A stretch of DNA of 38,185 nt from Ectocarpus siliculosus. Taxonomy: Eukaryota > Sar > Phaeophyceae > Ectocarpales > Ectocarpaceae. The DNA is taken from NCBI GenBank assembly GCA_000310025.1, contig FN648757.1, positions 4,308 through 42,492 of the forward strand, in the 5' to 3' direction. Below are positions 1 through 38,185 of this stretch, in pieces. Numbering within the stretch: the stretch's first letter is position 1; the number at the start of each line of letters is the position of its first letter. The notes beneath the pieces were generated by a model that worked only from the letters and a program-made list of their open reading frames with translations, searched no databases and was not told where the DNA came from. The position numbers and the translations under genes are program-made.

Positions 1-58
1 GCCTTCATTTTCCCACTTACTGGGGCAAATAAAACAGCTCTCGAGCATGCCGTACCTT

Positions 59-1078
59 CTACTGTACGAACAGGTCGATTTGAAGCGGGCATTCTACATA
101 ATACACACAAAGCAGTAATTTTGTTTTGTAACCTTTACGCACACTGCGTTCGACTGCAGCATACTTACCTATACTTTTACTCAATACTCTGTGCCGTCTG
201 CTGTGACTCTCATCGACGACGAATCTACACAATACCAGCATCTCACCGGCTGTGATAGCATTGAGGTCGTCATAGTACGGACATGGCCGGTTCATGTTGC
301 CGTCGTGAGATCGGAGGGCCTGCACCAGGACATGCTTGTCGCCCTCCTTCGACATCCTCGGGATCTTGCGGTGCGCGCATGTCCTCCTCAGCAGATGTGC
401 GGCCCAGAGCGGGTAGTCCTTGCCCCGGGCTTTCTTGGCACTCGCTCCTAGGCTTGCCTTTGTTGAGTTCATGTTCCCTACGGCGCTGCCGCCGGCGCTC
501 GCCTTCCGCTTGCCATGGTTTTTTTTTCTGCCCGCTCCCCCTCCCCCGAATGTTGCTTCCCGTATTTCCTTTGCGAACACGATATCTCCGGACTCGACAT
601 CTCCGGACTCGACATCTCCGGACTCCTGTGAGCCTATGTCCGACGGAGCTGTACTCTCCTCTACCGACACATTATTGCTGCTGCCACTTGACATCGGAGC
701 GTCCTTCCCGTTGTCGTCGTCGCTGCTCTCCGATTCGCTCCAATTCTTCCCTGGGTCTTCGCCAAACTGCTTGTCGTCGAGAATCTTTCTTATGGCCACC
801 TGACGAGCTTTAGCACCTTCACCGTCCATGAAGCCCGGCATCAGCCCCGCGCCAGGTGGCACCCCCTGTTGTGTATCGGTATGGGGGGTAACCCTGCTGT
901 GGACGGCCTGGCGGACCATGCCGCTCGGTGCCGGCTGGAGCTGTACGGCGCCAGCAGGCGTGATCTGGGCAACACCATGCCCAGCAGCTGCACCACTTTC
1001 ACCTCCACCCTGCAGTCGCAGAGGCACCGTTTTCGTTCTTGATGGCCGGCCTGCCACTGCTACGGCGTTGTTGTTCAT
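59..1078 (-). CDS. Unrecognised acidic/basic protein, 339 aa
   Basis: I do not recognise this protein. It starts with a real ATG at 1078. The N-terminal 90 residues are rich in Gly, Ala, Pro and Gln. Next come an acidic Ser/Asp/Glu tract (SESESSDDD), a short tandem repeat of ESGDV, and a Lys/Arg-rich stretch (GRKKNHGKRKAS) that could act as a nuclear signal. The segment around residues 222-260 (AAHLLRRTCAHRKIP ... GDKHVLVQALRSHDG) has the spacing of a SAP-like helix-turn-helix DNA-binding motif; this is only a resemblance. The last 45 residues are basic and end in a hydrophobic stretch. It lies 378 bases downstream of a copia-type gag on the same strand and in another frame, so it may be a second ORF of that element. 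A host gene or exon is equally possible. Confidence 0.4.
   Translation of the reverse strand: MNNNAVAVAGRPSRTKTVPLRLQGGGESGAAAGHGVAQITPAGAVQLQPAPSGMVRQAVHSRVTPHTDTQQGVPPGAGLMPGFMDGEGAKARQVAIRKILDDKQFGEDPGKNWSESESSDDDNGKDAPMSSGSSNNVSVEESTAPSDIGSQESGDVESGDVESGDIVFAKEIREATFGGGGAGRKKNHGKRKASAGGSAVGNMNSTKASLGASAKKARGKDYPLWAAHLLRRTCAHRKIPRMSKEGDKHVLVQALRSHDGNMNRPCPYYDDLNAITAGEMLVLCRFVVDESHSRRHRVLSKSIGKYAAVERSVRKGYKTKLLLCVYYVECPLQIDLFVQ
584..627. repeat. 15-bp tandem repeat inside the 59-1078 ORF
   Basis: Nearly three copies of a 15-bp unit (ATCTCCGGACTCGAC). They keep the reading frame and encode the ESGDV-type repeats of the overlapping minus-strand ORF. Confidence 0.8.
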
Positions 1079-1240
1079 GGTGTGGGTGTATAACGTCTGT
1101 TGTGGGAGTCCTCGGGTCTCTCGCCTGGTCGGGACCGGTGTGTGTACGTCGAGCCGTGGCGCTTTCCGTAATTTTTGAAAAAATACGCGCCTTCGCGCCT
1201 TCTGCCGATAAGAACCACTGGAAACCCTAGTTACGGTTCC

Positions 1241-1275
1241 GTGAAAAAAGTTACTATTCGGTGAAAAAAGTTACG
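1241..1275. repeat. Short direct repeat, 20-bp period
   Basis: GTGAAAAAAGTTAC occurs twice, 20 bases apart, in the 378-base spacer between the two left-end minus-strand ORFs. A related TTACGGTTCC lies just before. No gene or promoter element could be assigned to the rest of this spacer. Confidence 0.6.
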
Positions 1276-1455
1276 AATTTTTGCGGCCTGATAAGACACA
1301 CCCTAACAGGCCAGAAAAAATTCCCCTTTGTACTTTCGTCAGTCGTATCATCAAAATCGGCTCTTTATGGGGGAATGCCGACGAGCCGAATTGCACGCAA
1401 GGCACGAAAGCGAACGGGCGTTGATGCCCCGCTGGGAAAACAGAACTAGACAACA

Positions 1456-2787
1456 TCAGAGTGCTTCGTATGCGACGTCCAACTCGACACCACCGCCTCC
1501 AATCGCGGCGACTGCAGTTTCAGTTCTCGATGGGCATTTTTTCGCGTTGTGCCCCTTTTTTCCGCACCTCTGGCAAAGCTTCTCTGGGCATGCACTCGCA
1601 TAGTGGTCACCATCACAGATGTAGCACTTGACTCTCTTGTCGCTAGCTAAATTCGCCTCTTCGTAACCTCGGTTTTGTTTCGGACGTCTCTTTCCTCCCC
1701 CCTTCCCCTCTACTGCTACGAACGCATGATGGTTCGCTCGCCGATCACTCTTCCCCTTCTTTTCCTCCGCTTTCAGTTGCCCAGCCCGTGTTCGAAGCAC
1801 TCTCAAAATCTCTTCTTCATCGAGTGTTTTCTGGGCGAGCAGCTGTTGCTTTTGAATCTCAAATTCCGGGGAAAGCGCATCGAGGAACCGTGCATACACG
1901 AGCATTTTTGGGATGGGCTGGTCGAATGCCAACTCTAGGTTAGTCACTACGGACTTGAACTCCTGGAAAAACACTCGGGGTTCCTGGTTCTTCCCTTGTT
2001 GGGCATTATAAAACTTTCCGATCAGCGAGATCTGCTCGCCGCCGGTCAAGGGGGTGAATGTTTCTTCTAACGCACGCCACGCTGCCGAGGGCCCCTTTCG
2101 ATCGTACACCAGCATTTTTGTGGAGTTGTTGGATATCGCTCCGGTCAGCATCCCCCACAAATCCCGGTACATGGCTATCTCCCCTACTTCCACTCCTTGC
2201 TCTATCATGCCATCATCGTCTACGCCTAGGACCTCAATGTCTCTGCTGTCGCTCAGGGCGCGACCCATCCCACAAGTCTGAACCTGCGTAATGAAATCGT
2301 TTCGGAACATCAGCCAGTTTTTCTCGTCTCCGTTGAAGTCCAACTGTTTCAGGCGTGGGATACGGGCATGCGAGCTGAAAGCATACCGTGAAGCTTGCTC
2401 CTCTCTGCTGATTCCCTCTCGCGAGATAGCACCGTGTGGTGTAGGCTCTCGTGTTTCCGGGCCTCGCAGTCCTCTCGCTCCCTCGAGCCCTCGTCCAGTA
2501 TTCGGCGCTTGATCTAGCTGACCCGCGCCAGGGAAGGCGTGCGTCCTCCCCTGTGACTCCCCCCCGCCGCCCGCTGCGGTCGCACTTCCGGCGGGCGGTG
2601 TCCCGGGCACTAACCGGGACAAGGTGTTCATGATGCCTTCCAGTTTCTCCGTCACCATCTTCTCCATTCTGGTGCTGGCGTCGCCCACGGCGTCGTCGAT
2701 GGCCGTCCTAAGCTCCTCATGAGTCGGGCCAGCCTCGCCCCCGCCAGAGTTCCCGGAGTCGTTCGAAGACATGTGTGTCTGCCGCAC
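1456..2787 (-). CDS. gag: Copia-type retrotransposon Gag (UBN2-like) with two zinc knuckles
   Basis: Structural nucleocapsid polyprotein that packages element RNA into virus-like particles. It is 443 aa. The region of roughly residues 150-345 has the helical pattern of the copia gag family (conserved features include WLMFRNDF, AWRALEETF, FFQEFKSVV and LDALSPEF). It is followed by a basic linker (KGGGKRRPKQ) and two CCHC knuckles near residues 385-418: CYICDGDHYASAC, one residue short between C and H, and CQRCGKKGHNAKKC, canonical. A Met sits 4 codons in (MRQTHMSSNDSG). The frame is intact with a normal stop, and no protease, integrase or RT follows on this strand within the window. It is either the gag of an element whose pol is beyond the left edge, or a gag-only non-autonomous element. 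A putative LTR lies just upstream at 2822-3186. Confidence 0.85.
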   Translation of the reverse strand: MRQTHMSSNDSGNSGGGEAGPTHEELRTAIDDAVGDASTRMEKMVTEKLEGIMNTLSRLVPGTPPAGSATAAGGGGESQGRTHAFPGAGQLDQAPNTGRGLEGARGLRGPETREPTPHGAISREGISREEQASRYAFSSHARIPRLKQLDFNGDEKNWLMFRNDFITQVQTCGMGRALSDSRDIEVLGVDDDGMIEQGVEVGEIAMYRDLWGMLTGAISNNSTKMLVYDRKGPSAAWRALEETFTPLTGGEQISLIGKFYNAQQGKNQEPRVFFQEFKSVVTNLELAFDQPIPKMLVYARFLDALSPEFEIQKQQLLAQKTLDEEEILRVLRTRAGQLKAEEKKGKSDRRANHHAFVAVEGKGGGKRRPKQNRGYEEANLASDKRVKCYICDGDHYASACPEKLCQRCGKKGHNAKKCPSRTETAVAAIGGGGVELDVAYEAL

Positions 2788-2821
2788 TAGACTATGACGT
2801 TAACGCCACAAGACTCTAGAG

Positions 2822-3186
2822 TGTTGATTGGCCCCAAGCCGAGTGCTGCTGGATGAGCACGGCTGTCCCGTTTGACAATGTGAAGAGATGGTAAAGTCGT
2901 TTTATTGGTCGTCCTCGTAGACACAAGCAACGGAAGAGAGTGGGCACCCAGGTGCATCACAAACACCGAGGCACGCGAGCAACAGTCGCAAGACGCATTC
3001 GGAACTCGGAATACATGACAGCAAGGAATGCGCGACAACTTGCCAAAGATCCTACTACCGGAGATACCCCGAAGATCCAAATGACCGATGGACGGTCACG
3101 CACTTGCGCACCTGCATAGCTCAAAACCACACATGAGTACTACCGCAGTAGCCTTCGTAAGGATGGCATAATCCACCTCACGAACA
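2822..3186 (-). repeat. Probable 5' LTR of the left-end element
   Basis: On the minus strand the 3' edge reads ...CCAATCAACA, a usual LTR end, 35 bases before the gag start. A polyadenylation-type AATAAAA lies at 2906-2900. The 5' edge is taken as TGTTCG at 3186, because the upstream gypsy integrase reading becomes unlike the family just there. A TTGTGGCGTT stretch about 12 bases after the LTR end may be the primer-binding site. No second LTR copy is visible in the window, so the edges are tentative. Confidence 0.35.
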
Positions 3187-3856
3187 GTCCCAGCATGTCT
3201 GACGGCAGGTCCAGGTAGAGAAGTTTGCGCTCCACAGGGTTTTCATCCGGTGAATCCTCCGCTTTGGCCGGGCCAACAGCAAGGATTTTATACGGTCCGG
3301 TGTAGTTGAGCGAAAGCTTCGCTTTGAGCACCGAATCATCGGTGTGTTTCCGCACACCCTGCCGAATAGTAGCGGCAGAGTTGTAGACCCAAGCCCAACC
3401 ACCAACTTCGTATTTCGGGATCTGACGCAGACCGTCCAACAGTGCAGAGTTACGACGTTCGACACGCGACACCGTAATCGCATGTTGTTCCCGCACCAAA
3501 GCGTATGCTCGTCTCTGGCGTTCCACCGTAATATTGCAGAAAGCGAGCTGGTCTCGATCCAAACTTTGATGGCCACCCACGCTAGGGTGATCCAAAACAG
3601 AAAGCGGGAGACGGGGCAACCGTCCAATATGCACTTCATTCGGCGCCAAACCTGTGGCGGTGTTTACCGAGTTGTTGTATGCAAACTCGACATGGGGAAG
3701 ATGGACGTCCCAATCGTCCTGACGCTCATTGACCACAACAGCAAGCATTTGAGCCATGGTGTGGTTAACACGCTCGGCCCCACAGTTAGTTTGGGGGTGG
3801 TACGAACTGGTGGTGACTTTCTTGATCTTCATCAGCCCGTAAATAGCCATGGACAA
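3140..3856 (-). CDS. pol: Gypsy integrase, C-terminal half of the catalytic core and C-terminal domain
   Basis: This is the continuation of the integrase in a third frame. It carries the catalytic Glu in the motif HPQTNCGAERVNHT, where the usual Gly-Gly is Cys-Gly, then the conserved WDVHLPHVEFAYNNSV and TGLAPNEVHIGRLPRLP stretches. A C-terminal domain follows (YEVGGWAWVYN, LKAKLSLNYTGPYKILAVGP) with the SH3-like pattern of gypsy integrases. The last recognisable piece is LLYLDLPSDM; the final about 17 residues look like read-through into unrelated DNA, so the true C-terminus is probably lost. The frame change from the upstream integrase fragment lies near 3850-3870. The annotated TTG start is only the start of the open stretch, not a translation start. 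Confidence 0.85.
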   Translation of the reverse strand: MSMAIYGLMKIKKVTTSSYHPQTNCGAERVNHTMAQMLAVVVNERQDDWDVHLPHVEFAYNNSVNTATGLAPNEVHIGRLPRLPLSVLDHPSVGGHQSLDRDQLAFCNITVERQRRAYALVREQHAITVSRVERRNSALLDGLRQIPKYEVGGWAWVYNSAATIRQGVRKHTDDSVLKAKLSLNYTGPYKILAVGPAKAEDSPDENPVERKLLYLDLPSDMLGLFVRWIMPSLRRLLR

Positions 3857-4887
3857 CTTGGAACAAATTGCATACCGTTATCCGAAAGAAGAGTCACCGG
3901 ACAACCCCACAACGCCATGTAGCGGTTGACGAAAATGTTAGCCGTTCCCTTAGCGGAAAATTCCGCCTTGGTAGTGGCATACATATCCGCCCGTCGACTG
4001 AAACGGTCCGTAAACAAAAGTATATATGCATTCCCACGGGACGTGACCGGCAATGGCCCAAAAAAATCGACGCTCACTGCAATACCCGGCCCATTCGGGA
4101 GGGGCAGAGTGAGCGTAGGCCAACGATACGTTTGCCGGGAAGTCTTGCGCGCTTGGCAAATTAAACAATGCCGAAGCCACCAACGAACGGACAAATCCAT
4201 CTCAATCCACCAGAAAAATTGCTCCAACATACGTAAAGTCCGAGCGGTGCCCAGGTGAAAAGACGCGGTGGCGTGACATGCTTGTAGGACCCACGGTCGC
4301 AATAGCATAGGCACGTATATGCGCGGAGTCTTCGAAGGCGGGAGGCGAGTGATACGCCCGCCCGAACTACCGAGAGGCAGTGGGGCAGAATTTCGCACCA
4401 ACAATCGCGTACCATCGTCTGTAGTATGTAGGCATGTTTTAGATGCGAGGGCAACAACATCAGACAACGCCGGCCGTCGCGCACAGGGCAAGCAATCCCA
4501 GAATGTATCCGGCAAAACCGCCGGGGATCCCAAAGACGAACAATGTATAGCCGCGACACACTCACTTTCTGACAGCTGTTCTCGGGTCCAATCGGCATGT
4601 GAGAATGTATGCACACAGTCGCGGAGGTGAGCTTCCTCAGCGGCCGTGGGCGGCACCACGGAAGTCGCAGGGCTAGTACCTGCGGGCGACAACACTGGCG
4701 GCATGAGCGCCGCGGGCGGCGGTGGCGCCGGGGTGGCGGCAGCAGGTGCGGGCGGCGGCGGCTGCAATTCAGCCGGCGCCGAAGAAGGCAGCGGGCCAGA
4801 AGTAGGGCTACCCACGGTTCTCGTAGACCGCGCGGCACGGCTCGACCGGGCCGGCGTTCGAGGAGGTCGCGGCGGTCTGGGCACCAC
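3832..4887 (-). CDS. pol: Gypsy integrase, zinc finger and N-terminal half of the catalytic core
   Basis: This part inserts the cDNA into the host genome. Residues 1-80 are a low-complexity Pro/Ala linker. Around residues 205-245 is the HHCC zinc-binding domain (CHATASFHLG ... LRHCLICQARK). Two of the three catalytic acids follow: Asp in VSVDFFGPL and Asp in LLSDNGMQF. The third (Glu) is in the next ORF at 3140-3856, one frame away, so the core is split. The frame joins the upstream RT/RNase H ORF at about 4890-4925, again by a one-base-deletion-type change. The first codon of the open stretch is GTG and is not a real start. Confidence 0.85.
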   Translation of the reverse strand: MVPRPPRPPRTPARSSRAARSTRTVGSPTSGPLPSSAPAELQPPPPAPAAATPAPPPPAALMPPVLSPAGTSPATSVVPPTAAEEAHLRDCVHTFSHADWTREQLSESECVAAIHCSSLGSPAVLPDTFWDCLPCARRPALSDVVALASKTCLHTTDDGTRLLVRNSAPLPLGSSGGRITRLPPSKTPRIYVPMLLRPWVLQACHATASFHLGTARTLRMLEQFFWWIEMDLSVRWWLRHCLICQARKTSRQTYRWPTLTLPLPNGPGIAVSVDFFGPLPVTSRGNAYILLFTDRFSRRADMYATTKAEFSAKGTANIFVNRYMALWGCPVTLLSDNGMQFVPSCPWLFTG

Positions 4888-6803
4888 AACGGCCCGTGGT
4901 TGTTTCGGAAATAATTGGGACGGCTATGAGCCATGCCCGAGGCCGAATTCGTTCTCGCCCGGGTACGAGAAGAAATCAGAGGGCCACGCGAAAGCGACAG
5001 GGCAGCTGAGGAGGTTCCGACGGTGGACGAGAGAGCCACGTCTGGCTCCGCAGAAACGGAAGCCGGAGGAGGTCCATCGGGCACAGAACTCTCGGGGGCT
5101 GCATCGCAAACGACAGCGAAAACACCAGGCGGCGAAAATTTCGACGAATCCACTACGGAGGAGGGCGACAGAGCCGGCAGGACCATTTGTGGCCCAAAAC
5201 GGCGGAAGTCCCGAAAGTCATTCTCCGTCAGAGGCGCGTGTGCCAACGCGTCTCGTTGATCGTCAATGTCAAGCCCACCCAAGCCGATGTTCGGCGTCGA
5301 ACTAGAGTGATAACTCCGTCCGCACGCACGAATGATATACACGCCCGCGGCGTCATCGACTGCGATACTGGTGTCACCGTGTCTGTCCGCGTCGGTTGCC
5401 GGCAGGGGCAACCGCGAAAGAAAATCCGCATTGGCGTTGGCAGTGCCTTTGCGGTAGACAAGGGTGTAATTGAACGAGGAAAGGAACTCGAGCCAACGTT
5501 GGACGCGGGCGTTGTGTTCACCCACCTTGACGATGCTCTCCAAAGCCTTGTGATCCGAATAAATCAGAAAGTGCGTAGACCAAAAATAACCGCGTAAGCG
5601 TTTAATTGCCCACACGATACTTCCAGTTTCCAAGTCGAGCACTGTCCAATTGCGCTCGGATTCGAGCGTAGCGCGGCTAACGAACAGAATGGGACGGATT
5701 GAACCATCGGCCTGTTCCTGTTCAAGGGCCGCACCAAAACCATCGATACAGGCGTCACAGCAAAGCCGGAGAGGGCGGCTGCCATCTGCGACAGCGTCCC
5801 AATCCGGGAAAGCCAAAACCGGAGGTTCGGACAGTTTCGCCAAGAGTTCTTTGACAGTATCCGCCATAGGCGGCGTAAAACAAAACTTCGCGTCCTTACG
5901 CAAAAGGTCTGTGAGTGGTTTCACGCGCATGGCCAAACCCTTGACGAATTTGCGGTAATACGAAAGCCCACCCAGCAAGGAACGCAGCTTTTTGACGTTG
6001 TTAGGCAGCGGCATTTTTGTGAGGGCTTCGACCTTATCGGCACGAGGACTAACACCCGCAGGGGAGATTGTGTGACCTAAATAAACGGCCTCCTTAGCGC
6101 CGACGCGACTCTTGAAAGGAGAAAGCTTGAGGTTGAACTTGCGCAAACGCTCCAAAAATAGCCGTATGTTGGCGACATGGTGGATGGGGTCGGCGTCAAA
6201 CACAATCACATCATCCAGGTATGCAAGCACATGGTCCAGACCTTTAACCACTTCGTTGATGACCATGGTGAACCACGACGGTGCCACGGAGCTTCCCTGA
6301 GGCATACGGAGCCACTCGAAAAGTTGCGTGGGCGTACAAAACGCCGTAAGCTGAACCGTGTCCTCTTCGACGGTGATTTGGTGGAAAGCGGAGTTAAGAT
6401 CGAAAATGGAAAATACCTTGCCCTTGTACAGGGAATCGATGATGTGGTCAACTCGCGGCTGCGGTTGTTGACAAAGACTGCACAATTTGTTAAGCTTGTT
6501 GTAGTTCACGGTCAAACGCAGATTGCCGTCCTTTTTGGGCATGACAACCAGAGGGCTCGCCCACGGCGATTGCGAGTACTGAATAAGACCGGCAGCAAGG
6601 TATTGATCGAGAATTGCATCGACCTTTTTCTCCACCAGTGGGTTGAGCCTATAGGGACGCGAGGCCAACGGTTTCGTGCCCGGGGGCACTTCCAAACGAA
6701 ACGGTTTCACGGAACAGCAACCGAAATCGGACGGTGACCGCGAAAACACATCCGAAAAGTCACACAGCACATCCGCGAGGCTGTCGAGGCTTCCGGGGTC
6801 CAA
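4161..6803 (-). CDS. pol: Gypsy reverse transcriptase and RNase H
   Basis: This part copies element RNA into cDNA and degrades the RNA strand. RT fingers and palm span about residues 30-290: WASPLVVMPKKDGNLRLTVNY (Asn replaces the more usual Asp of VDY), first catalytic Asp135 in FSIFDLNSAFHQ, RMPQGSSVAPSWF, and YLDD at 195-198. The connection LGHTISPAGVSP ... LLGGLSYYRKF leads to RNase H with Asp350 (LCCDACIDGFGAAL), Glu392 (LDLETGSIVWAI), Asp417 (IYSDHKAL) and Asp460 (ANADFLSRLP). All catalytic residues are present. Coding sense in this frame ends near 4900; the remaining about 245 residues of the open stretch are frame-shifted shadow of the integrase ORF. The true frame is entered from 6707-7303 at about 6800. 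Confidence 0.93.
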   Translation of the reverse strand: MDPGSLDSLADVLCDFSDVFSRSPSDFGCCSVKPFRLEVPPGTKPLASRPYRLNPLVEKKVDAILDQYLAAGLIQYSQSPWASPLVVMPKKDGNLRLTVNYNKLNKLCSLCQQPQPRVDHIIDSLYKGKVFSIFDLNSAFHQITVEEDTVQLTAFCTPTQLFEWLRMPQGSSVAPSWFTMVINEVVKGLDHVLAYLDDVIVFDADPIHHVANIRLFLERLRKFNLKLSPFKSRVGAKEAVYLGHTISPAGVSPRADKVEALTKMPLPNNVKKLRSLLGGLSYYRKFVKGLAMRVKPLTDLLRKDAKFCFTPPMADTVKELLAKLSEPPVLAFPDWDAVADGSRPLRLCCDACIDGFGAALEQEQADGSIRPILFVSRATLESERNWTVLDLETGSIVWAIKRLRGYFWSTHFLIYSDHKALESIVKVGEHNARVQRWLEFLSSFNYTLVYRKGTANANADFLSRLPLPATDADRHGDTSIAVDDAAGVYIIRACGRSYHSSSTPNIGLGGLDIDDQRDALAHAPLTENDFRDFRRFGPQMVLPALSPSSVVDSSKFSPPGVFAVVCDAAPESSVPDGPPPASVSAEPDVALSSTVGTSSAALSLSRGPLISSRTRARTNSASGMAHSRPNYFRNNHGPLWCPDRRDLLERRPGRAVPRGLREPWVALLLARCLLRRRLNCSRRRPHLLPPPRRHRRPRRSCRQCCRPQVLALRLPWCRPRPLRKLTSATVCIHSHMPIGPENSCQKVSVSRLYIVRLWDPRRFCRIHSGIACPVRDGRRCLMLLPSHLKHAYILQTMVRDCWCEILPHCLSVVRAGVSLASRLRRLRAYTCLCYCDRGSYKHVTPPRLFTWAPLGLYVCWSNFSGGLRWICPFVGGFGIV

Positions 6804-7303
6804 CCCGAGTCATGTAAATCAAAAGTCACATCGTGCAAATGTGCAGGCAAACGTTGCCACAACTCGCGAAAACTCACTCGCTGCGCTTCTGAGAGGCGTT
6901 CCAACAGACCCGGTGGCGGCGGTTTCGGCGGCAGTGAGGCCGCGGGGGAATCCGAGATCTCCGGATCCGCAACCGGGATGTTTGAATGCAAAGAATTGAC
7001 GCGAGACGGCGGCCCATCCGCGGAACGGGCTGGCGGCGGAGGGTCACTCAACCCAACACCCTCGGCCGTCTGCGGTGTAGGATCAATCGACGCAAGCGGA
7101 ATCTGCACAAGTGGGGCAGTCGCCACTCCAAGCACCTCACCTGGCTCCAACTCGGCGCACCCTGTCAATGGGATGTGTTGAGGCCCGTCCGAAACAAACG
7201 CGTCCGACGCCGAGAGGGCGCCGTGTTTCGGTAAAAACGTGACAAGATAGTTGCCGGTGAGAGCGGGGGTGCCAGAGTTGCGAACGAGGTTCACCCTCGT
7301 CAA
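6707..7303 (-). CDS. pol: Gypsy polyprotein segment between protease and RT
   Basis: This linker segment continues the polyprotein after the protease. About residues 1-70 (VNLVRNSGTPALTGNYLV ... GCAELEPGEVLGVATAPL) resemble the beta-rich extension seen between protease and RT in many gypsy elements. A Pro-rich spacer follows, then an alpha-helical run (LLERLSEAQRVSFRELWQRLPAHLHD) that normally leads into the RT N-terminus. The RT sequence itself continues one frame away from about 6800, so the last about 30 residues here are out of frame. The ORF starts at a TTG overlapping the TGA that ends the NADAR-protease ORF. A slippery-looking heptamer lies just before (7312-7306). Confidence 0.7.
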   Translation of the reverse strand: MTRVNLVRNSGTPALTGNYLVTFLPKHGALSASDAFVSDGPQHIPLTGCAELEPGEVLGVATAPLVQIPLASIDPTPQTAEGVGLSDPPPPARSADGPPSRVNSLHSNIPVADPEISDSPAASLPPKPPPPGLLERLSEAQRVSFRELWQRLPAHLHDVTFDLHDSGWTPEASTASRMCCVTFRMCFRGHRPISVAVP

Positions 7304-8613
7304 AGTGGGTTTATCGGAAAGGGAGACACCTTCCTGCCGGCGTACCGCAGGAAGTAAGATGCCCCGGGGGCGGAGGGTCCAGCGACATACGCGGAAGCTC
7401 CCGCCGCAAAATCCGATGACAGAGAAAGTTTCTCCATAATGCGTCCACTTGCCGACCGCGTGGGCAAAGTAGTGGACAAACGAGAGTTAAAACGCATCCA
7501 ACTATCACGTCCAAGAAGGAGGGCGTGACCCATAGCGGCAGCTGGGACAACATACACCCACATCGCTAACGAAGCGGTGGCACTATCACCATAAAAAAAT
7601 TGAACGGACAGCCGCACGGATGAGGTGGTTTCAAGGGCATTGCCAGAGCCGAAACCACCCCACTGCCGAACGGGCACCGAACGACGACTGTGGACGGATG
7701 CAGCTCCTGACGCCTCCATGGCTTCAAGGAAAGCATCACTAATCAAAGATGAAGGTGAGCCCGAGTCCAAAAGGGCTACACCAGGCGCTGTACACACGGC
7801 TCCGGTACCACTATGAACGCGGACTCGCGTCGTAGAGGTATCGCAATCTACTAAAACATCACCGCTCACCAAATCTGGGCCGTGTTCCGCCAATAGCGGC
7901 GGTGGGGAAGCGGCGGCTTCGCGAAAAGCAGCAGAGGCAACATGCAGCACCTGTTTCGAGTGGTCCGCGGGCGTGTTGGCTGGCACGTCCAGCGGGCCGC
8001 GCGCGTCCTCGGGCGAGGAATCATTGACCGAAGAGTCCTCACCCGGGGGCGCAATTTCGTGGATAGTGGGACACACGGGAGCAGGTTGCCCCGAGTGTTC
8101 AGGGCGTAAAGGCTTATCGGGTTCGACCGGGCGCACACGCAGGAGCGTGCGCGTCGCAACATGCGCTTTGCCCAAGAGGTTTTTACCAGTCCACTTGGAG
8201 GGCGACGCCGCACGCGGATCGGAGGCATCAACACCAATGCCCCACAATCCGTCATAAGGACTGGCCTCCGCTATCTGTCTATCACCCGTAGCCAACAAAC
8301 GTTCACGCGCATCAGCATTTTGGGCGAATTTTGCATACAAAAGCGAAAAGACAACATCCTCGCGCCGGAGTTCCCATAGAGCATGGTCAAAACCGCGTAC
8401 CTTGCGACCAAGGGACTTGTGTTCTCTCGGGTCGGAGGTAGCCATGATTTTGGCATAAGCGGCATCATCGCCGAAAATGCGGGCTTTCTCCGCCATCATG
8501 AACTGTTCGCCGCACACGTAGCCAATGCCATGAACCGAGAACTCACAGGGCGTCCAGTTAGACAGAAAGGACGGCGGTTTCCAAAAGAGGAAAACCTCAT
8601 CGTTATAGTATCC
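7300..8613 (-). CDS. pol: NADAR (YbiA-like) domain fused to gypsy aspartic protease
   Basis: Coding sense in this frame begins near 8613 and runs to a TGA at 7302-7300. The first about 160 residues form a NADAR domain (Pfam PF08719 family, which includes the E. coli N-glycosidase YbiA and domains predicted to act on NAD/ADP-ribose derivatives). Family landmarks in order are VFLFWKPPSFLSNW, CGEQFMMAEKARIFGD, ATSDPREHKSLGRKVRGFD, LYAKFAQNADARERLLATG, ASPYDGLWGIGVDASDP and WTGKNLLGKAH. After a Pro/Ser-rich linker of about 85 residues comes a retropepsin-like protease with DSG in ALLDSGSPSSLIS (near 7767) and the later HALLLGRDSW motif. The domain is contiguous in frame with the protease, so it is part of the polyprotein, not a flanking gene. 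What it does for the element is unknown. Confidence 0.88.
   Translation of the reverse strand, partial: GYYNDEVFLFWKPPSFLSNWTPCEFSVHGIGYVCGEQFMMAEKARIFGDDAAYAKIMATSDPREHKSLGRKVRGFDHALWELRREDVVFSLLYAKFAQNADARERLLATGDRQIAEASPYDGLWGIGVDASDPRAASPSKWTGKNLLGKAHVATRTLLRVRPVEPDKPLRPEHSGQPAPVCPTIHEIAPPGEDSSVNDSSPEDARGPLDVPANTPADHSKQVLHVASAAFREAAASPPPLLAEHGPDLVSGDVLVDCDTSTTRVRVHSGTGAVCTAPGVALLDSGSPSSLISDAFLEAMEASGAASVHSRRSVPVRQWGGFGSGNALETTSSVRLSVQFFYGDSATASLAMWVYVVPAAAMGHALLLGRDSWMRFNSRLSTTLPTRSASGRIMEKLSLSSDFAAGASAYVAGPSAPGASYFLRYAGRKVSPFPINPL
7306..7312 (-). promoter_or_regulatory. Candidate -1 frameshift site (A AAC CCA)
   Basis: In the NADAR-protease frame the codons ATA AAC CCA CTT TGA end the ORF. 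The heptamer A AAC CCA fits the X XXY YYZ pattern, and a -1 slip there gives AAA CCC ACT TTG, exactly the frame of the next pol segment. YYY=CCC is not a usual eukaryotic slip codon, so a fixed one-base deletion is the simpler alternative. Confidence 0.35.
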
Positions 8614-9440
8614 CTGACAACCGTCAAAAACAGGGCCTGCCGCGCGGGTGCGCTTACCTTCCCCGAAGAAATATCATCAAGAGAAATGGCACCGGCAACC
8701 GGCAGGACAATCTGGGTGCCGCCCGAAGGCGGGCCGGATTGTGGGTTACGAGGAGAGGCAGGCAAGAGCGGTGAACCAGCCGCAGAAGCGTGCGAAACCA
8801 AGCGGTCTACGCGGGCGTTTTCGCGCAAAACGTCGGCGTAGGCCTGTTCATTAAAAGCGGCCTTCATCGCGGGCGCTCGACCAAGATGGTCAGCGGCCGC
8901 GGGAGGCTCGGGACCGCTATTTCGTGACAAAGAACATGAATCTTCCGATTTGGGGAAACCGTTACTTGCGCTCGACAACGGCGGTGCAGTCAGCACCGTG
9001 CAACATTGGTGCTCCGTAGAGGAACGTCGCGAGGGGTCCGGAGGGGGCGCGGTGGGTACAAGCGTACTCGAGCCACCGCGGCGGGCCTGCGGTTGTCCCG
9101 AAGGTTCCTGTGCTCCAACGTGGTTGACGAGACCACCCAGAGCCGCCGAAACGGTGGGAGAAGCCGGAGCCATGCCTCCGGGGGGCGTAGACATCGGGGC
9201 GAGCGTCCGTGAGACACCCGAAGTCTGGTCGGTCCCTCGCCCACACCACAAGACTGTATTCGGCGCCGACGAGTCACGTCGGTCATCCAACACAGGATGT
9301 GATGAGGCGTGAGGCGACATCTGAGAAATAAAAGGTTGGAAAACTAACATAGGCGAGCCCGAAGGCGTCTGTGTGATACGAACATCTTGGGAACTAGTCG
9401 TACAGCGCACACCCGGTGCTGTTGATGGCGATGTGTGCAA
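8496..9440 (-). CDS. pol: Gypsy polyprotein linker downstream of Gag
   Basis: About 260 residues of low-complexity Ser/Pro/Gly/Ala sequence in the same frame as the Gag ORF that ends at TGA 9461-9459. It contains short helical stretches (MKAAFNEQAYADVLRENARVD) and leads into SLDDISSGK at 8658. Beyond that point the frame changes to that of the NADAR-protease segment; the 54 residues from 8657 to 8496 are therefore probably not translated in this frame. No known domain was recognised. Its position suggests a spacer between Gag and the NADAR domain, reached by stop-codon readthrough or by re-initiation. Confidence 0.55.
   Translation of the reverse strand: MHTSPSTAPGVRCTTSSQDVRITQTPSGSPMLVFQPFISQMSPHASSHPVLDDRRDSSAPNTVLWCGRGTDQTSGVSRTLAPMSTPPGGMAPASPTVSAALGGLVNHVGAQEPSGQPQARRGGSSTLVPTAPPPDPSRRSSTEHQCCTVLTAPPLSSASNGFPKSEDSCSLSRNSGPEPPAAADHLGRAPAMKAAFNEQAYADVLRENARVDRLVSHASAAGSPLLPASPRNPQSGPPSGGTQIVLPVAGAISLDDISSGKVSAPARQALFLTVVRDTITMRFSSFGNRRPFCLTGRPVSSRFMALATCAANSS
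8614..8657 (-). other. 44-nt intron-like segment joining linker and NADAR frames
   Basis: On the minus strand the segment begins GTAAGC after ...GGGGAAG and ends TTGTCAG before GGATAC, with a T-rich tract and a TTGAC branch-like motif. Removing it joins codon AAG to codon GGA in phase 0 and moves exactly from the linker frame to the NADAR frame. A one-base deletion near here would have the same effect, and an intron of this size is very small, so splicing is unproven. Confidence 0.35.
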
Positions 9441-9458
9441 AAGGCCGTCACCGGCGTG

Positions 9459-9461
9459 TCA
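9459..9461 (-). promoter_or_regulatory. In-frame TGA between Gag and pol linker (possible readthrough)
   Basis: Gag ends GGT AAC TGA CAC, and the same frame stays open for about 260 further codons. TGA followed by C is the leakiest stop context known in eukaryotes, and readthrough is one established way to make Gag-Pol. No downstream stimulating structure was examined in detail. Confidence 0.35.
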
Positions 9462-10922
9462 GTTACCCCGCGTGTGCGGGGTTCCGGAACTTCGAGTGTA
9501 CGGAGTTCCAGGTACGGCTGCGGGCGCCGGGGTTGCGGCGGCACCTACGGCCGGCGCCGGAGGTGGTGCGTGTGTAGTTGAGTTACGTTTCCCAGAGCGG
9601 CCGCCGTCGCCCTGTGTATGGCCGCTGCTCTTACCCGGGCCATTTTTATTGTGTACACGCGGGCGGTGCGACTTCATGCGGCTTTGCCAACGTTGAAAAA
9701 CCTGAACGCTATCAGCATGCGAAGCAATGGCCGGGTTTAAGAGGCCGGTGTAATTGGTGAAAGCATACGGGCAAGTTTTGAGGCTGTGGCCCGCCTGCCC
9801 GCAGTTGAGACATTGGCCAGAAAATCGCCGCAGAGCTTGCGCTCGGTCGGCAGGGGTCAACAGCGGTGTAAACAAAGGGGGGTCCATCTTAGCCATACTT
9901 GCCACAACGCTGTACGCAAAGCCGTAGTGACCACGCAACGGCCAGCAGTCGCAGTCCTGCTCGAATGGACATGTGTTATCGGACGGCACAGGGTCGATAG
10001 CCATCACCCCGGCGGGAAATTGTGTTCCCGGCGACCACGCGGACGGCTGCAGCGGCGGCGGCGGTGGCGGCCGCTGCTGCCCCACGGTCGCAGTCATGGC
10101 TCGTGTGGGCGCCGATGAAAACCCAAAGGTGACAGTGGTAAAATAACGGTCGCCGTTGCAGGCGGACGAGTGTTTTAGTGCTTCCTCCGACGACAAAGCA
10201 TCCCAAAGCTCATCCTGATCACTAAACACCACGTTGTGGAGAATCTTCTCTTTCAACGGCAAAGACGAGAGAACATTTGGGTACTGCTCCAACAAAGCGT
10301 CCCGAAGCGCACGCTGTACCATGCGCAGATCCGGCGCGAAAGCCCTATGCGAGGCCAACTCCGACATTGCTAACGCCTTATACTTCATGACGAATTTGCT
10401 GTACGGCGTGCCGTTGGGCACACCAAAATCCTGCAGCTTGTCGATGCCCCGGTTGAAACCTTTCGGTTCCCACTCATCCGCAAGCAGTTTGAGCAACCGA
10501 CGGTATGCCGAAGGCCCCGACTTGTCCTTCGTCTCCAAGAAACGTTTCACCTGAGAAAACGAAGAATCCACCAATTCGCGGGTTGCGGCATTGGCGCCTT
10601 GAGGGTTCGAAATGGCCATGAGGACACGCTTGTAAAAGGGGGCATACCATCCAGCCACCCATGAGGGCGACTTGATGATCTGCTTGCCGGAGGGATCGGC
10701 GGCCGACAGGATTTCAGCCAACACACTTTCGGTCGAACGAGCGAAGGCAGAAAATTCTGACGGGGGAAGCGGCACTACCGCATACAATTCGTTCACTTTT
10801 AAGTTTGCCGTATCCTTTGCGCACGCTGAGGGCGTACACCTCTGCGGCGGCAACGGCGTTTGCATCAAGCTGTGCCTGCGCCGTGCGTGCACCGGCAGAC
10901 GACAGGGGCAGTGCCCGGTCAT
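9459..10922 (-). CDS. gag: Gypsy Gag, C-terminal capsid-like part and zinc knuckle
   Basis: Coding sense in this frame starts near 10805 (ANLKVNELYAVVPLPP). A helical capsid-like region follows (VLMAISNP, VKRFLETKDKSG, RRLLKLLADEWEPKGF, KFVMKYKALAMSELASH, VQRALRDALLEQYP). After a Pro-rich spacer comes one canonical CCHC knuckle, CLNCGQAGHSLKTC at residues 371-384 (about 9812-9771), then a basic, Gly/Lys/Arg-rich tail (KNGPGKSSGHTQG) suited to nucleic-acid binding. The first about 38 residues of the open stretch are out-of-frame shadow of the Gag middle ORF. The ORF ends at TGA 9461-9459, with pol continuing in the same frame. The frame joint with the Gag middle ORF, at about 10800-10840, is the only one in the element of the one-base-insertion type. 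Confidence 0.85.
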   Translation of the reverse strand: MTGHCPCRLPVHARRRHSLMQTPLPPQRCTPSACAKDTANLKVNELYAVVPLPPSEFSAFARSTESVLAEILSAADPSGKQIIKSPSWVAGWYAPFYKRVLMAISNPQGANAATRELVDSSFSQVKRFLETKDKSGPSAYRRLLKLLADEWEPKGFNRGIDKLQDFGVPNGTPYSKFVMKYKALAMSELASHRAFAPDLRMVQRALRDALLEQYPNVLSSLPLKEKILHNVVFSDQDELWDALSSEEALKHSSACNGDRYFTTVTFGFSSAPTRAMTATVGQQRPPPPPPLQPSAWSPGTQFPAGVMAIDPVPSDNTCPFEQDCDCWPLRGHYGFAYSVVASMAKMDPPLFTPLLTPADRAQALRRFSGQCLNCGQAGHSLKTCPYAFTNYTGLLNPAIASHADSVQVFQRWQSRMKSHRPRVHNKNGPGKSSGHTQGDGGRSGKRNSTTHAPPPAPAVGAAATPAPAAVPGTPYTRSSGTPHTRGN

Positions 10923-13329
10923 CAGCGGAATCGCTGGCGGCCGCGTGCACGGCCGGCAGCGGTGGCCTCGCTACCGACACCGCGATAGTCGAGACCGGTG
11001 GTTCCTGTGGCAAAACACGTTGGGAGAGCGTCGGTACCACCCCAGAAACCTGTGTCGTCTCCGTTTTCACAACGGAGGCGGGGGGCGGTACCTCTGTTTT
11101 CACAGCGGCAAATGATGTATGCGATGGCAAAGCGGAGGCTACTGACGGTGGCTCTGACTTTACTAACGGCACGGGCTGTTGTGGCATCACTGGCGGCTGC
11201 GGCACCGGCGGCACCGGCGGCACCAGCGGTACCGGCGGCTGCAGCACCGACGGCGGCGGCGGCGGCAGCTGCTGCGGCGCCGGCGGCGGCAGCACCGACG
11301 ATTGCGGCACCGGCGGCTGCGACACCGGCGGCTGCGGTACCTGCGGCATCGGCACCGGCGGCACCGACGGCTGCAGCACCGGCTGCGGTGGCATCTGCAA
11401 CGGCGGTACCGGCGGCGACGGCACCGACAGCGGCGACATCGGCGACGGCAGTCTCGACGACGGAACGTCAAAAGCCGCTACCGACGGCGACGCCGTCGCC
11501 GACGGTTGCCGCTGCTGGGGAAAACTCGACAAAGACATGTGATGCAATAGCTGTCGTACACGTTCTAGCTCAGGCTCGGGGTGGTCAAAGATGGGTTGGG
11601 TCGCTTTGACCGACGTTTCAGCGATGTGAGGCGGCAAAGAACTGACCGGGGGCATGGCGGCTGCAGACATTTGGGCAGAAGCGACAGTAATCGGGTCCTG
11701 CATTGTCACCGGCCACTGTTGACCCCCAGGACCCATGAACGGCGGCTGCAACGGGTAGGGTTTTCCAAGCGCATCTACGGCCCACGGCTGCTGGAAAAAC
11801 GGCACATTTTGTCCTGCGATACCATACTGTACTTGCCTGCTATTAGTGGGACCATAGTAGGAGAGATGAGTGTGCCCGCCACGGTCAGAAGCCTCCCCCC
11901 CCCCGGCATTCCGGCGGCTACCTCCCCCGTCATTCCGGTGGCTACCCCCGCCGGCACCCGGATGAGCATCCGTGCGTCCTCGGGAGTCATGTCCTCGCGA
12001 ACGGCCTGCATCCTGCCTGAGGTATTTCTGTGTATGCGGGCGGTCGTGAGTACGAGAGGAATGGTAGGACCCAGCAGACGCAGAAGCGCCCCACCCGGAA
12101 GGTTCCGAGGGTTGCCCCCCCATTTGGGAGCGGCGACCCCCCGAGCCCGCCGAACCAGACCTCGAACGTGCAGAAGTGTCCACATCCTCCCTCGAACGAG
12201 CGGAGATGGCCACATCCGCCGCCCGCACACTACGCAGATCAATCACCAGTAGCTCCTCAAGCCGCCGACGTTTCTTGGACGACCAAAGGGGGCTGTAAAG
12301 CAGACGTCCAACCGTCTGATCACGCAGAGAAGCTAAATCGAACGAGATCTTGTACACTAGCGCAAGGCCAGCATCCTTCGCTTCAGACGTCGCAAAAATG
12401 CTGGTGTTGACGAACTCGATTAATCCGTCAATGGTGAGACCTAGAAGTCTAGTGTCTAGAGAACGAGCCTGGAAATCACCTGCTTCAGAAGACGATGAAG
12501 ACGAAGAAGACGAGCTGGACGAAGAGGTGCTCGAAGAGGACGAGCTGGACGAGTTTTTGCGAGGTTTACGCCGTTTCCTGACAAGTCCCACTGGTCCACC
12601 GGCCGAGATGGTAGTGATCTCTGAGGAACTCCGACTGCGAGTCTCCGTGCCTCCCTCTTCAACAGGCATGGTGTTGGTCGCAACCGCAGCAGCATCACTG
12701 TCGAAATCAGTCGTATCGGCCGCAGCCACAGCAGCAGAGGCTACTGCAGCCGCAGCAGCATCAGCACTAACAGGCGCAGCATCGGTTGCAACAGGCGCGG
12801 CAACAAATATAGGATTTGCAACAGCAGACGCATCAGCTACACCTGTCGCAACAGAAGCGGCAACAGGTGCAGCCGCAACAACAGGTGGCGCGGCAGCTAC
12901 AGCAGTAGCTGCAGCAGGAGCAGCGGCAGCTGCAACAGGAGCTGCAACGGCAGCAGCGGTAGCTGCAGCAGGAGCAGCGGCAGCTGCAACAGGAGCTGCA
13001 ACGGCAGCAGCAGGAGTTGCAGCAGGAGCAGCGGCAGCTGCAACAACAGGAGCTGCAACAGCAGCAGCAGGGGCAGCGGCGGCAGCAGCAGAAACTGCAA
13101 CGGTAACGTCAGAAAATTCCGGGAAATTTTCTGCGGCTTGCAAACGTGCTAACTGCTTTTCGAGATCACGGGCCGTCCCAGAAGCAGATGCCATCCATGT
13201 CGTGTGCTCACGCTGTGCTTCCGCGTCTTCTGCCAACAACGCGGTGTACCGCTGAGCCTCCAGCCGTTCCTCTTCTTCCCGCGCTTTGCACAGACGCTCC
13301 GATCTGGCACGCGCAGCCGCCTCTGCCAA
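10714..13329 (-). CDS. gag: Gypsy Gag, long N-terminal extension with Ala-, Ser- and Pro-rich repeats
   Basis: This is a single 871-codon open stretch on the gypsy coding strand leading into the capsid-like Gag. In order it has a highly charged coiled-coil-like region (AREEEERLEAQ, DLEKQLARLQAAEN); about 140 residues of Ala/Val/Pro repeats; a basic cluster (VRKRRKPRKN) next to an uninterrupted Ser run; and a folded-looking segment (DTRLLGLTIDGLIEFVNTS ... YKISFDLASLRDQTVGRLL). After that come Arg/Ser/Gly-rich disordered sequence and a Pro-rich region of PPVPQPPV-type repeats. The frame is open upstream of the nominal TTG at 13329 and takes over from the previous segment near 13378. Sense shifts to the 9459-10922 frame near 10805. 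The whole resembles an enlarged Gag or a captured host-like scaffold. No specific function was recognised. Confidence 0.65.
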   Translation of the reverse strand: MAEAAARARSERLCKAREEEERLEAQRYTALLAEDAEAQREHTTWMASASGTARDLEKQLARLQAAENFPEFSDVTVAVSAAAAAAPAAAVAAPVVAAAAAPAATPAAAVAAPVAAAAAPAAATAAAVAAPVAAAAAPAAATAVAAAPPVVAAAPVAASVATGVADASAVANPIFVAAPVATDAAPVSADAAAAAVASAAVAAADTTDFDSDAAAVATNTMPVEEGGTETRSRSSSEITTISAGGPVGLVRKRRKPRKNSSSSSSSSTSSSSSSSSSSSSSEAGDFQARSLDTRLLGLTIDGLIEFVNTSIFATSEAKDAGLALVYKISFDLASLRDQTVGRLLYSPLWSSKKRRRLEELLVIDLRSVRAADVAISARSREDVDTSARSRSGSAGSGGRRSQMGGQPSEPSGWGASASAGSYHSSRTHDRPHTQKYLRQDAGRSRGHDSRGRTDAHPGAGGGSHRNDGGGSRRNAGGGEASDRGGHTHLSYYGPTNSRQVQYGIAGQNVPFFQQPWAVDALGKPYPLQPPFMGPGGQQWPVTMQDPITVASAQMSAAAMPPVSSLPPHIAETSVKATQPIFDHPEPELERVRQLLHHMSLSSFPQQRQPSATASPSVAAFDVPSSRLPSPMSPLSVPSPPVPPLQMPPQPVLQPSVPPVPMPQVPQPPVSQPPVPQSSVLPPPAPQQLPPPPPSVLQPPVPLVPPVPPVPQPPVMPQQPVPLVKSEPPSVASALPSHTSFAAVKTEVPPPASVVKTETTQVSGVVPTLSQRVLPQEPPVSTIAVSVARPPLPAVHAAASDSADDRALPLSSAGARTAQAQLDANAVAAAEVYALSVRKGYGKLKSERIVCGSAASPVRIFCLRSFDRKCVG
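11180..11480. repeat. Pro-codon-rich degenerate repeats
   Basis: GGCGGC/CCGCCG-rich degenerate tandem sequence encoding PPVP/QPPV-type repeats in the Gag extension on the minus strand. Open frames on the plus strand here (Gly- or Ala-rich) are composition shadows. Confidence 0.7.
12680..13110. repeat. Ala-codon-rich degenerate tandem repeats
   Basis: GCAGCAGGAGCAGCGGCAG-type units recur, with two nearly identical 60-bp copies around 12905-13010. They encode the APVAAAAAPAAAT-like repeats of the Gag extension. Repeats of this kind vary in copy number by slippage. Confidence 0.75.
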
Positions 13330-13343
13330 GGCAATTGCTTGTT

Positions 13344-13979
13344 TCAGACGAGCATGGTGCTCGCGAGCTTTCTGCTGGTCTGGTCTGTCTCTCTTCGAGA
13401 CGCACGTGCCTCGAGTTCGGCGGTTGAAAGATGAGGGACAGCCACAGCGGTGGTCTCCTGAGAGACAGCGGCAATCTGACGGGGGATGCCGCCGGAACCA
13501 GTACCCTTACTGGCTCCAGGCGACACCGCGGTACTCTTACTCGGTGTTCCGAGTTGACCCCCAGCGGAGGGAGACAAGGTAGGTGTGCCACCACCATCAT
13601 TCGTCTCCCTCGGCGCCGGGAGCGTGCCTGCAGCAGGAGAGCTCCCCTGCTCTCCTGCCGTGACCGGGCTGACAGGCGTGTCAGCCTGAAGGTCCTCCTT
13701 CAGTTTCGCCATCGCAGCGGGATCTGCGGTGGTGTCGAGATCAACCGACATGCATGCACCCTGTGTTGCCATGGGTGACACATGTGTGTTGTCCCCAGGG
13801 GGAAAAACAGACGACAGAACAGCAGCAGCAGCGGCATCGTCCGCAATAGGAAAAGAGGACGGCGATACAACATCATCAGCGGGCGAGTCACTGATCGAGT
13901 GACTGGTCGAGACCCAATCGAGGAGAGAGTGCCGGCCCTTGCCATCCAAACTCTTCAAAGCAGCGAGGGCAAAAGGCAT
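13344..13979 (-). CDS. gag: Gypsy Gag, probable N-terminus
   Basis: The best start is the ATG at 13979-13977 (MPFALAALKSLDGKG); the open stretch extends upstream to 14027 but only from a TTG. About 210 residues follow, mostly Ser/Pro/Ala-rich and acidic (SDSPADDVVSPSSF, ADDAAAAAVLSS, DLDTTADPAAMAKLKEDLQAD), ending in a charged helix (STAELEARASRRETDQ). That helix continues as a coiled coil in the next frame (QKAREHHARLKQAIAL) after a change near 13378. It is the first coding segment after the 5' LTR and leader. No known domain. Confidence 0.55.
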   Translation of the reverse strand: MPFALAALKSLDGKGRHSLLDWVSTSHSISDSPADDVVSPSSFPIADDAAAAAVLSSVFPPGDNTHVSPMATQGACMSVDLDTTADPAAMAKLKEDLQADTPVSPVTAGEQGSSPAAGTLPAPRETNDGGGTPTLSPSAGGQLGTPSKSTAVSPGASKGTGSGGIPRQIAAVSQETTAVAVPHLSTAELEARASRRETDQTSRKLASTMLV

Positions 13980-14682
13980 GAGCTGATGTTGAAAACACCA
14001 AATAAATGCACGATGCAGCAGAAACAAAATCTAGAAAGGAAAAATCGTGATGCGAATGCGAAGAGCGAAATGTTTCGCCCGACAAAGTGGCCGTGCGCGG
14101 TCTTCTCTTCGATCGACCGGCCTTAACCAAACCGCGGTTCAGCAGACGTAACACACGGTCCGAAACCGGTGCCGGCAGAATGTCCTCCGGCCACAAATCG
14201 GTGGAGACAAGCCCCCGATCGAAATGCTCAAAGACGGCACCTTTTTCGCGAATTTCTGAGATCCCTGTGAACGATTGTGCAAACGAGCGCAACCCACTAC
14301 AACCAGACGGCAGCAGATCATGCCAACAAAGCGGCCATTCAGCAGCCTGTCGCCGCCATGCGGGGGGGTAGCCAAGCGCGTGAGAAGCGTAAGGCTTTCC
14401 CCCGAAAGCAGGCAGAAAGGTGTCGTCTTGGGAGCAAAGGGGCATGTCTTTTGTAACATGCACGTCATGCACAAGGTCGAAGCATTCATGGATGGAGAGC
14501 AATCCTACGCGAGCATGCTTGCCGAGCAAATGAGGAAAGAAAGGCCAGTGTCCACCAAGCCGTCCCTTGGTGAACACAAAGCCATGCGAGGGGAAGCCCT
14601 CGCGCATGAGGTCTGTACGCCCGTCGCGCGCACAACCGGAGCAAACGCCCGTCGCGCACACGACCGGAGCAAATGCCCACAC
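13888..14682 (-). other. Open leader region of the gypsy element
   Basis: A 264-codon open stretch in another frame between the 5' LTR and the Gag start. Its first codons come from a 28-bp tandem repeat. The middle (DLWPEDILPAPVSDRVLRLLNRGLV) looks mildly protein-like, but no family is recognised and the end overlaps Gag out of frame. It may be an untranslated leader with a chance ORF or a small upstream ORF. Confidence 0.3.
14619..14674. repeat. 28-bp tandem repeat, two copies
   Basis: Two near-identical 28-bp copies beginning GCCCGTCGCGC and ending CCGGAGCAAA lie in the gypsy leader. Confidence 0.75.
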
Positions 14683-14835
14683 GTCAAAACAAAAAGTGCC
14701 CCACCGAGTGAGTCAGAGAGAGCAAAACCGTGCCCTCTCTAAAATTTTAAACCAGGTAACTAAAAAAAATCGAGAAGACCTAAATGCGAGACGTTCACGC
14801 GAACGATGAGCACCGAAGCGAAAGACCGGTGTCCA

Positions 14836-14855
14836 AATGCCATACGACGCCACAA
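14836..14855 (-). other. Candidate primer-binding site of the gypsy element
   Basis: Directly after the LTR end (...CCATAACA) the minus strand reads TTGTGGCGTCGTATGGC. TGGCGTCG, two to three bases in, could pair with a tRNA 3' end ending CGACGCCA. The tRNA was not identified. Confidence 0.3.
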
Positions 14856-15154
14856 TGTTATGGAGGAACAGAGAAATAAAAGAGGGAAGGGAGCAAGCTC
14901 GTTGCTCCTGGCTTCGGGTACTCACAGTTGTTGTTTGATCTCTAGTTTTAGCCTTCTTAGACCAGGTCCGCTCAGCGCCCACTCGGAGAGTGAGGGAGCG
15001 GGGCTGGGAATTCGATCTTCCTTCAATTTACGTCAATACCCCTCAACGTCGCCAAATATCCATATCCAAAGAAAATTCAAAATATCCAATAAGCGCTCAT
15101 ACAACGTTCATGAAACGCTCGTATGCAAATAAATACACTAGTTGCTCCATTACA
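14856..15154 (-). repeat. 5' LTR of the gypsy element (299 bp)
   Basis: On the minus strand it runs from TGTAATGGAG at 15154 to CTCCATAACA at 14856, giving TG...CA ends with a short imperfect inverted repeat. A nearly identical 298-bp copy in the opposite orientation lies at 16127-16424 as a solo LTR, which fixes both edges. The flanks 14852-14855 (ACAA) and 15155-15158 (ATCT) do not match each other. This fits the end of a longer element rather than a solo LTR. Confidence 0.7.
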
Positions 15155-16122
15155 ATCTCCACCAAAAGAGATGGGATCTTCTAGGACTACCATCGTCATG
15201 TATTCAACTAAACGTCCAACCACTGAGAAATGTTACACATCTTCTCCTACAACGGCAGAAGTGTTACCCTCACCGTGGAACATTACTCAAGCATCCAGAG
15301 TTTTCTTTGCGCTCAGACTTTGTTGGGATCGTGATCATGCACGCAGTTTGCCGGCTGCACTTGTTCTGTTTTGTTCGGTTCTTTGTTCTGTTCCGCGGGT
15401 TCTGTTTGTTCCGTCACCCTTCGTCATGTCACGGTGTTCGGCAAAACGTTCATGGCAGCACGGCGGTTTTCTCTCTCTCTACACACACTTACGCTTTGAG
15501 CCCTTCTCTCTACTCACACCAAGCAAGCTCCACTCGGAGTGAACACAGGCGAGTTTGGCGGATATCTGTGTGAGTCAGGGAATCGAAGTTTGCACCATCC
15601 TCCTCTCGTTGTTTTATGTAGCTTTTGCATGTACGAACGAACGTAGTCTATGCATAGATTCAAGGTTCTTCATTTTCCTTGAACTTGAGAAGCCTGTCGA
15701 TGAACTCATCACGTTCTCCGTCCTAACCTTAAAGGATGGTCTTTTTCTTGATGTTTGCAAAGACGTTTAAAAATCAAGACTTTTTCAAGAGTTTGATCGC
15801 CCGGGGACCACGTCCTCGACGGTTGTCAAATTTCTTTGAGGAAAGATTACATAGACTACATGTGTCTACAGCCCGTCTGTCCCTCCGTCCCTCTCCGCTA
15901 CTCGTTTGCGCGTGATCCAGCAAGCAGGGATATCGCAAGTGCACCTAATACCGGCCTCGCCCAAAGGTTAAGCTTGTAGGAGGTGAGCAATATTCGGGCC
16001 GACGTTGTACATCTGCTCCGTAAGTTTTCGAGAGTGTGTGAAGACAATAACGATTGATTTTTGTAGCACGTGGGATCGGCGCGGTCGAGATGGGCTGAGC
16101 ACCCAAACAACATATTCGTGAA
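15155..16122. other. Spacer between inverted LTR copies, no gene recognised
   Basis: About 970 bases without a recognised gene. A TTCTGTT/GTTCTGTTC-rich patch lies around 15360-15410 and CTCTCTCTACACACAC around 15470-15490. Open frames are short and show no family resemblance. Confidence 0.5.
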
Positions 16123-16428
16123 ATTGTGTAATGGAGCAACTAGTGTATTTGCATTGTACGAGTGTTTCATGAACGTTGTATGAGCGCTTATTGGATATTT
16201 TGAATTTTCTTTGGATATGGATATTTGGCGACGTTGAGGGGTATTGACGTAAATTGAAGGAAGATCGAATTCCCAGCCCCGCTCCCTCACTCTCCGAGTG
16301 GGCGCTGAGCGGACCTGGTCTAAGAAGGCTAAAACTAGAGATCAAACAACAACTGTGAGTACCCGAAGCCAGGAGCAACGAGCTTGCTCCCTTCCCTCTT
16401 TTATTTCTCTGTTCCTCCATAACAATTG
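16123..16428 (+). mobile_element. Solo LTR of the gypsy family with 4-bp target duplication
   Basis: The LTR copy (16127-16424, TGTAATGGAG...CTCCATAACA) is flanked on both sides by ATTG (16123-16126 and 16425-16428). It is oriented opposite to the gypsy element at 3187-15154. This fits an independent insertion followed by LTR-LTR recombination. Confidence 0.75.
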
Positions 16429-16744
16429 AGAGCGAAGCATGAAATTGAGAGTGAGATTATTTATTGGAAGATAGAATAGAACAGGCGCACGATTCCTGGA
16501 GAGCCAAATGTCTACTGCCTCTGGACCAGCCTCCCGCATGTAGTAACCCGCAGTTGAGCTATGTCATGGCGGTGTCAGAAGTGGGCAGAGTGATCAAGAA
16601 CTTTGGTGGCGTCAGGAGAGAGGGTGCAGAGCAACGGGAAGTGAAGCTACATGGTTCGGACGTATTTGTGTCGCACGAGTGTGCATGTGTGTGCATGATG
16701 TGAGCATGGTTGTGAGCTGCATGCGGTCCGCCAGCCATCAAACG

Positions 16745-16932
16745 CCAGAAAAAAAGCCAACGGCGGTGTGGGACGAATACACAGCAGCAGTAGGCATGGA
16801 CATGTGACAGCACCAATCAGTATGACACACTGGCTGCACCATGTTATCCCAGATCACCAGGACACTGGTGTGATAAGGATCTCTCTGAGCGTGCCGAGTC
16901 TCGGGTGTAGATGCGAAGAGATGCCTGAGCTC
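16745..16932 (+). repeat. Dispersed repeat, inverted copy of 21418-21596
   Basis: Includes ACTGGTGTGATAAGGATC and GAGCGTGCCGAGTCTCGGG, whose reverse complements occur at 21418-21596. Similarity extends over about 180 bases with scattered differences and small indels. It is a fragment of an unidentified repeat family. Similarity fades on both sides, so these are not obviously the ends of a single element. Confidence 0.65.
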
Positions 16933-17066
16933 CAGGTGCGACAGTGCTGTGAAGAATGTAGCAAGAGCAAACAATTGCCGACGGACATACTCCACTGTCC
17001 ACGTTTTTCAAAGGAATGTTGCGAAGGGTTGAACCGTGCTTCCGAAAAAAAATAATCAATATAGGG

Positions 17067-18480
17067 CAGTGTTGGATATTGGTCGGGCAGAAGGGTTCGA
17101 TACAATACGCCAATCGTATCGAGAAAAAAACACAAATACCGATATTTTGTTCGATATCCCGAAAATGGCTCGATACGTATCGAGTATCGATACTCGATAT
17201 CGATACGGCTGTTTTGAAGGCCTCAGGTTACAAGAAGAGCGAGCGTTACGCAACTACACGTACCCTGGCACACCCGAACCCTTATCTGAAGTATACAGCA
17301 GTGCACAAGACGTGCGCGCATGGTCCGGCGGCATGCAAGTAGTGGTGTTTGCCAGGTGCCAGGTGTGTGCAGTTAGTTAGTTGAACATCACGGGCACAAC
17401 AACAGCGGGCACACGTTGTGACGTGATGTTGCGCATACAAAAAACAAACAAACTGCATCGTGCAAGAGGCAGGAGTTGGTTGTGTAGCTATGTCCACCAG
17501 ATATATTTTACATTTTACAGTCAGTGTGCATGTGTGCATACACGTACACACTACAACACCGCCGTACGGTTGCGATCGAATCAGTGCAAGCTCGGCTGCG
17601 AGCAGGATTTCATGACAAAAAAACGCGAAAAAAAACCGAACACTAACTACTTGGTTTTATATTATCTTACTACCTTCAAAGTTATGCATGCAAAATTCCA
17701 CCCACCAGTTGTGGGTGCCCAACAATCAGCAATGCACCTCGAGCGAGTATCAACTCTAGAAAAACCAACAGCCAAAAGGAAACAAAAGAAAAAACATGGC
17801 GAAAACATTATGTGCGAAAATCAAACGCTTGCCAAACTTGAACCCGACGACATCATCACCTACCTCACTCTATTCATCACACGCCCAAGTGGTCGGACAT
17901 GAAATCAAGCACACCTTGCCATTACGTATTACAAGTCCCAAAATTGTCCGCAGGAGGTACGGCCTCTGTTCGCACTAATGTAGCAGTTCTACTGCTGAAA
18001 CTGCGGGAAATGCCAAATCTACGTAAGGAGGCAAGCTGACTCTAAAATTAACGGGGATGACTGCTACTACTACTCATTCGGCAGAGGCAGCGCTATCGCC
18101 GGCCACAAAGCCGAATTCTTGAAGGCTCATGTTGCACACCGATGTGGTTCTCAGGAGCTGAGACACAGGCGCTGTTGGTGTGGTGTGTGGCTGGCAGGGG
18201 CTGGTGTGTGTGTGGTGTGTGGTTGTGATGGCAGTGGGGGCGACAGGAGTGGGCGCGTAGCAGGCGCGTTCGGGGAGCGAAAAAAGGGGGTAGACAGCTG
18301 GGAAACTGACCCCCCCCCAGGTAAAAAGGGGGCCAAAATATCGAGTATCGAATACCGATATAAATACCTATACCGATTCGTATCGACAAATATCGGCGTG
18401 GAAACCGGCAATACCGATACTGCGTATCGGCGATATATATCAGTTTTGTATCGATATTCGATACCCAATATCCAACACTG
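17067..18480. mobile_element. Non-autonomous hAT-type DNA transposon (1414 bp)
   Basis: The ends are perfect 16-bp inverted repeats, CAGTGTTGGATATTGG at 17067 and its complement ending at 18480. The element is flanked by identical 8-bp ATATAGGG (17059-17066 and 18481-18488). An 8-bp duplication and CAGTG-type ends are the hallmark of hAT elements. Subterminal regions (about 17090-17210 and 18340-18465) are dense in CGATA/TATCG motifs in both orientations, like the subterminal transposase-binding repeats of hAT elements. No transposase ORF is present; the interior has only short open frames. Confidence 0.85.
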
Positions 18481-18488
18481 ATATAGGG

Positions 18489-19249
18489 TATCCACTATGG
18501 ATTGACGCCGAATTTTGACCTTTGAGGATTGACGCAACATAAAGTAACGGTTGAGGGTTTTGACGGCAAAAAAATTCGCACCGCGTGTGCCCGTTGGCAC
18601 GTGGGAGGGGAAAAAAAAATGGTGATGTAGAGTTGACGCGTTAAACGCCGGTCATGTATTCACGACCCCGGGTTGGTTCGGGATGCCACCCAGGGACGGC
18701 ATACTGAAGCGAAGACTCACACTCCCAGGCTCCCAGGAGACTAGGTATACCCCTCCGCCTCATCCCGCCGACCTTCCCTCTTTTGCCGCGGCGACTTCCC
18801 AGGCGTCAAACTGCCGTTGCTGAGTGAGGCAGCCAGCTGCTCGCTGTACTGCTGTGTACCGATATGTCACTGCGGCAGCAGAGCACCGAACCCCGTGAGG
18901 GGGCGGGCGAAATGCACCTACTGACTGGCCAAGTCCGTGTACCCTCCCTTAATCCTCTATATGTGCTCCCTTCGAGGGCGGGACTCCCCCGATTACTGCC
19001 TATGCCCCTTTTTGCTGCTGAAAGCCCGTGCGCAATCGCGATGGCTCATCTACCGAACGCGCGCGCCGAACACGCGAGTCCGGCCACTGGGCCGCCGTGA
19101 GAACTGCCGAGACGTGTGTGTGCAGGACCGCTAGGAGCAATCAGTAGGCATGGCCAATGTGTTCGCTGCTGACCGCGCTCCTTTCGTGATTTGGTGATGG
19201 TAACAGAGCACAGAGCAAGCGTGTGTGAGCCACAGTCTGGCGACATTTG
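18489..19249. other. No gene recognised
   Basis: About 760 bases between the hAT-type element and the foldback structure. Only short, unconvincing open frames, no clear repeat. Confidence 0.5.
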
Positions 19250-20640
19250 AAGTGTCAATCTTTTCGCGTCGGTTTAAGTTTTGACGCTTTTTCACAAAAA
19301 TTTCGCCGTCAGACCCATGTTTATGGTCGCCAAATCTTTGAAAAAAATCTTCAAATGTTGTCAAACATTTGCGCGCGAATATGTGCCAGAGGAACATTTG
19401 AGTACCGTTTTTATGGGCAAAAAAATCTTTATCGTGTGGTTTTCTCGAAATAAATGCATCGCACGTGCGGCGGGAATCGTGGTCTACCGCTACCAAACGA
19501 TTTGGGACAGACAAACCACAAATGCGTCATGGAAACTGAATGTAACGAGCTCGCAAAGGGCTCCCCACAACCCTTGATGCACTGAGCTGATGCTGTGCCC
19601 GCCAAAATGTGGCGATAGCGCTCCGGGCGTGCGAGAAAAAATGTTCTCGGTGTCAAAAAGAGACCAAAACGTGTGTCAGCGCTTCCCAACGGCAAAAAGT
19701 CGGCCGCTTGAGAGGACACGTGAGTACAAAACTATCCAGCTCTCGTCCTCTATACAATCGATTCATGTTTTGTCTTCTTGGGTGTCTTCTCCGTCAACGA
19801 CTCTCATCCGATTGTGCGTGGGTTGGCAGTGGCCGCGGTCAGCCGGCAGGGAGGCACATCGTTGTGCGGGCAAAGTTGTGGACACAACGTTTTTTTCGGT
19901 CTATTTATTCACTTGAATTTAGAGCGCTTGTTCCTCCGTCCCAATAAAGACTTTTTCAACACATCGAGTTCACAGCGACGCGCCTCCCTGCCTGTTGAGT
20001 AAGTCCACTGCTGAACCACGCACCCCCGGACGAGAGCCGTTGATGGAGAAGACACCCAAGAAAACAAAACATGAATCGATGGTCTAGAGGACGAGAGCTG
20101 GATAGTTTTGTACTCACCTCTCCTCTCAAGCAGCCGACTTTTTGCCGTTCGGAGACACAAACCACGCTTTCTCCGTGCCCTCCAAACCACCCCTGTCTGT
20201 TTGTTTTTTTGTGTACGCTTGACGAGCTTCCGCCATGTATCAGCCGGCAAAACATTGACACGGTGACTCTAGGGTTATCCGGATCCCTCTATGAGCTTGC
20301 TACGTTGAGTGTGCGCTGCGCAGTGGTTGGTGTTTAGGACGGAAGGGGCGGTCGTCTACTAATCCCGCCGCTCTTGGGAAACATTTTCGCAACCTGCCCC
20401 ATTTCAAAATGTTTGAGAATATTTTGTCAAACGAGCGACTTTTGCCCCATTTCAAAATGTTTGAGAATATTTTGGCGAAGATTTTCTCCCATAAACAGTG
20501 AAACAAAATCTTTGTCTGCAAATGTTTGAAAATATAACCATTTTGGCAAAGATTTGGCGACCATAAACATGGGTCTCAGAGTTTGCCTCCAAAAACGCGG
20601 CGTAACCTCGTCACGTCAAAACTTCCTGAAATGTCAATCT
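19250..20640. mobile_element. Foldback-like element with long inverted arms
   Basis: Inner arms 19688-19866 and 19971-20149 (179 bases each, about 85 percent alike by eye) are separated by 104 bases. Farther out, a 29-base stretch at 19311-19339 matches the complement of 20548-20576 without a mismatch. The two pairs share nearly the same centre (about 19920-19944), so they belong to one palindromic structure with arms of about 650 bases. Copies of TCAAAATGTTTGAGAATATTTTG occur twice in the right arm (20403 and 20451). Exact ends and a target duplication were not found. Confidence 0.65.
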
Positions 20641-21417
20641 TTCACGTCATTTCAACAACAAGTGGATTCCCTCTAATATCTGGCGGATAATGCTTCTGAG
20701 CATATTTGGTGATTTGAAAGGTGGTGTCAGCAAGGGTGTCGAAATGTGTTGAATTTTAAACTCAGCAAACGTTTTCATTGGCTTGCCTTTTCTGCTTGCA
20801 TTCAACCGTAGACTCTTTGCACACCAGTGAATGTTGTTTGCGTGTTTAAATTGTTCATCCACCGAGACACTCTTTCCAAATAGCCACAGCAACGGTTTCC
20901 TATCTGTATTGGCAAGAAGGACGAGCCCCTCTTTCCAAATATGGCGCTACAAAGGGGTCATTTGGAAATATCGATACAATGACCGAATGACCGACAGACT
21001 ATGCATACATAATCATAGGGTCGAGATATTGTCACACACATCAACCGGATGTATAAACACGCAAGACGGCAGAGAGAGTTAGTTGTGTTCCCGTGCAACA
21101 TCGACTCGAAGCAAGTGGAAGCAAGCAAGATGATCTTCAAAACATTCACAACGAACGCATAATGCATCAACCTCTGGTAAATATGTAGGCAGTGTATCTT
21201 CTCCTGCACGTATGTTGATATCAGCGCCGGCCACACACGCGACCATCATCATGCGACACTACCCTGCCAAAAGACAACTCTTGGTGTACGTACTGACTGC
21301 ACACAACAACAGCAGTTTTTCTTTTTTCGTTGTTCAAACAGCTGATGATGATGTGCACAACGAAATCAGCGGGAAAACATTTTGTCGGTTTGGTTCCGGT
21401 GCGTGCTCTATACATAG
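20641..21417. other. No gene recognised
   Basis: About 780 bases with short open frames only. CTCTTTCCAAATA occurs at about 20871 and again at about 20930, with an inverted TTTGGAAATA at about 20963. Nothing further could be assigned. Confidence 0.45.
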
Positions 21418-21596
21418 ATGGAGATCAGGCATCTCTTCGCCTCTACACCCGAGACTCGGCACGCTCAGAGAGATCCTTATCACACCAGTGTCCTGATGAT
21501 ATCAGATGAAATGGTTCGGCCTTTGTGTCATACCGGTCCTGTCACATCCATGCCTGTGTATTTGTCTCGCACGGCCGTTGCTTTTTTTCTTCAGTC
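21418..21596 (-). repeat. Dispersed repeat, inverted copy of 16745-16932
   Basis: See 16745-16932. The two copies point towards each other across 4.5 kb that includes the hAT-type and foldback elements. Confidence 0.65.
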
Positions 21597-21749
21597 TTGC
21601 TTTGTCAGCTGGAGACCTGCATAATGCGTGTGTGTGTGTGATGTGTTATGTGTAGAAATGTGTAGTGTCGAGGTGCCCTGTACCCAAGGGTCGTGTCTGC
21701 AGGCGGTTAAGCCTATGTGCAGTTCCAGACAGTAGTCTGTGTGATGTGC

Positions 21750-21800
21750 AGACCGAAGTCTGTGTAGACCGAAGTCTGTTGAGACAGTGACCGAAGTCGA
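21750..21800. repeat. Short repeats of GACCGAAGTC
   Basis: GACCGAAGTCTGT occurs twice in tandem and GACCGAAGTC a third time within 50 bases, next to AGTAGTCTGTGTGATG. Too short to assign. Confidence 0.5.
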
Positions 21801-21869
21801 TGTTGATTCTAGATGCCGCTTTTTGGACTTATACTTTCTTTCTTCTTCAGCGTACTTGCAGAGGTGAGA

Positions 21870-22120
21870 TGTTGAGGGATAGTTGGGGAGTGAACCCGGT
21901 GGGGCTCGCAACACCTCGTGATCTCGCTACAATTACAATCCTCTACTCAACCATCAATTCATTCGTGAGTTCCTCGCTAGAACTCGTCATAGTCTACATG
22001 TTACGTTTTCCCAAACGTCACATATCACACCGCATGTACGTATCATTGCATACAGCAATCATACAGCTGCATCTATTCTACTGAACACATCCTACAGCAG
22101 TAATGCGCTGTATTTCAACA
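21870..22120 (-). repeat. Probable 3' LTR of the copia element (251 bp)
   Basis: On the minus strand it starts TGTTGAAATACAG at 22120, immediately after a purine-rich CATGGGGGCG (polypurine tract, 22130-22121), and ends CCCTCAACA at 21870. The TGTTGA/TCAACA ends are inverted. No second copy is visible to confirm the edges. Confidence 0.6.
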
Positions 22121-22173
22121 CGCCCCCATGATGGGTGCAATGTTACGTGCACTTCAACAACCCCAGTGTTGTT

Positions 22174-22727
22174 NNNNNNNNNNNNNNNNNNNNNNNNNNN
22201 NNNNNNNNNNNNNNNNNNNNNNNNNNNNNNNNNNNNNNNNNNNNNNNNNNNNNNNNNNNNNNNNNNNNNNNNNNNNNNNNNNNNNNNNNNNNNNNNNNNN
22301 NNNNNNNNNNNNNNNNNNNNNNNNNNNNNNNNNNNNNNNNNNNNNNNNNNNNNNNNNNNNNNNNNNNNNNNNNNNNNNNNNNNNNNNNNNNNNNNNNNNN
22401 NNNNNNNNNNNNNNNNNNNNNNNNNNNNNNNNNNNNNNNNNNNNNNNNNNNNNNNNNNNNNNNNNNNNNNNNNNNNNNNNNNNNNNNNNNNNNNNNNNNN
22501 NNNNNNNNNNNNNNNNNNNNNNNNNNNNNNNNNNNNNNNNNNNNNNNNNNNNNNNNNNNNNNNNNNNNNNNNNNNNNNNNNNNNNNNNNNNNNNNNNNNN
22601 NNNNNNNNNNNNNNNNNNNNNNNNNNNNNNNNNNNNNNNNNNNNNNNNNNNNNNNNNNNNNNNNNNNNNNNNNNNNNNNNNNNNNNNNNNNNNNNNNNNN
22701 NNNNNNNNNNNNNNNNNNNNNNNNNNN
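22174..22727. other. Assembly gap (554 N)
   Basis: A run of N interrupts the element between the end of RNase H and the 3' untranslated region. Open frames crossing it are artefacts. Confidence 0.98.
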
Positions 22728-24160
22728 GATCCTCCATGTTCTTGAACCAATGTCCGCAGTTTGACGAATTGGACACGTTCCAGATGCTTGGTCAATATGT
22801 CCGCAAGCTGCTCCTCACTCCTCACGAACTTTAGCACAATATTTCCCTGGTTGACGTTTTGGCGAAGTAGCCAGTAGCTCGTGCTGATGAACTTGCTGCG
22901 GCCTCGAAACATGGAGTTTCCTGCTGTGCTCAGCGCTCCCGTTGAATCCGAATGAAGCGGGATGTTGCCGCATGGAAATCCAAGTTCCGATAGTACACCT
23001 TGCAGATAAATTGCTTCCCTCGCTGCTGTAGCTATCGCGATGATCTCGGCATGTACACTTGATTGTGCTATTTGCTTCTGCAGAGTTGATGCTGCACTGA
23101 TGACGCCTCCCGCCAGTATGAAGATATATCCAGTAGAAGAACGCTTCTGAAGTCGCTCGCCCGATCCAGCGAAGTTCGCGTCACAGTAGCACTTCAGGTT
23201 CCATTTCCCTCTCCTGAACTTTAGTGGCATATCCGGGAATCCTCGAAGGTATCGCAGCACTCTCTTTGCTCCGACCATATGTTGATTGGTAGGCTTGTTT
23301 ATTCCTCTGCACAGGATCATGACGGCATATCCAATCTCCCATCTCGTCGTGTTAGTCAAGAAGAGGAGACTTCCGACTATTCCTTGGTAGAGTTTCTTGT
23401 CCTCGTCACTTAAATATATAGCATTCTCCGGCTCTTGTTCAATTTCACGCCCGCATCCTGGAGTCGCCGCTGATTGGCAGTCCTTCATTTGATACTTGTC
23501 CAGTATGTTCATCACATATTTGCGTTGGCTCACTGCAATGTCTCCGTCGCTCTGAGAATTCTCCATGCCTAGTAGTAGTTCCGCTGGTCCTCCGTCCGTC
23601 ATCTTGAATTTGTCCGATAGTTGTTTCTTCAAATCTTGAACCACGCTCGGTGTCTTTCCAGCTAGTGTGCAGTCGTCCACGTACACACATAGTATCGCGT
23701 ATGTCGGTCCAGCACCGTACATGTATACGCACGGGTCGCTCAGTAGAGCAGTAAACCCGATGTCTTTTATCCCTTTGGCAAATGCGTTGCCGAAGTTCCG
23801 AGGGCTCTGCTTCAATCCGTATAAGCTTTTCTTGAGCTTCATCACTAGCGGTAGTCCCGTCACTTCATCCATTATTTCGTATCCTTTAGCTTGACGAACA
23901 TACACTTCTTCCACTTTGCTCTGAAGAAATGCAGTCACCACGTCCATCGTTTCCACAACGTATCCTCTTTCCGCTGCAATTGCCATTAAGACCAGCTGTG
24001 AGCTAAATCTACTCACAGGTGCGTAGGTTTCTCCACAGTCGATTCCATGCCGTTGTCCCCAGCCTTGGACGATAAGTCTTGCCTTTATAACTCCGGTTGC
24101 TTTCATCTTGTATAACCATCTCGATCCAATGGGTTTAGCTCCAGGAGGTAGACTCTGAAT
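22728..24160 (-). CDS. pol: Copia reverse transcriptase and RNase H, C-terminus in gap
   Basis: Last enzymes of the copia polyprotein. Counting from 24106, the RT has the copia signatures CGETYAPVSRFSS, Asp55 in ETMDVVTAFLQ, LKKSLYGLKQSPRNF and YVDD at 142-145. RNase H follows with Asp308 (CYCDANFAGSGE), Glu353 (SSVHAEIIAIATAAREAIYL) and Asp386 (LHSDSTGAL). The characteristic end DILTKHLERVQFVKLR is present just before the gap, so only a few residues and the stop are missing. Coding sense enters this frame near 24160 (PPGAKPIGSRWLYKMK), one base off from the upstream integrase frame. All catalytic residues are intact. Confidence 0.93.
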
Positions 24161-26934
24161 TGGACTAGATCCGCCACATCATGATCTTTCAGGCTTCTCA
24201 TCTCCTTGTCCATAGCTGCTTTCCATTGATTGGCATCCACAGACTTCATGGCTTCTTGATATGTAGTGGGTACAGGTATAGATGCTGGCGGCCGGACAGG
24301 TTCTCCGACTGATGGATTCTTGATTCTTATATCTTGGTCTTGGTCTTGGTCTTGGTCGACAAAAGTCGCTAGTTTATTCCATGGCGATAGCCTCCGTAGC
24401 TCCGCTTGCTGCCGTTTGTTGTTTGTTGATTGTTGAATATCAGTATTCCTTCCGCTGCTTCGCAAGTGCATGCGGGGTATAATTCCTTGTTCTTGTTCTT
24501 GTTCTTGTTGTCCTTCTTCCTCGTAGTAGTCCTCCTCATATTTCGAATTATCTTTCACTTCCCCCTCGTTTCCGGGTATGTCGACATCCGCGGAAACCGA
24601 TAATTCGTTTTCCGGTTCGTCGTCGCGTAGTTCCTCAATGGTCGGTATGACCGGCGGCATGGCCGCGTCCATTGGTTCGATGAAAGTCACGTTTCTCGAT
24701 GGAACGATGCGCTTGGTATGCGGGTTATAAATCCGATAAGCGTTGCTGTTGGGGCTGTACCCAACCAGTTTTCCGGGCCAAGCTCGATTTGCAAGCTTAG
24801 ACTTGAACGTTTTCACGTGTACGAACGCTGACGATCCGATAACCCGTAGATGTCGTAGCGAAGCTTGTTTTCCAAACATCCGGTAGTAAGGCGTCTCGTT
24901 GTTCAGATTGTTCAGATGTACATGCGGCAGGCGATTCGTGATGTGTACCGCCGTGCAGCACAACTCGCCCCATAGATACTCCGGTAGTTGTCCGCCATGC
25001 ATTAAGCATCGAACGATGTTCATGAGCGTCCGTCCAGCACGCTCGCTTATCCCTTTTTGTTGCGGTGTTGCCGGTGCCGTAAATTCTTGGACGATTCCAA
25101 TTGTTTTGCAGAACTTCTTGTAGTACTCAGCTGTGTACTCTCCTCCACAGTCACTCCGAAGCCGCTCCAGTCGAAAACCATTCGGTATGACGATGTCGTC
25201 AATAAATCGTTCCAGTGTGTCGATGGCTTCGTCCTTGGTCCTTATCAGGTACACGACATTCATTCTGGAATATTCATCCGTGAATTTGCAGACATAGTTG
25301 AATCCGCCCTTTGCAGGTGGCGAAATTGGTCCCAGCAGATCCGTGTAAACCCGTTGACATGGTTGAACGGCAGTGTGCTGTGCCGTTTTGGGGTGCTTCC
25401 TTTGGGTGCTCTTCTGAAGTTTGCAGGTCTCGCACGGGTCCAAGTTGTCCGTGAGCTTAACTCCAGTTTCTTTAATGCGCGCTGCTGCCTCAATGATGCC
25501 CTTGTGGCAATGCGCCAAACGCCGATGCCAAAGATTGTATGGCTCCGCGCGTGGGGCAGCAATATATGCTTTCTCGTACGCGTTCATATTTTCTTCGTGG
25601 ATCCTCTTTCTCCGTTCACGTTGGCTTGTGTCAAGTCGCACATCCAGGAAATACAGCGTCCCCACTTCTCGTAACACCAGGGCGATTCTTGATTCATCTC
25701 TCGAAGTAGTCGGCAACTCGATTCGAGGTTCATCTGACATGATCGTATTCGCACCTTTCTTCTGAGCTGTTCCAGTAGAAAACAGGTGCCGCCCTAGCCC
25801 TGGAACCACTGTGCACTTGAACCGCACTCTCCTGTCGTTTCCTTCTTCATCCTTGGCGAAAACGTTGATGATGCCTTCACTGATCCCTTCAAGCTCAATT
25901 CCTCCAGCACCAATGATCTTCGTTGGCGTAGTGATGTACGTGAAGTCATCCAATATGTTTTCCAGATCCGGTAACAGGTCGCTGTCCAAGTAGTGGCCCG
26001 ATGCTCCACTATCCACCAGTAAATTAAATTTTCCTTGATCGAATTCCACATAAGCAGCTCGTTGTGCTGCTATCTCCATGCGGCTGACGCTTGGGTATCC
26101 AAGGTTCCCATTATAACCTTCAACCACTGTCTCTTCAGTTGGTTGTGACGTAGTTCGGACATTCCGGTTGTGAGCAAACCCCCTCGTCTCCTCATGAGCT
26201 GTTGCAGCTCTGTTGATAGTCCGATGATCACCGTTGTACATTCTTGGGTTGAAAGTCCAAGTACCATCCCTGTCTTGGACTTGGTGGCGAACAGGGTTAG
26301 CCTGTCTCGCCCCTTGTGTTGCTTCTGTTATCGGCCCTCCTCGTCCTGTTGATGCATGTCGTGTGCCCATACCATCTTGTTGTTGGGCACGACACTCTGA
26401 ATCGTCATGCAGGTGGGTGTTGTGCAACGAACACCACTTCCGTTGCCTTTGTTGTTGCTGCCGTTGCGTAGGACGGTCTGTCACTTGTCGTACAGGTCGG
26501 CTGGATCTCGATCGCTGCTGATAACCGTTGTTGGATCCTCGAGGCCCATTGTTATTCCGCGATCGCTGTTGAAAACAGTATCCATTTCGCCTGTTTCCGC
26601 CGCTGCTGCTGTAGTTCCGTGTAGGAGCTCGGCCACTTCCTGAATACAGCTCCGGACAGTTCCGTTGAACATGCCCCAAACGGTGGCAGTTGTAGCATTC
26701 CACCGCATCTCTGTTGTATGAAGGCGTCGAATAACCTCCATCTCGGCGTCTTGGCTGACGAGGTGCTTCCGTTATGGCTGAATACCCCGCGTCACGAGCA
26801 GAACTCCTCCTATCCTTAAATGTCATGATGGCGCCATCTGTACGGTTTCGGTTGTACCACATGTTCCGCGCCGTTTGAGTGATGTCTGCCAGATCGTTGT
26901 ACTCATTCCTCGAACTAGCATGGTACCGAATCAA
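24103..26934 (-). CDS. pol: Copia Gag end, zinc knuckle, protease and integrase
   Basis: 943 codons; sense in this frame actually begins at about 27050 (ITHVWHLAEQLRFIGG). Residues 80-93 are a CCHC knuckle (CYNCHRLGHVQRNC), and a second CxxxH...C cluster (WCSLHNTHLHDDSEC) lies at 167-181. Protease: DSG at 308-310 in LLVDSGASGHYL. Integrase: zinc finger His470, His475, Cys501 and Cys504; catalytic Asp532 (YTDLLGPI), Asp595 (RLRSDCGGEY) and Glu631 (GISERAGRTL); then the GKLVGYS motif near 721. The spacer to RT has slippage-prone QEQEQEQ and DQDQDQDQD runs. The last about 20 residues are out of frame; RT continues one frame away. The nominal TTG start is not a real start. Confidence 0.93.
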   Translation of the reverse strand: MIRYHASSRNEYNDLADITQTARNMWYNRNRTDGAIMTFKDRRSSARDAGYSAITEAPRQPRRRDGGYSTPSYNRDAVECYNCHRLGHVQRNCPELYSGSGRAPTRNYSSSGGNRRNGYCFQQRSRNNNGPRGSNNGYQQRSRSSRPVRQVTDRPTQRQQQQRQRKWCSLHNTHLHDDSECRAQQQDGMGTRHASTGRGGPITEATQGARQANPVRHQVQDRDGTWTFNPRMYNGDHRTINRAATAHEETRGFAHNRNVRTTSQPTEETVVEGYNGNLGYPSVSRMEIAAQRAAYVEFDQGKFNLLVDSGASGHYLDSDLLPDLENILDDFTYITTPTKIIGAGGIELEGISEGIINVFAKDEEGNDRRVRFKCTVVPGLGRHLFSTGTAQKKGANTIMSDEPRIELPTTSRDESRIALVLREVGTLYFLDVRLDTSQRERRKRIHEENMNAYEKAYIAAPRAEPYNLWHRRLAHCHKGIIEAAARIKETGVKLTDNLDPCETCKLQKSTQRKHPKTAQHTAVQPCQRVYTDLLGPISPPAKGGFNYVCKFTDEYSRMNVVYLIRTKDEAIDTLERFIDDIVIPNGFRLERLRSDCGGEYTAEYYKKFCKTIGIVQEFTAPATPQQKGISERAGRTLMNIVRCLMHGGQLPEYLWGELCCTAVHITNRLPHVHLNNLNNETPYYRMFGKQASLRHLRVIGSSAFVHVKTFKSKLANRAWPGKLVGYSPNSNAYRIYNPHTKRIVPSRNVTFIEPMDAAMPPVIPTIEELRDDEPENELSVSADVDIPGNEGEVKDNSKYEEDYYEEEGQQEQEQEQGIIPRMHLRSSGRNTDIQQSTNNKRQQAELRRLSPWNKLATFVDQDQDQDQDIRIKNPSVGEPVRPPASIPVPTTYQEAMKSVDANQWKAAMDKEMRSLKDHDVADLVQFRVYLLELNPLDRDGYTR

Positions 26935-27869
26935 GTGGTACTCCGCTGGTAGTCCTTGTAGTATGATGTCCCCAAGTTTCTCATCGGTAACGGTCCCTCC
27001 GATGAAGCGAAGTTGCTCCGCGAGATGCCAGACATGGGTGATGAATATGTCTCAGTACCAGTTCGCATGGTAGCTGATTCCAATTCTTGTTCCAGGTTTC
27101 TCCGCCGGTGCTCATCGGCAGGTTGAAATTTAGATTCCAGCTCCTCCCAAACAGCTAGTCCGCTGCCACTCGATTCATCCACAGGCGCGTGTCGCCGTAA
27201 CACATATTTAGCTGGCCCCATCAATACGTGATAGAGGATATTGGATAGTTGAGAATCAGTGTCCTCAAAATCGTCCAGCTCTTGCTGGTTCACGATAGAA
27301 CGGGAACGTCTGATTGATGATGACCGTAGAGCTGTTCGTCTCGTTCGTGATTCCTGTTGGCCTTGCGAAGAACGCTTCCGTGGTAGTTGCTCCTTGTACA
27401 GACGAACGATGGTCTCAGCTTGAACAGCGAGTCGTTCAGCAGTATCCGATGCGTCTTTCATCGCTCGTGTGATGGTCTTCTGTTCTTCGTCAGCATCAGT
27501 AAGCACTTTGCGGGCGAGTGCCGCTCTTTCTTGAGCTTCCACAGATGCTGACTCCGCTGAACGTAGCTGCTGTAGAGCTTCTTGGTATGCAGAGTCTTGG
27601 TCATCACGGTCTCCAGTGTCTTCGTGATCTTCATGTTCTTGGTCTCCACCATCTTCATCTCCATCATCTTGATCACCGTCATCATTTTCGTCGTGTAGTT
27701 CATAGATAGGAGTAGGGCGCCAGTTCTCCCCTAGTAGTTTGTTGATGTTGGGCCGATACAAGGCCAATGTCCTCCTTGTCGTGTACTTCCACTCTGGATA
27801 CTCCGTATCCCTGCCGCTGAACTTATGCAGGCTCCTCAGCAGTTGGAAGTGCTTGCTGTCTTGGGCCAT
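26931..27869 (-). CDS. gag: Copia Gag, N-terminal part
   Basis: The likely start is ATG 27869 (MAQDSKHFQLLRSLHKFSGRD), giving a usual copia-gag beginning with YPEWKYTTRRTLALY. Then come an unusual acidic tract (DENDDGDQDDGDEDGGDQEH), a charged helical region (AQERAALARKVLTDADEEQ) and the family-like SNILYHVLMGPAKYVLRR and AVWEELESKFQPADEHRRRN. The frame stays open upstream through the 21-bp repeats to beyond 28035, so an upstream start is possible. Sense leaves this frame at about 27045; the last about 40 residues are out of frame. The rest of Gag, with the zinc knuckle, is in the next ORF. Confidence 0.85.
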   Translation of the reverse strand: MAQDSKHFQLLRSLHKFSGRDTEYPEWKYTTRRTLALYRPNINKLLGENWRPTPIYELHDENDDGDQDDGDEDGGDQEHEDHEDTGDRDDQDSAYQEALQQLRSAESASVEAQERAALARKVLTDADEEQKTITRAMKDASDTAERLAVQAETIVRLYKEQLPRKRSSQGQQESRTRRTALRSSSIRRSRSIVNQQELDDFEDTDSQLSNILYHVLMGPAKYVLRRHAPVDESSGSGLAVWEELESKFQPADEHRRRNLEQELESATMRTGTETYSSPMSGISRSNFASSEGPLPMRNLGTSYYKDYQRSTT

Positions 27870-27972
27870 GGTCGATCCTTGTGAGTACTGGTGCCAGGTG
27901 CTGATGCCGAGGCTCTCCTTCCAGTAGTTTCTCCTTTTCCAATTCCCTTGAATAGTTCCTCCGTCAAATTCC

Positions 27973-28035
27973 TTGCTCAAATGTTGAGGCTTCTTGCTCA
28001 GATGTTGAGGCTTCTTGCTCAGATGTTGAGGCTTC
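27973..28035. repeat. 21-bp tandem repeat, three copies
   Basis: Three 21-bp units (TTGCTCAGATGTTGAGGCTTC with one variant base). In the copia Gag frame they encode a 7-residue repeat KPQHLSK upstream of the chosen ATG. Confidence 0.85.
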
Positions 28036-28174
28036 CTTTTCCAGAACTGTACTACTCGTTGTAATGTCGACTTGAATTGCTGATGCAGATGGCCAAACCT
28101 GGCACAATTCTTGTTTCAGCGCGACCTCCGGTGCTCAGAGTGGCGTACTTGTCGTCGTTCGAGCTCGGTTCGTA

Positions 28175-28343
28175 TTCCAGCGACACCCTATTTGTCGAAG
28201 TGCTGTCCAAGTTACCAGCTTCCTTCAGGGTTCGGGGAAAACTCTTTTCGAACAGCTCTCTCGATATTTTCCAGCGACACCCTATTTGTCGAAGTGCTGT
28301 CCACGTTACCAGCTTGCCTTCAGGGTTCGGGGAAATTCCTATG
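28175..28343. repeat. 94-bp repeat unit, two copies
   Basis: TTCCAGCGACACCCTATTTG begins at 28175 and again at 28269. Similarity runs through TTACCAGCTTCCTTCAGGG to GGTTCGGGGAAA. Related, more diverged copies lie at 34511-34650, so this is a dispersed family. On the minus strand the copies fall where a 5' LTR of the copia element would be expected. Confidence 0.75.
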
Positions 28344-28545
28344 ACGTCGAACTGCTCCTTTTCTTGTCTCGAACAGTTCTTGTCTTCCACCGCGATCCTA
28401 CACGGGTGGCCAACAGACCGGGTTGTAAGGGCACTTTTGCCAACCTGAATCGAGATTTATTTTGGCACGAGTTGCAACCTCCCCACCTCGGGTAATCCTT
28501 GCAATGCAATGATGGCCAGGTTGTGCAAGGTATACATTTCTTGGT

Positions 28546-28980
28546 GGTTGGTGCGCTATTACAAGTCGGATAGGAGGCAGGTTGCCGATGGTAGTACAAG
28601 GTGTACCCTTTCTTGGTGGTTGGTGCGCTGCTAACAAGCTGGATTGGGGTCAAGCTGTCGATGGCGGCGCAAGGTGTACCATTTCTTGTGGTTGGTGCAC
28701 TGCTTACAAGCTGGACAGCGGGCAGGCTGCCGATGGCAGCGCAAGGTGGACCCTTTCTTGGAGGTTGGCGCGCCATGCACAAGTCGGTTAGGGGGGAGGT
28801 TGCCTATGATACGACAAGGTGTACCCTTTTTTGCAGGTTGGCGCGCTTCGCACAAGCCAGTTGGGGGGCAGGTTGCCGGTAATCGTGCAAGGTGTACCCT
28901 CTCTTGCAAGTTGGCGCGTTGCGCACAAGCCGGTAGGGGGCAGGTTGCGTATTGCAATGCGTACCCTCTCATAGAGGTTG
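28546..28980. repeat. Minisatellite, about 73-bp units, six copies
   Basis: Units begin GGTTGG(T/C)GCGC at 28546, 28618, 28690, 28763, 28836 and 28909, and a degenerate one follows at 28976. Each contains a CACAAG/ACAAG, GGCAGGTTGCC and GCAAGGTGTACCCT block. A partial unit precedes from about 28500. There are no unique spacers, so it is not a CRISPR array. Open frames here are products of the repeat. Confidence 0.85.
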
Positions 28981-28999
28981 CGCAAGATGCGGCCGGTCT

Positions 29000-29055
29000 A
29001 CAACAAACAGCAGTGCTCAACACCGTAGTGGCGGGTTCAATTCCCCTGCAATACG
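29000..29055 (+). other. tRNA-like sequence with pol III B-box
   Basis: GGTTCAATTCC at 29034-29044 matches the B-box/T-loop consensus and sits in a possible T-arm (CGGGTTCAATTCCCCTG). Upstream GTGCTCAACAC could be an anticodon-like hairpin. No convincing A-box or acceptor stem was found, so this may be a tRNA-derived retroposon remnant. Confidence 0.3.
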
Positions 29056-30580
29056 TCTTTTTTTTGTTCATGTTTTATTTGTTTTTTCGCCCCCTGTATT
29101 CGAATCACTAAAATTTTATCGTCGGTATCTTCCCGAGCAAACTCCTGAAACAACGATATCCCGTGCCCATGCATCATACGCATGTTGCCAGCTCTAGCAT
29201 AAACCCATCTCCGCCCGCGGCTTATCATCTCGACCCAGGGTCGTCAACATCCCAAGTTGCACATGTAAGCGAGAACCATAAAAAGTGCACTTCAAATTTA
29301 AACAATACATACATACCCTTTCGAACGTCGTTCTGTGTAATGAATGTCCCCCCACAACAACAGCATGCCCTGGCCCATGACCGTCAGCGACGTCTATCAT
29401 GGAGACGACCCACAATCCCCGCAATAAACTACCTTTGTTTGTTGTGAGGAAGCACAACTCAGCCAGAGGCAAGAGCTACACGTAGCGGCAGCAGTGTTGT
29501 CCAAACGCACAGGTAGAAACGACCGTCTCTCCCGACACGAAACACAGCCCCCCCCCACCCTGGCCGTCCCAAATTATACAACCAACTCTAGTCAAGAAAA
29601 AACGTCACTGCCTGAGACGGAGCCAGCTGCGACAGCGGTGTCCCCCAAAAACCATGCAGAGACTGCAGAAATAGACCTCTCTACTTTCCCAACACCATCG
29701 AAACAACTCCCCTCTCCCCTCCCCCCAAAAAGCTACAATTCGCACGAACAAAAAAGGGCGCGGACGAAGCCAAGAGGTTGCAGCGACAGATTCCAAACGC
29801 CCTTGCAGACACAGTAAGAAAACACCTGGCTCTCATCCCGCGCCAGGCGCCCTCATGCACCAGCGAGAGCAACAAGCGTATCATAGCACCATATGATTAA
29901 AAACAAGCTGTGAGACATGGCGAGCGGGATATTTCTCCGCCTCCTCCGTCAAAGCTTCCACCCGTTGTGAACGTCATGAGGACCCGAGGAAACGCTTTGA
30001 ACGATGTTGCAGCGGAGGCCCCGGCGACTCGACCTGGAGGTTACCGATCAGCAGCGAAATAATATTGAAGTGTGAGAGGAGGGTAAAAGTGGGCTTTCGA
30101 GAAATGGAGGGCATGCTCTCCCCGTTAGCTCTTGGTATAGCTGACAGATGTACATTGTCAACAATAATATTTGCAAGCAGGCATGGGGGGGGGGGACACA
30201 AACCGACAGCATAACCGCAGGTCGTAGAATACGTCAGAGACGAGGATAAGCTACGCACCCCGGAGAACTACTTTGAAGGGAGGCGAGTTACATTCAAACA
30301 TCAGGGGTCGCCAACGGACACGCTGGGATGAGGAAGGGTGTACATTATAGGGAGCCGCGGGCATAACTGATGCACGACAAGAAACACGCAAGCATCCAAC
30401 CTCATCGCAGGCAGAGCGAAAGAGGCAGCAAAAGGGGCGCGATTTTTTGAGAGGACAAGACACGTGACATACCTTGTCAACATGGTTTAGGTGTCCGCCA
30501 AGGTTTTGCAGCCAGCGTAGTCATCAAGACCATTGCTTTCTCGCTCGGAGACGAAGAACATCCCCGTCCCCTTCTTTAGT
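29056..30580. other. No gene recognised
   Basis: About 1.5 kb with only short open frames. Pure C runs at about 29549 and a G11 run at about 30184 are the only striking features. Confidence 0.45.
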
Positions 30581-30745
30581 TTACCCTCCACCCCCATCCG
30601 CCCCTGGGTCACCTCCTCCACCTCCTGCCCCCTCGTCCGCGAACAAGCACGGCTTGAGGTAGTGCTTAGCATCTTCCTGACGATCAATACTCTCGGTGGA
30701 GAGGATCGGCCCAACGTATTCCAAGCCGAACCGAATAAAGCTCTC
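30581..30745 (-). other. Exon-like segment, possible last exon of a host gene
   Basis: After an acceptor-like pyrimidine tract (CTTTGTTTCGTGTCTCAG, then CCTAG) 54 sense codons follow (FIRFGLEYVGPILSTES, DRQEDAKHYLKPCLFADE) with mostly G or C in third positions, then a Gly-rich tail and TAA at 30583-30581. No family recognised. Other frames here are also open, so the call is weak. Confidence 0.25.
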
Positions 30746-31109
30746 CTAGGACCTGAGACACGAAACAAAGAACAAATAGCGTTCCATGTGAACGTCAGTT
30801 TGTTTGACATCACGGGTTCATACATAATAGCTTGCGACAAACCACCAGCGCGTCGACTGCCTAGAAACAACTTCAGGGGACGCTGAAAATGTGGGAAGAG
30901 GATTTAAAAGGCTGGAAACGCGTCGGGAACAAAATAAACGAGAGTGTTGGACGTTCGGCAGAGCTTGCACGTCCAATGAGCGCTTATCGGCCTGACAAAT
31001 TGCCGACAGTACACCAGGGGAGATAGGGATAGAAGAAAACGCTAAAGACAACAAAAACCCTCAGCCCCATGGAGCTTAGTTCACATATCAACAAAGGCAA
31101 CGTACATGT

Positions 31110-31312
31110 CGCTGATGACGTCCAAGTTTTTTCACGGCCGCGGCCCTTCGCAGCAAACGCCTTTTCGAAAAAAGCCTCGCACACGGGGAAGGACGGCAAT
31201 ACCGTCGTGGTCGGGGTCGCTCTTGTTACCGAAGTGTAGCCTGTAGTGCCCATCCTCGTCTTGATGTCCGTGAGGACGTACTGCTCGAGCACCTTCGAAC
31301 GATGCCAATCCA
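31110..31312 (-). other. Exon-like segment, frame ambiguous
   Basis: Two overlapping minus-strand readings look protein-like: VLEQYVLTDIKTRMGTTGY with GC-rich third positions, and DEDGHYRLHFGNKSDPDHDG in the next frame. It is preceded on that strand by a C11 tract that could be a polypyrimidine tract. No family recognised. Confidence 0.2.
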
Positions 31313-32091
31313 TACCGTGAGGGGGGGGGGAGTGGTGCTGAGCGGGCAAGGGGCAGGATGGATGGATGCACCAGAGCAAGGATGACAGTAGATGGCCTGG
31401 AATTTTCGCCGGAAACGGCAAGCAGAAGCGCGAACAGGACATCAGCTATCCTCGCTGTAAAAACGTGCATGGGGATTAATAAGTTCAAGCGTCATAACCA
31501 CAGGGAAGCGGCGTTAACATTTCAAGGACAATAACTCTTCGTCCCCGGCGCTGTCGCTTGGCATCATGAGATGTTCGCTAATTGAAAACTATCGGTTCAC
31601 CTTGCGACGTCCCTCTGTCTTGCACTATAGGCTAACGCTACAACATGTGAGACCCTCAAACCAACAGCAGTACCGGTGCGCGTGCGTCAAAATTCTCTAC
31701 TCCTTCCACAAGCAATGCATCGCGAGGAATACTTGCCTGCAGGTCCCCCCGTTCCTTCCTTCTATTGTATGCATACGCTTTGGTTGAGTCTCATAAAAGA
31801 ACGAATGAACAGCTCTCGAAAGAAGGTATTCCATCGTTCCCTCCGTTCAAATTCAAATAGGAGCGATTTACTCAAACCTTGCGTGGAGCTATGCCTGAGT
31901 GATCGACGATGTTATGCACTACTCTGACAGCAGGTGCCGTAGCAGACCTTCATCGGTTCTCGGTGGACAGAGGTGTCGCGGGTCGGACATGAACTTTCTA
32001 TCATACTCTGTTTTTCAAATCACTGGGCACCATTTCTGAACAAAATCTCGCATTTACTCCGGAGAGTTCACTTAACCCGACCGTACCTGAG

Positions 32092-32237
32092 CTATGGGGT
32101 GGTGCGCTTGCATCGGTGGACCTGATTGAAGGTCACGCTCTGCATGGCCTCGTCCTCTGACACGGGAATGACGTGGTTGGCTGTCCCTAGAACGTTCGAG
32201 ACATGACGGTACCAAGCCCACGCATGGCGGTATCCGC
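32092..32237 (-). other. Exon-like segment
   Basis: After a C-run and an acceptor-like CACTATGTAG the minus strand reads GYRHAWAWYRHVSNVLG and NHVIPVSEDEAMQSVTFNQV with GC-rich third positions, to TAG at 32092. It may belong with the exon-like segments at 30581 and 31110. No family recognised. Confidence 0.25.
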
Positions 32238-33730
32238 CTACATAGTGCGATAGAAGTGAGGGGGGGGGGGAGAGTGGGTGAGACGCAATATATGAAGACG
32301 CACATGCACATCCCTTCGCTCTGCTATGCATACTACTGGTGACCTCTTCGTTTCGCATCAGTGGCGCGGCATGGGGGGACCCGCTGCGACCGCCTTTTCT
32401 CAGTTGTTGTTGTTGCCTTGACATTGAAAGAAAAAAACTTTCCGATCTCTGACACGCCATATTTCTCAGGAGTTTACTCGGTATTCTGTATTTTACGGCC
32501 AACAATGTTTTCAAAGGGGTACATCGAAATCCCGGATGAAAAAGGAAGAGAAAAAAAGGGTGGTGGGAAAAACAAATATGGCGCAGAGGAGAATCGAATC
32601 GACTGATCTCACAGCACAGCAGTTACATAAGATACCACGCCCCCCTGGACCAATTTCCAAAGCCTGATTATTCCACACCAGAACGAGTGGCGAGGCCGGA
32701 AATGGCTGCATTGGAACTGTCTCGTGGAGAGTTTTTTCGAAAAAATATTGTTTGATTTTCGGAATCGTCTTCGTCGTGGAACATGATAGGTTGAAACTTG
32801 GTCAAGGGGGTGTGGTATCTTGTGCAACCTACGGTTACCGTTAATTCTTGCTTTGAACACGATATAGTTGCATGCGTGTGAACGACCTGTGTCAATCGAG
32901 CAACCCATGTAAAACAATTGGGTGTTATGAGCGCTGGGCGTTGGTTCAAGCATGTGGACGGTCGACGCGGTCGATGCTATGCATGTGTGTGGAAAGGTCA
33001 GATACAGCAGACATGCGGTGTTGTTACTGTTTCGTACGTGCTGTTGAAGAAAACGAGCCCCCCCCCCCCCCAAAAAAAACGATGAAAATAACGAAGTGCC
33101 TACCCGCCCTCCAAAAAGCTCTTTTATGAGGCTGGGCGCTTACTGACGCCTCCGGCATAATCCCCGCTCTGTACATGGTGAGGAAGAGCCGCATACACGC
33201 AGTAGGTCGAGAGCCGTTGGGTGTGCAGGACCAACTACTGGTGTCTGAGCGTACTTGCATTTACAGCAAGTGGAGACTTCGCGCCCTTCCCAACGGGGAC
33301 ATATGCGTAGGGATACACAACTTACACAACACACAATATTCCCTAATTCATCCTTCTATTGCTACCATCCAGATGTAACTGGAGGGGAATCGCTTACCTA
33401 GTCAGCAACTGCTGCCGGAATGTCGCTCTCTCTTCTCCACGCGCGCCGTGTAGAAGCTCGTCTTGCCTCTCTACAGCAGCAGGGTCGTGCGGCGGGTTTA
33501 GCTCGCGGTGGTTGCTGTGCCCCGAGTTCGAGCGTCTAGAGATATCATAGCTGTTTGCCTTGGTTACGAAAGGAATGACACCAGTTTAGTCGCTATTCGT
33601 CTTGGCATGCTGCGGCCTCTGGTCGTCTGTGTCAACGCTAGCTAGATCGTCACGCGAGGGCGATGCAGGGCCAAACAAAGCCATGCAAACAATTGGGGGC
33701 TCGATGGTTCGGATGCCCCCCAACCCCGTC
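32238..33730. other. No gene firmly recognised
   Basis: About 1.5 kb. A further minus-strand exon-like stretch (MRLFLTMYRAGIMPEA, about 33200-33150) ends at a good donor, TCA|GTAAGC. A C-run followed by A8 lies at 33058-33080. Nothing else could be assigned. Confidence 0.35.
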
Positions 33731-34028
33731 TTCCCATCTGTCTGGCGATCCATAACAATATCTGTCTGAGAGCTTGTCTTGTTGTTGCACCCTGCACCAT
33801 GTAGCTGATACACACATCGCACTCGTGAATCCCCGCACACCCTCACACAAAAGCCTATATTGAATTGTGTGTGCGTTTCTTCCCATCTGTCTGGCGATCC
33901 ATAACGATACCTGTCTGAGAGCTTGTCTTGTTGTTGCACCCTGCACCATGTAGCTGGTACACACATAGCGCTCGTGAATCCCCGCACACCCTCACACAAA
34001 AGCCCATATTGAATGGTGTATGCGTTCA
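33731..34028. repeat. 149-bp tandem duplication
   Basis: Two copies, 33731-33879 and 33880-34028, begin TTCCCATCTGTCTGGCGATC and differ at only a few positions. High identity suggests a recent duplication. Confidence 0.9.
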
Positions 34029-34137
34029 TTTAGTACACATTGTGCCAACGTATCCTTGGAGACGAATTTGTTGCGTTTTGTCCTGCCTGAAAAAAAAAGA
34101 AATTGTAGTACACTGAAGCCAGTTTTCCCGGACCGTC

Positions 34138-34440
34138 GAACCTATACCACAATCTACAGTCAGGAGGTCTGCCCTTCGGATGTGACTGCTTCCCAACCTG
34201 TAACATCGGTGCTTTCACAACCAGGAGGTTTGGCCTAACGTTGTGGCTGCCCCCCTACCTGTGTGATCGGTGCTTGCACAACTAAGTGGTATGGCCTAAG
34301 GTTGTGGTTGCCCTCCAACCTGTGTGACCGGTGCTTGCACAACCACGAGGTGTGGCCTAACGTTGTGGCTGCCTCCCAACCTTCCGCATCCGTCCTTGTA
34401 CAACCAAGCCGTTTGGCCAAGGTTGGGGCCTCCGCCCAAC
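34138..34440. repeat. Minisatellite, 61-bp units, about five copies
   Basis: Units start near 34138, 34195, 34256, 34317 and 34378 with (A/T)ACCTGTGTGA, then GGTGCTTGCACAAC and TGGCCTAACGTTGTGGCTGC. It is next to copies of the 94-bp repeat family, as is the 73-bp minisatellite at 28546-28980. Confidence 0.85.
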
Positions 34441-34510
34441 CCCCCTCTACAACCTGCCCCTACCTTGTGGATGCCCACAACCCACCCACCACCTGCCCTC
34501 TGGCCACCCG

Positions 34511-34650
34511 TGTATTGTGAAGTGCTGCACAAGTTACCAGCTCTCTTCAGGGTCCGGGGAAATGTCGTACAGTCCCTTCTTTCTCGCGCAACCCTTTTGT
34601 GAAGCGCTGGCCAATCCACCAGCTTAAACTTCAGGGTTCGGGGGAAAATT
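34511..34650. repeat. Diverged copies of the 94-bp repeat family
   Basis: Two copies of a TGTGAAG(T/C)GCTG ... CAGCT ... TTCAGGGTTCGGGG block, related to 28175-28343 and in the same orientation. Confidence 0.65.
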
Positions 34651-34795
34651 TCAACCGCAGCTTTCCGTGTCAGACTAGTGCGTAGTGTGACTGCTGAGTT
34701 CTTCGGCTTAACGGCTTACTTCCTGAGATGCGTATGTGTGCCGGCAACCCACTCGGTGAGACCTTGATGGTTGATGATAAGACTTACTAGGGTAA

Positions 34796-34830
34796 GGTGG
34801 CCGCCCGCCGTAGGCGGCGGGACGGCCACC
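34796..34830 (-). terminator. Helitron 3' hairpin
   Basis: A 15-bp stem (GGTGGCCG... / ...CGGCCACC with a one-base bulge) and a TAGG loop. On the minus strand it is followed by TTACC and CTAG (34790-34787), then T. Spacing and composition match the subterminal hairpin that defines Helitron 3' ends. Confidence 0.65.
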
Positions 34831-35227
34831 CGGATATACGCACGAAGAAGGTCAATGAATGATTTGTGGATGTGAAGTGCGGGAAATAGAAAGGAGGATG
34901 CAGGTTATGTCTATTAAAGGAGGATGTGGCAATGATGATACATCCCGCGACTTTGTTCACGACTGCAATTGAAGCGCAGTGACTTATGAGGGGCGATGAA
35001 TGTGTAATCCCCATAATTTAATGAAAAGATCATTGGAAAGTATGCAGGATGGGCAGGCGGATGAATGACTCGGAAAGAGTCATCGGTGACGCCGCACTTT
35101 TGTTTCTGCAACGGAGTATTGGTGGTGAGTGTAATGCGCTCCTTGATAAGAATCAATGGTGAAAAGAGCAAGAAAACGGTGCTACCCGGTGTAGAAAGAA
35201 AGTGACGAAGATGATGTCGTGATAACT

Positions 35228-35455
35228 TCAAGCCATGACGCTTTGACTCGTTAAAAGTGGTCGGATACGTGTGATGACAATTTTGTTTCGTGCATTATTA
35301 TACATGTGTGCGGGCGAATGAATAAGCGATATCTTCATGAAATTCTTACCCTCAGCGCATGGTTGTCGGAAATGCATTTGCTTGATGATGCATTTCCACG
35401 CGGCTTCTGTCGCTGTCAAACATCTGAGTGATTTCCAGTCTTTGATGGTGTCGAC
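35228..35455 (-). pseudogene. Helitron Rep region, C-terminal fragment
   Basis: The reading from 35455 (VDTIKDWKSLRCLTATEAAW followed by KCIIKQMHFRQPCAE) matches the conserved block downstream of the Rep core in Helitron proteins (pattern ...A.EA.WR...F..H...P.V). The remainder to 35228 is less clear. It is in a different frame from the upstream fragment. Confidence 0.55.
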
Positions 35456-35631
35456 GTGATTGCGTCGTGATTCCGTTATGGCGAAGTCCGAACGATCCGA
35501 AGGCTTGTAAATGTACCTTGAATGCAGTTGACCGTTTTTAAGAGGGTTGTGTCAGGAGAAAGCAGTGTGGATGCGCAGGAAACATTCGCAACGAAAAGAC
35601 ATCACATTGCAATGAATTTTTATCAAAGCAC

Positions 35632-35895
35632 TCATGCGTATACGTAGGAGATGATGTTGGCCATGGTGCACACTTCGATGTTGATGTGGGCGAAGAAAAG
35701 GAGTAGAAGAATGGCATTGTAGGGAACAATGTCGGTGTCTTGTTCGGACCGTTTGTATAGCGGGTAACCTCTGGAGTCGAAAGTTGTAACGCTCTGAGGA
35801 GGTTTAGGAAACCTCTTGGAGCACGTTGTTTGACCGTCCCTGTAACACACCCGATGGTGCTTTTTGCAGTCCTTGTGCGTCATGAAGGTTTGCAT
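35632..35895 (-). pseudogene. Helitron Rep region, central fragment
   Basis: Rolling-circle replication initiator region. It shows the family blocks CYRDGQTTCSKRFPKPPQ, GYPLYKRSEQD, VPYNAILLLLFFAHINIEVC and an ISYVYA run that normally continues into the YKY block. It ends at a stop by frame loss. Upstream and downstream pieces lie in other frames, with small introns or single-base losses between. Confidence 0.7.
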
Positions 35896-35903
35896 GTCAT
35901 TAA

Positions 35904-36404
35904 CTATAGTTGTAGGCTGTGGCTTATAAGAACAGACGAGTGTAAATGATCGGCGTGAGGGGAGATTGAATTTGACAGTTTCATGGATATATGCCGGAAT
36001 ACAGCAAAGTTGGAAAACTCACCTTTGAACAACTGAGCACCGCAGTGTTGGCATGGGGAGGCAATATCAACGATGATGTTGGCAGCCCGTTGTGCGGTGT
36101 TGATGATGTCGTTCCGTGCATCCAACGTAAATGCTCTCTGTTCTTCGTTGCACTCTGGACGAAGCAAAGGTAGTTCCCAGAACTGGGAGATGGTGGTGGA
36201 CATGTTAGGACTACGCACGTATGTTGATCTAGGACGGGCGTTGTCGTGTCTGACATGTTGCTCATTAATTTGTCCCCCGCGACTGCTTCCATCACGTGAA
36301 TTTCTGCGACAATCGAGTGTTTCGTTCCTCCTCGCGCGTCGAAGTCGTTGTTGTTCGTTGCGTCGGTTCTGTTGAGCTCTCGAGTATTGTCGTGTTGACG
36401 GCAT
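35904..36404 (-). pseudogene. Helitron N-terminal fragment with CxxC motif
   Basis: ATG-started ORF with an Arg/Gln-rich N-terminus (RAQQNRRNEQQRLRRARRNE), then LLRPECNEEQRAFTLDARND and the Helitron-like CQHCGAQLFKGE motif that normally precedes the Rep region. Coding sense probably stops at FKGE, where a donor-like GGTGAGTTTTC occurs; the rest of the ORF is unlike the family. Confidence 0.55.
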
Positions 36405-36460
36405 CGGAAACGGCAGTGGAGGTGTGTGTGTGTGCCGCGTATATGATTGCGGCGGAAAAG

Positions 36461-36513
36461 TAGATACGTAGATGCGTAGATGCGTAGATGCGTAGATGCG
36501 TACTGTAGATGCG
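36461..36513. repeat. 10-bp microsatellite (TAGATGCG-type)
   Basis: About five copies of a 10-bp unit TAGATGCGTA/GTAGATGC. Confidence 0.8.
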
Positions 36514-36600
36514 GGTAAACAAAATATGCGGCGGAAATTTTATTGGCGAGGTTGTGCGCAGGAAATCCGTATATTTGCCCGTATGCGGCAGCGGGCATGG

Positions 36601-37895
36601 GGCATCTGAATGCTGTAAATCTGCAGTGAGCATGGCCAATTGTAACTACTTGTCATGATGTGACGACGTTTGATGAATGCATAAAGGGTGGCAGATGTTT
36701 GTGTTGTGTAATGTCACGTCCATGCGCGTCGATGCATGCAGAACGTGTACGTGGATGTTGGGAAGCACACAGCGGCTGAGGTCTACTTTGGCGAAGGTCT
36801 CAAAGTCGGTGTCATAATGAGCAAGGCGTCATTCCTTTGGTAGGAATCATAAAGTGCACGTGATGAACGCACTTGCGTGGTTTCAAGTCGTGATATGGAG
36901 TATTGGGCGAGAGAGGCCAAAAAAAAATCAAAAAAAAAAAATTCTAACCCCATATGAAGCGGATGCATTCATTAATCAAGATGTGGGACTCATCAGCCGA
37001 ATCGTGATATATATATATATATAATCTCTAGTCTTGGCTGAAGTTCCTTCTGCTGCTGATGATGCAGCTCCTCCTTTCTCTGTAGATGCAGTGACTCCTG
37101 CTGCTCTCGATGAAGGAAATTTGTTGCCCAGCACCTAGCTCCTTATTAATGTAGGGTGGTCCGCAGCCGCGCTGTCTACTCTGTCAGGACGTAGACCCGC
37201 GCCGATTGGAGATCTTCTTCTACCGGTGGGGTTCTCGCGTGGTTGTGACGGGATCAGCGTCACCAATTCCACCGAGACGTCGTGTGAATTTAGCCGGATC
37301 AGGACTCAAATTTCACCGACCGCAGTTCTCGACTACACGGGTTGGGAATCGCTCTCGCTCCGCAACCGCCGCTTTACTGCCCGTAGGGATTATCGCTCAC
37401 CCGAGTGTATAGTGGACAGGCTATAGACTCGGTTTGGTGGCGTACCTGCCTGCCGCGTGACCTTATCTCGGCGCAACAATTTATATTTTGTCAGCGGAGA
37501 GGTTGCCACTACACAGAGCCGATACTCACGGCAGGACTTTCCTGACGTCCGTCGTGTACGGGGTGAAATGATCATGCTCCCGCTGGCCTACGACTTACCG
37601 GTCACGGGGTGAGGGCCCTCAATGCCCGTCCGGTGCTTGCTGCTTCAAGTCTTCGTCTAGCGTGAACACAGTTGTTAGACTTGTATTCCGCCGAGCAGTC
37701 TCCAGCCCACTCCCGGGGGTGCTTGTTCAGTGCAACAGGGTAGCTAATCCTGCAGCCACTGGCCGTACAATCTTGTCTCCTCTGCTGCTGTTGTCGGCGG
37801 TCTTCTGTCCTCGCTGTTCTGCTGATCTCGCGACGACGAAGGTCTTGTTCTGCCGAGGCCTCGTTGAGTCTTCAGACACCAGTTAGCATGCCATC
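36601..37895. other. No gene recognised
   Basis: About 1.3 kb. It contains A-rich runs (36920-36943), an (AT)n tract (37007-37022) and only short open frames. It may hold more of the Helitron 5' part or another element's LTR, but I cannot support either. Confidence 0.45.
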
Positions 37896-37971
37896 TGTTG
37901 AGAAGCACGATGACCACTAGACTACTAGTCAGCGCTGACTAGTAGTCTAGTGGTCATCGTGCTTCTCAACA
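37896..37971. repeat. Perfect 76-bp palindrome
   Basis: 38-bp arms without a mismatch or spacer, centred between 37933 and 37934 on AGCGCT. The outer ends are TGTTGAGAAGC and its complement. The right arm contains the A-box of the tRNA-like sequence that follows. Confidence 0.95.
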
Positions 37972-38008
37972 AAAGCCAGGGTCCGGGGTTCCATTCCCCC
38001 CGTGAGCA
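37934..38008 (+). other. tRNA-like sequence with pol III A- and B-boxes
   Basis: The A-box-like TAGTCTAGTGG (37943-37953) and B-box-like GGTTCCATTCC (37987-37997, one deviation) are spaced as in a tRNA. A T-arm-like GGGG/CCCC stem and a 5/7 acceptor match can be drawn, but the D and anticodon stems are poor. It is more likely a degraded tRNA or a tRNA-derived SINE head than a working tRNA gene. Confidence 0.4.
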
Positions 38009-38185
38009 TCACTCTCTGTGCGCCCGATGTATGAGGAAAAAGAGTCTATGAGACCTCACAAAGCAGGCCGATGTACCTCTTGTACCTATGCAGTTTCCTG
38101 GCGCGACACCGCTGATCACAGGGATGGCACCCCTGGGGAGACCTGTTCGTGGCTGCACAGCACCTCGGACACGGGCATTGACTTT
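38009..38185. other. No feature recognised
   Basis: The last 177 bases show no gene or repeat. Confidence 0.5.

Follow-up and report, generated by a model that had tools for sequence, protein, structure and literature searches.

What does a NADAR (YbiA-like) domain do inside a Ty3/gypsy retrotransposon? The question is raised by a stretch of 38,185 nucleotides of Ectocarpus siliculosus DNA (contig FN648757.1, hereafter the window), in which a reading of the sequence alone (the sequence-only reading) had placed such a domain between Gag and protease of a decaying element, had suggested past selection on it, and had suspected that fusions of this kind might have been noted before. They have been: NADAR fused in Ectocarpus Gypsy elements was published in 2025 (PMC12477816), and the NADAR-Gypsy fusion itself is thus already known. 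Among the papers listed for NADAR/YbiA in combination with retrotransposons, Gypsy elements or brown algae, no other report of it appeared.

Layout of the window element

The domain is encoded in P0001, a 457-aa open frame on the minus strand (window 7300-8673), in which NADAR is followed by a DSG protease. The HMM search proposed by the sequence-only reading gave a PF08719 match of 155.3 bits, where the cut-off is 35.1 (E 2.2e-45, profile positions 2-163 of 163), which confirms the YbiA-type NADAR domain and places it at 8137..8586 on the minus strand (residues 30-179 of P0001). The strand had not been given before, and a plus-strand reading of 8137-8613 was discarded because the quoted motifs were absent from the one plus-strand frame translated. 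Downstream of NADAR, and sharing its frame as had been claimed, lies a retropepsin-like aspartic protease (7489..7893, minus) with the motif LLDSGSP (7753-7773, minus). The protease was placed solely by motif and fold: Pfam returned no protease match in this segment of the window element, and Foldseek matched the protease part to FIV protease with a probability of 0.99-1.00 (E 1.3e-2 to 3.8e-2).

Gag precedes NADAR, as also claimed, and is recognised by the CCHC zinc knuckle of the nucleocapsid, CLNCGQAGHSLKTC, in P0005 (about 9768-9815, minus), which is weak in Pfam (E 0.06-0.11). The Gag-Pol junction is marked by a TGA followed by C (9459..9461, minus), a candidate programmed readthrough stop, and a variable linker (8587..9458, minus), neutral-like within subfamilies, extends from the Gag stop to NADAR. 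Further along Pol follow reverse transcriptase (RT; 6066..6539, minus; RVT_1 E 3.6e-28), RNase H (5472..5780, minus; RT_RNaseH E 1.5e-28), and an integrase zinc-binding domain with a partial core (3862..4314, minus; Integrase_H2C2 E 2.3e-14, rve E 4.2e-6), the rve match covering profile positions 3-79 of 102 with 27.4 bits against a cut-off of 32.6. The domain order is accordingly Gag-NADAR-PR-RT-RNaseH-IN. The window copy is decayed, as judged from its Gag, NADAR-PR, RT and IN pieces, which lie in changing frames, and from the incomplete integrase core.

A 299-bp LTR-like sequence with TG...CA ends, TGTAATGGAG...CTCCATAACA, is located at 14856..15154 (minus) and is the probable 5′ LTR of the element; self-comparison of the window revealed no direct LTR pair, and on its left side the window is flanked by N in the contig. 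An inverted copy, 98% identical in the self-comparison, at 16127-16424 (plus) may be a solo LTR or belong to another element.

Other sequences in the window include Ty1/copia pieces at 22154-27051 (minus), with RVT_2 (E 3.3e-52), an integrase core, an SH3-like domain and a zinc knuckle. A frame at 1456-2799 (minus), whose matches to copia-type Gag and a zinc knuckle are weak and under the Pfam cut-offs, sits past the broken integrase end and is perhaps a second insertion. The GC content drops to 21.5% at 22001-23000, as compared with 44.9-64.8% in the remaining kilobases, and local tandem or near-tandem repeats were seen in the self-comparison at 28175-28980 and 33729-34026.

NADAR across the Ectocarpus genome

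In the 189.5-Mb genome, the PF08719 profile search produced at least 150 matches (the best 150 of 230 candidates), all above the cut-off. A search for RT with a 337-aa query gave at least 120 match rows (119 of 592 candidates scored); one element (C53) accounts for two rows. Of the 120 RT rows listed, 104 have a NADAR match no more than 8 kb upstream in the same orientation, with a NADAR-RT spacing of 1290-1560 bases in 100 of these 104 (median 1374.5), and the addition of nine weaker, hand-chosen NADAR places raised the number to 107. Seen from the other side, at least 103 of the 150 NADAR matches listed had one of the 120 RT rows downstream. Visual sorting of copies gave six subfamilies (F1-F6, with the window copy in F1), each of which has NADAR as the opening domain of Pol, ahead of the protease.

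These data make it practically certain, as far as sequence can tell, that NADAR is a constitutive and selected domain of one Ty3/gypsy lineage in Ectocarpus. The sequence-only reading had named sister copies lacking the domain as the outcome that would speak against it, and such copies are the exception: even with the weaker places added, 13 of the 120 RT rows lack NADAR within 8 kb, and at least one of these (C396:1207) is at a contig end. A chance match, or a host gene inserted once into an element in decay, has next to no probability left; the window copy is itself decayed, but the PF08719 score, the 150 or more genome matches, their fixed spacing to RT and the selection seen across subfamilies (below) all stand against it. 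Two NADAR matches, at G000:C3:3913787 and G000:C489:435177, fall in implausible open frames of 10,887 and 6,365 aa, which may reflect runs of N.

The lineage resembles the NADAR-bearing Gypsy lineage described for Ectocarpus sp. 7 (e.g. Gypsy-12_Ec32), for which a bacterial-like NADAR and a putative C-terminal chromodomain are named (PMC12477816); the likeness is one of description. Four C-terminal pieces gave no Pfam chromodomain at E ≤1, though some of these stop short of the Pol end, and HMMER filters drop most weak matches.

Active site and fold

The 50 NADAR loci included five overlapping duplicates, each counted once, and the residues were compared in 46 distinct loci (window included), which are 46 of the 150 places and were taken as top-ranked or long frames, a choice favouring conserved copies. 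With residue roles taken from the Phytophthora NADAR (PMC11543638), equivalents of E43, K50, E125, D130 and W133 were present in 46 of 46 loci, and those of K75, R79, W89 and R93 in 45, the exception being L053, where the reading is disturbed. The equivalent of Y84 is Phe in 45 loci, and that of D86 is not kept. The catalytic E and K (E43, K50) and the last-strand Glu (E125), which define a YbiA-type NADAR (PMC11543638, PMC11125620), are hence conserved in every locus compared.

The AlphaFold2 model of P0001 has pLDDT blocks of 92-98 over NADAR. The structural comparison envisaged in the sequence-only reading came out in its favour: Foldseek returned two PDB matches at E ≤0.001, the Phytophthora nicotianae NADAR with ADP-ribose (8bau), which was the best (E 1.9e-12, TM 0.76 by target length), and E. 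coli YbiA (2b3w). The element NADAR has its fold and active-site residues in common with both, at 30% (8bau) and 27% (2b3w) identity in the structural alignments, while neither of the two resides within a retroelement. The Phytophthora enzyme hydrolyses ADP-ribosyl-guanine, and the tested E. coli and phage NADAR/YbiA proteins do likewise in vitro (PMC11543638, PMC11125620); substrates vary among NADARs (PMC11125620). Judged by its residues and predicted fold, the element NADAR is probably a catalytically competent ADP-ribosyl hydrolase.

Selection on the domain

Between subfamilies, NADAR pS is 0.72-0.88, i.e. near saturation, yet amino-acid identity is 53-80%. In the four subfamilies compared, identity is 51-81% for the protease and 21-57% for the linker between NADAR and protease; F2 and F4 were left out of this protease and second-linker comparison, as the motif anchor missed them. 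In the other linker, ahead of NADAR, short motifs around SQDVR and VLTAPL recur on visual inspection and may be processing sites.

Within subfamilies, pN/pS was calculated for five of the six, position-wise without gaps, and pairs differing at >25% of codons were skipped as misaligned. This copy-wise test, called for by the sequence-only reading, gave NADAR values of 0.27, 0.17, 0.70, 0.38 and 0.17 for F1-F5, that is 0.17-0.38 in four of five subfamilies, with F3 (0.70) as the exception. The last 600 nt of the linker before NADAR had values of 0.79-1.04. The protease proved an erratic yardstick (0.17, 0.16, 0.83, 0.59 and 1.27 for F1-F5), and RT values were 0.28 (F2), 0.12 (F3, two copies) and 0.14 (F5). 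Because the within-subfamily pairs are non-independent and the counts small, the between-subfamily comparison carries the selection argument. The suggested past selection is thereby upheld as purifying selection, visible both between and within subfamilies and accompanied by a preserved active site; and since this site is intact over a divergence that has nearly erased synonymous similarity, the element probably needs NADAR.

The Gag-Pol junction

A TGA followed by C was present at the junction in 41 of the 46 distinct loci, across all six subfamilies; in the remaining five the junction was not found. Of these 41 TGAs, 29 share the frame of NADAR and 12 do not, as indels would give. Before the TGA, the frame is open to the edge of the stretch examined (56-208 codons) in F1-F5 (one copy each, two for F3), and the sole F6 copy has two stops 41 codons before the TGA. 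A zinc knuckle was seen in the pre-TGA frame of F1 and F2 copies; in the other subfamilies, the motif was not detected or the stretch did not extend far enough. Past the stop, the first 386 codons of L040 (F5) and the first 220 of L036 (F2) are without Met, which argues against a separate Pol start in these copies.

Plain folding of the RNA after the stop was no better than that of shuffled sequences (z +0.82 to -1.46), and strong structure had no support by this measure. A stem 3-8 bases past the stop, with a second stem making a putative pseudoknot, could be drawn in all 11 copies scored. Its home-made score was equalled by 0-14 of 200 shuffles in eight of the copies and by 68-91 of 200 in three F2 copies. 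Covariation is slight, with a two-sided change in one of eight consensus pairs.

Readthrough of UGA at the Gag-Pol junction is, on the pattern of stops and frames, a likely mode of Pol expression. An in-frame TGA between Gag and Pol is known from the fission-yeast Ty3/gypsy elements Tj1, Tosmo1-3 and Tcry1 (PMC10085805), which share with the Ectocarpus element the same-frame TGA followed by C; they differ in having a fixed context, GAA TGA CT, which the Ectocarpus copies do not share, and NADAR is not mentioned for them in the consulted part of that source (PMC10085805). The main text of PMC12477816 is without the terms 'stop codon', 'readthrough' and 'frameshift', and a literature search on stop readthrough, gag-pol and LTR retrotransposon gave no paper on algae by title. 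The junction TGA-C, like the cellular NADAR relative described below, was thus not found in print in the literature searched, and neither is certainly new.

Proposed role of NADAR

The best explanation as a whole, to which a probability of roughly 45% is given on sequence and analogy, is a packaged NADAR that would de-ADP-ribosylate the nucleic acid of the element. A minority of the ribosomes that reach the UGA-C closing Gag would continue into Pol, giving a minor Gag-NADAR-PR-RT-IN product, which Gag would pack into the particle together with RNA, and from which the protease would free NADAR. The released enzyme would strip ADP-ribose, probably from guanine, off element RNA or nascent single-stranded cDNA, and so keep the template readable, as dUTPase guards reverse transcription from bad bases. 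That element nucleic acid is the actual substrate is a tentative assignment, with somewhat less than an even chance of being right.

In betaretroviruses, dUTPase occupies the slot between nucleocapsid and protease. It is made adjoining the nucleocapsid within the Gag-protease polyprotein (PMC4531489), so that a place similar to that of the element NADAR is already used by a nucleotide-hygiene enzyme. Betaretroviral dUTPase is an unrelated enzyme with a different chemistry and is made by frameshifting; the analogy is one of place, not of kinship. NADARs of nidoviruses and other RNA viruses are likewise embedded in a polyprotein, the replicase (PMC9503650 and BFVD matches), but these viruses use an RNA polymerase and are not retroelements. 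Against guanine in nucleic acid as the target, viral NADARs have been argued to act on other forms of ADP-ribose (PMC9503650). In addition, a source of ADP-ribosyl-guanine was not found in the host, since the PF14487 (DarT) profile search of the genome gave no match and PF00644 (PARP) gave only four exon matches, short and weak.

The sequence-only reading had offered three possible roles for the domain: countering ADP-ribosylation-based defence, sanitising nucleotides for reverse transcription, or modifying the RNA of the element. The same four PARP-family matches are what would favour a counter-defence role, in which NADAR strips PARP-type ADP-ribose off Gag, other element proteins or host proteins; their shortness and weakness, and the fact that the NADAR activity measured in the cited papers is on guanine ADP-ribose (PMC11543638, PMC11125620), make this role unlikely. 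Processing of soluble metabolites or RNA ends, i.e. of low-molecular ADP-ribose derivatives, riboflavin intermediates or RNA-repair by-products during reverse transcription, would agree with the action of YbiA on riboflavin intermediates and the link of NADARs to RNA repair (PMC9503650, PMC11543638), as well as with the processing of RNA intermediates suggested for NADAR in PMC12477816. It is nevertheless improbable, as the location in Gag-Pol would imply action within the particle and not in the cytosol. A purely binding domain, which would read ADP-ribosylated chromatin or proteins and guide particles or integration without catalysis, would have company in the chromatin readers carried by families from all four Ectocarpus Gypsy lineages (PMC12477816); it is very improbable here, considering that none of the 46 loci has lost the catalytic E, K and E, which is beyond the needs of binding, and that the place of NADAR before the protease is far from integrase.

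Should the packaged de-ADP-ribosylating NADAR be the correct reading, guanine ADP-ribosylation in RNA or cDNA would genuinely hinder reverse transcription in a eukaryote. Reversible ADP-ribosylation of bases, in the cited literature mainly a theme of bacterial toxin-antitoxin systems, would then matter for eukaryotic reverse transcription, if NADAR cleans nucleic acid.

Relatives, a cellular NADAR gene and origin

Of the named proteins, those most similar to P0001 come from Ectocarpus sp. CCAP 1310/34, with 88% identity over 56% and 90% over 25% of P0001. ENA proteins have roughly 41-45% identity to P0001, across as much as 96% of its length, and since these matches span NADAR and protease, the fusion exists in other assemblies. 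P0204 has the protease in common with the element (36% over 197 aa), and no NADAR was found in P0204 or P0200, which together seem, by sequence, to represent a sister lineage without NADAR. P0210 is a related protein with the same protease as these two.

A cellular NADAR gene with several exons was identified at G000:C24:2125206-2127003 (L062), its product carrying an N-terminal Cys/His motif, PGCSRPCFIEPNGRVHDYCGVTH. Free-standing proteins of Ectocarpus sp. 13 (P0019) and E. fasciculatus (P0027) are its likely orthologues, L062 and P0019 being 83-95% identical over three cleanly aligned exons. A search with the N-terminal motif for partner domains returned two proteins, one of them the query, and no partner domain. 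The consulted part of PMC12477816 makes no mention of a cellular NADAR relative, which offers a host-side handle on the role of the element enzyme.

A careful, unrooted tree of 60 rows separated the element and cellular NADARs, as one group, from all other rows with a support of 100/97, the other rows being bacteria or fungi where the sources name them. This tree used 27 of 114 metagenome or bacterial rows and left out P0131 (a duplicate), P0145, P0149, P0150 and five long rows labelled 'FUNG', a tree label that also covers bacterial proteins; P0007 carried the label of the metagenome rows but clusters with the elements and was treated as one of them. The cellular clade (100/100) fell among the element lineages, in a weak placement. 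Monophyly of the element NADARs without the cellular gene was neither shown nor rejected (AU p 0.281), so exchange may have gone either way, and the tree fits a single bacterial acquisition followed by a transfer from host to element or from element to host. The fuller picture, in which the element enzyme would be a packaged nucleic-acid de-ADP-ribosylase, the counterpart of retroviral dUTPase, and the host NADAR gene its donor or a tamed copy, is rather doubtful.

In a quick tree (87 rows, with 45 of the 114 metagenome or bacterial rows), the ENA fusion P0145, a partial sequence on a long branch, was not part of the element clade and stood next to a metagenome protein (support 80); unless this placement is an artefact, it is at odds with one origin for all fusions of this kind. 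P0148 was left out of both trees for its short length. Another type of fusion was observed in P0152, in which a Macro domain is joined to NADAR (71 member sequences).
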